Assembly: GCA_035610835.1 (NCBI GenBank)
Contig: CM069457.1
Span: 21,136,658-21,200,657, forward strand
Direction: 5' to 3'
DNA from: Ophiura sarsii
Lineage: Eukaryota; Echinodermata; Ophiuroidea; Amphilepidida; Ophiuridae
DNA: 64,000 nucleotides
The notes under the pieces: model-generated
Seen by the model: the letters and a program-made list of their open reading frames with translations, nothing else
What the model was told of the DNA's origin: nothing
Database searches by the model: none
Shown here: positions 1 to 64,000 of the stretch, in pieces
Layout: each line of letters opens with the position of its first letter
Position numbering within the stretch: position 1 is the stretch's first letter
Made by a program: the position numbers and the translations under genes

Positions 1-38
1 ATTTCTGCATGTGCCATGCATTAATATCATGAACAAAA

Positions 39-60
39 CCCAATTTGCTTACAAATTGGG
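39..60. other. Perfect stem-loop conserved in each satellite monomer
   Basis: CCCAATTTG and CAAATTGGG are perfect inverted 9-mers around a CTTA loop. The same hairpin recurs near the start of every monomer (for example just after 977, 1945 and 3389). It could extrude as a cruciform or form an RNA hairpin; no function is shown. Confidence 0.7.
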
Positions 61-256
61 AGCAAAAACGGTTTAAGAGCATCATTTGACTACAAATTTG
101 CTTGTTTTGATTTTACCCGCAATAATGGACCCCCTTGCCATGGTTATCCGATTATAGACCTACATATCTAAGCTTGTTTGATCAATCAGGGGGTTAACAA
201 ATAAAGTTCAGAAATTGTTGTTTAAAATACGTTTGTAATTTATGTCAAATCATATC

Positions 257-282
257 GGGGGGGGGGGGGGGGGGGGGGGGGG
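257..282 (+). repeat. Poly-G tract (26 G), length-variable between monomers
   Basis: Equivalent tracts in later monomers have 16 (1233), 16 (2201), 14 (3645), 17 (4612), 15 (5580), 15 (7024) and 13 (7990) G. The tract is the most variable part of an otherwise almost invariant monomer. Such a run can form G-quadruplexes; assembly or sequencing error in the exact count is possible. Confidence 0.9.
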
Positions 283-2821
283 TGACCAGGTTTAAGTTTG
301 GTCTAAATTAAGACAAAAATGGGGCTTGCAAAGTATCAAAATGTCAATAACAGTACTCTGGGCAATTCCCTAGAGGATATAACCTAAAACAAATTGCATT
401 GTGAGATTCACTGATCTACGATACATTATGCATGACAGATAAATAGACAATTTAGGCCTATTATTATTTCAAAATTGAAACATTTTTCACCCCATACCCC
501 TAAAATTCGGCAATTTGGGCCTACAATTTCCACATTTGTATCTCAGGTTTAATATAGGGTGAGCACGTCATTGCGTAATCAGTTTCATTGTCCGTTGAGT
601 TTTTAAAACATTGTATATATAAACGTTTAATATAATTTAAAACATAGATAGTCTCATCAACATGTCATAATCAATGAAAGAGATTTTATAAACTTCCGAA
701 ATTCTGCAAAATGACTTAAAAGTGCCCAAAATTCGAAAATTCGAAATTGAGTTTCATTCCTTAACTAACATAACTTTAGTTAAAGGTGATATTAAAATTA
801 ACTAAATTGGCAGTTTTTCTTGATATTACTTGGTGTCTACAAAAATGACAAAAAAATACAAAATATTTTTTTTATTGTGTGTTGTAACACGCAGTGGTGA
901 AACTAGGATTATATTGATTTGCATTGATTTGAGTATGTAAAAGAGGTAATTTGATCTGATTTTTAAAGAAAAACACATTTCTGCATGTGCCATGCATTAA
1001 TATCATGAACAAAACCCAATTTGCTTACAAATTGGGAGCAAAAACGGTTTAAGAGCATCATTTGACTACAAATTTGCTTGTTTTGATTTTACCCGCAATA
1101 ATGGACCCCCTTGCCATGGTTATCCGATTATAGACCTACATATCTAAGCTTGTTTGATCAATCAGGGGGTTAACAAATAAAGTTCAGAAATTGTTGTTTA
1201 AAATACGTTTGTAATTTATGTCAAATCATATCGGGGGGGGGGGGGGGGTGACCAGGTTTAAGTTTGGTCTAAATTAAGACAAAAATGGGGCTTGCAAAGT
1301 ATCAAAATGTCAATAACAGTACTCTGGGCAATTCCCTAGAGGATATAACCTAAAATAAATTGCATTGTGAGATTCACTGATCTACGATACATTATGCATG
1401 ACAGATAAATAGACAATTTAGGCCTATTATTATTTCAAAATTGAAACATTTTTCACCCCATACCCCTAAAATTCGGCAATTTGGGCCTACAATTTCCACA
1501 TTTGTATCTCAGGTTTAATATAGGGTGAGCACGTCATTGCGTAATCAGTTTCATTGTCCGTTGAGTTTTTAAAACATTGTATATATAAACGTTTAATATA
1601 ATTTAAAACATAGATAGTCTCATCAACATGTCATAATCAATGAAAGAGATTTTATAAACTTCCGAAATTCTGCAAAATGACTTAAAAGTGCCCAAAATTC
1701 GAAAATTCGAAATTGAGTTTCATTCCTTAACTAACATAACTTTAGTTAAAGGTGATATTAAAATTAACTAAATTGGCAGTTTTTCTTGATATTACTTGGT
1801 GTCTACAAAAATGACAAAAAAATAAAAATAAAAATTTTTTATTGTGTGTTGTAACACGCAGTGGTGAAACTAGGATTATATTGATTTGCATTGATTTTGA
1901 GTATGTAAAAGAGGTAATTTGATCTGATTTTTAAAGAAAAACACATTTCTGCATGTGCCATGCATTAATATCATGAACAAAACCCAATTTGCTTACAAAT
2001 TGGGAGCAAAAACGGTTTAAGAGCATCATTTGACTACAAATTTGCTTGTTTTGATTTTACCCGCAATAATGGACCCCCTTACCATGGTTATCCGATTATA
2101 GACCTACATATCTAAGCTTGTTTGATCAATCAGGGGGTTAACAAATAAAGTTCAGAAATTGTTGTTTAAAATACGTTTGTAATTTATGTCAAATCATATC
2201 GGGGGGGGGGGGGGGGTGACCAGGTTTAAGTTTGGTCTAAATTAAGACAAAAATGGGGCTTGCAAAGTATCAAAATGTCAATAACAGTACTCTGGGCAAT
2301 TCCCTAGAGGATATAACCTAAAACAAATTGCATTGTGAGATTCACTGATCTACGATACATTATGCATGACAGATAAATAGACAATTTAGGCCTATTATTA
2401 TTTCAAAATTGAAACATTTTTCACCCCATACCCCTAAAATTCGGCAATTTGGGCCTACAATTTCCACATTTGTATCTCAGGTTTAATATAGGGTGAGCAC
2501 GTCATTGCGTAATCAGTTTCATTGTCCGTTGAGTTTTTAAAACATTGTATATATAAACGTTTAATATAATTTAAAACATAGATAGTCTCATCAACATGTC
2601 ATAATCAATGAAAGAGATTTTATAAACTTCCGAAATTCTGCAAAATGACTTAAAAGTGCCCAAAATTCGAAAATTCGAAATTGAGTTTCATTCCTTAACT
2701 AACATAACTTTAGTTAAAGGTGATATTAAAATTAACTAAATTGGCAGTTTTTCTTGATATTACTTGGTGTCTACAAAAATGACAAAAAAATACATTTTTT
2801 TATTTTTATTGTGTGTTATAA

Positions 2822-3292
2822 GGGCGCACAGCACTAAATCACTCCTCGTTTTGTGTAATGGTAGTAAGTTCCGGCAAAAACAAAAACCGAGGTTGTGATA
2901 AATGGGGTCCTTTGGGAATAATTTTGACGTGAGGGTAGCATTTTATAATTAAAATGAAAGATAATCTCTTGTTCTTTGCTCAGGATATTGCAAAATAAAG
3001 ATTTTCGATTGTACCGAAAATTTATCACGTGGATGAATACACATGCTCGGAGGCGGTCAGAAGGCGAGAGTCCGGGCTGAAAATAGGGGTGGCGCTCTTT
3101 AAATGATCATATCGTAAAATCTAATTGGAATGGGTATCTGTTCTTGACGATTTTATGAAATTTTAATACTTGTTTGTTAGAATGAAGCATTCGAGACATT
3201 CCAAAAAGAGTTACTAAGGACCCAAAATCGCGACTTGTTTAGCTCTATTTTACACGTAATCCAATGGGCGGTACATTTAGTGCTGTGCCCCC
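2822..3292. mobile_element. MITE-like TIR element inside satellite monomer (copy 1)
   Basis: The ends are inverted: the left begins GGGCGCACAGCACTAAAT, and the right end read on the other strand is GGGGGCACAGCACTAAAT. The left flank is TTATAA and the right flank TTGTAA. Uninterrupted monomers read GTGTGTTGTAACACGC at this point, so TTRTAA is a 6 bp target-site duplication with one mismatch. A 64-codon open frame on the minus strand is not related to any transposase I recognise. The superfamily is not determined. Confidence 0.85.
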
Positions 3293-6199
3293 TTGTAACA
3301 CGCATTGGTGAAACTAGGATTATATTGATTTGCATTGATTTTGAGTATGTAAAAGAGGTAATTTGATCTGATTTTTAAAGAAAAACACATTTCTGCATGT
3401 GCCATGCATTAATATCATGAACAAAACCCAATTTGCTTACAAATTGGGAGCAAAAACGGTTTAAGAGCATCATTTGACTACAAATTTGCTTGTTTTGATT
3501 TTACCCGCAATAATGGACCCCCTTGCCATGGTTATCCGATTATAGACCTACATATCTAAGCTTGTTTGATCAATCAGGGGGTTAACAAATAAAGTTCAGA
3601 AATTGTTGTTTAAAATACGTTTGTAATTTATGTCAAATCATATCGGGGGGGGGGGGGGTGTGACCAGGTTTAAGTTTGGTCTAAATTAAGACAAAAATGG
3701 GGCTTGCAAAGTATCAAAATGTCAATAACAGTACTCTGGGCAATTCCCTAGAGGATATAACCTAAAACAAATTGCATTGTGAGATTCACTGATCTACGAT
3801 ACATTATGCATGACAGATAAATAGACAATTTAGGCCTATTATTATTTCAAAATTGAAACATTTTTCACCCCATACCCCTAAAATTCGGCAATTTGGGCCT
3901 ACAATTTCCACATTTGTATCTCAGGTTTAATATAGGGTGAGCACGTCATTGCGTAATCAGTTTCATTGTCCGTTGAGTTTTTAAAACATTGTATATATAA
4001 ACGTTTAATATAATTTAAAACATAGATAGTCTCATCAACATGTCATAATCAATGAAAGAGATTTTATAAACTTCCGAAATTCTGCAAAATGACTTAAAAG
4101 TGCCCAAAATTCGAAAATTCGAAATTGAGTTTCATTCCTTAACTAACATAACTTTAGTTAAAGGTGATATTAAAATTAACTAAATTGGCAGTTTTTCTTG
4201 ATATTACTTGGTGTCTACAAAAATGACAAAAAAATACAAAATATTTTTTTTATTGTGTGTTGTAACACGCAGTGGTGAAACTAGGATTATATTGATTTGC
4301 ATTGATTTTGAGTATGTAAAAGAGGTAATTTGATCTGATTTTTAAAGAAAAACACATTTCTGCATGTGCCATGCATTAATATCATGAACAAAACCCAATT
4401 TGCTTACAAATTGGGAGCAAAAACGGTTTAAGAGCATCATTTGACTACAAATTTGCTTGTTTTGATTTTACCCGCAATAATGGACCCCCTTGCCATGGTT
4501 ATCCGATTATAGACCTACATATCTAAGCTTGTTTGATCAATCAGGGGGTTAACAAATAAAGTTCAGAAATTGTTGTTTAAAATACGTTTGTAATTTATGT
4601 CAAATCATATCGGGGGGGGGGGGGGGGGTGACCAGGTTTAAGTTTGGTCTAAATTAAGACAAAAATGGGGCTTGCAAAGTATCAAAATGTCAATAACAGT
4701 ACTCTGGGCAATTCCCTAGAGGATATAACCTAAAACAAATTGCATTGTGAGATTCACTGATCTACGATACATTATGCATGACGGATAAATAGACAATTTA
4801 GGCCTATTATTATTTCAAAATTGAAACATTTTTCACCCCATACCCCTAAAATTCGGCAATTTGGGCCTACAATTTCCACATTTGTATCTCAGGTTTAATA
4901 TAGGGTGAGCACGTCATTGCATAATCAGTTTCATTGTCCGTTGAGTTTTTAAAACATTGTATATATAAACGTTTAATATAATTTAAAACATAGATAGTCT
5001 CATCAACATGTCATAATCAATGAAAGAGATTTTATAAACTTCCGAAATTCTACAAAATGACTTAAAAGTGCCCAAAATTCGAAAATTCGAAATTGAGTTT
5101 CATTCCTTAACTAACATAACTTTAGTTAAAGGTGATATTAAAATTAACTAAATTGGCAGTTTTGCTTGATATTACTTGGTGTCTACAAAAATGACAAAAA
5201 AAAACAAAATATTTTTTTTATTGTGTGTTGTAACACGCAGTGGTGAAACTATGATTATATTGATTTGCATTGATTTTGAGTATGTAAAAGAGGTAATTTG
5301 ATCTGATTTTTAAAGAAAAACACATTTCTGCATGTGCCATGCATTAATATCATGAACAAAACCCAATTTGCTTACAAATTGGGAGCAAAAACGGTTTAAG
5401 AGCATCATTTGACTACAAATTTGCTTGTTTTGATTTTACCCGCAATAATGGACCCCCTTGCCATGGTTATCCGATTATAGACCTACATATCTAAGCTTGT
5501 TTGATCAATCAGGGGGTTAACAAATAAAGTTCAGAAATTGTTGTTTAAAATACGTTTGTAATTTATGTCAAATCATATCGGGGGGGGGGGGGGGTGACCA
5601 GGTTTAAGTTTGGTCTAAATTAAGACAAAAATGGGGCTTGCAAAGTATCAAAATGTCAATAACAGTACTCTGGGCAATTCCCTAGAGGATATAACCTAAA
5701 ACAAATTGCATTGTGAGATTCACTGATCTACGATACATTATGCATGACGGATAAATAGACAATTTAGGCCTATTATTATTTCAAAATTGAAACATTTTTC
5801 ACCCCATACCCCTAAAATTCGGCAATTTGGGCCTACAATTTCCACATTTGTATCTCAGGTTTAATATAGGGTGAGCACGTCATTGCGTAATCAGTTTCAT
5901 TGTCCGTTGAGTTTTTAAAACATTGTATATATAAACGTTTAATATAATTTAAAACATAGATAGTCTCATCAACATGTCATAATCAATGAAAGAGATTTTA
6001 TAAACTTCCGAAATTCTGCAAAATGACTTAAAAGTGCCCAAAATTCGAAAATTCGAAATTGAGTTTCATTCCTTAACTAACATAACTTTAGTTAAAGGTG
6101 ATATTAAAATTAACTAAATTGGCAGTTTTTCTTGATATTACTTGGTGTCTACAAAAATGACAAAAAAATACAAAATATTTTTTTTATTGTGTGTTATAA

Positions 6200-6671
6200 G
6201 GGCGCACAGCACTAAATCACTCCTCGTTTTGTGTAATGGTAGTAAGTTCCGGCAAAAACAAAAACCGAGGTTGTGATAAATGGGGTCCTTTGGGAATAAT
6301 TTTGACGTGAGGGTAGCATTTTATAATTAAAATGAAAGATAATCTCTTGTTCTTTGCTCAGGATATTGCAAAATAAAGATTTTCGATTGTACCGAAAATT
6401 TATCACGTGGATGAATACACATGCTCGGAGGCGGTCAGAAGGCGAGAGTCCGGGCTGAAAATAAGGGGTGGCGCTCTTTAAATGATCATATCGTAAAATC
6501 TAATTGGAATGGGTATCTGTTCTTGACGATTTTATGAAATTTTAATACTTGTTTGTTAGAATGAAGCATTCGAGACATTCCAAAAAGAGTTACTAAGGAC
6601 CCAAAATCGCGACTTGTTTAGCTCTATTTTACACGTAATCCAATGGGCGGTACATTTAGTGCTGTGCCCCC
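6200..6671. mobile_element. MITE-like TIR element inside satellite monomer (copy 2)
   Basis: Almost identical to the element at 2822-3292, in the same monomer position, with the same TTATAA and TTGTAA flanks. It was evidently multiplied together with the satellite trimer and not inserted independently. Confidence 0.85.
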
Positions 6672-8988
6672 TTGTAACACGCAGTGGTGAAACTAGGATT
6701 ATATTGATTTGCATTGATTTTGAGTATGTAAAAGAGGTAATTTGATCTGATTTTTAAAGAAAAACACATTTCTGCATGTGCCATGCATTAATATCATGAA
6801 CAAAACCCAATTTGCTTACAAATTGGGAGCAAAAACGGTTTAAGAGCATCATTTGACTACAAATTTGCTTGTTTTGATTTTACCCGCAATAATGGACCCC
6901 CTTGCCATGGTTATCCGATTATAGACCTACATATCTAAGCTTGTTTGATCAATCAGGGGGTTAACAAATAAAGTTCAGAAATTGTTGTTTAAAATACGTT
7001 TGTAATTTATGTCAAATCATATCGGGGGGGGGGGGGGGTGACCAGGTTTAAGTTTGGTCTAAATTAAGACAAAAATGGGGCTTGCAAAGTATCAAAATGT
7101 CAATAACAGTACTCTGGGCAATTCCCTAGAGGATATAACCTAAAACAAATTGCATTGTGAGATTCACTGATCTACGATACATTATGCATGACAGATAAAT
7201 AGACAATTTAGGCCTATTATTATTTCAAAATTGAAACATTTTTCACCCCATACCCCTAAAATTCGGCAATTTGGGCCTACAATTTCCACATTTGTATCTC
7301 AGGTTTAATATAGGGTGAGCACGTCATTGCGTAATCAGTTTCATTGTCCGTTGAGTTTTTAAAACATTGTATATATAAACGTTTAATATAATTTAAAACA
7401 TAGATAGTCTCATCAACATGTCATAATCAATGAAAGAGATTTTATAAACTTCCGAAATTCTGCAAAATGACTTAAAAGTGCCCAAAATTCGAAAATTCGA
7501 AATTGAGTTTCATTCCTTAACTAACATAACTTTAGTTAAAGGTGATATTAAAATTAACTAAATTGGCAGTTTTTCTTGATATTACTTGGTGTCTACAAAA
7601 ATGACAAAAAAATACAAAATATTTTTTTTATTGTGTGTTGTAACACGCAGTGGTGAAACTAGGATTATATTGATTTGCATTGATTTTGAGTATGTAAAAG
7701 AGGTAATTTGATCTGATTTTTAAAGAAAAACACATTTCTGCATATGCCATGCATTAATATCATGAACAAAACCCAATTTGCTTACAAATTGGGAGCAATA
7801 ACGGTTGAAGAGCATCATTTGACTACAAATTTGCATGTTTTGATTTTACCCGCAATAATGGACCCCCTTGCCATGGTTATCCGATTATAGACCTACATAT
7901 CTAAGCTTGTTTGATCAATCAGGGGGTTAACAAATAAAGTTCAAAAATTGTTGTTTAAAATACGTTTGTAATTTATGTCAAATCATATCGGGGGGGGGGG
8001 GGTGACCAGGTTTAAGTTTGGTCTAAATTAAGACAAAAATGGGGCTTGCAATGTATCAAAATGTCAATAACAGTACTCTGGGCAATTCCCTAGAGGATAT
8101 AACCTAAAACAAATTGCATTGTGAGATTCACTGATCTACGATACATTATGCATGACAGATAAATAGACAATTTAGGCCTATTATTATTTCAAAATTGAAA
8201 CATTTTTCACCCCATACCCCTAAAATTCGGCAATTTGGGCCTACAATTTCCACATTTGTATCTCAGGTTTAATATAGGGTGAGCACGTCATTGCGTAATC
8301 AGTTTCATTGTCCGTTGAGTTTTTAAAACATTGTATATATAAACGTTTAATATAATTTAAAACATAGATAGTCTCATCAACATGTCATAATCAATGAAAG
8401 AGATTTTATAAACTTCCGAAATTCTGCAAAATGACTTAAAAGTGCCCAAAATTCGAAAATTCGAAATTGAGTTTCATTCCTTAACTAACATAACTTTAGT
8501 TAAAGGTGATATTAAAATTAACTAAATTGGCAGTTTTTCTTGATATTACTTGGTGTCTACAAAAATGACAAACAAATACAAAATAATTTTTTTATTGTGT
8601 GTTGTAACACGCAGTGGTGAAACTAGGATTATACATTTGTATCTCAGGTTTAATATAGGGTGAGCACGTCATTGCGTAATCAGTTTCATTGTCCGTTGAG
8701 TTTTTAAAACATTGTATATATAAACGTTTAATATAATTTAAAACATAGATAGTCTCATCAACATGTCATAATCAATGAAAGAGATTTTATAAACTTCCGA
8801 AATTCTGCAAAATGACTTAAAAGTGCCCAAAATTCGAAAATTCGAAATTGAGTTTCATTCCTTAACTAACATAACTTTAGTTAAAGGTGATATTAAAATT
8901 AACTAAATTGGCAGTTTTTCTTGATATTACTTGGTGTCTACAAAAATGACAAAAAAATACATTTATTTTATTTTATTGTGTGTTATAA

Positions 8989-9459
8989 GGGCGCACAGCA
9001 CTAAATCACTCCTCGTTTTGTGTAATGGTAGTAAGTTCCGGCAAAAACAAAAACCGAGGTTGTGATAAATGGGGTCCTTTGGGAATAATTTTGACGTGAG
9101 GGTAGCATTTTATAATTAAAATGAAAGATAATCTCTTGTTCTTTGCTCAGGATATTGCAAAATAAAGATTTTCGATTGTACCGAAAATTTATCACGTGGA
9201 TGAATACACATGCTCGGAGGCGGTCAGAAGGCGAGAGTCCGGGCTGAAAATAGGGGTGGCGCTCTTTAAATGATCATATCGTAAAATCTAATTGGAATGG
9301 GTATCTGTTCTTGACGATTTTATGAAATTTTAATACTTGTTTGTTAGAATGAAGCATTCGAGACATTCCAAAAAGAGTTACTAAGGACCCAAAATCGCGA
9401 CTTGTTTAGCTCTATTTTACACGTAATCCAATGGGCGGTACATTTAGTGCTGTGCCCCC
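8989..9459. mobile_element. MITE-like TIR element at the end of the satellite array (copy 3)
   Basis: This is the third copy of the 471 bp element. Its left flank is again TTATAA in satellite sequence, but its right TIR is followed by ATAAGCACC, which is unique DNA. The satellite array therefore stops exactly at a transposon end. Confidence 0.85.
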
Positions 9460-9477
9460 ATAAGCACCACGCCGTCG

Positions 9478-9605
9478 GTAGATTCCCATTCCCCAGTCAT
9501 TAATTGCGCTATCACGATCACCTGAACTCCGGCCGCGGCGACCCGGATTCAATTCCTGGGGGGTGGCACACACCGCTGTTTCTATCCTTATTTTGTCCCA
9601 TTGTT
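9478..9605 (+). mobile_element. tRNA-derived SINE-like repeat
   Basis: The block has a Pol III B-box-like stretch (GGATTCAATTCC) and continues into GGTGGCACACACC. The same block occurs in reverse orientation near 60484-60600, where the B box is the canonical GGTTCGATTCC. Shared sequence includes CTGAACTCCGGCC upstream of the B box. The A box is weak. I call a tRNA-related SINE from two diverged copies in one window; the boundaries are approximate. Confidence 0.55.
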
Positions 9606-9789
9606 CGCCCCCATTAGCTTGATTGCCTCAACTCCCCCGATATGTTAGGTTTAATGAAAATAATAATGTTTCAGGGCGAGATCTTTCACATTATTCAAAT
9701 ACAATGTGAAGCATACTGATATGTTTTACTTAATTTACTTTGTCCTGTAATAGTTTCAGGAAGGTATGGTCGATAAGCGTAACATTCCA

Positions 9790-10872
9790 ATTACAAACAT
9801 AATCGTAAGTTGCTTTGAATAGAAAACACATCATTCTTTTCATTACAACATATTATGAGTTGCGTGATAATAGAAAAACATAACAGTATCTTTCATTCTT
9901 AAACAGCTAAGAAAGTTAGCAATCTCATTGGTTTTCAGAGAAATCGGCGACATTTACATGACACAATATAACCCGGGAAGGTGGGGCTTACGTTTTAAGA
10001 GTGCGTCCGACCTTCACAATTTGTAATTTGCTTCATAACGCGCACTTCTGCAGTGCGTCTTCGGTGCCTTTCCTGCGCTTATGCCGACGCCGCGACGCTT
10101 ACGAATGGTGTACTCGTCGCATGGGATTGATGGAATGTTTGTGGGTTATTCGATCCTAGCAGGGGTAAAAGTTGTCAAATGTGGACAATAAAATATACTT
10201 ATTTCTTTGATAAATGTCTTAAGTATGATTGTTTAAGAATGAGGATAAAGGTATTGTTTTTAGACCGTACTCGTGTTATATTGTCTGATATAAATGCGTT
10301 CGGTAGCAGTATTTTTTCCGTAGAACAACGGCTTCGTTATATAATATGGAAGGTTCATTATACTGATCCAGTGACCTCAACGATGAACCGCGACGAGGGG
10401 CAATACTACCTCACTCACGTTTTTGATGATATATTATCATCTGGCAAAAAATCCCCAGATGATAAATCAACTGGCAACTCCAAGAATGCAAAAAGCGTCA
10501 TGAGTCGTCAAGATCATCACTACCACAAGTGTTGACAAAGGATACAGTTGTGTCCGAAACGTACACGTGAGTACTTACACTGGATCAGTATAATGAACCT
10601 TCCATATTATATTACAATCAACGATCCTTATGAACCTTTTTGGTAACGGCTTCGTTGTTCTACTTAAAATGAGACTACCGCCCGCATTTATGTCAGACAA
10701 TATAACACGGGCTTTATTCTCTAATTATAAGCATATCGTGAGTTGCTTTGAATAGAAACACATATCTTTTGTTCATCATGAGCTGCTTGATCATAGAATA
10801 CAATAACATATCATTCCTTATATTACAAACAAATCATGAGTTGCTTTAGAATAGAAAACCATATCATTCTTG
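9790..10872. repeat. Diverged ~40-50 bp repeats interrupted by an inverted-repeat element
   Basis: The motif GAGTTGCTTTGAATAGAAA, followed by a variant of CATATCATTCTT, recurs at about 9800, 9850, 10737, 10785 and 10840. The two clusters are separated by roughly 830 bp that contain a long inverted repeat. No gene is seen here; the ~118-codon open frame starting at 10179 overlaps the inverted repeat and shows no domain. Confidence 0.6.
10272..10709. mobile_element. Foldback element, ~100-130 bp imperfect arms
   Basis: The left arm (10272-10372) starts CGTGTTATATTGTCTGA and ends with TATACTGATCCAGTG. The right arm (10578-10709) is its inverted counterpart, reading CACTGGATCAGTATA at its start and ending TCAGACAATATAACACG. 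The spacer is about 205 bp. The arms match well but not perfectly. No transposase is present, so it would be non-autonomous. Confidence 0.75.
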
Positions 10873-10892
10873 TTTTCAATGTTAGCTCATAC

Positions 10893-11005
10893 CTTCACTA
10901 GTTGTTGCATAGATAACTGCCTGTAGTCCTGGTAAGGTCCGCTCTTCTTTGTTTGCACTGATCTTGATTTCGTATTCAGATTTTGGCTCTAAATTGGTTA
11001 TAGTG
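10893..11005 (-). CDS. FN3-repeat protein, exon 7 (C-terminal half of an FN3 domain)
   Basis: Read on the minus strand, the segment encodes ITNLEPKSEYEIKISANKEE and ends ATTSEG across the splice site. The L-x-P-x-x-x-Y-x-I-x-I spacing is the E-F strand signature of a fibronectin type III domain. A donor GAAG|gtatga at 10893/10892 leaves phase 1, as in the other exons of this gene. The proposed acceptor (gctcag, before 11005) is weaker, and its phase does not match exon 6, which ends in phase 0. A small exon carrying the C' strand may therefore be missing, or repeat DNA may have disturbed the junction. The first 37 codons are clear; the 5' boundary is not. The protein should continue in exons to the left, beyond the satellite, or the gene is broken there. 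Confidence 0.7.
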
Positions 11006-11019
11006 CTGAGCAAATCGAA

Positions 11020-11220
11020 AAGATTTATTATTTATTTATTCAAGGTTTATTAGACAAATGTACATAGCAGCCAAAGGCTGAATTGCATACAATTTTATAA
11101 TAAAAAAAACAATTAAATACATACAAATGACACCTATTATATACAAAGATAAAAGCAAGCAAATAAAGGCAACAGCCAACAATTTTATAGAGTCACTCAA
11201 CATACCATACACCCATTAAA
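11020..11220 (-). mobile_element. Possible LINE 3' tail in an intron
   Basis: AT-rich DNA with GCAGCCAAAGGCTGAATTGC and an A-rich run (about 11100-11112) resembles the 3' end of a non-LTR element. It has no coding part and no defined boundaries, so the call is tentative. Confidence 0.25.
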
Positions 11221-11470
11221 CTTTCAGGGCTTCTGCATTCCACAATCTGATTGCTATGTTGTCTTGTTTCTATTGGCTGTGACGATGTTACGATTTTCAT
11301 AATCGGTTTGTACTGTATCTGGTAATGGTAAAGTGAATAAGTAAAGATCAATTCAGTCATTTCCCAACAAGGTTTTGTTTTTCTTCACATTTCCTTTAAG
11401 AATACATTAAGAAATTGTTAATAATGATATAACTATTTTCTTGCAAAAAGTTCAATTACAAGGCGATCCT

Positions 11471-11640
11471 ATTGAAATCCATACATCCCCTATGGAAGAT
11501 ATTACCTTAATCTTTTCGACAGGAAGTTTACATTTCAAATGGGTTGCCTGCATTGGTGTCTCCATTTGAAATTTACACTCCTTATTTGGACGATTAAGGT
11601 AATATCATCCATATGGGGTGTGTGCATTTTCAAATGGAAT
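11471..11640. mobile_element. Short inverted-repeat MITE in intron
   Basis: Arms at about 11471-11512 and 11597-11640 are inverted copies sharing GATATTACCTTAATC next to CCATATGGG-type ends. The middle holds TTTCAAATGGGTTGCCTGC. A related stretch, TTTCAAATGGGGTTACCTGC, occurs at 16513, suggesting a small family in this gene's introns. Confidence 0.55.
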
Positions 11641-11861
11641 AGCGTAATGTATCTTAAAAGAAAGTGTTTATTACCTGCTCACGATTTTCTTTGTTTTCCT
11701 GTCAAATTACGCGCCATTGAATCAGCTTACCAAACGTGTAACATTGTGGTTATCTGTCAGTCGATTTCTTCCATTTGTCATACGAATTAGAATAAATACG
11801 CGTTATACAAACAACAACAATGTCATGGTTTATGGTTTATTTTCACTCTGTACTGTCTTAC

Positions 11862-11968
11862 CTCGTAATACGCAATGACACCATTTGGATTCAGGGGTTT
11901 GTTCCATTTCAATGTTAAACTGTTATGGGATATAACGTCAACTGTAACATTACGTGGTTTACTAGACC
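11862..11968 (-). CDS. FN3-repeat protein, exon 6 (N-terminal half of an FN3 domain)
   Basis: After the acceptor ttgaacag the exon encodes SSKPRNVTVDVISHNSLTLK, then WNKPLNPNGVIAYYE. It ends at a good donor, GAG|gtaaga. The pattern P-x-N-V-T-V, then S-L-T-L-x-W, then P-N-G-V-I-x-Y-Y covers the A, B and C strands of an FN3 domain with its invariant Trp. The exon is 107 nt, starts in phase 1 and ends in phase 0, like exon 4, so this FN3 domain is also split over two exons. Exon 5 joins it in phase. The second half is most likely the exon at 10893-11005, though that junction is unresolved. Confidence 0.88.
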
Positions 11969-12369
11969 CTGTTCAAAATAAAAGAAGATGACAAGGATGA
12001 ATATATCTTATATTTATATAGGATAGAGGGCACGCCCCCTGGAAAAGATCGCATAGTACAGACGACGGTGGACACGAACGACCGTTAATTTGAATTTCCG
12101 TTAGTTTCAATGTAACAATAGATTTTGATTATATGACTCCATAAAATTCATCACACGTTGGAATCTGGCATAGTATGACTTTTAATCATGGTCAAAATGT
12201 TGAGCGGATTACAACGTAGTGATCAATACGCTAAGTATCCGTTGAGCATTTGCTGCGTGCACGTTTCTATTTATTTATATTTCATTCGGACATAATGTTT
12301 CAACGTTTTTCATAGTTTTTCATAGTTTTTCAGAATATAGACAATTTAACTCTCATGATTAATTGATCA

Positions 12370-12460
12370 GTGATTCTATATATATATATAGATAATTTTC
12401 ATTTGTGTTATTCTTCTATTATTATTCTACCACTTGTTATGATAATAATAATTTGTCACA
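12370..12460. repeat. AT-rich low-complexity intronic DNA
   Basis: There is a (TA)n run at about 12379-12391, then TTATTATTATTC-type sequence. The rest of 11970-12575 shows no gene or clear element. Confidence 0.5.
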
Positions 12461-12575
12461 TTTCTTCTTTAAAATGACTAGTTTGTCAAAGTAATTCACG
12501 CTACAATACAACCTTTCAGGTCATTCCCAGGTCATTAAACAATTGAATGTAGGCCTATGTGTGAACAGTACATAC

Positions 12576-12657
12576 TTCCTTCTTCAGTCGTAGCTTCTAT
12601 TGTACTCCAACCACCGTGAACAGCTGCATGAAGCCTAGTCAGTCCATTAACTCTCAC
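12576..12657 (-). CDS. FN3-repeat protein, exon 5 (end of FN3 domain 3)
   Basis: The exon follows the acceptor ttttgtatag and encodes VRVNGLTRLHAAVHGGWSTI followed by EATTEEG, ending at the donor GGAA|gtatgt. It joins exon 4 in phase 0, producing TTYMIQ-VRVNG, the F strand of an FN3 domain, and then the G strand ST-IEATTEE. Its length of 82 nt leaves phase 1, which matches the start of exon 6 (an Arg codon across the join). No alternative reading frame is needed. The clean joining of exons 4, 5 and 6 is good evidence that this is a real, constrained gene. Confidence 0.88.
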
Positions 12658-12809
12658 CTATACAAAAATAACAATACAGTTTGTATCGTAAAAAAAATGC
12701 TTAATGTCGCGTTCAATTATATTTTCAATTAGTATCCTATTTATATCTATAATTTACACAACAGTCACCAACAATCCTTCTATGTAAGAGTGCTCTACTT
12801 ATACAAGTA

Positions 12810-13393
12810 CAGGGTGTCCCAAAGAAATCGATACCTTTTTAGAGACTGTTTACAATAATTTGCAGTCCCCAACTGAAAACATTATTTGGATAGAGAAACC
12901 ATGTAGGGTTATTTTGATATCTAAACTTGACCCCTTTTCTGACTCTGAGCCTCCTTAATATTAAAACACACGCTAGAAGGTTTTGTCACATTATTCACCA
13001 TACAACTGAACTGTTCAACTTGAACATGTTGAAGGACGAAAGGTGTGCGTAGCTGTAAACACGTGCTACATGTTTTACAAATTCCATTGATGTGGATTTT
13101 TAAAATATATGTTTCACTCTTACTATATTGTTCATAACATTAATTATGTTCATAATAAGGATTATTTCAATCTGGAAAAAAATCTGTTTTCATTTCACTA
13201 ACCTCTCATCACTTTATTAACCTCATTATACTACGCGCTTGTATGAAATTGCAGCTTTACAGTTCGGAAACTTTCTTCGGTAGTTTGGCAACACATTTAG
13301 CTGTTATTTTAAGTTTGGTATCAAAATAAGGTGTATTTATAAATAATACAAATATATATTTTAAAAAGGTATCGAAACTTATGGGACACATTG
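12810..13393. mobile_element. Mariner-type MITE (TA target, CAGGGTGTCCCA ends)
   Basis: The left end CAGGGTGTCCCAAAGAAATC follows TA at 12808. The right end, on the other strand, reads CAATGTGTCCCATAAGTTTC and is followed by TA. Both arms continue with CGATACCTTTTTA. TA duplication and a GGGTGTCCCA start are typical of Tc1/mariner non-autonomous elements. No DDD/E transposase frame is visible in its 584 bp. Confidence 0.75.
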
Positions 13394-13613
13394 TATAAGA
13401 AGCTACGTTATAATAGAGATGCAACTTTATTCCGACAAACTTGTTTCGAGGATGTGTATGACACCTGATACAGTCATTCAGGTGCACAAATTAAAAAGTT
13501 CTGAATCAATTGCTTCGTCTGTTAAAGTTGGGTAATATTAGCTTCTGTGCAATTTGAAATTTAAAAAGTTGCTGATATTTATAGTTATTTCACGAATTCT
13601 CCGTGATTATGGC

Positions 13614-13617
13614 CACC

Positions 13618-13655
<38 letters not shown>

Positions 13656-13690
13656 AATAATAATAATAATAACACTAATAATAACACTAA
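13614..13690 (+). repeat. (ATA)n / (AAT)n microsatellite
   Basis: This is a run of about 25 AAT triplets broken by three ACT triplets. The Asn-rich open frame across it is a by-product and not a gene. Confidence 0.9.
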
Positions 13691-13819
13691 TTACAAGAGA
13701 GAACTCAAAGAGAACGAATACTCCACAGTCGAACAAACCTAGTGATTGATATTATGATCAAATACAAGCAATCAAACAAAAAGCGGGCTATTTGATTATG
13801 AACAGGTAACATGTGGTCT

Positions 13820-14048
13820 TTTTTTCCCGCGTAGTGTATTGAAAATGTGACTTTTGAAAAGTGAGTAATTGTCTTCAAATGGTGCTAATCATGATTTATC
13901 TTTGTTGTTAGGTGGCAACTTTGGTATCAAATTGTGCCGGAAAGATTCATCCAAATGTATATCTAGTCTGTTTGGTCAAAAAAATAATCAGAAGTTTCTC
14001 TAAAGGACCTAAACAAAGTGGATTTTCTTTTGTCGAGCACTTTAATAG
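13820..14048 (-). mobile_element. Half copy of the hAT-like element found at 37757-38381
   Basis: GCGTAGTGTATTGAAAATGTG through GAGCACTTT matches the right half of the 37757-38381 element at roughly 85% by eye. The left half is absent, so this is a truncated or solo end. Confidence 0.7.
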
Positions 14049-14096
14049 TCGCCCGCGCAGAAACAAAAACAATATACTCCTGTATTAACAGTTGTA

Positions 14097-14178
14097 TACG
14101 TTATTATTACTATTATCATTATTATACTCCACTTTTAAAATAGTGGAGTATAATAATGATAATAGTAATAATAACGTA
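14097..14178. repeat. Near-perfect palindrome, 37 bp arms
   Basis: The left arm 14097-14133 and right arm 14142-14178 are exact reverse complements around an 8 bp TTTTAAAA-type loop. The arms begin TACGTTATTATTACTATTAT and end next to the loop with TATACTCCACT. Perfection over 37 bp points to a recent origin or active maintenance. Confidence 0.9.
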
Positions 14179-14379
14179 TTTATTTAGCGCCCACAACGTG
14201 AGTCCGTGGGCTTTACAAGCAAAAGACATGAAATACACGAAAAAGAAAACTATAATTATCAATTTAGTCATGCAACAGTAACAGTCAGATGTCTTAACTG
14301 TGTAAACCCCTTTGGCATAGTGGAAAGGAGTCACCTTACAAAACTTGCTTATCATTCAGTCGATTTCTACCATTTTCTA

Positions 14380-14945
14380 TTGGTGAGGCATATCTTGCGA
14401 ATGATGTTTGGCAGTCAAGCATATCTTGCGAGTGATACTTTATAATCAGGCATATCGTGCGAGTGGTGTTTGGCGGTCAGGCATATCCTGTAAGTGATGG
14501 GCAAGCATGTCTTGCAAGTGTTGTTTGGCAGTCGAGCATATCTTGCGAGTGATATTTGGCGATCAGGCATATCTTGCGAGTGTTATTTGGCGGTCAGTCA
14601 TATCTTCCGAGTGATGTTTGGCAGTCATGTATATCTTACGAGTGCTATTTGAAGGCCAGACATATCTTGCGAGTGATGTTTGGAGGCAGTCAAGCATATC
14701 TTACGGCAAGCATAGTTTGCGAGTGATGTTTGGCGGTCAGGCATATCTTGCGAGCAATATTTGGGGGACAAGCAATGCGGGTGATGTTTGTCATTCAAGC
14801 TCATCTTGCGAGTGATTTATGGCGGTCAGGCATGTATTGCGAGTGATGTTTAGCGGTTAGGCATATCTTGCGAGTGATGTTTGGCGGTCAGACATATCTT
14901 GCAAGTGATGTTTAACGGTGAATACGGATGTCAGACATATCTTGG
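14380..14945 (+). repeat. Degenerate ~31 bp minisatellite in intron
   Basis: The core CATATCTTGCGAGTGATGTT, followed by TGGCGGTCAGG, repeats about 17 times with many substitutions and small indels. Open frames across it simply translate the repeat. Confidence 0.9.
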
Positions 14946-15081
14946 ATACATTTTGAGGGGGGAATCAGCCGCAATGGTGTATATTGCGAATTTTGAATTT
15001 TATGAGACGAATAATATATCATCCAAAAACCAATAAATTACCTGTTGACATCCAAAATCATATAAAAATTGTCTATAATAC

Positions 15082-15332
15082 CTGTATCATGTAAGTCGTG
15101 TGATTCGTCAGATTTTGTAGTTCATATCGGTGACCAATTTCTACACCCACGTGTTCGGATACGGTTATTGATTCTGCTTCACTACCGTTCTTATCGGTTG
15201 GATAATACAGGATGATGTAGCCAGTTATATTCACACCATTACACGCGTCTGAGGTAGCCGGGGATTCCCATGTCACAGTAATAGATTTGAGATCGGCATT
15301 CACTTTATTCAAGTTTAACGGTTCACAGAGTC
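15082..15332 (-). CDS. FN3-repeat protein, exon 4 (first part of FN3 domain 3)
   Basis: The acceptor aaatgcag precedes GA CTC TGT; the donor is TACAG|gtatta. The exon encodes LCEPLNLNKVNADLKSITVT, then WESPATSDACNGVNITGYII and LYYPTD, and ends in LTNHTTYMIQ. It shows all the FN3 landmarks: a P near the start, S-I-T-V-T-W (B strand), G-Y-I-I-L-Y-Y (C strand) and L-x-x-x-T-x-Y-x-I-Q (E-F). Two Cys residues and several N-x-S/T sites fit an extracellular glycoprotein. At 251 nt it starts in phase 1 and ends in phase 0; the G strand lies in exon 5. It joins exon 3 to give TTDAGLCEP. Confidence 0.92.
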
Positions 15333-16557
15333 CTGCATTTGTATACAATGAAAACATGTATAAATTGAATACAGACAGAGTCATTAAAAATATACAATAA
15401 AGTGAACGTGTCTGGTAAAGGGAAATATATTTTCTGAAATTAAATGAATTAAAAAAGGTTCAAGCTCAGGCTCAAGAGGAATTGGGCTGGTGCAATGATT
15501 TGGGTGCTAAGAAAAAATATAAGACACTTTTATTGAACGTTTTTGCTTTCAAAACATCGAATGGGGCATTGAGAGACGTACATTTAAGCAAATAAACCGT
15601 CACATGTAAATAAACCCGGATGGCATTATACTAAATATCTTGAATTTACTAATGTTACTATACAATGTATAATGAAATGGCAATCATGTTTATTGACCCA
15701 AATTAGTCGGTTATTCCCTCCTTGATCCCAGACCTTCCCTCACCCTCAAATTGAAGACCATAGTTCATGTAGTTACACCACTGACCGTTTGAGGGGCAAG
15801 ATGTGTCAGGGCTACACAATGGATTTGAATGGGAATCAGCCCAAGGGCTCCTATTAACAATGACTTGATTTCAGATTTGGTCACTGAAGTTAACCAAAAA
15901 GTAATGAAAGTTTAATCTGATACATAAATATTGACAACATGAACAAAAAAGCTATATTTATACTTTTAAAAAGTAACAACCATCGCATTTAATTGTTCTA
16001 TTTCCATAGAAGACAATATTTTTTTCTCTATTTCAACCCTCACCCATCAGCCGTCCACCGCCAAATGAGCTAACAAGTGAATTTTATGATATTATGTAAA
16101 ACATATTATCTAAATGTGTGTCAAATGGTGGCGTATTGGTTCACGAATGCATTGTTTCTGCTAGCATATAGACTGTTTTCTAAATATAATTGCCCATGAA
16201 AAAGGAGAACTCTAGGGTAAAGAACAAACTCAAGAAAATACTTTTTACCAATGTCACCTAAAACCGAGTGAAATCAGAATTTAAATATATTTAAAAAGTA
16301 AAGAAAACCTACTTTGATGGTGTTCACACCAAATTACTCAAGTCGACTGATCCATACGATCAACAATTCTTGTAACTCAGCGAAAAAAATAATAGTTTTC
16401 CCGATTTATTATTTCAACAATTTAAAGATTTAAGCTGTGACAGTGTTGACCACAACAAGTCTTTTTTGGATCCTCGCAAAATTGATCACTCTTCCCTACA
16501 GTAGGTCTGAATTTCAAATGGGGTTACCTGCTCTTTGAAATGGTCATGTGTTCCATA

Positions 16558-16580
16558 GGGGGGGGGGGGGGGGGGGGGGG
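16558..16580 (+). repeat. Poly-G tract (23 G) near exon 3
   Basis: An uninterrupted G run ends 35 bp downstream of the exon 3 donor as the gene is read (minus strand, so a C run in the pre-mRNA). It may form a quadruplex on the non-template strand. Confidence 0.9.
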
Positions 16581-16615
16581 TGGTATGGACTTTTAAACTT
16601 GTATGGCCCCATTAC

Positions 16616-16951
16616 CTGCATCGGTGGTATCCAGCGTTCGGGCTGGAAACATTTCCGAAAAGTTACCCAAAACATTCGATTCATTCCCGATACTCGCCAC
16701 TGACCGAATCTGAAACGTATATTCTGTCGCTGGTGATAGATCATCAAAATATGTATCCACTTTCATGACAGTCTGATATCCTCTTCTTGAAGCACACAGT
16801 TGTGGATCAGGACATATCAGCAGTATATCGTATTGGATAATGAGTGCCCGGCGCTGCCCACACGGAATGTTATCCCAAGTAAAACCCAGACTCGTGTTAG
16901 TCTTGTACGGATTTTTGATGTTTGCTGGAATACCGATTTCAGATGCCTCGG
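16616..16951 (-). CDS. FN3-repeat protein, exon 3 (FN3 domain 2)
   Basis: The acceptor taccgtag and donor GCAG|gtaatg delimit a 336 nt exon, phase 1 at both ends, carrying one complete FN3-like domain of 112 residues. It opens EASEIGIPANIKNPYKTNTS, then LGFTWDNIPCG (B strand with Trp) and ALIIQYDILLICPDP (C strand). Next come VDTYFDDLSPATEYTFQIRS (E-F) and a tail ARTLDTTDAG. Symmetrical 1-1 phase is the classic arrangement for shuffled extracellular modules. Two Cys pairs (PCG and ICPDPQLC) are unusual for a plain FN3 domain and may form an extra disulphide. It joins exons 2 and 4 in frame. Confidence 0.9.
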
Positions 16952-16959
16952 CTACGGTA

Positions 16960-17850
16960 AATTAAATCAGACAATGAATAAGAATTGAATATATAAGGTT
17001 TTGAAAGGTTTTTGATAATGTTCTGCCAATGAATTGTATGTACAAATCCAACATCAGTTCGTCTTTTTAGCGTATAAACCGTCATCACCAGCGGCCCTTA
17101 AAACTGGAAACAAATCCTCATGTTCCGGAACTACCAAATCATACAATTGAGTTGACTCAATAAAATCCGGTCAATTTGTAAGAAAATAATAACGATTTTG
17201 GAACATTGCTTTGGAATTCCTTTCAATTCCTAAATCGAAGTTACAAAACGTTTTCCAGTTCCATAAATGTGAGTGTCACTTAGTCTAATGACGGTTTTGG
17301 TTCTACAGGGCGTTTCAAAAAAGTGCCCTGTGTGAAACATGTTAGTTGGCTTTTATTGCCATGAAAAGAGTAATAATCATGTTCAGCGATCTTTAATGTG
17401 TCTTAAGAATTTGTTCATATGAAGAGAACTCTTATAATTGCAATCATCATTTGAACATTATCAATAAAATCAATAATAATCTACCTACTAGGCCTACATG
17501 TTGATAGTTCAATTGGAACAGAAAAAACATATTTTCGCCCATATTATCCATGACAAACCAGAGAATATTTGAGAATTATATTTACATAATACATTGATGT
17601 ACCTAGACTATAAATAATTATTGGCATTTTAAATTCAAATTTGTCAGTTGAAAAACGAATTTCTGTTCAAAGGTGGCCAAAGTGTGATTCGCACTCTTGT
17701 TTCTGAACTGATCATATCTCGGGAGTTATGGAGTGAAATGTAATCGGATGACAGGAACATTGTTTTGACACGCTATATACAAATTAGCTTCCTATGCTAG
17801 TCAACGTTACCAATACATTACAATTGATTGTTTGTCCTAAATGCAGTATT
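16960..17850. other. Intron 2: no element assigned
   Basis: AT-rich intronic DNA. ACAGGGCGTTTCAAAAAAGT at about 17307 looks like a lone mariner-type end, but no partner was found. No further exon is seen. Confidence 0.4.
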
Positions 17851-17853
17851 TAC

Positions 17854-18216
17854 CTTCGGTTGTGTTGCCATAGATGGTTATAACATCAACTGGACTGTTA
17901 ATGTTATCTTTCAGTAACGTTAAATATATGGCATATTGAGAATACGGCGTCAAACTTTTTATTTCATAAGGTTGACGAGAACCATCGCTTAAATGTTCTA
18001 GAGAACCATCGCTTAAATGATCTAGTATCACCTCTGGTTCCACTTGTTTGCAATGGTCTAGAATAATAAGACGATGCTCGATCTTCAATTTATTAGCTAG
18101 GGGTTTTCCATCACACGTAGACTCAGATGCTAAGTTCCGATTCCAAGTTATTGAGATCGTTATTGATGGTGTTAATGTAGGCACCACTTGCATGTCCGTA
18201 AAACAGTACTCTTGAG
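17854..18216 (-). CDS. FN3-repeat protein, exon 2 (FN3-like domain 1)
   Basis: The exon is 363 nt, phase 1 at both ends, between acceptor aattcgcag and donor CCGAAG|gtaaat. It encodes AQEYCFTDMQVVPTLTPSIT, ISITWNRNLASES (B strand and Trp), KIEHRLIILDHC (C strand), IKSLTPYSQYAIYLTLLKDN (E-F) and VDVITIYGNTTEA. This is one divergent FN3 domain next to the signal peptide. A 21 bp in-frame tandem duplication gives two consecutive HLSDGS blocks (near residues 69-82 of the exon) in the C'-E region, lengthening a loop. Cys pairs and an N-T-T glycosylation site fit an extracellular location. Confidence 0.9.
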
Positions 18217-18303
18217 CTGCGAATTTCAAAAAACAAATGTAAAAGTGATAGCCAAATCAACCCTTTTATTCATTTTTCCCCAAGTATGTTATGGAGTATA
18301 TTT

Positions 18304-18932
18304 GTGACCTGGCACCACAAAATGAGAGTAAAGTAGAAAAAAAATAAATGATTTTTTTCACATTTTCGGGAAGTAGATGTCCTCAGGTTTAATAGGCTAT
18401 TCCAAAGTAAAATTATGATAAATTGAAGTTAATCACCGCTGAATATTGAATTGGAGAAAAAGGCCTTCAAAGTCAGTGAAGCTTATCGTGACTTGGCTCT
18501 CCAAAATATTCTGTCAAAACTTAATCGAAATATTGTTTATGCCAAACACCTCTTATTGAACGACCTGTCATTTGTTCACTTTTACAGGGTTCAAACTACT
18601 ATTAATAGCTTTGGAAAGCCCTCACATTTAAGACCATACCAAATTTGTCATAAGGGATACTATTTTAAATCCGTGGAAATGACAATGTAAACAAGGTAAT
18701 TTCAAGACATTTGGAGACATTTTTCCTCTCTTTGCGTTAATGCCCTCTATAAAAATTACTTTAAAAACATATTAAGACCCAAAACATTTTCTTAATGTGA
18801 TACATAAATAGTGTATCTTTCCGAATATGAAAATATCTCATTTTCGACTCCCTTGTCAAATCGAATATTTTAGGCCATAACTCAAAATCAACCTAAGCGA
18901 CTTTACGCTCATTTTGTCTCATGCCAGGTCAC
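18304..18932. mobile_element. MITE with GTGACCTGGCA ends and ATTT TSD, in intron 1
   Basis: The left end is GTGACCTGGCACCACAAAAT, and the right end on the other strand reads GTGACCTGGCATGAGACAAA. Both continue to ATGAG-GTAAAGT. ATTT flanks both sides (18300-18303 and 18933-18936). The 629 bp interior is AT-rich with no transposase. The superfamily is uncertain. Confidence 0.8.
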
Positions 18933-19089
18933 ATTTAAAGAAATATATTATTATAAAAGATTATACTTAAAGATTGTCCAGGAAAAAGGTTTACATAATA
19001 ATTGCCAGTGTTTCTTGTAAGTGTGAGATAGAAAGATTAACATAAACCAATAGTAATTTCTTGTTAGTTTGGAATGAACTATATACCGA

Positions 19090-19160
19090 TTACGCTTTAC
19101 TACTACGTCACAGGTTCAACTCCCAGCTCGGTCCGGTCCGGGTCTCAGTCGATAGGTTTG
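19090..19160 (+). other. tRNA-like B-box fragment
   Basis: AGGTTCAACTCCCAGCT resembles a Pol III B box with an adjoining GTCCGGTCCGGGTC stretch. No A box or SINE body is defined, so this is a weak call. The rest of 18940-19680 shows no gene. Confidence 0.25.
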
Positions 19161-19682
19161 AACATCAAACAAAAGTCATCGGTAGATGCTTCATGATATC
19201 GACCTATTGAGATTCTGTGTGCGAATCTGGATTACATCAGTAGACAGGGTAGTAATTTGTTGCCATCGGTTTTATTAATGTGTATGGTATGAATCAGTCA
19301 TGCATACCTAGACACTCGATATTTTGTTTCCTGGGCAATTCGTTAATCTTGTGTTTGTTGGATTTGTTTACAATATCCTCCATCGAATAAAACATAATTT
19401 AGTGACCATTTTGGTTTATCTTTAATGCTACGTATCGATAGAATGCCCAATATATCAAATGCGACAATCACTTTGATTATAACTGTTTGTTTCTCTTTGA
19501 CAACAATGATGCCAATTTTTTGGCCAGCGCAGGGGAGGGGAGGGGGTGGACAGAGCAGAGGGCATTCCCACTCCTGTCAGAAGGAGTGCACCCATCCCCT
19601 GATACAGGAAATGGCAAATCATGTTTAATTACAATTATTTGGTTATGCCCCACCCCCAGATCACAGAAGTATGTCCCCCTCT

Positions 19683-19726
19683 TTACAGTCCCCTCCCCCC
19701 CCCCCCCCACACCCCCCCCCCCCCCC
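19683..19726 (+). repeat. C-rich low-complexity tract
   Basis: Two long C runs are separated by ACA, after pyrimidine-rich CCCCACCCCC sequence. Polyproline and polyglycine open frames across it are artefacts. Confidence 0.9.
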
Positions 19727-19740
19727 TTGTAACTGAAGAC

Positions 19741-20224
19741 CCTTACAAACTGCTCACAAAAAGTATCGAAACACTTAGAAATGATCCAATATATAACGGC
19801 TCGAAAAGGTATGCATTTATCGAAGCATGTAACTAAGTGCATAATTTTGTTCTGCGTATTTTGACACCTCGATCGTTGAGATACGATGTTGCGGAGCGAA
19901 GTTATTGTCATTTCAATGATCGTGGGTCCAGTTTCAAAAGTGACACTCATCCCTATTAAAAATCACGAATCTGATCATTCTAAACAGTAATGCAAACCTC
20001 TTTCTATAGGATGATTGTCACTTTTGAAACTGGACCCACGACCATTGAAATGACAATAACTCCGCTCCGCAACATCGTATCTCATCGATGGAGGTTTCAA
20101 AATACGCAAAACAAGATTATGCACTTGGTTATTTGCTTCGATTAATGCATACCCTTTCGAGCCGTTATATATTGGATCATTTCTAAGTGTTTCGATACTT
20201 TTTGTGAGCAGTTTAGTTACGCCA
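19741..20224. mobile_element. Long foldback element, ~215 bp arms
   Basis: The left arm 19745-19954 and right arm 20006-20216 are inverted copies with a ~50 bp spacer. The outer ends share AAACTGCTCACAAAAAGTAT, and next to the loop both carry CACTTTTGAAACTGGACCCA. Arm identity is about 90% by eye. It lies in intron 1, less than 100 bp upstream of the signal-peptide exon in genome coordinates. Non-autonomous; no transposase. Confidence 0.85.
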
Positions 20225-20285
20225 CTACATTTTGGAATAGCACCATACCCTCTCCAATATTAAACAAGAACCATACAATTCTTAC

Positions 20286-20349
20286 CTTTACATGATGGCA
20301 AAACTAAAAACACATTAGCTATAAGGAAGTATATTTCCAACATGGCCAT
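20286..20349 (-). CDS. FN3-repeat protein, exon 1: start codon and signal peptide
   Basis: Read on the minus strand, ATG at 20349 sits in a good context (gaggaccATGG). It opens MAMLEIYFLIANVFLVLPSC, a short N-region followed by about 15 hydrophobic residues ending at a small/Cys site, as expected of a cleaved signal peptide. After 64 nt the donor AAAG|gtaaga leaves phase 1 and joins exon 2 to give SCKAQEYC. With the FN3 exons downstream this defines a secreted or type I membrane protein with at least four FN3 domains. Comparable architectures occur in receptor-type tyrosine phosphatases and other adhesion receptors, but nothing here identifies the cytoplasmic part. The promoter should lie just right of 20350; no TATA box is obvious. 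Confidence 0.85.
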
Positions 20350-20516
20350 GGTCCTCACGATGTGTTGTCGGATTTCAAGTCAAAACTAGAATTAAAATAG
20401 TTCAATTTTATTATACTAAATTCTAAATAAAGGATACAGTTGACTGAATACCAAATAAAGCTAATGCGCGTGCGGGACACACACACGGGGAAAACCCAAA
20501 ACAAATTTTAGCACTA

Positions 20517-21083
20517 TACAGTCATCACAATAAGTAACTGACCAGGTAATAAATATGCTCTCAACTCCAAAACTATAACTCCTACGTAAAAATAGTATAC
20601 AATAAAGTTGTAAGGATATTTCTTGTCTTTAATTTGGGATATTACACGTGAAGATTGAATGAATATTTACTCAGTTATGTGCTCTAAACCAAAACAAAGT
20701 CCGTCTTTCATTTTAACATTTCGTTCTTCTACACGCAGCCTCGGACTCGCAACAGGCAGATTATTGGTAGCGACAACTCACTGGTCGATAGTAAGACGGG
20801 ATTGGGGATGCATCAGTTGATCAATGCAACCCATACACATTATACCTGTCACACTGTCCTGCGTGTTCAAATCCCAAGTGTTAAAATGTAAACGGCACTT
20901 TGTTCTATCCTTTTCAATGTCGCGTTCTTAATTATTAACCGATCTTAATGAATAACGTATCAAGTTAAAGAAGAGAAATCTTTTTACAACTTTATTATTT
21001 AATATTTTTATGTAGGAGCTATAGTTTCGGAGTTAATAGTATATTTATTACCTGGTCAGTTACTTGTTTTGAGGACTGTATAT
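20517..21083. mobile_element. TIR element (~105 bp TIRs) with tRNA-like core
   Basis: Left TIR 20517-20625 and right TIR 20968-21083 are inverted copies sharing AAGTAACTGACCAGGTAATA and then ACTCC-AAACTATA-CTCCTAC. The core contains GCGTGTTCAAATCCCAAGTG, a B-box-like sequence, at 20862. No transposase is present. It sits just upstream of the FN3 gene start. Confidence 0.75.
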
Positions 21084-21179
21084 ACCAAACACTAAAGGAA
21101 TACCGTTCTATTCATTAAACCTTTTTATCAGCGTTTTCGTTTATCGACTTTTTAATGGTACGTCTATCGATAAATATTA

Positions 21180-21429
21180 GAGCAAATCAAAGAGATCTGT
21201 TTTAAAGCAAATCAAAGAGATCTGTTTTAGAGCAAATCGAAGAGATCTGTTTTAGAGCAAATCAAAGAGATCTGTTTTAGAGCAAATCAAAGCGATCTGT
21301 TTTAGAGCAAATCAAAGAGATCTGTTTTAGAGCAAATCAAAGAGATCTGTTTTAGAGCAAATCAAAGAGATCTATTTTAGAGCAAATCAAAGAGATCTGT
21401 TTTAGAGCAAATCAAAGAGATCTGTTTGT
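21180..21429 (+). repeat. 25 bp minisatellite, 10 copies
   Basis: GAGCAAATCAAAGAGATCTG, followed by TTTTA, is repeated ten times from 21180 with only five substitutions in all. Every unit holds the palindrome AGATCT except the fifth, which reads CGATCT. The array passes into (GTTT)n at its right end. Confidence 0.97.
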
Positions 21430-22258
21430 TTGTTTGTTTTTATGTATCTTATTACCGATTTTTAGTAATTGTTTACCAACGACACAACCGACTAGGAATA
21501 CCTTTAATATGACCAATCTGAAAACTTTAGTCGTCACCCTGGTAAATTAACATGACCTATCTTTCCAGATTTACATATACATGTATGCTTCAGCTTAAAA
21601 TTTAAAATATTGCTTAATGAAGTTGACCCGGTGGTCTAATGTGCTGAAGAATACGGACCCCCTTTTACAGAGCCGGGAAAATATTGTGCCAAATAAAACC
21701 TTTTTACCCATGTACAATATTGTTATTACAAGATGCTCTACTTAGAAAATTCCAATTTAGGGAGTCAATTTGGAAGATGATAAATGTATACAGTATAACA
21801 GTTTGCATTTCCGACCTATGGTCATATGGAAAACTTATAATATATTGATTTTGATTAAGAAAAGTTGAATTTAACAGGATCAAACAAACTATTGCACTAT
21901 ATTCATCTGAGTTAATAGCACATCCATGACGTCAGTGGCGCTGTCTTTCATGATAATTAAAAATCAAAATTGTTTACATTTAAGGGGGGACTTAAGGAAG
22001 TCACTTTTTTATTTTGTGAGTGCTGTAATTATTGAACTATTATAATAACCAAATGCATATAAAAGTATACATTTTTGGAAAGGAAAAAGGTCAGAGCATC
22101 CAAATTCTGAATCAATTTGTGATCAAAATGTGGTTTTTTTTGAGAAAATCACAAAAAATCACCTTTTTTTACCCAGAAAAGGTCAACAAAGCTAACAAAA
22201 ATAATTTTGAGTAAAAAATTCCCAAATTGCTAGGTTATTATGTAAAGACAATAATTTA
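21430..22258. other. AT-rich intergenic DNA without a recognised gene
   Basis: No domain, element end or repeat is evident. GTCACTTTTT near 22001 recurs in the hairpin element at 22259-22408, so part of this block may belong to the same repeat family. Confidence 0.4.
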
Positions 22259-22408
22259 GGGACGATTTTTGTTTTAAAACCGTATTTAATATTTTTTTTG
22301 AAACAATGACAAAAAAGGGGGAAAAGTGAAGAAAAAAGTCACTTTTTGGTGTTTTTTTGTCAAAATTTCAAAAAATATTAAACTAGGTTTTAAAAAAAAT
22401 CGTCCCCA
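22259..22408. mobile_element. 150 bp hairpin MITE
   Basis: Arms at 22259-22317 and 22353-22408 are imperfect inverted copies with ends GGGACGATTTTT / AAAAATCGTCCC and shared TTTAATATTTTTT-TTTTGAAA. The presumed splice acceptor of the recombinase exon (cccaacttag) follows immediately. Confidence 0.75.
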
Positions 22409-22414
22409 ACTTAG

Positions 22415-23061
22415 TGTCTCTACATCATGCTTTTCTTTGTAATCGCGGACAAGAGAACTTGAGGGATATGCAACCGTCAGACTTTTTGTTGGAGACTGAT
22501 GATGAGAGGATCCGGTTTATTTCCCGAAGAGATATGTTCACAAAGAATAACCGAGAAGATGCCGATGAGAAAATTGGAGGTAAGATGTATGAGCTGCCTG
22601 GAAACCCCAGATGTCCAGTTGACTCATTCTTACGGTATAAAGCTATACTTCATCCTTTGTGCCCAGCTTTCTGGCAAAAACCACGTGAAGTTGCACCAGA
22701 AGATCCAGAGCAGCCATGGTACTGCAATTCTCCAGTGGGCAATAACACACTCAATAAGAAGATGAAAGTGATATCGACAACTGCTGGGTGTGCCACAATG
22801 TACACAAACCATTGCCAACGTGCAACGTGTGTCACAGTGTTGGATCGTGAAGGCTTCGCAAGTCGTGATATAATGACAGTAAGTGGGCATCACTCCGAAA
22901 CATCCATCAAGCATTACAGCAAAACAAGCGATGCGCCAAATGAGCAACGCTATTGCTCGCAAGTCAATGTCGACTGCTACTGCTGTGAAACCACCCACTC
23001 CAGCTCCACTGATGACTGGGCCTACTACAAGTTTTTGAATATGTTTTATATAGAACCATGA
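22415..23061 (+). CDS. Crypton/DUF3504-like tyrosine recombinase domain, terminal exon
   Basis: The open frame encodes about 215 residues resembling the catalytic half of tyrosine recombinases of the Crypton / DUF3504 (ZMYM-QRICH1-KIAA1958-like) group. FLCNRGQENLRDM carries the first catalytic Arg. MYELPGNPRCPVDSF is the typical linker. TNHCQRATCVTVL has the H-x-x-R box, and MTVSGHHSETSIKHYS the distal His and the nucleophile Tyr. Residues expected in the active site (R, H-x-x-R, H, Y) are all present, so the domain could be catalytic. The frame has no ATG before the domain. An acceptor (ccccaacttag, AG at 22413-22414) is the likely start, so upstream exons are missing from view, or this is a 5'-truncated element. 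After the Tyr there is a 40-residue Cys/Ser-rich tail, then TGA. It could be a mobile Crypton or a domesticated host gene; the sequence does not decide. Confidence 0.82.
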
Positions 23062-23699
23062 GAGTAAGTTTAAAAAATGGTTTGGGGGAGTCCTGAGGAG
23101 AAGGAGGTGTACGGTAACCCCTGTATATACCCAACTAATATGTGTTCTTGTTTTAGAAAATATTAAAAATTACTATATAGAAACACTATGTTTTTCAGTA
23201 TCCAGACACATTTCCCCAGCTAAGTTTGAATAGTTTTTGATAGCCAATGTATCATGCTATGAGACTACAATCAGGTTATTTTAATTCACTGCTGGGATAA
23301 ATTCCTGCAAGCGATTGAAGATAGCCCCATTTTTACATAAAACATCAAGATATTTGAGGGGGGTCCTAAGTGGGACCCCCCCCCCCTGGTGAGGAAGAAG
23401 GAGTTAAGTGAAATTTGGTTTGATCTTTACAATTCTAAACCCATGTACTTACAATATTTTAACTTGATTAAAAGTATGAACATTATGCAAAAATGGGCAA
23501 TTATATGCAATTTTGGGAGATTTTGGGGCTTAAAAGGGGCTAAAACTTGATGGGGCACAAAATCCAAGCTATAGGGGCCAGAATTTTCAAACCTTGTCAG
23601 CATGAATATTTCATCAAGTACATATACTAAACCAAAAAAGAGCAAAATCCGACAACCTTCATGTTCCGCCCACCATTTGGTTTTCTCAGGCACACACTC
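23062..23699. other. Intergenic, with a small G/C hairpin
   Basis: GGGGGGTCCTAAGTGGGACCC (23357-23379) is a hairpin that runs into a C tract. No gene is seen; minus-strand open frames here only extend the adjacent LINE by chance. Confidence 0.5.
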
Positions 23700-25220
23700 T
23701 TAAGGTATGTATTTACTACTAACTTAATCTTCTGAGCCTTGAATATTGATTTCACATCAATCATTTTTAAACCACCTTCATCAATATCACCAATAAGCGT
23801 ACGCCTCTTTATAAAACCTTTACCACCATTCCACAGACATTCGTATATGATTTTATCTATTTGCTGTATTATGTAATCTGGAATATGACAAACGGAGGCC
23901 AAATATATAAACTTGGAGAGAGCAAAAGTCTTGATCAAAATAATTTTACCAGCAATGGTTAACCTTCTACATTTCCATATATTAAGAATGGTTTTCACCT
24001 GCTTTAATTTTGGGCCAAAATTCATGTCCTCAGCTGCCTTTTCATCATATGAAAAAAAATACACCCAAAGCCTTTATAGGTTTTGTTGGCCAATCAATGT
24101 TTAGCGGCTTGTCTATACTCATTCTTTTTGAACCAATCCATAAGCCCTTTGATTTACTGACATTCAAATTTAAGCCAGAAACCTTGGTAAAAGAATCAAG
24201 AAGCTTCAAGAGTGTATTTGCAGAGTCAACCCCATCCATAACGCATGTTGTGTCGTCAGCATATTGGATTAATTTCAATTCAGTGTTGTTAATTGAAATA
24301 CCGGAAATTAATGGGTTACCACGAATTGAGTTTGATAGAAGTTCTATCGCCAAAATAAATTTAAAAAGAACTCAGCCGATCGCCCTGCCTCACCCCACCC
24401 CTCTACGTACAGAAAAATATTTAGAAGTTAGGCCATTATTCAAAATACAACTACTTATATTACTATACAATGCTTTCACATGATTAACGAAATCAGGACC
24501 AAAATTGAAATGTTTAAGGGCTGCAAAAATGAAATTCCACTCAAGCGAGTCGAATGCCTTCTCAAAATCTAAGAAGAGCAATAAACCGGGGATATTCTTA
24601 TATTTAGTTTAATCAATAATATCTTGTATAGTACGTATAGATTCTGCAATATTTCTGCCCTTGACAAAACCACTTTGGTCAATATGAATTAATTTATGAA
24701 TAACACTCTCAACTCTCATTGCGAGAGCTTTTGACACAATTTTATAGTCAACATTCAGCAATTAAATAGGTCTCCAATTCTTTAGATTACATTACCTTAC
24801 CCTCTTTCTCAATCAATGTAATAACAGCTTGTCTTTGAGAGGATGACATTTGACCTCTTCTTAAACCTCTGTTGAGTACTTTTACCAAGAAAATACCAAT
24901 TTTATTCCAGAATTGTAAATACCATTCACAAGAAAGTCCATCGTTACCTGGGCTTTTATTCTTAGGCATTTTGTTAAGAACCTTAAATAATTCCACCTGA
25001 GTGACATTACCTTCACATTTTAACATATCATCATTATCAAGTGTGGGTGTAACATTACCCTGCAGAAAAAATATTATTGGAACTTGCATCCATGTCAACT
25101 TTGGATTCATAAATGTTCTTATATATAGTACTCACATTGTGCATTTATAATTTCATTAGGATTATTAACCTCAATGCTATCATCCAAAATTAATTTCTTG
25201 CATTGTTTCTTCTTACAGGT
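23700..25220 (-). mobile_element. LINE-1 copy: L1/Tx1-like ORF2 fragment (reverse transcriptase)
   Basis: Minus-strand frames carry, in order, the connector ILDDSIEVNNPNEIINAQ, MPKNKSPGNDGL (RT entry), MLFLDFEKAFDSLEWNF (motif A) and LIQYADDTTCVMDG (YADD, motif C). They end with LTIAGKIILIKTFALSKF and LWNGGKGFIKRRTLI of the C-terminal domain. Frames are broken by stops and shifts at about 24353-24390, 24581-24787 and 24045-24064. The endonuclease and the last part of the C-terminal domain are missing, so this is an internal fragment of a dead element. The KSPGNDGL and RPITLLN-type motifs seen in its relatives here favour the L1/Tx1 group. Confidence 0.88.
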
Positions 25221-25387
25221 TAACATTGTGTTATTCCAAAGTGGCATAGGCCTATAACAAATATAATCCAGCTGTAAATCTTTTTTTATCGCAATCTCTA
25301 TACTTTTGTCAACATAAAATATTATCTTTATAAATTGTAGGAAAATATTTCGGAAATAAATCCTCTTTCATATTTGTTTTCAATATA

Positions 25388-25420
25388 CGAGGGTCATTCA
25401 ATAGGTTCTACCTCCTACCT
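25388..25420 (+). mobile_element. Mariner-type terminal inverted repeat (solo end)
   Basis: TACGAGGGTCATTCAATAGG is a classic mariner-like end starting at a TA. A related end in the opposite orientation, CTTATTGAATGACCCTCATA, occurs at 36931-36950. LINE-2 was inserted about 100 bp inside the left one. No transposase frame is recognisable. Confidence 0.6.
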
Positions 25421-25682
25421 CATAACTTTGCCATTATACAAGTCAGTCGTATAAAATATTCCCCAATTGAAGCTTTGAATCTCAGCTACAAAATCATAGT
25501 ATATTGATCTGATTACTCATTGTTTTTTTTGTTTTTTTCTGTCAGAACCCAACAAGAAAAAGGGCTTACCTTTTATTTTACATATATAAATACATACAAG
25601 TAACAACACAACAACAAAAGAGAGAGAGAGAGAATTCACTATGAATCATTAAAACTTAAACCCCTTGTTGTACCAAACCAAT

Positions 25683-26441
25683 TTAAGTGTAAATACCTAC
25701 TTTATCCCATTTCATGTAATGAAATCCCAGCCTCCCTCTTTGTCTCGCTAGGGTCCCCTCTAGTCGGGCAGTGTCTCTGATTACTATGTCAAAGACACCG
25801 ATCGACAGAGAGGACCCCCTATATTTGCAGATGCAAATATATCTGCGGGCCATTAAGAGAAGCTGGTTCCTCATTAACCACTCATCATCATCATCATCAT
25901 CATGATTAAATATACCGAATAGTTTTTCAACATTAGTGAGATTGTCAAACAAATCATTCCACTTCTGTTTTAAGTCATTCCAAAATTTAACAACATCAGG
26001 GCAAGTGATAAAAATGTGGTCAAGAGTTTCGATCTCAATTTTGCATCTCAAACAATTTGGGCTTTTAACAATACCAATTTTATGCAGCCATTTATTTGTT
26101 GGTGAAATAAAATGGTTAATTCTAAACTGTAACCATCGTAGTCTGTTATCGATTGTAACTCTCCATGGCAACATAAACAAGTCTTTATAAACAGGCATTT
26201 CAAGACCATACACGTTTTTCAACGTAGCAATGCATTTGGGGGTTGTGTTAGCTTTCTTAATAAACTGCCGGTAAATTGTACTAGACTTCGTAGTATCAAT
26301 TGGATAAAAATTATCATCAAATGTGTACCCGATCATTTCATCATGCTTTGTTATGACAGTTCTATTACCATTACAAGTGGTCATTTTTATTTTCTTACGC
26401 CATTTATCAGGAATGGCTTGAATAATACCGTACCACTTCAT
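25683..26441 (-). pseudogene. LINE-2 ORF2 C-terminal domain
   Basis: This 252-codon open frame contains the region downstream of RT in L1/Tx1-type ORF2: a Trp/Arg-rich stretch, then C-x2-C-x7-H-x4-C (NCLRCKIEIETLDHIFITC), the typical Cys-His motif. A GAT/ATC microsatellite gives an Asp run (DDDDDDD). It overlaps nothing else and follows the preceding frame at 26470-26742 after a frameshift. Confidence 0.85.
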
Positions 26442-26797
26442 ATACCGTAGTTCAAGTTAACACTCTGTGTTATGCCCAATGTATGAAAGGGACGAATACA
26501 ATTCTTGTCAAATAGGTCACCGATTTTAACAATACCGGCCTGATAAAATTGTTGGTAGATTTATTATTTATCAACACCTGACTATTGTTCCAAATCACCT
26601 GATTGCTTGTTTCCTCAACAGTATCTGGTTCACCATGTTTTGAGTTTAATTCTGCATAGGCATTAAGAATACTAATATAAAATTGCGGTATGTGATTACT
26701 CAATTTCTTAGTGTCAAAACTACATTTCAATAACAATTCCATACCACCACATCCTGTTATATAGTAGTTGAGAATCTTCTTCCAACCAGCTTGATTA

Positions 26798-27457
26798 TCA
26801 GTAAAGTATCTCAGTAAAGTATCTTTTTAACCACATAAGTTGCTGTGCCTTGATTCTAGAAATAATGTCCACCATCTTTAGGCCCCCATTTTCGTAGCTA
26901 GCATTTAATTCAGACCTTTTTGCCTTATCTGGACCATTCCAGATAAACTGGTGAACGATAGAATTGACCTTCTTTTGTATTGCAATAGGTGTGGTAACCA
27001 TACTTGTGATGTACAATAATTTTGAAAGACCAAAAACTTTTGCAATGACAATCTTACCAATACCAGTGAGATCCCTATTTTTCCATAGAGCCAGAGTTTG
27101 CTTCAAAGATGTTATTTTATCTTCAAAATTACGAGCATGTGCAAGTTTTTCATTATATGAGAACACAATACCCAGCACTTTTACACTCTCAGCCCAAATC
27201 ACTGGTAGTGGTTTTTCGTTTGATTTTCTAACCTTACCCAGCCACATGGCTTCCGTTTTATCAGTATTAACCTTAAGTGATGAGCATATATAAAAATCAT
27301 CCAGAAGTTGCAATATGTATTGTGCAGAATTGATATCTTTTGGGAAACATGTAAGATCATCTGCATAACAGGATACCTTCAAAGTATTAGCATGATCCAG
27401 CTCTATACCTCTAATGTTCTTGTCCTCTCTTATATTAATCAGGAGTACCTCTATCAC
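26798..27457 (-). pseudogene. LINE-2 reverse transcriptase, distal half
   Basis: The frame starts inside the RT fingers/palm after an internal deletion and carries the catalytic CYADDLTCFPKD (motif C), then KTEAMWLGKVR, the LTGIGKIVIAKVFGLSK thumb region and FIWNGPDKAKRS. The upstream frame at 27454-27969 holds NKTPGNDGLTAEFYKQFW, GSYRPITLLNVDLKIGSKAI and LLNIDFEKAYDSIDHEF (motif A). Confidence 0.88.
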
Positions 27458-28468
27458 AACAACAAATAAAATTTAATAATTTTTGCAAGAAATTCATGAT
27501 CAATGGAGTCATATGCTTTTTCAAAATCAATGTTAAGTAAAATACCTGGGTGGTTTTTGTATTTTGTGAAATAAATAAGATCTGCAACAGTTCTTACTGC
27601 ATCACCAATGTAACGTTCGTTGACACAGGCTGATTGTTCAATGCCAATAATGTCGGGTAAAATCTTCGCCACTCGTTTTGCAATTGCCTTTGAACCAATT
27701 TTCAAATCAACGTTAAGTAAAGTAATTGGACGATAACTGCCAATTTTACGCTTATCTTTACCTTTTTTTAGAATAAAGGTAATCACGCCTTGTTTTTGTG
27801 AATTAATCAATTCCCCTTTTAGATAACTTGCATTTAAACTATCAACCAATGTTCCACCGAATAGGTGCCAAAATTGCTTATAAAATTCAGCAGTCAAACC
27901 ATCGTTCCCTGGGGTTTTATTATTTTGGAAAGTATTAAGCACTTCAAAACATTCATTTAGTGTTAACATACCTTCACATAATTCTTGTTGATCTATATAT
28001 ATTCAACTTGGGAATTTTGTCATGCATAAAAATTTTATCAACCTTCACAGAATTCAAATCAACATCTTTCTTTGTATATAGATTTGCATAAAATGTTTTG
28101 ATCTCATTCAAAATATTACTCTGATCGTTAGAAATCTCACCATCATCAAGTAAAATAGTGTTAATCGTACTTTTGATCTTATTGGCTTTCTCCAAACCTA
28201 AGAAGTATTTATTACTTTTCTCACTCTGCTCCACCCATTGAGCTCTGGATCGGACAATAATACCCTGTGTGATAGAATTATACTCATTTTCGAGCTGTTC
28301 TTTAGCAACATTCCATGCCCTTTCGTTATCCTCTGAAGGGTGACTACATAAATTGATTTCATTCTCCTTGACCTTATCCTCCAGGTTTTTCAGATGTTGG
28401 CGCTTCTTTTGGGCTTTCTTTTTACTAAATGACTGCGAAAATTGTCTAATCTCAAACTTAATCAACTC

Positions 28469-29284
28469 CTACAAGATTCTTTTATCATCCATATCAATGT
28501 AAGTCTGAATCCAAGTTGGTGCTAATCTGGTGATTTCCTGACAAAACTTAACATCATCACACAGGGAATTATTGAACTTCCAATAAGATGGACCACGGAT
28601 ATTATTTGACACATTATCAATATTTAAGAAAATTAGAGAGTGATCAGTACTGATAGAAGGCAAAATACCAACATTTTTCACCATGTCTTGTATTGTGTTT
28701 GACACAAACCAAAGATCAAGTCTGCTTTGAATCAGTGGTTTTTTTTGTCTCCACGGGTACTGACGCTGATACGGATTTCTTATACGCCAGATGTCAACTA
28801 AATCAAGACCGTCAAGAAAATTATGAATTGCATGCATAACATTGTCGTCATGGCGTGGGTTTCCACCCGCTCTATCCAGACCAATATTCATCAAAAGATT
28901 TATATCACCACCACATACAATATTTTTCTCGTGTACATTCTCAATGTTTGAAATAAGAAGAGACAATTGATTCCAAAATTCAGCCTGCTCTTTTAGTTTA
29001 CTTACACATGGGGCATAAACATTAATAATGAGAAAACTTTCACCTTTTACATTTACATCCAGAATAATAAATCTTCCATTTGGGTCACTCATACAATACT
29101 TGATCTCATAATCCAGAGTATTTCTGATTAATATTGCCACTCCTTTGCTATGGTTAGTGCCATTTGAAAAGACACATTTCCACGGCTTCCATTCATTACT
29201 CCACTTCTTTTCAATTTCATTAGTACTGTATGTTTCCTGCAAAATAATTATATCAGCATTCTTTTTTGTTAACCAATTAAACAT
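28469..29284 (-). pseudogene. LINE-2 AP-type endonuclease
   Basis: The frame encodes a 271-residue exonuclease-endonuclease-phosphatase domain: IIILQETYST (metal-binding Glu), GVAILIRN, VYAPCV, VCGGDINLLMN (Asp/Asn) and STDHSLIFLNI (catalytic Ser-Asp-His). The natural start lies upstream at 29385, reading MNNIRDC then LMSLNVRGIR, but a frameshift near 29290 separates the two. The catalytic residues appear intact. Its role would be to nick target DNA for target-primed reverse transcription. Confidence 0.88.
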
Positions 29285-29381
29285 CTTTTTACGTTTAAAA
29301 TAGGTACGGACCGGGTACGGATACCACGTACATTTAAGGACATCAAATTCACCTTAACATTTCCACAATCCCTTATGTTAT

Positions 29382-29612
29382 TCATTTTGTAACACATACA
29401 AATACCACATAATATATCATAAATATATCATCACTAGGCTTTACAATCGTAAAACCACCACCATTAATACATATTTTATCACGTTCGTTAATACTGTTAT
29501 GATCAGGTACAGGTTCGAGGTTTACACCGATTAAATACAATAAATTACTCTCTCTCAAACAAAAAGTATACATATACAACAACATGAAATACACAATAAG
29601 ATTCAAGTCCAT
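29382..29612 (-). CDS. Short 5' ORF of LINE-2, overlapping ORF2 start by ATGA
   Basis: A 76-codon frame begins 8 bp inside the LINE-2 5' end and ends VCVTK at a TGA that shares the ATGA overlap (29382-29385) with the ORF2 start codon. I do not recognise any ORF1 domain (no zinc knuckle, RRM or esterase motif). It is either the remnant of ORF1 in a slightly 5'-truncated element or a chance frame. The exact ATGA overlap is the only reason to take it seriously: it would suit termination-reinitiation translation of ORF2. Confidence 0.4.
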   Translation of the reverse strand: MDLNLIVYFMLLYMYTFCLRESNLLYLIGVNLEPVPDHNSINERDKICINGGGFTIVKPSDDIFMIYYVVFVCVTK

Positions 29613-29634
29613 AGTTTACATGATTACTCATTGT

Positions 29635-30440
29635 ACTTTTCTTAATATGCAGTAAAAACCAAACTTCCATTTAGTGAGACGGAAACGGGTAAACAACAGC
29701 CAAATATCTATTCATTTCAAGAAGTGCTATTCATTTGGCCAATTCTAAGAGTCAACATGTACCTATCGGTCAATTACAATCGTTCTAAGTTACAAATATC
29801 TCTTGAACAGACTTTAAACAATACAAGTGACTGATTCTTTTTGGCCGAAAATGTCCTCTTATTAGCCAGAACCAGACCAGGCCAGCCATCAATTTTAACC
29901 CTACCCTAGAGAACCGCTACAAAAGCATTTTTTTTTTCAAAGGAACTAAGAGATCTTCATTATACAGGACTAAATGGATACATTTCAAGTCTCTCGAAGA
30001 TATATTTTTCTATCACTGACTACCTGATTAACTATTCTAAATGTTGCATATAAGGAAAACTGATAAAGTTACTATCATGTTAACCCTAACCCCCTGAGTG
30101 CTAAAAAATGCTAATCCAAAGTCCCTCTCCAAACGCATGCGCCGTCGGTTTTCGATGACGTCATTAGGTTCCATCGTCCAGTATAGTTTGAGCCAAGTTT
30201 CAAATATTGTCTGACCATGGTCTGACAGGGGCTGACATATTGAATTGGCTATCATGCTAGTATTTGTGTGTGAACATGGTGTGAACATGGTGTGAATGGG
30301 GTGATACACCTTGGACCAACAGTCTAGAAGATCTGAAAAGGCGCTGCATGCTGTGACCACGCTGAAACACTCCTGCTATTTTTTTTTTTAATCTTTTATT
30401 GTTTGTTACTATCATTTTACATGGTTTCATAAGGTTTACA
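29635..30440. other. Intergenic, no gene recognised
   Basis: No domain is seen. A 107-codon minus frame at 30037-30360 has no recognisable features; TGTGAACATGGTGTGAACATG (about 30270) is a small local duplication. Confidence 0.4.
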
Positions 30441-31090
30441 TTTCATAATATCGATACATGTATAACACATTTTCATATGCTTTTTAGCATGTTTACATTG
30501 CATATCAATTTACTTTCCAGCATTTTTATATGCTTTTCGGCATGTTTACATTCGTAATTTTCACATTTCATGTCAAAATACATATTTTTCACATTTCATT
30601 GTTCATGCCTACAAATACATATGCTTTTCACATTTTCATATGCTTTTAAGCATGTTTTCCTTGCATATCATGTATAGCACAATTTCATATGCTTTTCAAG
30701 CATGCTTCCATTGCTTATCATTACATGTTAACACATTTTCATATGCTTTTCAGCCTTTTTACATTTTCATGTTTACAAGTTTACATTCATGTTCACATGT
30801 TTACATTACATATCAGCATTTTTACATGTTCATGTTTACATTTTTCACATTTCACATGTTTACATTACTTGCCTGTCATATGCTTTTCAGTATGATTACA
30901 TTGCCTATCATGTATAGCACATTTTTATATGCTTTTCAGCATGTTTGTATATGCTTTTCATTCACATAATTTTCATAGTTTCAATCGCATGTATAACACA
31001 TTTTCATATGCTTTTCAGGTTTACATTGCATACCATTACATAACACATATGCATTTCGGCATATTTACATTCATGTTCACATCATTTTTA

Positions 31091-31229
31091 CATTTCATGT
31101 TTACATTTCATGTTTACATTTCATGTTTACATTTCATGTTTACATTTCATGTTTACATTTCATGTTTACATTTCATGTTTACATTTCATGTTTACATTTC
31201 ATGTTTACATTTCATGTTTACATTTCATA
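31091..31229 (+). repeat. 13 bp tandem repeat block A (~10.7 copies)
   Basis: Uninterrupted CATTTCATGTTTA units are perfect throughout. They are flanked by TTCATGTTCACAT-AATTTTTA-type sequence on both sides, as is block B. Confidence 0.97.
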
Positions 31230-31270
31230 TTAATTACGGCATATTTAAATTCATGTTCACATAATTTTTA

Positions 31271-31435
31271 CATTTCATGTTTACATTTCATGTTTACATT
31301 TCATGTTTACATTTCATGTTTACATTTCATGTTTACATTTCATGTTTACATTTCATGTTTACATTTCATGTTTACATTTCATGTTTACATTTCATGTTTA
31401 CATTTCATGTTTACATTTCATGTTTACATTTCATA
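31271..31435 (+). repeat. 13 bp tandem repeat block B (~12.7 copies)
   Basis: The unit is the same CATTTCATGTTTA as in block A, again perfect. Blocks A and B, with their shared flanks (TTCATGTTCACAT), look like a duplicated segment. Confidence 0.97.
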
Positions 31436-31505
31436 TTAGTTACATGTATAACACATTTTCATATGCTTTTCATCATGTTTACATTTTTGGCTTTTCAGCA
31501 TGTTC

Positions 31506-32358
31506 ATTAGGGCGGGGCGTAAATAGGGAAGGTATTTTGTTCAAATCGGCCATGGTCAAAATGTATTCCACTTGACCCCACATGATCAAATATGCACTTT
31601 AAAAAAAATTCGGAGGGGGTCTTCAGTCCCCACCACTACCCTTTATCCCCCTATAGGGGAATACATGGTAAAGTTGCCAAATTGGTGTAGCAAAATTAGG
31701 TTTCGACCTAGAACAAATTGATACATATTTTTTTCAGCTTAATGCATTTCTATTAGGTACCCATAATGACATACTAAAAGTCTGAAAATATCAGAGTGTT
31801 AGAAATATGATAATTTGCATAAACTTAAAATGGCCGCTAATTTGAGCATTTTCATTGTTTTGGACTTATTTCTTATCTTAGATAGTTGTTATGGCACTTT
31901 AAATAGCTTCAGCATATATTGTATGAGTGTATAACGTATCCAAGGACATACAGAGACATATCTGCCCTAATATGTGTATCTTAAATTGCATAAATAACAA
32001 ATGGCCGCCAAAATTCTCAAATTAGCGGCCATTTAAAGTTTATGCAAATTAGGCATATTTCTACCACTCTGATATTTTTCGGACTTTTAGTATGTCATTA
32101 TGGGGACCTTATAGAAATGCATTGTGCTGCAAAAATTATGTTTCAATTTATTTTAGGTCGAAACATAATTTTACTACACCAATTTGGCAATTTTACTATG
32201 TATTCCCCTATAGGGGGATTAAGGGTAGTGGTGGGGTCTGAAGAACCACTCCGTTTTTTTTTTAAAGTGCATATTTAATCATGTGGGGTCAAGTGGAATA
32301 CATTTTGACCATGGCCGATTTGAACAAAATACCTTCCCTATTTACGCCCCGCCCTAAT
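31506..32358. mobile_element. 853 bp near-palindromic element with GTTC TSD
   Basis: The ends are ATTAGGGCGGGGCGTAAATA inverted at both sides, with GTTC flanking each (31502-31505 and 32359-32362). Left arm 31506-31855 and right arm 32010-32358 pair almost throughout, leaving a ~155 bp loop. The arms share CCCCTATAGGGG, itself a palindrome, and AAATGGCCGCTAATTTGAG. No coding frame is present. Insertion split the 30450-32420 minisatellite. Confidence 0.88.
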
Positions 32359-32384
32359 GTTCATTTCAACATTACACGGTATAT

Positions 32385-35300
32385 CATGTTTACAATACAT
32401 AGCATCATGTTCATGTTTAGATTGTTGTAAATCTTCTTTCATTTTTTAGATCAATTCTTCCAGAGTTTTCTAATTTTAAGTTCTAAATATAAGACACTTA
32501 GTAAATCAGGATGTTTTCCATATCTGTACTTACTAATAGTTGATTTGGCAACACTAATACACGTATTGACGATATTAGTGTTCTTGTTATTATCATCATG
32601 GTAGCCAAACAATACATCTTTTTGCAATATCTTTATGTCTAGATTATACTGTTGCAAAAGTATTCTTTCAGTCTCTTTCCATATTATTTTGATTTTCTTA
32701 CAACTATAAAAGAAATGTTCAATGTAATCTATTTCGTTACAAGTTTCACAGATATCATTTTCTTCCTTCTTTATTTTCTTAAGAAATACTTTTGTTGGAT
32801 AAATGTTGCTAATGATTTTCCAGTTCAATGTTTTTAGTTGTGGCTCTTTGATGTCTTGAACAAGTGTTTTCCAAATAATGGACCAATCGAAATTCATTAT
32901 CGAGCTTATTTTCCCAGAAATTTTGACATCTTGGTTTCAATGATATCTGTGATTGCATTGCTATTCTGTACAGTTTTGTTGTACATTTAGATAATTTAAC
33001 AAAGGCTTCTCCATAATTAAAATTTACGTCATAGATATTGTTTAAAGAATCTGTAGATGTTTTCCACGTATGTGGCATTGCTTGTCTTAAAGCAATGTAT
33101 TTCAACACAAAACTACCATCATTTTTAAAATGCAATTTCAGCTCCTCCATTGACTTAAATTCCCTTTTTTGGTTATACAGATCTGAGACGTACATTATAC
33201 CCTTCTTTGCCCATTCCTTAAAATATAATGTTTTACCTCTACTAGTTATACATTCATTATTCCAAATAACCTGATTTTCCCACGATTCTACTTGATCTAT
33301 GTTCTGGGAACATTTTGTTAAAAACCAAGCCTTAATCAAATTACTATAGAACATGGGATATCTTTGACTTAAACAATTCGTTCATACTTTCTAAAGTACA
33401 GTTGCATTTTAAAATATTGAGACCCACATATGTTTCGCTTAATAAATGTAGTGGAATCATTTTCCATGTGTCTGTTTCGGGAGACATCAGCTTTTTTAAC
33501 CAAGAAATCTTTAACGAATCTAAAAAATATTTAAAGTTCAGCATTTGTAGCCCACCATTTCCATAGTCATTGGATAAGGTCGTTCTCTTTACTTTTTCTG
33601 AGCCTCCCCATACAAATTTGAAGAATAAGCTATTTATTCGGTTTATAAACACTTTAGGTAAGTCTGATATTGAACCTATATACGTAAATTTAGATGCCAA
33701 AAGACTTTTTACTATTTGTATTTTACCTACCATTGACAGATTTCTCATCGTCCAAGACCTAATTGCCTTTTCTATTGAGTCCATTTTAGCGTCCCAGTTT
33801 ACACACATCTCTTCTAATTTAATACACGGATTTACTACAACACCCAATATTTTTACATTATTGTTGGGATGAAACTTCCAATTTATACCTCCAACCCCTT
33901 GCTTTCTATGTTTTCTTGACCCCATCCAAAGTGCATCGCTCTTTGTTTTGTTTAGCTGTAACCCAGAAATAACTGTAAAATTATCAAGTACATTTATGAC
34001 ATTATATATAGACTTTTCATCCTTTACAAAAATAGTAGTATCATCCGCAAATTGTGTTATCTTTACCTCTTTGATACCCTGATCTACATAGGGTAATTCA
34101 ATTCCTCTAATTTCACTTGATTGTCTTATTTTATTGGCCATGATTTCAGCCGCTATGATAAACAATAATGGTGATAAATTACAACCTTGTCTAAGACCGT
34201 CTTCTTGCATAAAGAAGTTTGACATGTGACCATTATGAGATATACAACTTAGTGTATTATAAAACAAAGTAGTTATCCATTTTTTCATGGATTCACCAAA
34301 GTTAAAACTTTCAATAGCATATAAAATAAAATCTCTTCTTATGGTGTCAAAAGCTTTACGAAAATCAATACAAATCATAGCACCTTCGATATTATTTTCA
34401 TCGGTATATCTTAAGACATCTTCTATCAGTCGAATACTTAATGCTGCTCCGCGCTTACATAGAAAACCGTTTTGATCTGAATTTATTATAGAGGGTAATA
34501 TTTTATTTATTCTTGAAGCAAGTGTTTTTGCTGCAATTTTGTAGTCTATATTCAGAAGTGTGATAGGTCTCCAATTGTCAAGATTGTTTCTCGGGAGTCC
34601 CTTTCCTTTATGAATCAAAGAAATAATACCACGTTTCTATGAAGATGAGAGTTCGTTATTTTCATATGCTTCATTGAAAGAATTAATGACCAATCGGCCT
34701 ACAAGATTCCAGTGACACTTGTAAAATTCTGCTGTTAGACCATCATACCCGGGACTTTTATTGTTTGCCATTTTATCCAACGATATTTTACACTCATCTG
34801 AAGCAAGTGGCCCCTCACATGATTCTTTATTACCCTGGGATAACCTTTTCATGTTTATATCTTAAACGAAAGTTTCATAGGTATGTTTTGAACTTGTACC
34901 TGTTTTTTTATATATATTCTCGTAATATTGTACTTGCATCTTAATAAGATCATCTTGTTTTTTCACAACATTCCCATTATTGTCAATCAAATCGGTTACT
35001 GATTTGTTGCAAATATTTCTTTTTTCTAGGTTCATAAAATATTTAGAACATTTTTCACCTTCTTCTGCCCACTGTACTTTGCTTCTGATGATTAAACCGT
35101 TCATGTAGTGATGATAAAGTAACTCATATTCCAGTTTTATTTTTTCATATTCTTCTGCAAAATTAATATTTTTGGGATCTGATACGATGTTTTCAAAAGC
35201 AATTTTCATGCATTTTTTCCAGATTGCACATTTTTAATTCATTTTCTTTTTTGCTCCCTTTTGCAAACTCTACTGAAAACGTTATAATTTTGTTTTTGCA

Positions 35301-35400
35301 TATATCCCATAGTTGCCTTGCATTAAGAATATCTTTAAATTCCTTTGTCGTTTCATTGATGAGATTTTCAATCCCTTCATTATAATTTTCTTTTTCCTGC
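32385..35400 (-). mobile_element. LINE-3 copy: 5'-truncated L1/Tx1-like ORF2, RT nearly intact
   Basis: From right to left it carries the inter-domain region (LWDICKNKIITFSVEFAKGS), RT and a C-terminal domain ending ISKYRYGKHPDLLSVLYLEL. The endonuclease is absent, so the copy is 5'-truncated at about 35400. Defects are few: in-frame stops near 34637 and 34860, and frameshifts near 33350 and 32850-32890. It is therefore one of the younger LINE copies here. The 3' end abuts the minisatellite remnant near 32385; no clean TSD was identified. Confidence 0.9.
33344..34618 (-). pseudogene. LINE-3 reverse transcriptase (424 codons open)
   Basis: The frame holds LDNWRPITLLNIDYKIAAKT, CIDFRKAFDTIRRDF (motif A), GLRQGCNLSPLLFIIAAEIM (motif B) and ITQFADDTTIFVKD (FADD in place of YADD, motif C). 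It continues to KTKSDALWMGSRK, LSMVGKIQIVKSLLASKF and FVWGGSEKVKRTTL. All RT catalytic blocks are present and uninterrupted in this stretch. A single in-frame stop separates it from the upstream frame at 34637-34852, which carries NNKSPGYDGLTAEFYKCHWN. Confidence 0.92.
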
Positions 35401-35411
35401 TATTGACATAT

Positions 35412-35945
35412 CTTTAGCCCCATTGGGCTACATTTTAAACTAAAATCTGCTAAATAATTGGTGTTTTTTTTTAAATTGAACTTAATATTTGACAAAATCT
35501 GAAATTACATTATTTTTTAAACAAATTAAAGTTCAAACATTGATTTTCTTAACGCAAGAACATTGAAAAGTCGCATGTTGGGCTAACAAAAGTCCACCCA
35601 AGAAAAACCCACTAAAAAGTTAATTCAACACATTGACCACATGCTGGGAATACCCTGATGCTCTCTGTCTACAATCTAGCCACACAAATTGACACACGCG
35701 GTGACTTTCAGCCACATTGGGCTAAGTTTTAAAACTAAAATCTGATCCAGGGATAATATATTGTGACTTTTTTCAAATTTTGAACTTTTGACTTTAACCG
35801 AATTTGAAATAGTACTAATTGCAATGACAAATTGAAGTTAAAGTGTGAATTTCTCAACACAACAACTTTTAAAAGTAAGAATTTGGGCGGGACTTTGGGA
35901 CTTTGGGATTCTTTCCACCCAGAAAATTATCCAATTCAATTGCAT
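35412..35945. repeat. Two diverged direct copies, ~300 bp spacing
   Basis: CATTGGGCTACATTTTAAAC (35421) recurs as CATTGGGCTAAGTTTTAAAAC (35715). Both are followed by ACTAAAATCTG, a T-rich run, TTGAACTT, and AAGTT-AA. This is an old tandem duplication or two related repeats. Confidence 0.65.
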
Positions 35946-36324
35946 CTAAATAAACAAATAATATAAACATTATTCATTTATGAACATTAACACAAGAAAA
36001 AAAAGCAACAACTGTAATAATTACATTTCTAAAGTCCCCGTTAATACCATGCTAGTACCAAGTTCTTCCACTATGGACAACACCAGGATACCACCCCTGG
36101 CGCGGCGGGGCCTTGAGCCGTGCTTCGCCAGCGATCCTAGTAGCCAGGCTAGGAAATACACAGGCGTGGTGCAATAAATCGGCCAAAGAAAGTTATAACT
36201 TATTACCCTGGATACCAGGGCATATCCGTGGTCACAAAAAGCTCAGAATGTAAAGGGAACGGAACCGTAATGTAATCAACCGAGCCTATATAATGAGCGC
36301 GATATACTGCGCGAATGTGTAGCT

Positions 36325-36540
36325 GAGGGCAGTAGCTTAGTAGTTGGAAGGTGGGGCTTGAGAACGGAGGGTCTCCGGATCGTATCCCGGCAGGTTCCCG
36401 GAGATTTAGTTGGTGTTTTTCCTCGAAAATTGTGATCCAGGTCAAAAATCCTAAACCGGGGTTAGGGTTATGATTTAACATTGGAGACATCACTATGCTG
36501 ACTATGGCTTGACTTGTAACAACGAACATTTGACTGAATA
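36325..36540 (+). mobile_element. tRNA-derived SINE
   Basis: TAGCTTAGTAGTTGGAAG fits a Pol III A box, and GGATCGTATCC about 40 bp later fits a B box, at tRNA-like spacing. An unrelated body follows (GGTGTTTTTCCTCGAAAATT). Only one copy is visible in the window, so the ends are approximate. Confidence 0.65.
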
Positions 36541-36930
36541 TCAGTATTCCAGTATGCTAAAGGCGTGTCAATTAAATTCGAGTTGATATTATACTATTTG
36601 CAAGCTACAAAGGTTAATATTGCCTACAATCTGATTTATACATGATAGTATGGAATTATATTCAGAAATCATTCATTGTTTTCTATTTTCAGTATTTAAA
36701 TCGGGCGGTTATACCTAATCATACAATACGGAGAGAAACGAGAAAAAAAAGGTGTAATTTTCGTGTCCGTTGTCCAAAACCTCTCTCTGGCTTTGATTGA
36801 ATTATGACAAAAGTGAACTAGGTATCAATTAGCATTTACTATTAATGTGTAGCCATGATTCAGAGCTATAATCATGACAAATGTCATGAGGCTGACATTC
36901 ATGTTAGCGATGTTATAGTTGAGGAGGAAG

Positions 36931-36950
36931 AACTTATTGAATGACCCTCA
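36931..36950 (-). mobile_element. Mariner-type terminal inverted repeat (solo end)
   Basis: CTTATTGAATGACCCTCATA is the inverted counterpart of the end at 25388. No matching left end was found within the preceding 400 bp. Confidence 0.55.
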
Positions 36951-36969
36951 TATAATCAAGACCTCTCAA

Positions 36970-37315
36970 CTTATTATTAAAAGTTATACTTTAGTATATC
37001 TTTCAACGGTGCATTTTGATCGCTAAAGAAACGCGTCAACCACATTATTGTCAAAGCTATATCGGTATTGAACACATATCGACATATCGACCTCACTTTT
37101 TTTTTTGTGCAATCATAAACATAACGTTTGATTTTATCTGGTTTTCCCTTCCAGATGAAATTATACAAGATGTTGTTTAAAGAAGATAGAGTTTCATTTG
37201 TAACAGAAAGCATTGAAATTAAATAAGTCATTTGAGCAATGCCAAGGCTTTAAATTATTAATACTTTCCCTCTGAGTGTTATGTCTTTTTTCTCTCCATT
37301 TATCTATACATAATA
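36970..37315 (-). mobile_element. LINE-4 fragment: ORF2 C-terminal region
   Basis: Minus-strand frames read DITLRGKVLII, then IAQMTYLISMLSVTNETLSS, ILYNFIWKGKPDKIKRYVY and ALTIMWLTRFFSD. These align with LTGIGKIVIAKVFGLSK, FIWNG and LMWLKRYF in the other copies. An in-frame stop follows VLII. Only about 110 residues remain. Confidence 0.8.
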
Positions 37316-37408
37316 GTAATTTAACATAATAACAATATATAATATAACAATATATTAAACATACGAGTATCAAGAAGTTACAAGAAGTATCAAGAAGTTA
37401 CAAATATT

Positions 37409-37658
37409 CTGCCCTCCCATGACAAAACGGCATAACAGACAGTTTTGTCAAAATTGAGTTATTACCATTAGTTGGTCATGGATTGCAAAACCTACCCATT
37501 ACACATATCAAACTATTCAGTTTCAAGCCCAAAACACTAACAAATACACCTACAAAATTAAATATGATGTACAAGTCAATGGTGGCTCAGCACAGTCAAT
37601 ACAGATTATCTCAAAATAATCAATTAGTCTGTTATGCCGTTTTGTCATGGGAGGGCAG
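37409..37658. mobile_element. 250 bp MITE, 32 bp perfect TIRs, TATT TSD
   Basis: Both ends begin CTGCCCTCCCATGACAAAAC and continue GGCATAACAGAC, identical over 32 bp. TATT flanks at 37405-37408 and 37659-37662. The perfect TIRs suggest recent transposition. There is no transposase. Confidence 0.93.
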
Positions 37659-37756
37659 TATTGATGTGACGGTACTTGTACCCACCATGTACTAAGTATA
37701 CACATAAACCAATAATCACAACATACATGTAGAAATGTAGTATGTAGTATGTATGT

Positions 37757-38381
37757 AAAGTGCTCAACAAAAGAAAGTCGTACACTTTGTTTAGGTCAAT
37801 TAAAGTAACTTTTGATTATTGTTTTACCAAACAGTCTAAATAGACATTTGGATGAATCTTTTAGGCATATTTTGATACCAAACATAACACCTAGCAACAA
37901 AGATAAACCATGATTAGCCCCATTTAAAAAAAAAAATCACTTTTCAAAAGTCACATTTTCAATTACTACACGGGAGGAAAATGGGTGTGTGCGAGGTTCA
38001 CCCCGTGTGTGATACTGTTTTTCACCAGGATTGACCGGCGGGCAATCGATCGCACAGTGTAGCCGTGTACACACCCCTGCGCTGGGCGTACACTTAGTGA
38101 GCGGGATATTTGATTCCGAACATAAAGGGCATTATGTGCTTGCTAACAATTGGTGTTTTCTTCCGCGTAGTGTATTGAAAATGTGATTTTTGAAAAGTGA
38201 CTAATTTTCTATAAATGGAGCTAATCATGGTTTATCTTTGTTATTAGGTGTTATGTTTGGTATCAAAATGTGCCTAACATATTCATCCAAATGTCTATCT
38301 AGCCTGTTTGGTAAAAATATAATCGAAAGTTACTTTAAATGACCTAAACAAAGTGTACGACTTTCTTTAGTTGAGCACTTT
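37757..38381. mobile_element. hAT-like non-autonomous element, ~225 bp TIRs, 8 bp TSD
   Basis: The TIRs start AAAGTGCTCAAC and extend to about 37980 and from about 38160. ATGTATGT flanks both sides (8 bp, in a small GTAT repeat, so the length is not certain). The core is GC-richer. The family also has a half copy at 13820-14048. Eight-base TSDs suggest hAT, but no transposase supports it. Confidence 0.75.
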
Positions 38382-38704
38382 ATGTATGTAGTATGTAGTA
38401 TGAAGTATGTTTCAATTCCTTGCATTTATTCTGATCACATACACGGTCATGCATAAACTATCTTACGCAAACGGGAGGAGACAAATGGCCACGATTCCCG
38501 GGTATGACGTGTCATTTATACCATAATTACTTGAAGGTGTTTCTAAACTATACCATAATTAAATTGAGGAAAGAGCGACACCACAATATGAACAAAACAT
38601 GGCTCTACAGCGAAAAGCATGTACCACCTATCAGCAATAGCTTAAAGATAGATGGCTCATGATCATCAACGGTACATGACCTTCGCAGGTGAGTTGACAA
38701 ATAA

Positions 38705-38980
38705 AATAATAATAATATGGGCTTTCATGTACGAGTGATTTACAAGAAAAATATCAGAACCTACTATTTACTCTATGCCACATATTTTCACAATGTCTCA
38801 AGATACTAACTCTCCATCTTAATCCGTATAGAAACCATTTAAATGCATTAACGTTTTTATTATCAGTAATCATGATAAGTCTGGATATATACACTGTGAA
38901 CGACGCCAGACAAATCATTATAGTAAGCATTACATTCAATACATGTTGATTATCTGGTTTATAACCAAGTACAATGATTT
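38705..38980 (-). mobile_element. LINE-6 segment a: 3' end
   Basis: The minus strand reads KIIVLGYKPDNQHVLNVMLT, then NVNAFKWFLYGLRW and a stop at 38754. It ends in a TTATTATTATTT-type tail near 38705. Across the LINE-5 insertion it joins segment b in frame (EISLK-IIVLGY), matching LQKDVLFGYHDDNN in LINE-3. Confidence 0.75.
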
Positions 38981-39356
38981 CAACTTTTGCTGATGACACA
39001 GCTATTTTGATCAAATCGACAGACTGTTTGGATCATGCTCTACTCATATTAGATGAGTTTGGATAGGGTCGCTGAAAGATAATGCCTTTAAACATGGTAA
39101 TGTCAACTGAAAATTTTCCTCTGACAATAACATCAAGGTTCTCGGTATCACATTTAGCCCTGACACTCCGCTTGAAAAAATCTCGTGCAATTGGGATAAT
39201 ACAATGCAAAAAATTGAAAGCTTGATACGTGCATGGAAAATGAGAGGACTTTGATTGGGGGAACCTAATTGTTAAATCTCTTTTGGCATCCCAACTTGCC
39301 TTAATAGCAACTGCTATTCATATTCCAGATAATGTTGTCAAGAAAATCAACACTAT

Positions 39357-40545
39357 CGGCCGAGTGCACCAAACAAGCGTAAATTAATAGGGAGGTAAGC
39401 TGCGTCCCTAGTACTACCTCCCTAGAAGTTATGCTTTAACTGTGGCGTAACTTACTGACGATGTAATTCTTAGAGCATAACTGGCGAGTAACACCAGCAT
39501 AGTAACTAGCAAGGTAAATATAAGTAAATAACATGAATAATGCAACACGTCACACCACGTCCAGTAGAGCAATGAAATCTGTGAATATGACGCCATTTCT
39601 GTGTTCGAAAACTTCAAAGTGTATTACCATTCTTTCAAAAGTAAGGACCATGATCACATTATAAACACATTTTGTGCGAGAGTAACATACAAAATGGTAT
39701 AAAATATCACGATCAAAATCCGTTCGTTTTAAATAAATGGATCAATGATTAAATAATAAAACTATCACAATTCTAGCGTCAAATCTCTTCGGCGTGCTAC
39801 TGTGATCCTGGCTTTTATAAAGGTAAATCAAGGGTTCGATTCCCGTGATTCCTATTGTTTTTTCTCTCTTTTTTCTTCTTCAAAAATAGATGGTGACTTT
39901 AATTAAATCATTTATGTCAATTTCTATGAACTACAGTATGGTATTGACGTTAATCAATCGATTTATTAGATGTGTAGGCCTATGTATTATTATTTTGTAT
40001 TCATCTTTTTATTTACTTTATTTATACTATTCATTCAGGCATATTTATTTATGAATTCGTTTATTTATTTGATTTCATGCTATTTAATTAAATTAATTTA
40101 TTGATTAATTAAATAATTATTAGTTGATTGATTGATTGATTGATTGGATGCTTGATTGTTTGAACTAAGTTTACAACTGTGTACGTATGCATGATTGTTG
40201 ATAGTTTTAGAATATTTTATTATAAATTGGTCTTAAATGTATCATTGAGTATAATTATTTTACACAAGTTGATAATAAATTGCATGATAAAATTCTCCCA
40301 CTGATCATCATATCTATGTAATTGTCCATCGGGTATATAAGAAATTGTCGTTTATAGTTACAGCATAAACTGTTATGCTCCAACATACTCTTGGGTCCGG
40401 TGAGGTATAAGATTTAGCGTATATACCCGCCAGTTACTAGCCTAGTAGCTTACCCCAGTTGGTGCTCTCAAAATTGTGGGTTACGCCTCAGTTACTAGCG
40501 AAGTAGCGCTATTCTTCAGCTACTCGCCATTGGTGCACTCGGCCG
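39357..40545. mobile_element. TIR element family 'CGGCCGAGTGCACCAA', copy 1 (in LINE-5)
   Basis: The ends are CGGCCGAGTGCACCAA exactly inverted. The subterminal regions repeat TAGTAACTGG / AGTTACTAGC motifs in both orientations. The middle contains AAGGGTTCGATTCCCGTGAT (39836-39855), a canonical Pol III B box, followed by T-rich stretches. No transposase frame is present. Removing the element rejoins LINE-5 as KKINTI-MVIKFIWN. A clear TSD was not found. At about 39384 it has AAATTAATAGGG, the empty version of a MITE insertion in copy 2. Confidence 0.88.
39380..39432. repeat. Short inverted repeat of family 1 ends
   Basis: AGGGAGGTAAGCTGCGTCCC-TAG and CTACCTCCCTAG form an imperfect inverted repeat just inside the left TIR; copy 2 has a shorter version (AGGGAGGTAAGCTACCTCCC). 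Confidence 0.6.
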
Positions 40546-40728
40546 AATGGTTATTAAATTCATTTGGAATAGGAACGAAGTTGTTAAGAGAAAAACGGCA
40601 ATTTCCGAAGATGATATGGGAGGTATCAATATGTTTTATGTTACAAGTTTCTTCGACGCCTTAAAATTATCTTGGGTCAAGAAAATAGTCGATAACGATG
40701 CTGCGACGTGGACAATTTGCGCTGTATA

Positions 40729-42596
40729 GGGGAGGATGGGGCAACTGGACCGGTTAAGCATATTTCATGATATAAAAACTTAAAGCTCGTGTAAATATTT
40801 ATGGAATTGCTATGAAAATATCACCCATGTAACTGTTTACATATAACATATAATCAATGTTAAAAAATATCCAAACAAAAGGCCAATTACCACTAACTAA
40901 AAACTTTACTTGGCACGGTCCAGTTACCCCATCGTTGGGGCAACTGGTCCTATATGTTCCAACGGTTAGAATACACAGAAATCATTGATTGACAACACGG
41001 TAACTAAGCAGTATTTTCTTTACAAACTCATTTCCATATTATTTAACGTGTAAAATTGATACAGGTCTCATGAACTCCATGTTTTATACAGTTTTCGTGG
41101 TTAACGTGTAAAAAGCAGTAATACTAATGGTGTACAAAGCAAGCGCAATTTTCGACTGCACGTTTATTATAGATAAAACGGTATGAACCTAGTTAAATGG
41201 TTACATGGTTGTGATATTCAGACGCCCCGTACATTTGTCTATATATACCCCTTTCTTTAATGATTTTATTTACTTCATACAATCATAATTTAGTACTTAT
41301 AATAAACCATCTTGATATTTAGCTAGCTTTTCATGTTACACGGGAAGTTAGTCAATATGACAATGATGACTCAACGGTTGATATACACAAAAAGCAGTGG
41401 ATAAAATACATAAATCGTGATATTTCGTCATAGCAAATACCTTTACAGACACCATTCAAAATATAATAAAGATGTAATTCATAATACCGAGGCTTTAAAC
41501 CATTCTAAAGCAATTTCATGTCATACTGTAATCCTTCAATATCAGAAATAGTGGTATTAGACCCGAAATGCCCCAAAATGTCTAAGAACTTGAAAGAATG
41601 TGAATTATTTCATATTCTATTCACATTTCAATACCGAGTCATGTTTTATTGACACTAACAACTCATTTTCAAAATGAATTTTACAATTTTGATTAAGTTT
41701 TTGCAGACGGTCCAGTTGCCCCACACCCCTTCGGACCACTTACCCCAACAAATGACGTAGTACTTTATCGAGATGAAACGTTATTAAAACACGCCTGTAA
41801 CGTAATACATTTTACGCCAAAATGTTTTAAACATACCACCATTTGTCATAATAATCAATAACTCCAATACATTTCAGAAAAAAAGTCAAAACTGCATTTT
41901 TGTTTTTAGCCATTACACAGATTTCTGTAGCCAGTGAGTATCTTCGAATTCGCAAATATTACGGCGTTCGGGTCCTACAAGTAGACGAGTGTCTTTAGAT
42001 AAGTAAGAAATGGTGTACTTTGTTATTTGCAAATTCATGAACTAATAACTCTACCAAATGAATACCCGGTATAATGATTTAAGTTGAAGCATTCTTTAAA
42101 TGATAATATTGATCGGAAATACAAACGACCAATGTCCCAAATTAGCAATATGCGGCATTTTACGGTCATTTCAACCACAACCTATGGTTTTAATCATATT
42201 TCGGAAAGTCCCTAAGCACACTACAATATAGCACCCATCAAATGCAATATGCACCTAGTATCTTAAGACGACTGTACTGCATGTATATATTTACTGTTGC
42301 ATATCTGTCAATCATATAAAGTACATTAAACATGATCTAAACCCATCTTCATATATCGCCCATACTATCTGTGAATTTTCAATCAGTCACTCAAGGAGTT
42401 AGCTTCAAAGATATGGATAAAAATCACATGTGTAAATACCCTAAAGTTCCAAATGTTTTGGATTGTAGAAGGTAAAGATATATGTCAAGTATCAACAAAA
42501 GTCGTATTGCTCAAAAGAAAGCAGTATGCCCATACAATTACAAAATCCTTCATTTCGGTCCACTTGCCCCACGGTCCAGTTGCCCCAATATTCCCC
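40729..42596. mobile_element. 1.87 kb element with GGGGCAACTGGACC ends (in LINE-5)
   Basis: The left end is GGGGAGGATGGGGCAACTGG; the right end on the other strand is GGGGAATATTGGGGCAACTGG. Both are preceded by TA, giving a TA target duplication (TATA/TAAT context leaves some doubt). The 14-mer GGTCCAGTTGCCCC or close variants recurs internally at about 40928, 40954 (inverted), 41710 and 42558, which suggests subterminal transposase-binding motifs. No transposase frame was seen in its AT-rich body. Confidence 0.8.
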
Positions 42597-42766
42597 TAAT
42601 ATCAATAAAATTGGTATTGGCACATACATTTTTAATTGTAATTGTTCAATGTAAAAATATTAATGTTGATTGTATGAATATTGTAAACAAGATATCAGAT
42701 TGTTATGCCAACGTTGTGAAGACTTGTTTCACGGCTAAAAGAGTGTACCGTACCTCCGATTTTAAA

Positions 42767-43215
42767 AGGGAACTTTCGATTTGGACGACGGACGCTTCTA
42801 CGACAGTAAGATGACACCTCGAGTCATGTGCGCATGCGTCGACTTAACAATCCGTCAGTCGTCCAATTTCTGGAACTTGTCGTCGACCTGTCTTAGGGAG
42901 CTTTCGATTTGCAGGGCGGATGAATATAGGACGGTTGAATGACACTTTGAGTCATGTGCACATGCGTCAATTTTGTCATCCGTTGGTCCTCTCAATGCTA
43001 CAATGCGTAAAGGAACTAACAACCGTCGTGGTGACAACTGCAACGTTTTGTTTACCGTCGTAAAAGCGTCCGTCGTGCAAATCGAAAGCTGAAAACAGGT
43101 ACCAGAAATTGGACGACAGACGGGGTGCTAAGTCGACGCATACGCACATGACTCGAGGTATCATCTTACCGTCGTCGTAATAGTAAGCGTCCGTCGTCCA
43201 AATCGAAAGCTCCCT
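42767..43215. mobile_element. Foldback element with AGGGARCTTTCGATTTGGAC ends (in LINE-5)
   Basis: Arms 42767-42873 and 43099-43215 are inverted copies sharing CGATTTGGACGACGGACGCT and CTCGAGTCATGTGCG. A third, inner copy of the end, GGGAGCTTTCGATTTGCAGG, starts at 42896 and pairs with GTCCGTCGTGCAAATCGAAA at 43067. The ends are thus doubled, one pair inside the other. No transposase. Confidence 0.82.
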
Positions 43216-44198
43216 ATTGACATGAGCAATGAGATTATCTGGAATAATAACTAAAGTCAGCTTAATAATAACAAGACACTTTCATAAAGAAGTGGATCTA
43301 AACTAGCGTTATTAGACTACACTATCTATTTGATAATCAGGGTAATCTTCTCTCAAAGATCGTATGCCGGAAAAAAAGTAATATATTTTTAGATTATTAT
43401 TCATTCGTTATGCTCTACCTGCAGTTTGGAAATCGATGCGTAATCCAAACATCTATGTTAACACAGATTTATTTTAATGGCCTACTGATATATGTTCGGT
43501 AAAGACGTCTAGAAAGGATATTCTTCCATTGCCTCTCCGATTTGTGAAAACCTCTGGATAAGACGTTGTCCGAATTTGATTTTCAATTGGAAACCTATTT
43601 GGCAAACAATTCCAAAATGCACGCATGAAGCAAGGTTGATTACACTTAATTGGAAAATTCTTCACATCTACCCGACGAAAATGTTGTTACACAAAATGGG
43701 TAAAAGAGTCATCTAATATTTGTAATACTTGTAATGCAATTGAGTACACAGAACATTTCTTTAACGTCTGCGAAAGAGTTAAATTAATTTGGAAACATGC
43801 AGAAATTGTTATTTCTGCCAAATTAATGTTGAAAGTGCTTTTTTGTGGGTACAAAACGTCAATAATTCTGTCAACAATCTCATCAACTATGTGGGTGCTG
43901 TTGCTAAACTCTGTATAAGTAAATTCAGATATGGTAACCACCCAAATTTGCTATTTCTCTTCGATTCAGATTTAAGAACGCGTAAAGTTATTTAACTTCC
44001 ATGAAAAACCGTCATAAAATTAAAATGTTAGTATGAAGAAATATTCGTATAATATAACATAAATTGCAATTTCTGTTATGTAACATTTTTGTGATGCTAT
44101 TTAAAGATAACATGAATCATTAACATTATGTATATATCTGTATGATGGAGAATAACAAATAAATAAAACAAATAAATTTAAAAAAAGGACAATGATTT

Positions 44199-45030
44199 TT
44201 AACGATATTTCTGGACATGGAATATTGTTAGAAATAATAAATCTTTGAAAACGATCCCAGGCAATAAATGAATATAGATAATCATCTGACTTGTTGCACT
44301 CGAAACAATTTGGTGAGTTCGCCTAATATTCCATTTATAGTTTGATTTGGTAGCGATGATTCTATATAATAAATTGTAATTGAACATCGCAAATTTTCTC
44401 TTTTTTCAAAAATAGTTTTCATGGTCAAAATATCGTCCCATTTTGGTGACGTTGTCAGTTCCTGTGCCCATCTGTTCTGAATTATTGGCACTGCTGTAAA
44501 CTTAACTACATGAACGTAAATGTACCTTCATTGCCAATACATGATATTTATACGTTTTTTATTTACATACACGAGGTTTTTAAACGAGAACTTAATTAAA
44601 TAGGCACATTGTTGGCTTTTGATAAAGCAAAACAATTCTTTGGAATTGAAAATAACAAATAGCTCTGCAATCCAGATGTGCTAATTTTAAGCTTGTCAAG
44701 TATGTAGTGGAAAAGATACCATTATTATTTATAAGGTCATTGATTATTATATCACTATTAATCCAATGTTTGAAATACAAGGTCTTACCATGTGCATGAT
44801 CAGTTCATTACCCCATATTATATGACTGTTGACCCTTAATGAGTCGTTAATTGGTAAGTTTCTGTAATCGTTATCTAAATTATGCCATGCTTTTACCAGA
44901 TCTGAATCAAACCTTGGTAGACCAATTAACGATGGGCATTCTTTGCTTCCACAAGGTTCATATTTAAAATAAAAAAGTTTGGACCATGAGCATTAAGAAG
45001 CATTTCAATTAACTGTCATCATCATACATA
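44199..45030 (-). mobile_element. LINE-6 segment b: ORF2 C-terminal domain
   Basis: Minus-strand frames read FDSDLVKAWHNLDNDYRNLP, SHIIWGNELI, TLYFKHWINSDIIINDLINN (44592-44780) and MPIIQNRWAQELTTSPKWDD (44282-44491). The order and spacing follow the C-terminal region of LINE-3. Small frameshifts separate the pieces. Confidence 0.82.
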
Positions 45031-46193
45031 CGGCCGAGTGCATTAAACTGGCGTACCTTAACCCTTTCAACGCGGCTATTAGTTTTTACCATACACAAAA
45101 CAGATTTTTCAGAAACCTTTCCCAATTTTCAAAGTCTATCTCATGGATTACTGAACCAATACTGGGCATGTTTGTACTTATTTCAATGCATTTCTCATGG
45201 TTAATCCAAATATGGTAATAAAATTCAATAATTTTGAGATTTTTGAAACATTTTGTAACCATTTTGGAATGTCGTCTGCAGCCGCCTGCCGCGTGGAAAG
45301 CGTTAATAGGGAGGTAAGCTACCTCCCTAGAAGTTATGCCCTAACTGTAGCGTAACTTACTCACAATGTAATTCTGAGACCATTCACTGGCGAGTAACAC
45401 CAGAATAGTAACTAGTGAGGTAAATATCCACATTAATCTGCATCGTCCATTTACAAAATTAATGGTCGCATTGCCAAGTGTTTACCTATACTTTACTGTA
45501 CAAATCTGACGTGATAGGTCCTCCGTAATATTTATAATGTGTCGTCACTCGCTAGGTCATAGGTGAGAGTAAATAAAGAATCACGTTGAGTCGGCCCACG
45601 TTCCAGACAAAATAACGCCATTTTTATGGCCAAAAATGTCGAAGTTGTTTACCGCTTTTTTTATTAAAAAAGGACTATCATGACATTACAAACATATTTT
45701 GGGCGAGGGGCACATACAACTATTGCACCAAAAAACACAATTTTAATGACAAACATCCGATGGAAACAATTAGTTTAATGGTATACAAGTATAACACATC
45801 TCTTAACAGAAATAATTCTGTGGCTTGGATGCCTTGTCCTTCGATTGTAAATCACAGAACCCGGTTCGATCCCCATGCACGGCACGATATACTCTCTTTT
45901 TTTGTTCTTTTCCCTTCCACTCACATTCGCTGGTCCTGCAGCATCAGCGAATCATCCTCTCCAATGTCCGCAACAAATTTACGCCACTGCTACATCGATT
46001 GACTTGTGGCATAAAACGTTATACCCCAACTTACTCTTGGGTCCGGTCAGGTATAAGATTTAGCGTAAATTACTAGCCAGTTACTAGCCTAGAAGCTTAT
46101 CCCGGTTTGATGCTCTCAAAATGTTAGGTTACGCCTCAGTTACTAGCGAGGTAGCGTTATTCTTCAGCTACTCGCCATTGGTGCGCTCGGGCG
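45031..46193. mobile_element. TIR element family 'CGGCCGAGTGCACCAA', copy 2 (in LINE-6)
   Basis: The left end is CGGCCGAGTGCATTAAACTG and the right end, inverted, CGCCCGAGCGCACCAATGGC. It shares with copy 1 the subterminal GCGAGTAACACCAG-ATAGTAACTAG motif and the right-hand CTTGGGTCCGGT-AGGTATAAGATTTAGCGTA region. A tRNA-like stretch AGAACCCGGTTCGATCCCC (45858-45876) lies in the same relative place as in copy 1. ATA flanks both sides. It contains a 241 bp TTAA MITE; without that it is about 920 bp. Confidence 0.87.
45062..45302. mobile_element. TTAA-type (piggyBac-like) MITE, copy 1, nested in the TIR element
   Basis: The ends CCCTTTCAACGCGGC and, inverted, CGCTTTCCACGCGGC are flanked by TTAA at 45058-45061 and 45303-45306. 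The sister TIR element at 39357 has a single TTAA and no insert at the same point, a paralogous empty site. The 241 bp interior is noncoding. Confidence 0.95.
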
Positions 46194-47060
46194 ATAACTT
46201 TTTAACCATATACATTTCAAAGCTATGCATTGAGATTTTAAATCACTTATTTGTATTCCTCCCACATTATAATTTCGAATGAGAGTCTTTCTCTTTATTT
46301 TCTGAGGGTTTTTTTTCCATAAGAAATTGAAAATAATTGAGTTCACTTCATTCGTGAAGACGGTTAGACAAGACATTAGATTGGATAGACCAAGACATTT
46401 TATAATAATTGCTTTACTATACAGCGTTAGCTTTTTCCTATACCATGAATTCAAGATTCGAATTAGTATATCTTCTCTTGCCAAATGCTCTTGTAACATT
46501 GTATTATATTGTGTCCAAAATATACACCAAGAGATTTAACATTTTTAGTTGGCCGTTTTACAGAGTTATGTTTTAAAAAGTGACCAAATGCTAAACCTTG
46601 AGTTTAATTTTCTTTAATATAACTTTCTTTAATTTTTGGAACTGCAAAAAATCCAAATGTATTAATGATTTTCAACATGCTATCAAGAGATTCTTTCGTT
46701 GAGCAGAAAAGAGTTGTATCGTCAGCAAATTGGCTAATACGAGCTTCACATTTTTCTTCGTCATTTTCATCAATGGCAATACCAAAGTAAGACTTCTGAG
46801 ACAAACAAGAGTGCAGAAACAGACAGCCCTGACGCAAACCTCTGCTCTGCTCAATCTAAAGAAACTTTGATTTCCAACCAAGATTTAAAACAGAAATCTC
46901 AATATTATTATACATTACAGTAATCCAATGGATAAAAGATGGCCCAAAATGAATCTTCTGTAATGTTTGAACTACAAAGTTCCATTCGACGGTGTCGAAC
47001 GCTTTTTCAAAATCAACAAACTAAATAGCAGCCGATTTATTCTCATTTATACATAGTTAA
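46194..47060 (-). mobile_element. LINE-6 segment c: reverse transcriptase
   Basis: Minus frames include FVDFEKAFDTVEWNFVVQTL (motif A), GLRQGCLFLHSCLS (degenerate motif B), ISQFADDTTLFCSTKESL (motif C), ILNSWYRKKLTLYSKAIIIK and FNFLWKKNPQKIKRKTLIRN. Stops and shifts are present. It stops in ENKSAAI at 47060, where the TTAA element begins, and resumes at 51164. Confidence 0.87.
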
Positions 47061-50019
47061 AAAGTGGGGTGACGGGGATGAGACATGACATTTTATATTA
47101 ATACACTCTTATAACTGAACAAATGTTCATAGTTGTAAAATTTACTCCCTGTAAAATAAATACATTTACTTCTTTCAACAACTAATTGTTGTGTTAGAAA
47201 TATCTCTTTATTACCCCAGGATAAATTCCTCATATTAGATCTCAGGTTACGTCTCATCTCCGTTAACCCCCCCCCCCCCCCCCCCCCCCACCCTCCTTAT
47301 AATTCCGATACGGAATAAACCTAACTTTTACAAATCACGAGCGCCTGGTACCCCTTATAATTCCGATACGGAATAAACCTTACTTTCACAAATCACGAGC
47401 ACCTGGTACAAGTCACCCTTCATTTTAAATATATCCCGTTTGTTCTATAATACGGAATAAACTAACATTTGTCTTGTTAAAAATATATCTTCTCCCCCCA
47501 CCCCTCCCGCCCCCACAAGCTACGTCTCATACCCGTCACCCCTCTTTTTAGATATATCCCGTTTGTTCTATAATACGGAATAAACCAACATTTATCATCT
47601 ATACAATATATCTTTCCCCGCTCCCACCCCTCCCGCCCTCCCCCCCCACATTCTGCGTCTCATCCCCGTCACCCCACTTTTTAAACATATCCCGTTTGTT
47701 CTATAATACGGAATAAACAAACATTTGTCAAATTTAAAATACATCTTCTCCCGCCCCACCCCTCCCAACCCCACATGCTACGTCTCATCCCCGTCACCCC
47801 TCTTTTTAAATATATCCCGTTTGTTCTATAATACGGAATAAACCAACATTTGTCATATTTACAATATAGCTTTTCCCGCTCCCGCCCCCCCCCCCCCCCC
47901 CCCCCCCACACACACACATTCTGCGTCTCATCCCCGTCACCCCACTTTTTAAACATATCCCGTTTGTTCTATAATACGGAATAAACACGACGGTGTCGAA
48001 CGCTTTTTCAAAATCAACAAACTAAATAGCAGCCGATTTATTCTCATTTATACATAGTTAAAAAGTGGGGTAACGGGGATGAGACATGACATTTTATATT
48101 AATACACTCTTATAACTGAACAAATGTACATAGTTGTAAAATTTACTCCCTGTAAAATAAATACATTTACTTCTTTCAACAACTAATTGTTGTGTTAGAA
48201 ATATCTCTTTATTACCCCAGGATAAATTCCTCATATTAGATCTCAGGTTACGTCTCATCTCCGTTAACCCCCCCCCCCCCCCCCCCCCCCCCACCCTCCT
48301 TATAATTCCGATACGGAATAAACCTAACTTTTACAAATCACGAGCGCCTGGTACCCCTTATAATTCCGATACGGAATAAACCTTACTTTCACAAATCACG
48401 AGCACCTGGTACAAGTCACCCTTCATTTTAAATATATCCCGTTTGTTCTATAATACGGAATAAACTAACATTTGTCTTGTTAAAAATATATCTTCTCCCC
48501 CCACCCCTCCCGCCCCCACAAGCTACGTCTCATACCCGTCATCCCTCTTTTTAGATATATCCCGTTTGTTCTATAATACGGAATAAACCAACATTTATCA
48601 TCTATACAATATATCTTTCCCCGCTCCCACCCCTCCCGCCCTCCCCCCCCCCCCCCCCCCCCACATTCTGCGTCTCATCCCCGTCACCCCACTTTTTAAA
48701 CATATCCCGTTTGTTCTATAATACGGAATAAACAATCATTTGTCAAATTTAAAATACATCTTCTCCCGCCCCACCCCTCCAAACCCCACATGCTACGTCT
48801 CATCCCCGTCACCCCTCTTTTTAAATATATCCCGTTTGTTCTATAATACGGAATAAACCAACATTTGTCATATTTACAATATATCTTTTCCCGCTCCCGC
48901 CCCCCCCCCGCCCCCCCCCCCCCCCCCCACACACACATTCTGCGTCTCATCCCCGTCACCCCACTTTTTAAACATATCCCGTTTGTTCTATAATACGGAA
49001 TAAACACGACGGTGTCGAACGCTTTTTCAAAATCAACAAACTAAATAGCAGCCGATTTATTCTCATTTATACATAGTTAAAAAGTGGGGTGACGGGGATG
49101 AGACATGACATTTTATATTAATACACTCTTATAACTGAACAAATGTTCATAGTTGTAAAATTTACTCCCTGTAAAATAAATACATTTACTTCTTTCAACA
49201 ACTAATTGTTGTGTTAGAAATATCTCTTTATTACCCCAGGATAAATTCCTCATATTAGATCTCAGGTTACGTCTCATCTCCGTTAACCCCCCCCCCCCCC
49301 CCCCCCCCCACCCTCCTTATAATTCCGATACGGAATAAACCTAACTTTTACAAATCACGAGCGCCTGGTACCCCTTATAATTCCGATACGGAATAAACCT
49401 TACTTTCACAAATCACGAGCACCTGGTACAAGTCACCCTTCATTTTAAATATATCCCGTTTGTTCTATAATACGGAATAAACTAACATTTGTCTTGTTAA
49501 AAATATATCTTCTCCCCCCACCCCTCCCGCCCCCACAAGCTACGTCTCATACCCGTCACCCCTCTTTTTAGATATATCCCGTTTGTTCTATAATACGGAA
49601 TAAACCAACATTTATCATCTATACAATATATCTTTCCCCGCTCCCACCCCTCCCGCCCTCCCCCCCCCCCCCCCCCCCCCCCACATTCTGCGTCTCATCC
49701 CCGTCACCCCACTTTTTAAACATATCCCGTTTGTTCTATAATACGGAATAAACAAACATTTGTCAAATTTAAAATACATCTTCTCCCGCCCCACCCCTCC
49801 CACCCCCACATGCTACGTCTCATCCCCGTCACCCCTCTTTTTAAATATATCCCGTTTGTTCTATAATACGGAATAAACCAACATTTGTCATATTTACAAT
49901 ATATCTTTTCCCGCTCCCCCCCCCCCCCCCCCCCCCCCCCCACACACACACATTCTGCGTCTCATCCCCGTCACCCCACTTTTTAAACATATCCCGTTTG
50001 TTCTATAATACGGAATAAA
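46988..50019. repeat. Three tandem ~1.0 kb units containing LINE plus transposon sequence
   Basis: CGACGGTGTCGAACGCTTTT starts units at 46988, 47988 and 49007 (1000, 1019 and ~1013 bp). Each opens with the same ~72 bp piece of LINE-6 RT (encoding DFEKAFDTV in reverse) followed by the left part of the TTAA element. The first unit is continuous with the real LINE-6, so the array arose by duplication across the insertion junction after the element had entered the LINE. Units are almost identical except for C-run lengths. Confidence 0.93.
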
Positions 50020-51163
50020 CAAACATTTGTCAAGTTGAAAATACATCTTCTCCCGCCCCCACCCCTCCCACGCCCACATGCTACGTCTCATCCCCGTCAC
50101 CCCTCTTTTTAAATATATCCCCTTTGTTCTATAATACGGAATAAACAAACATTTGTCAAATTTAAAATACATCTTCTCCCGCCCCACCCCTCCCACCCCC
50201 ACATGCTACGTCTCATCCCCGTCACCCCTCTTTTTAAATATATCCCGTTTGTTCTATAATACGGAATAAACCAACATTTGTCATATTTACAATATATCTT
50301 TTCCCGCTCCCGCCCCCCCCCCCCCCCCCCACATTCTGCGTCTCATCCCCGTCACCCCACTTTTTAAACATATCCCGTTTGTTCTATAACACGGAATAAA
50401 CAAACATTAATTGTCAAGTTTAAAATATATCTTCTCCCGCCCCCACCCCTCCCGCCCCCACATACTACGTCTCATCCCCGTCATCCCTCTTTTTAAATAT
50501 ATTCCGTTTGTTCTATAATCCGGAATAAACTAACATTTGTCTTGTTAAAATTATATATCCTGTCCCGCCCCCCCCCCCTCCCTCCCGCCCCACCCCACAT
50601 GCTGCGTCTCATCCCCGCCACCCCACTTTTTAAATATATCCCGGTTGTTCTAGAATACGGAATAAACCAACATTTGCATTGTTTACAATACATCTTCTCC
50701 CGCCCCGCTCCCCTCCCGCCCCCTCCCATATATACATGTACTCTCTATCGTGTTAGCTCGACCTCCATTTAATTAGACCTCTACTACAGCTGAAAATGGT
50801 GAGTAGAATGAACTTTCTATTACGACACGTTTATATCTTCCAACAACTAATGGTTGTGATAGATATTATTATCTCTTTATTAAGCGGACCACGTGTTCCT
50901 GAATTTAGTTTTCAGGTTGCACCCTTCCCCCCCCCCCCCCCCCCACACACCCATTCCTTGTAGTCCCTTACACAACCCCAGCATGACTTATACTCTATAC
51001 TTTTATAACTGAACAATATTGATAGTTGTTACAGTGGCTCCCGTCTATGACACTTTGATATCCTTCAACAACTGATTGTTGTTTTATAGTAATATCTCTT
51101 AGTATCTCATGAATTCAGGATATTAGATTTCAGGTTGCGTCTCATCCCCGTCACCCCACTTTT
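47061..51163. mobile_element. TTAA-flanked element with expanded internal repeats (in LINE-6)
   Basis: The left end AAAGTGGGGTGACGGGGATG begins after TTAA (47057-47060). The right end, inverted, reads AAAAGTGGGGTGACGGGGAT before TTAA at 51164-51167. LINE-6 continues on both sides. A ~230 bp module (CTTATAACTGAACAA ... CAACAACTAATTGTTGT ... TTAGATCTCAGGTTACGTCT) occurs near both ends. Between them, sub-repeats of ~100-140 bp carry TCTCATCCCCGTCACCCC, CCCGTTTGTTCTATAATACG and C-rich runs. The end motif itself is thus repeated many times inside. Open frames here (YYRTNGI-type) are repeat products. Confidence 0.85.
50020..50740 (+). repeat. ~110-135 bp sub-repeats of the TTAA element
   Basis: Further copies of GTCTCATCCCCGTCACCCC, ATATATCCCGTTTGTTCTAT and ACGGAATAAAC-AACATTTGT lie here without the LINE piece, separated by variable C-rich tracts. 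Divergence rises toward 50740. Confidence 0.88.
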
Positions 51164-51475
51164 TTAAATTAATAAACATCAATTATTTTTACATTTGTAC
51201 CTATATATCTACCTTTTTATATAACCAGTTTGATCTGTATGTATGATTTTATAGATAACTTTCTTCAATCGATTTGCCAATACCACTGACATGATTTTGT
51301 AATCAGTGTTCAATAGACTTATTGGACGCCAGTTTTATATTTGCAGTTTGTCGCCTTTTTTGTAAATTAAACTGATAATCGCTCTTCTTTGAGTGGGTGA
51401 CATGTGACCTTTTGCGAAGCATCAATTTAATGAGTTAATCACTAAGCTGCTTATACAATATAAACAAATCAACGG
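51164..51475 (-). mobile_element. LINE-6 segment d: 5' part of the RT domain
   Basis: Minus strand: CLYCISSLVINSLN, KGHMSPTQRRAIISLIYKKG, then [40 protein letters not shown] and [14 protein letters not shown]. It leads straight into segment c when the TTAA element is removed. A 1 bp shift lies near FAKGH and a stop after LQI. The LINE-6 5' end is near 51475, so the endonuclease is absent. Confidence 0.85.
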
Positions 51476-51689
51476 TTGTATGGTTCAATGCACACATCAT
51501 GGTCAAAATCCGTGCACAATTTCAGCCTGTAGTATATGTTAGAAACATAATTTTCATCTCTTATGAGACAAAAACCTGGTGAAATTCCGATATTTTGATT
51601 TTGTAAGCAAACTCTGCGTCTTCATTTATTGTTTTACTTTAATTAGAGGGGGTGGTAACCTGCCTCCCACCACCCCACCTCCTTTATGG

Positions 51690-52010
51690 TAAATTTGTTA
51701 CAAAAAAAGTTCAGGAAGACGAGGGTTTATAGTGAATGACCTACCCAGTTCTGTGCGTGCCGCCCCAAATGTGAAACGTTTTAAAAAGCTTTTAAAAACT
51801 CATCTGTTCCCTGTTGAATAATTCAGCCTTATTTTTATGTTTTTACACAATTATTGTATATATATAGTGGTCTTTTAGTGGTTTTTATCACTTTTTAAAT
51901 GCATTTATTTTATATAATAATGTATACATTGTACAGCGCATTGGTCTTTTTTGGAAATGCGCTATATAAATTCTTATAATAATAATATAATAATAATAGT
52001 GTTATCACTC
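51690..52010 (+). mobile_element. L2/CR1-like LINE 3' end
   Basis: VNDLPSSVRAAPNVKRFKKL then LKTHLFPVE and a stop (51728-51820) is the typical C-terminus of Jockey/CR1/L2-clade ORF2. It is followed by a 3' UTR with GTACAGCGCATTGGTCTTTT and GGAAATGCGCTATATAAATT, and a TAATAA-type microsatellite tail. It is heavily 5'-truncated and of a different clade from the other LINEs here. Confidence 0.75.
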
Positions 52011-52942
52011 ATACACAGCAAACATAGATGAAGAGATGGATCAACCCCTTTTTAAGTTAACGAGCAACCCTGCTGGTTAAAGTCGGGGTTAAAGTGAAAA
52101 GTGGGTCCAAAACAGCTTGATCGATGGTGGTACGATATCCCTCAGTCAATAGGTGATTTGTTTCATGAGGATAGCAACAATTTCATGTACTTCAATAGTT
52201 TCAAGCAGCAGTAGTTGGTAGTGCGTGATCAATGCATGACAATAGTATATTCCGCGAATAACAGTAATGCGACCCATGTGCACCCACTCGGTCAGGCCTA
52301 TGTAACACCATATCTGCCCATTGTTGAGATTTTGTTCAGTACACATAGCGCACTCTATCAGTTCTTCACCCGGAAGTTAAGCGTAAACTGTCAATCATTC
52401 GTTGTGAGTGAATATTCATCCATGACTATTTATGACCTCACACGATGTGATTCGTCGCGATCCACCATTTCCCAACTGATCTGATAAAAACATTCATCAA
52501 ATGCAAATAACGCCATGCCCCTCCCCTGTCACTGTCAGACGAAGCCATCCACAATTTAAAATTCGTATTTTGTTCCACGTAAAAATTAAAATTTCAAATA
52601 ACCAATTCTGAATGTTTCGTGTCATAGAACTAAATTCTGCTATCATCAAAGCAAATCAGTTCTACTCTAAATCACAATCAGCTTGTTTTGACCATTGATG
52701 TACTATTTCTGTGCCACAAATCATGTTTTGAGCCGATAAAATCCACCATGTCTTAGGTCGTCTGGTTTGCTACGACCATGATAGTGCGCCCCCTATAAAA
52801 CCTTCACCCGTGAATTTGCGCATAGTAGACGGGGGAATTTGCCTTCGAGATACTTGTCCCATAGTTATATAGACTCTGACTTGGTCATATCATAGACGGT
52901 GGTCATATGCTGCCTCTAACCATAGACATGCTAACATTACCT
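52011..52942. other. Intergenic / 3' flank of the GPCR exon
   Basis: No further coding exon or element is recognised. If the GPCR stop at 52943 is real, this contains its 3' UTR, perhaps with an intron (donor-like AG|gtaatg directly after the stop). Confidence 0.4.
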
Positions 52943-53209
52943 TTAAGCTGAGAATGATGTGGCCTGTTCTTCTGGCCGGTTACTAATTTCCTCCTGATGG
53001 TCGTTATCTTTTGGTCTCACAGACAAAATGTCACGTTGTCCGTATCGCATGAACCATAGACGTCTCACTCGCCGATTAAGAGCGAAAAACAAGAATATAA
53101 AACATCCTTGAGTTGAACATATGACAACGAAACACCACCAAAGAACAGGTGTATCAATAGACGCAGCCATGAATCCGAGTGTCCAAACTACTCCCGTTAA
53201 TGTACCGAT
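52943..53209 (-). CDS. Adhesion-type (class B2) GPCR, last coding exon: TM6-TM7 and C-tail
   Basis: After the acceptor tttacacattcag the exon encodes IGTLTGVVWTLGFMAASIDT (TM6, with the W-x-x-G-F motif), PVLWWCFVVICSTQGCFIFL then FFALNRRVRRLW (TM7 with the QGxFIFLFF-x-x-x-N-x-x-VR signature of adhesion GPCRs), and a polar tail to EEQATSFSA and TAA. It starts in phase 0. The 89 residues end the receptor with a short, Arg/Glu-rich cytoplasmic tail of about 35 residues. The rest of the 7TM core, the GAIN domain and the ectodomain should lie to the right, but no such exon is recognisable up to 64000, implying an intron of more than 10 kb filled by mobile DNA. AG|gtaatg directly after the stop could be a donor for a 3' UTR intron or for an alternative end. 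Confidence 0.85.
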   Translation of the reverse strand: MGTLTGVVWTLGFMAASIDTPVLWWCFVVICSTQGCFIFLFFALNRRVRRLWFMRYGQRDILSVRPKDNDHQEEISNRPEEQATSFSA

Positions 53210-53310
53210 CTGAATGTGTAAATGAGACAAATCTCAATTTAGTTTATAGTAGTGATGTAATTAATATTCCCAACCGTTAGTTGAGTGCGTCAACACGTTA
53301 GACATGTTAA

Positions 53311-53547
53311 CACTTTTCACGCGGCTATTATTTTTAGCATACACAAAACAGATTTTTCAGAAACCTTTCCCAACTTTCAAGGTCTATCTAAATGATTACT
53401 GAACCAATACTAGGAATGTTTGTACTTTTTAATGTATTTCTCATGGTGATTCCAAATATGTTGATGAAATGCAATAATTTTGACATTTTTGAAACATTTT
53501 GTGAAATGTTGGAATGTCGTCTGCAGCCGCCTGCCGCGTGGAAAGTG
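53311..53547. mobile_element. TTAA-type (piggyBac-like) MITE, copy 2
   Basis: Close relative of the MITE at 45062-45302: ends CACTTTTCACGCGGC and, inverted, CACTTTCCACGCGGC, flanked by TTAA at 53307-53310 and 53548-53551. The shared interior includes ACAAAACAGATTTTTCAGAA and GTCGTCTGCAGCCGCCTGCC. Confidence 0.93.
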
Positions 53548-53551
53548 TTAA

Positions 53552-54465
53552 AGATGTTAGAGTATCTCCTGGGGAGGGGGACTTAATGGATGTTTACGGG
53601 GTCTAAAATCCTAATTTTCGCTGTTTTTGTTTGAGCAAAATCTGTCAAATATATGGGAATATTGTGGGTTTTCGGTAAACATATGGGTCTACTTTCCCCC
53701 GAAAATTGGTAAATGTTTGGGTCAACTTTTATTTTGCTGGCTAAAAATCTCTACCCCCGGAAAGTATCTATCCAGTATCAATACTCATTTTACGCATAGG
53801 CGACAAAAACTGTTTTCGGGCCTGACCAACACATTTAAAAAAAAGGTTTTGCTGTTGATTGTAATAAACGATTAAATTATGAGTTATACTGTCCTCTATA
53901 TATAGAGTTAAGGATCACCTATCCAGTCTCCATACTCCTACTACGCCTCAATAGGCTATTACGTAGCCAGACGACGCTGGAAATTATTTGCCTAAACTTG
54001 CCAATTCGTATTGATCGAGAATACCCATCGAACACTCATAAATATTACATTCATAGGTACAACTAAAATAAATAATCCCAACGAATCTCATAATAATCAC
54101 TCCAGTCTAAGTGTCCTTTTTCAGTTTTGCAAGTTAAATAACAGTTCTTGAACATGGCCGGTAATTTTGAATTAGTCATGTGTTTAACTCGAATTTTCAT
54201 AGGCCTATTATATACACCTCAATTTTGGCGAAATGGTAGAAAAGGGAAAGACATAGGCAATGATATAGAATACGTACAATAATACGATATTCTGGGCTTA
54301 GTTTTGTGATTATAATTTAAATTAATATTTGGTACTTGTTAAAGGGGCATTGAGAGATACGTTTTGGAGTGCGCCCTCAATTTTCCAGGAAATCATTTGT
54401 TTGCACCAAATCTGAAACAGTTTAACTTAATTCGCAGTATTACATGTAATATTTCACAATTTGTT
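53552..54465. other. AT-rich DNA without assigned feature
   Basis: Probably intronic to the GPCR gene. No exon, TIR or repeat is convincing. Confidence 0.4.
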
Positions 54466-54521
54466 AATTTCGATCACATCGAAATTAACTGCAAATTTCG
54501 ATCACATCGAAATTAACTGCA
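54466..54521 (+). repeat. Two tandem 28 bp palindromic units
   Basis: AATTTCGATCACATCGAAAT, then TAACTGCA, is repeated twice in tandem. Each unit contains the inverted repeat AATTTCGAT / ATCGAAATT. Confidence 0.9.
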
Positions 54522-54849
54522 GAATTCGGCACATATGGCTTTACTGGAATGTCTATCTATCGCCATCACTTTAACCCTTTTCCTATGAAATACGTTTCTG
54601 GGTTCGGAGTACCTTTAGAATACCCTACCATTTTTGAAGCGCGACTATTTTAAAAAATGCGGCGGCGACGCCGTCGTCGAAAACGGCTGTCATAGTTTCA
54701 ATATTTTGTTTTCTTGGTTTCACGCGAAGGTGTTTGTTGGGTATAATCATGATAATGGCATACACGCGGGACTTTGTAGAAATTACCTAAGTGTTGAGCG
54801 AGCCGTTGTGAAAATGTGCTTAAGTGCAAGACGAAAGGTATTTCATTTT

Positions 54850-56472
54850 TTGTGGCTTCGGCGGCGACGGCGGGCGGCTTCGGCAGTGGCGACGGCGCGA
54901 AGCTTCACCCCTTAAAAAAAGTGGATTCGGCGACGGCGCGAAGGAGGAGGTATGACGGGATCAGTTGTAGATGGAAGCTTGATTATTTTTTGTGGCTTCG
55001 GCGGCGACGGCGACGGCGCGAAGCTCCATCCTTTTAAAAAGTGGATTCGGCGACGGCGCGAAGTTCAACCCTTTTAAGAAACATCGGATGCGGCGACGTC
55101 GCGGAGCTCCATCCTTTTAAAAAGTGGATTCGGCGACGGCGCGAAGTTCAACCCATTTAAGAAACATCGGATGCGGCGACGTCGCGGAGCTCCATCCTTT
55201 TAAAAAAGTGGATTCGGCGACGGCGCGAAGGAGGAGGTATGACGAAATCGGTTGAAAAACGGAAGCTTAATTCTTTTAGTGGCTTCGGCGGCGACGGCGA
55301 CAAGCGCCATCCTTTTAAAAGGGTGGATTTAGCGACGGCGCGGAGCTTTACCTTTTAAAAAAATGGGCTTCGGCGGGAAGGAGGGTTTTATTCTGGCTTC
55401 GGCGGCTTCGGCGACGGCGTCAAAGCTTGACTTTTTAAAAAAAAAGTGGATTCGGCGACGGCGCGAAGGAGGAGGTATGACGGGATCGGTTTGTAGATGG
55501 AAGCTTGATTATTTTAGTGGCTTCGGCGGCTACGGCGACGGCGCGAAGCTCCATCCTTTTAAAAAGGTGGATTCAGCGACGGCGCGAAGCTTTACCTTTT
55601 TAAAAAATGGGCTTCAGCGGGAAGGTGGGTTTTATTCTGGCTTCAGCGGCTTCGGCGACGGCATCAAAGCTTGACTTTTTAAAAAAGTGGATTCGGCGAC
55701 GGCGCGAAGGAAGAGGTATGACGGGATCGGTTGAAAAACGGAAGCTTGATTATTTTAGTGGCTTCGGCGGCGACGGCGACGGCGCGAAGCTCCATCCTTT
55801 TAAAAAGATGGATTCAGCGACGGCGCGAAGCTTTACCTTTTTAAAAAATGGGCTTCGGCGGGAAGGTGGGTTTTATTCTGGCTTCGGCGACGGCGTCAAA
55901 GCTTGACTTTTTAACAAAGTGGATTCGGCGACGGCGCGAAGGAAGAGGTATGACGGGATCGGTTGAAAAACGAAAGCTTGATTATTTTAGTGGCTTCGGC
56001 GGCGACGGCGACGGCGCGAAGCTCCATCCTTTTAAAAGGGTGGATTCAGCGACGGCGCGGAGCTTTACCTTTAAAAAAATGGGCTTCGGCGGGAAGGTGG
56101 GTTTTATTCTGGCTTCGGCGGCTTCGGCGACGGCGTCAAAGCTTGACTTTTAAAAAAAGTGGATTCGGCGATGGCGCGAATCTTTACCTCTTTAAAAATG
56201 GCCTTCGGCGGGAAGGTGGGTTTTTTTCTGGCTTCGACGGCGACGGCGCGAAGCTCCATCCTTTTAAAAAGGTGGATCCAGCGACGGCGCGAAGCTTTAC
56301 CTTTTTAAAAATGGGCTTCGGCGGGTAGGTTTTTTTCTTCTTCTGGCTTCGGCGGCTTCGCCGACGGCGTCAGAGCTTTACCTTTTAAACGCGAAGCTTT
56401 ACCTTTTTAAAAATTGCCTTCGGCGGGAAGGTGGGTTTTTTCTGGCTTCGGCGGCTTCGCCGACGGCGTGAA
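54850..56472 (+). repeat. Left-arm array: ~231-244 bp GC-rich units
   Basis: GGGCTTCGGCGGGAAGG-type starts occur at 55365, 55609, 55850 and 56081. Units contain GATTCGGCGACGGCGCGAAG, TATGACGGGATCGGTTG and CTCCATCCTTTTAAAAA. The left part (54850-55360) has shorter variants. The composition is strikingly GC-rich against AT-rich surroundings. Confidence 0.9.
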
Positions 56473-56697
56473 GCTCACATTCAAGTTCAAAGTCTAGTCC
56501 AAAACGGAGTAAAGCACATGGTCTATACAACTTTCAGCAAGACACTTAGTTGTCAGATTTTAATAAGATATATTTTTCTAGGTTGGCTTTTATCGAGTTT
56601 CAATCAGGCGCATTTTCCTGTTGACATAGAATGATCATTGATATATCATGTGAGCTATAGACACAATTTAGCAGATTTTCAAGTCTTCTTTGGTTTG

Positions 56698-58076
56698 AGC
56701 AATCTGTCATTTGTTGCATTGTGGGATTGCATATCAACAGTTTGGATGGTTGTTTTTTGACGGGGCTTTTAAAGAACGACCCATCATACATTTTAGAGGG
56801 CTCCATAGTTTGGATGGGGCTTTTAAAGAACGACCCAAAATCTATTATGCCAAACCTGTCATATATTATTGAAATTCACTCCCACAATGCAACGATTTAC
56901 GAACTTCTGTTGCATGCCTTAACAATAACGATTTACGAACTTCTTTGGTTTGAGCAATCTGTCATTTGTTGCATTGTGGGATTGCATATCAACAGTTTGG
57001 ATGGTTGTTTTTTGACGGGGCTTTTAAAGAACGACCCATCATACATTTTAGAGGGCTCAATAGTTTGGATAGGGCTTTTAAAGAACGACCCATAATCTAT
57101 TATGCCAAACCTGTCATATATTATTGAAATTCAGTCCCACAATGCAACGATTTACGAACTTCTGTTGCATGCCTTAACAATAACGATTTACGAACTTCTT
57201 TGGTTCGAGCAATCTGTCATTTGTTGCATTGTGGGATTGCATATCAACAGTTTGGATGGTTGTTTTTTGACGGGGCTTTTAAAGAACGACCCATCATACA
57301 TTTTAGAGGGCTCAATAGTTTGGATAGGGCTTTTAAAGAACGACCCATAATCTATTATGCCAAACCTGTCACATGATATTAAATGTCAGTCCCACAATGC
57401 AATATTAAGGGTCAAACATATTAAGGGTCAAACATAAATCTACTATGGCGATTTATTAACGACTAGCGGAACGCCCGTCCTTCGGACGGGCTCTCCCGCT
57501 AGGGAGTAGGGCCTACCAGATAGAACACCTATATACAAAATGAAACAACACATCAGTGTTGGAAAATTTATAACGATACACATAGGAATAGAACAATATT
57601 TAAAACATTTTTGTTTTAAATCAAAAGGTTTTGTTTTAGGGCCTAATTCAAAAGTGTTCTAACCTGTCATATATTATTGAAATTCACTCCCACAATGCAA
57701 CGATTTACGAACTTCCGTTGCATGCCTTAACAATAACGATTTACGAACTTCTTTGGTTTGAGCAATCTGTCATTTGTTGCATTGTGGGATTGCATATCAA
57801 CAGTTTGGATGGTTGTTTTTTGACGGGGCTTTTAAAGAACGACCCATCATACATTTTAGAGGGCTCAATAGTTTGGATGGGGCTTTTAAAGAACGACCCA
57901 TAATCTATTATACCAAACCTGTCATATATTATTGAAATTCACTCCCACAATGCAACGATTTACGAACTTCTGTTGTATGCCTTAACAATAACGATTTACG
58001 AACTTCTTTGGTTTGAGCAATCTGTCATTTGTTGCATTGTGGGATTGCATATCAACAGTTTGGATGGTTGCTATTT
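56698..58076 (+). repeat. Core array: five 255 bp direct repeats with an interruption
   Basis: AGCAATCTGTCATTTGTTGC starts units at 56698, 56953, 57208, 57761 and 58016, exactly 255 bp apart except across 57208-57761, where about 298 bp is inserted. Inside each unit, GGGGCTTTTAAAGAACGACC occurs twice, and TCCCACAATGCAAC / GTTGCATTGTGGGA is an inverted pair. Confidence 0.95.
57380..57665. mobile_element. Insert in core array with Helitron-like hairpin end
   Basis: At 57473-57491 GCCCGTCC-TTC-GGACGGGC forms an 8 bp GC hairpin. Seven bases after it comes CTAG (57499-57502). A hairpin placed about 7-12 nt before CTRR is the hallmark of Helitron 3' ends. The outer pair CTAGCGG (57463) / CCGCTAG (57496) encloses the hairpin. 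The rest of the insert is AT-rich and noncoding, and the 5' end is not defined. Confidence 0.45.
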
Positions 58077-58248
58077 CTAGATTTGAAATTCTACTATTGT
58101 CTATATCTCACATGATATATCCGGGGATATAATTATCAATGATCATTCTAAGCAGTGGTACTTATTTGAGTTATTAATCAAACAACGTTGAATTTCTAGA
58201 TTTGAAATTCTACTATTGTCTATATCTCTCATGATATATCCGGGGATA
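58077..58248 (+). repeat. Duplicated ~50 bp block at the inner edge of the right arm
   Basis: TAGATTTGAAATTCTACTAT then TGTCTATATCTC-CATGATATATCCGGGG occurs at 58077 and 58196. A single related inverted copy lies near 56625-56665 in the left arm. Confidence 0.85.
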
Positions 58249-58319
58249 TGATCATTCTATGTCAACAGGGAAATGCGGGAAATGGGGATTAAATGATTGA
58301 TTAACGATTTACGAACTTC

Positions 58320-59250
58320 TTTGGTTTCGCCGTCGCCGAAGCCGCCGAAGCCAGAAAAAAACACACCTTCCCGCCGAAGCCCATTTTTAAAAAGGTAAAG
58401 CTTCGCGCCGTCGCCGAAGCCCTCTTTAAAAAGGTGAAGCTTCACGCCGTCGCCGAAGCCGCCGAAGCCAGAAATAAACACACCTTCCCGCCGAAGTCCA
58501 TTTTTAAAAAGGTAAACCTTCGCGCCGTCGCCGAAGCCCCCTTTAAAAAGGTGAAGCTTCACGCCGTCGCCGAAGCCGCCGAAGCCAGAAAAAAAACACC
58601 TTCCCGCCGAAGCCCATTTTTAAAAAGGTAAAGCTTCGCGCCGTCGCCGAAGCCCTCTTTAAAAAGGTGAAGCTTCACGCCGTCGCCGAAGCCCCCTTTA
58701 AAAAGGTGAAGCTTCACGCCGTCGCCGAAGCCGCCGAAGCCAGAAAAAACACACCTTCCCGCCGAAGCCCATTTTTAAAAAGGTAAAGCTTCGCGCCGTC
58801 GCCGAAGCCCTCTTTAAAAAGGTGAAGCTTCACGCCGTCGCCGAAGCCAGAAAAAAAAACACCTTCCCGCCGAAGCCCATTTTTAAAAAGGTAAAGCTTC
58901 GCGCCGTCGCCGAAGCCCTCTTTAAAAAGGTGAAGCTTCACGCCGTCGCCGAAGCCACCGAAGCCAGAAAAAAACACCTTCCCGCCGAAGCCCATATTTA
59001 AAAATGTGAAGCTTCACGCCGTCGCCGCCGAAGCCAGCAAAAAAAAACACCTTCCCGCCGAAGCCCATTTTTAAAAAGGTAAAGCTTCGCGCCGTCGCCG
59101 AAGCCCTCTTTAAAAAGGTGAAGCTTCACGCCGTCGCCGAAGCCGCCGAAGCCAGAAAAAAACACACCTTCCCGCCGAAGCCCATTTTTAAAAAGGTAAA
59201 GCTTCGCGCCGTCGCCGAAGTCATTTCTTAAAAGGTTAATCTTCGCGCCG
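58320..59250 (-). repeat. Right-arm array: ~115-120 bp GC-rich units
   Basis: About eight units of CTTCCCGCCGAAGCCCATTT, then AAAAAGGTAAAGCTTCGCGCCGTCGC, then CTCTTTAAAAAGGTGAAGCT. This is the inverse of the left-arm repeat but with a shorter unit, so the two arms have been homogenised separately. Confidence 0.92.
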
Positions 59251-59308
59251 TCGCCGTTGCCAGCGTTTTTTAAAGGTGGAGCTTGAAAAATGGTGGGGTA
59301 TTCTAAAG

Positions 59309-60483
59309 TTTAGCCCTGGGTTCTACTATACTTTATCTATTGAAACTTTTGATTTCTTTTTTCTTTTTTCAATTTCCTTTTTATCGCCAATCTCTCCGTT
59401 CCCTTTTAATTCTTTGCCACGGACACAGTCAGCTGCCTCGACGGCCGAGTGGGCTCGTCGATGAATTATTGAACAAAATAATTTTTCAACGCGTGACTTC
59501 TAATCTCACTTGGTTCACTTGTCCTTTTGTCTCTATTTTGTAATAAATTACGTTGTTTTATCATTTAAACATTGGAATTTCGATCTATACTATGCTATAC
59601 AAACGCTTATTTTCTTTTGAAATGTAATTGCAACAAATTGTTCAACGGCGGATAGATCTCGACGCATTTTTTATCATCGTGTTGCCGGTGATTTTTTTGT
59701 GACCGCCATCGTCTGGTTTTAGCCAGGGGGGGTAGGTCAGATCTTTTATGGCATCGGGCGGAGACAAATAAACGGGCTTGCAACATTGCCAAATTGAAAT
59801 CTCGCGTTTATCCATTTTCGTGTTTCCGCGAGAATACAATATAAACAAATGGCAGCGCCCATGAAGTGAAATGAACAACTAAATTTGCTCAGCAAATCCA
59901 CTTAATAGTACAATTATCACATTATCTATTACTCAACGAGTGCTGATACGAGTACGATGGACGTTATTTTGTATTTCGTTTTACCGTGACATGTATGTAG
60001 GACATTTGATGTGAAATACGGAGAATTTTTGAACACATTTTTTCAACCATACGGTTTACACGAAATGCCCGAAATACCGCATGTACGGTCACTGTATACG
60101 ATGTATCATCAGCCGCAGTGCATTCAATTCATTCAGTTCACAAGAAGACACCGACAAGAAACACGTTAAGTCCATGATTTAATACAGTGTTCATTCCAAT
60201 ACATCATCTGTGCCCATCATCTGCTCTGGTGGTGTAGTCTTGACACTGACAGGAACACATTGACCTAGCTGGTATGGCTGGATTGTTGTAACCAGACCAG
60301 GGATGTGTATATCTGTTGTAACTTAAAGTTATGGTAAGCTTTACCTTTTAATAATTTATAATATAATAAATTATAATAGTTCAATACAATTGTGCACTTG
60401 GACTGAGGGTAATATCAATGCTTTTTTGTTATAGAGAATTAAAGGCTTAACCCTAACCCTCAATAAAGCTAACGTAGGGAGAC
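59309..60483. other. Unassigned DNA; possible noncoding exon end near 60334
   Basis: No protein domain was found. TTATG|gtaagc at about 60334 would be a good plus-strand donor; see the candidate acceptor at 61998. TAACCCTAACCCT at about 60450 is a short telomere-like motif with no array. Confidence 0.3.
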
Positions 60484-60600
60484 ACGGGACGAATAAGGAA
60501 CAAAAAAAATGGTGTGTGCCTCTTCAGGAATCGAACCCGGTCTATCGTGGCCGGAGTTCAGCAGATCGTGTATCACGCTAAAAGTTGGTCACGCTCCAAA
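60484..60600 (-). mobile_element. tRNA-derived SINE-like repeat
   Basis: On the minus strand: GCTGAACTCCGGCC, then GGGTTCGATTCCTG (canonical B box), GGCACACACC and a T/TTG-rich stretch. It matches the block at 9478-9605. Length and head/tail limits are uncertain. Confidence 0.6.
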
Positions 60601-60996
60601 AAAGAATTGGAACCTTTAGTCCTTTTATATCGTCCTTTGCGTGATTGTACAATGAGACTGGGTCCACAACCAGCGCAGTGCTTCTTGTCGGATTTAGCAA
60701 GGTTACAGGGTTATTCTGCTTGATCCTTTTTACAACAACAAAAAGAAACCCTGTTTTATGGGAAAACAGACCCCTGAGGATGGGTCGGTTGCGTCAGGTG
60801 TTTTGTTAGTGGTTTTTTTAAACTTTTATCCCATTGAATTGAAAATGACCTTAAATGTTTAAAAATCCGTAAAAAACTTGCAGGATTTTGACATTCCAAA
60901 CGTCCAAACATTTTTTGGGTCTATTCATCAGCACGCGAACATTTGTTCACCGATTTCTAAAGAATGGGTCGGTCGGGCCCATAGAACAGGCCACAG

Positions 60997-61886
60997 CAGT
61001 GGCGGATCCAGGATTAAAATTTACGGGGGGGGGCTGACCAAGCCCGGGGGGTCAGTGAACATACCAAGCGGGTACGCATCCGCGTCCACAAAAAAACGTC
61101 GAAAAGGGTCCAAATTTCACCACACGACGTCATCGACGTCTTTCTGAAAAAGGGGTACTTTTTATGGGGCATCGCACTTTAGGGTATCCATAACAGCATC
61201 AAGGTATCGACGTTTAGGGGTACTAATTGCCGTGCTAATTGTTGTATGTGTGACTTTTTAATAAACATGCAAAATGTTGGAAAAAATCTTCAATATTTCC
61301 CTACTTTTTGCATGCATTCTACATCCCATGTATATGAGCACTACTATATTACGCCATTTAGGGGTGCATTATTGAGTGTTGGTAACGCCGTTTAGGTAGG
61401 GTTTGTATGTGATACGCCATTTAGGGGTATCAAAACAGTGTTCTGGATTACGCCATTTAGGGTCCATTTCTGAGGTGCTTGGACGCGCATTGTGTACCCG
61501 ATTGGTATGTTCACTGACCCCCCCCCCCCCCCCCCCCCCCGGGTGACCAAGACCCATAATAATCGTAAAAGGTCCCCTAATTATTTTTTTTTGGGGGGGG
61601 GTGGCGTATCCACCAAAAATTGTCAAATGTGCCAACAACAACAAAAAATCGTCAAATGTGCCAACATTTTTTTGCCCACCAGCTCGTGAAATTCTGCTAA
61701 GTGGAGGGGAGGTTACCCAAAACCGGCAAAAAATATCGCATGGTAGAACTCGCAAATGTACTGACGGAACCTATACCTATGTCTCTGAAAAAAGTACAGT
61801 GGTACACAAAAAAGGTATACTGTCAAATTTTACGAGGGGCGCCTGCCTCCTTCACCCCCCCCCCCCCCCCCCTGTATCCGCCACTG
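60997..61886. mobile_element. hAT-like MITE, CAGTGGCGGATCCAGG ends, CACAG TSD
   Basis: The left end is CAGTGGCGGATCCAGG; the right end, inverted, is CAGTGGCGGATACAGG. CACAG flanks both (60992-60996 and 61887-61891). Inside, a second inverted pair (GGGTCAGTGAACATACCAAG near 61050 and TTGGTATGTTCACTGACCCC near 61502) borders repeated ACGCCATTTAGGG motifs. CAGTGGCGGAT-type ends are widespread in non-autonomous hAT elements. No transposase is present. Confidence 0.82.
61524..61540 (+). repeat. C tract inside the hAT-like MITE
   Basis: A run of C begins about 61520 and ends at GGGTGACC, with a second long C run at 61855-61872. The sequence counterpart at 61027 is a G run, consistent with the inner inverted repeat. 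Confidence 0.8.
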
Positions 61887-61997
61887 CACAGGGTGTTGTT
61901 TTTTGTCACCTAAAGTAAAGGCATCCAGACATTAAATATGCCACCAAAAAATCCTCGGCTTATTCCATTAATTTTCTTGTTTTGTTATTTATTTTCA

Positions 61998-62150
61998 GAA
62001 ATGAGACAAGCAACTCGCAATCAGCTTATCTGTACCAAATCATGCACGGAGTGAACCAGCCTCAAGAACCCTTTCAACCGACAGAACGTTAATTCACATA
62101 CTGTGTTCAACTGTATTGGATCTCACACAGTATAGTTGGAGAAATAAATG
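61998..62150 (+). other. Possible noncoding exon (strong acceptor)
   Basis: TGTTATTTATTTTCAG|AAATGAG is a strong 3' splice site. The only ATG frame, starting MRQATRNQLIC, stops after 17 codons, so any transcript would be noncoding or this is a 3' UTR exon. AATAAATGATG at about 62144 could act as a weak polyA signal. Speculative. Confidence 0.2.
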
Positions 62151-62159
62151 ATGATGGCA

Positions 62160-63229
62160 TTCAGTCCTTCAAGAGCAGAGTGCATCATTAGTTGTCAAAC
62201 TTTCATCATCTTTACCATATTTTTTACCTAAACCGCTGATTTGTCTGTAAGAATAACAGAATTGCCTTGATGCCTATATACGGTATACCTGTGTTTGACC
62301 TGGTCATACCTCCTACATGTATGTGGCTGCTTTCACCTCGACATTTTGAAAAAAGGATGGACATTTACTGAAATGCACTTTCTGCAGGGTCAATTGCCAA
62401 ACTTGAAATCGATCAAGAAAAACATCAACATTGTCTGCTTAATATTTATGATATGTACATCAACATTGACAATACTGATGTTTGGTCTCAAATATACCCA
62501 CAAAAGATGCATTTTATCTCTACCAAGGTCATAAGGGAAGCCCCTTTAATAGAGTGAACAATGACATTGCAGATAAGGGACGGATCTTGTGAGAATCACC
62601 GATCACTCACCATCATCAAAACCTAATTATGACAATATAAATGAAAATGCCACAAATCAAATAATAATACTGTAAAACAGTTTAATTTCTCTGCAAATTT
62701 TATTTAGCGAATTAGCACTAAGTCAACATTGTGCAGCAATTTATTTTCACTAATTTGTTTTATCGTCCTATATATAATCATTATAAATATTATAATCGGC
62801 GGCAATTTAATTTGGCGAAATGAATCTCCTAGCGAAATTAAATTGCTAGCAAAATTAAGTTGTTTTATAGTATATCAAGACTATTTAAAAAATAAATGTG
62901 CATGTAGATCAAGCATGTGCAACCTTTTCTACCACCCGGGCCTCATTGTGATTTTGAAATCCATTCACGGGCCGCAGTGATTGTCAAACATTTTGATTCA
63001 TCATATCAAAACCGATCAGTTGTTGGCAAGGCTCATCTGCCAATACTAGTAACATCAAAAGAAGTTGAGAAAAATAAAAGAAAATAAAGAAAATTTTCCA
63101 CCTTTCGAGTTACATAAAACTTGCTTTCCATGGTCAATGTTGACAAATTAGCTGTAATTTGTAAGCAAATAAATAGTTCTTTAACATGATGTGATGGTTC
63201 ACATTTTTTTAATTTGGTGTATAACGTAT
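62160..63229. other. Unassigned AT-rich DNA
   Basis: GCATGTGCAACCTTTTCTAC-CACCCGGGCC (62913-62943) resembles the end of a hAT/Charlie-type element, but no partner end was found. No gene is recognised. Confidence 0.35.
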
Positions 63230-63479
63230 CAAGGGTTGATCGCCAGAAGACCGTAACTCAAGAAATGCTATTTTGAGAATTAAATCAAATTTCAAATATT
63301 TGGGACTCATTACAATACACTGTAGCACCCAACTTATAACTCTAATTTTATTAAAATTAAGAGTGTTTATGAGGTATCTCTTTTATGGTTCTGAAAATTT
63401 AGGTTATATGGATTATTTTTGTACCAAAATATCAATTTGCCAACAAATTGAGTTACGGCCTTCTGGCGCTTAACCCTCG
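63230..63479. mobile_element. 250 bp MITE with CRAGGGTTRAKCGCCAGAAG ends
   Basis: The left end is CAAGGGTTGATCGCCAGAAG; the right end, inverted, is CGAGGGTTAAGCGCCAGAAG. Both go on to RCCGTAACTCA. The interior is AT-rich with AATTTTATTAAAATT, itself a palindrome. The TSD is unclear. Confidence 0.82.
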
Positions 63480-63579
63480 ATATTACCCTGCTATGTGCCT
63501 GTTCAAATCAAATATGGTGCTTTTTATAATCCAAGTCAAGTTAAATTATTAACTCTCATTCGTCACCACACTGGTGAGT

Positions 63580-63602
63580 GCCCCCCCCCCCCCCCCCCCC
63601 CC
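63580..63602 (+). repeat. Poly-C tract
   Basis: An uninterrupted run of over 20 C. From 63603 to 64000 no gene or element is recognised. Confidence 0.9.
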
Positions 63603-64000
63603 TCCTCGAGATCATATTTTTGTTGCGTGGAGTGGATCACAGTAAAAAATAATTTAATTGAAAGGTTTTTATTAAGATAATTGACATCTACAATCTTGCT
63701 TATATTGTTGGTCAAACATCAAAGGTTTGCAATATTTCAGATGATTATTGAGGAAAAACATCAGAGATGGACCTTTCCAAGAAGGGTCAGTCAGTTGAAC
63801 AGTTTTCTTTTGTCACCTTCCATTTAATACTTGTTTTTTCACCTAAAATTTCTGAAATTTCTGACGGTATTACGCAGGTAACCAACCTCCAAAGTTTTTT
63901 AAGTGATTGCAGAATGATATTGCACCTAAGTCAAATGGCATTGGCGGGCGTAATTGTGCATCATGCATTGTGCGCAGTTGTTTATAATAATCCAGCTGCA

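What the first reader, a model, noticed from the sequence alone, without database searches (positions are those of the whole stretch)
54613..59308. Foldback-type element whose inverted arms are GC-rich tandem repeats with different unit sizes
Unique ends (CTTTAGAATACCC...) and unique inner-arm sequence (CCTGTTGACATAGAATGATC) are inverted across the element, so the whole 4.7 kb is one inverted-repeat structure. Yet the left arm has ~231-244 bp units and the right arm ~115-120 bp units of the same GGCTTCGGCGGCGACGG-type sequence. The arms therefore amplify and homogenise independently while keeping opposite orientation. The composition is unlike the flanks, and a 255 bp direct array fills the core. 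I know of comparable architecture only in FB/Galileo-like elements; the family may be undescribed.
Basis: partly seen in the sequence, partly recalled or inferred. Interest (0 to 1): 0.78.

Follow-up and report, generated by a model that had tools for sequence, protein, structure and literature searches.

The report
Foldback transposon with tandem-repeat arms
This is a mobile DNA element with no transposase gene found in it, whose two ends are mirror-image arms built from short GC-rich repeats that gain and lose copies separately in each arm; it belongs to a family of many copies in this animal genome and is a good but not unprecedented example of a 'foldback' transposon.

Summary
The element is really 54606-59315 (4,710 bp), flanked by a perfect 8-bp target-site duplication CTGGGTTC. 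In 22 loci examined, 16 show both ends and 13 of those a perfect 8-bp duplication, each a different octamer, so it is a transposon, not a misassembly. Both GC-rich arms are built from one ~39-bp motif, as ~232/241-bp units on the left and 117-bp units on the right. Nine near-identical copies have left arms of 1,497-2,328 bp and right arms of 572-922 bp: the arms change length separately. Each arm's repeat type, however, is shared by all nine copies, with no sign of fresh homogenisation within a copy. Foldback reading supported; Galileo membership not. No transposase frame was found in 21 loci. Merlin-like and MULE transposases exist in the genome; those compared lie far from the listed ends. 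New here: end and a 20-bp internal motif are shared with ~106-122-bp MITEs and with a second foldback type with 74-bp arm units. The mobilising transposase is unidentified. New member of a known kind.

The parts
54598..54605 (.). left target-site duplication CTGGGTTC
   Evidence: identical to 59316-59323
54606..54850 (+). left end module; terminus GGAGTACCTTTAGAATACCCTACCATTTTT
   Evidence: 97-100% identical in L009-L016; 40 scored matches of 157 candidates to 54613-54800 in the genome
54851..56474 (+). left GC-rich array, ~232/241-bp units = about six ~39-40-bp sub-units
   Evidence: TRF; autocorrelation and unit split
56475..56684 (+). left inner module with CCTGTTGACATAGAATGATC
   Evidence: 99.5-100% identical in L009-L016; inverted match to the right inner module
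56685..57402 (+). core 255-bp direct array (2.8 copies), each full unit with two copies of the 20-bp motif (GGGGCTTTTAAAGAACGACC or one mismatch)
   Evidence: TRF; motif hits
57400..57665 (+). 266-bp spacer interrupting the core array
   Evidence: 99.6-100% identical where whole in L009-L016; present twice in L009, L010, L011 and once whole plus once partly in L012
57661..58076 (+). further partial and full core units
58073..58327 (+). right inner module (holds an internal direct repeat; inverted match to left inner module)
58328..59239 (-). right GC-rich array, 117-bp units = three 39-bp sub-units, inverted relative to the left array
59240..59315 (-). right end module; reverse complement begins GGCTAAACTTTAGAATACCCCACCATTTTT
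   Evidence: inverted match to the left end at 78.5% over about 61-65 bp
59316..59323 (.). right target-site duplication CTGGGTTC

Best explanation
A non-autonomous foldback (long inverted-repeat) DNA transposon. Shown: its ends, an exactly 8-bp target-site duplication, dispersal as many copies, near-identical unique modules with variable arrays, and no transposase-like frame in the copies read. Inferred: a transposase made elsewhere in the genome binds the ends, probably helped by repeated sites in the arms, and moves the element by cut-and-paste with 8-bp staggered cuts. The arms and core are minisatellites that gain or lose units by unequal exchange or replication slippage, each arm on its own; the two unit types (3 x 39 bp and about 6 x 39 bp) were set in a founder and spread with it. 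The element is one member of a clan of non-autonomous elements with the same ends, from ~106-122-bp MITEs to several-kb foldbacks, probably served by one transposase.
For: 13 of 16 two-ended loci have a perfect 8-bp duplication, none fits 7 or 9 bp. 274 exact matches to the 23-bp end pattern, 0 to the reversed control. Unique modules are nearly identical over nine copies (left end 97-100%, left inner 99.5-100%), while arrays differ in length: relative to the window copy, left-arm insertions of 231 (L014), 472 + 234 (L015) and 705 bp (L012), and right-arm losses in L010, L013 and L016. Arms share a ~39-bp motif. Four MITEs of 10 MITE-like loci show an 8-bp duplication and share the end with it; the 20-bp motif is in the window core (8 matches, 0 in 100 shuffles), in MITE-like loci L029, L031, L037, L048 and in the second foldback type L030, L033. 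L030 has 74-bp arm units, 2.9 copies left and 10.8 right. A 343-bp internally deleted copy, L058, keeps both ends and duplication ATATTTAC. No transposase-like frame among 23 stop-to-stop frames of 150 aa or more in 21 loci, 10 of the 23 scanned against Pfam. Multiple transposase sites in repeated long arms were measured for Galileo (PMC3688188, passages).
Against: No transposase was tied to the family, so movement in trans is inferred. 3 of 16 two-ended loci lack a duplication (L018, L020, L025) and 6 of 22 loci show one end only. Array differences do not all fall on single unit steps: in L009 and L013 the aligner split them into many pieces, and L016 has left losses of 83, 31 and 9 bp. They come from one assembly; collapse or expansion in assembly cannot be excluded. 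Pfam matches of the array frames (CopK, PCI and others; a sub-threshold Tc5 DNA-binding match in L020) have no stretch passing on its own and I read them as sums over repeats. No binding site in the arms was tested.
Confidence: 0.88

Rival explanations
1. On the open question of the superfamily: the mobilising transposase is a Mutator-like (MULE) one, as is usual for foldback elements.
For: 8-bp duplications lie within the 8-11 bp of MULEs, and Spectre MULEs have 8 bp (PMC6446971, passages). The Tetris paper says most foldbacks seem to belong to Mutator and gives 8-10 bp duplications (PMC4079207, passages). 43 MULE-domain matches in this genome.
Against: Of the 19 of 43 MULE matches on contigs C1-C5 that I compared with 199 listed end positions (of 1,021), the nearest is 44 kb away; the other 24 were not compared. 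Several MULE groups in the table passages seen have 9-bp duplications; here 9 bp fits none.
Confidence: 0.33
2. On the same question: the mobilising transposase is Merlin-like (IS1595 type), with short ends starting GG and an 8-bp duplication (family traits recalled, not from a call).
For: 39 matches to PF12762, several with long open frames.
Against: The 4 loci read (L054-L057, of 39 matches) show no inverted end pair with an 8-bp duplication in the ~3 kb read, and only one partial resemblance each in L054 and L057 to the 13-base end (up to 2 edits). Of 16 of 39 matches compared with 199 listed end positions the nearest is 78 kb away.
Confidence: 0.22
3. It is not a transposon but an inverted pair of satellite arrays made by local rearrangement or misassembly.
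For: Rich in tandem repeats; five fetched loci (L009, L014, L017, L019, L022) contain N gaps.
Against: Same ends and different 8-bp duplications at 13 loci; no N gap inside the nine near-identical elements.
Confidence: 0.02
4. The copy-to-copy array differences are assembly collapse or expansion rather than real gain and loss of units.
For: Arrays of 0.6-2.3 kb of GC-rich repeats are hard to assemble; the sequencing method is unknown here; in L009 and L013 the differences do not align as whole units.
Against: In L012, L014 and L015 the left differences are near-multiples of the unit, while L011 matches the window left arm without any indel over 8 bp; the second foldback type shows unequal arms too.
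Confidence: 0.12

Closest known systems
Galileo (P superfamily, Drosophila), subfamily F
   Same: Foldback-like long ends; tandem repeats inside the arms; different repeat numbers in the two arms of one copy, called independent TIR dynamism; chimeric copies bounded by different 7-bp sequences (PMC3573991, passages).
   Different: Galileo duplication is 7 bp, here 8; no P-type transposase tied to this family (search unanswered); here almost the whole arm is repeat, with a 3-mer versus 6-mer arrangement of one motif. Sequences not compared.
Tetris (Drosophila virilis foldback, placed in Mutator by its authors)
   Same: Non-autonomous foldback, 8-10 bp duplications, no autonomous copy found (PMC4079207, passages); tandem repeats (search listing).
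   Different: Three complete copies there, 13 with duplications read here; sequences not compared.
Drosophila FB elements
   Same: Inverted arms made of short tandem repeats (recalled).
   Different: Shared ends with a MITE family here; sequences not compared.
Rehavkus (Mutator-related)
   Same: Minisatellite next to the 3' end (PMC6446971, passages).
   Different: 9-bp duplication, one-sided minisatellite, coding element.
MITEs
   Same: The ~106-122-bp relatives here are typical: short, non-coding, inverted ends, 8-bp duplication.
   Different: The window element is about 40 times longer, with arrays.

Membership tests
Foldback-type DNA transposon (structural class) | long, internally repetitive inverted arms around a different core | tested here: met
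Foldback-type DNA transposon (structural class) | dispersed copies with target-site duplications | tested here: met
   13 of 16 two-ended loci, 22 loci examined
Galileo | 7-bp target-site duplication | tested here: not met
   8 bp in 13 of 16, 7 bp in none
Galileo / P superfamily | P-type transposase in an autonomous copy | not tested
   search not answered
Mutator-like elements | 8-11 bp target-site duplication | tested here: met
   8 bp; range from PMC6446971 passages
Mutator-like elements | MULE transposase between these ends | tested here: inconclusive
   19 of 43 MULE matches compared with 199 of 1,021 end positions, nearest 44 kb
Merlin | Merlin transposase between these ends | tested here: inconclusive
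   39 PF12762 matches; 16 compared, nearest 78 kb; 4 loci read without such ends
MITE (small relatives, not the window element) | short, non-coding, inverted ends, constant duplication length | tested here: met
   4 of 10 MITE-like loci read: L029, L034, L038, L045, 106-122 bp, 8-bp duplication; L029 and L034 share one flank, so at most three independent insertions; in the other 6 no duplication was found

The most novel reading that the evidence does not exclude
The two arms are end-specific, functional arrays: the same 39-bp motif was built into a 117-bp unit for the right end and a 232/241-bp unit for the left end, so that a transposase reads left and right ends differently, and the foldbacks grew from a ~115-bp MITE by tandem amplification of its own segments (the 20-bp motif sits once in the MITE and twice per 255-bp core unit).
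Probability: 0.22. Interest if true: 0.62.

Novelty: new member of a known kind. Interest (0 to 1): 0.42.

Why it matters
It gives a young, many-copy foldback family in which arm, core and end modules can be compared copy by copy, so the growth of tandem arrays inside a transposon and the step between MITE and foldback can be tested directly. It also bears on satellite origin: array DNA is being dispersed through the genome by a transposon. The general idea (repeats in foldback arms, independent arm length) is already in print for Galileo, and Tetris is a parallel for foldbacks feeding satellite DNA.

Tried and rejected
Rejected: misassembly or one-off rearrangement (13 loci with different 8-bp duplications). 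Transposase within the fetched copies: the window element has no stop-to-stop frame of 150 aa or more; the 21 loci (window plus L009-L028) hold 23 such frames within the spans examined, which I read as repeat or insert translations by eye, and the 10 of 23 scanned against Pfam gave only matches without a stretch passing on its own; shorter frames of 80 aa or more were listed only for L020, L024 and L028. Frames of L031-L033 gave Notch-ligand domains (L031) and weak sub-threshold matches. Structured RNA in the element: no Rfam match at gathering scores. Led nowhere: a paper search for the end sequence (0 papers); tying Merlin or MULE matches to the ends; finding the far end of the second foldback type (L030's right arm runs into another repeat near 4690; none found in L033's 7 kb). 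Not obtained: searches for P-type and Zisupton-type transposases, genome searches with the core and the inner module, and 20 short stretches at MITE-type ends (fetch from genomes), because the machine stayed busy. One search was a script error, repeated correctly. In one search the end-module identities (minimum 0.69 for the right end) are lowered by small shifts and by an approximate boundary that I set for L013, so I rely for module identity; L013's right-array length (723) is approximate too.
Full report
What is there. The sequence between 54598 and 59323 is an inserted element of 4,710 bp (54606-59315) with an 8-bp duplication, CTGGGTTC, on each side.

Copies. The left 188 bp match at least 40 places in the 1.57-Gb host genome (40 of 157 candidates scored; 5 identical over the full length, window included). 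I fetched 20 of the other 39 places, in the order of the table, and later one short copy chosen because its two ends lay close together (L058). Of these 21 and the window copy, 16 show both ends and 6 only one within the stretch read; 13 of the 16 have a perfect 8-bp duplication, none fits 7 or 9 bp, and three (L018, L020, L025) have different bases at the two sides, as recombined copies would. The 23-bp end pattern occurs 274 times exactly, the reversed control never.

Anatomy. Left end module, left GC-rich array, left inner module, core 255-bp array with a 266-bp spacer, right inner module, right GC-rich array, right end module. In nine near-identical copies (window, L009-L016) the left end is 97-100% identical to the window copy, the left inner module 99.5-100%, and the spacer 99.6-100% where it is whole. 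The other fetched copies form a second group, about 94-96% identical in the left end, with related parts but a rearranged, missing or interrupted core.

The arms. The left array has ~232- and 241-bp periods, the right array 117 bp. Splitting the window's units shows one basic motif of about 39 bp, TTTTTAAA..GGGCTTCGGCGACGGCGCGAAGCTTTACC: three make the right unit, about six the left unit. Lengths in the nine copies are 1,497-2,328 bp left and 572-922 bp right, correlation 0.40 (L013's right length is approximate). Relative to the window copy, left-arm insertions are 231 (L014), 472 + 234 (L015) and 705 bp (L012); in L009 and L013 the aligner splits the difference into many pieces, L016 has small losses, and L010 and L011 are nearly the same length; right arms are shorter in L010, L013 and L016. 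Counted by shared 15-mers, same arms of different copies share 0.89 (left) and 0.91 (right), the two arms of one copy 0.29, and opposite arms of different copies 0.287. So the arms change length separately, but each arm's repeat type is common to all nine copies and most simply came from a founder; there is no sign of exchange between the arms of a copy.

A clan with the same ends. Many exact left-type ends had no listed partner nearby, so I read 25 of them. By the bases after the end, 10 are MITE-like, 14 belong to another foldback type, and one to the window's second group. Four of the 10 MITE-like loci have a clear 8-bp duplication and are 106-122 bp long (L029, L034, L038, L045); L029 and L034 lie in the same flank and so are not independent; in the other six none was found. 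From the MITE right ends I inferred an intact form, GGAGTTCCTTTAGTATACCC; it has 747 exact matches and 0 in the control. I could not read any of these 747 places (fetch from genomes did not complete), and the four MITEs above carry slightly different right ends, so that these are MITE ends is an inference; two of them lie inverted 174 bp apart, the size of a MITE (C1:1918454-1918627). The motif GGTCGTTCTTTAAAAGYCCC occurs 8 times in the window, all in the core, with up to 2 mismatches against 0 in 100 shuffles, and exactly in 24 of 58 loci, among them MITE-like L029, L031, L037, L048 and the other foldback type L030, L033. In L030 that type has 74-bp arm units, 2.9 copies left and 10.8 right, inverted, and its left end resembles the window's right end. 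L058 is a 343-bp element with both ends and little between, most simply a deletion derivative.

How it probably works. Shown: insertion with an 8-bp duplication, spread of one structure, arrays of different length. Inferred: a transposase from elsewhere cuts at the ends; the arms may hold extra binding sites, as measured for Galileo (PMC3688188, passages). Units are gained and lost by unequal exchange or slippage. That the foldbacks arose from a MITE is possible but the direction is not shown; MITEs could equally be shrunken foldbacks.

Which transposase. No transposase-like frame was found in the copies: 23 stop-to-stop frames of 150 aa or more in 21 loci, none in the window element; 10 of them scanned in Pfam gave only repeat-summed matches, among them a sub-threshold Tc5 DNA-binding match in L020. 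Merlin-like (39 matches) and MULE (43) transposases exist in the genome. I compared 16 and 19 of them, those on C1-C5, with 199 end positions that the tool listed (of 1,021): the nearest lie 78 kb and 44 kb away. Four Merlin-like loci show no end pair of this kind in about 3 kb, only a partial resemblance in two. P- and Zisupton-type searches did not complete. The superfamily stays open; the 8-bp duplication fits several.

Comparison. It works like a foldback element and meets that structural definition. It is not Galileo by the duplication length. Independent arm repeat number is already described for Galileo F (PMC3573991, passages); Tetris is a close structural parallel (PMC4079207, passages). 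I found no paper on this family in the open library (searches; listings only). The host is an animal, judged from Notch-ligand exons in L031; the species is not given.

Noticed in passing
window 46987-50000: Three tandem copies of about 1.0 kb (spacing about 1,001 and 1,019; 99-100% identical over the two 300-bp stretches compared), strongly C-skewed (GC skew -0.53 to -0.57 over 47001-51000), with internal 125-148-bp arrays and poly-C runs.
   Followed up: partly
window 22387-23058 (+): Weak tyrosine-recombinase / DUF3504 match (E 2e-4, below the Pfam cut-off), perhaps a Crypton-like or ZMYM-like piece (names recalled).
   Followed up: no
window 25683-29353 and 32451-34636 (-): Two non-LTR retrotransposon remnants in several frames (endonuclease, reverse transcriptase and zf-RVT in the first; reverse transcriptase and zf-RVT in the second).
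   Followed up: no
window 14388-14913 and 31060-31434: 31-bp and 13-bp tandem arrays.
   Followed up: no
L030 194-4690: Second foldback type with 74-bp arm units, 2.9 copies left and 10.8 right; the right arm runs into another repeat near 4690.
   Followed up: partly
L031 194 onward: A MITE-like end beside exons of a Notch-ligand (MNNL/DSL) gene.
   Followed up: partly
G000 C1:33359377-33366344 and C1:33414445-33421412: Two end pairs with exactly the same 6,967-bp spacing 55 kb apart, suggesting a segmental duplication that carried the element.
   Followed up: no
L058 about 450-468: A stray MITE-type end (GGGAGTTCCTTTAGTATA) lies about 20 bp beyond the right duplication of the 343-bp element.
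   Followed up: no
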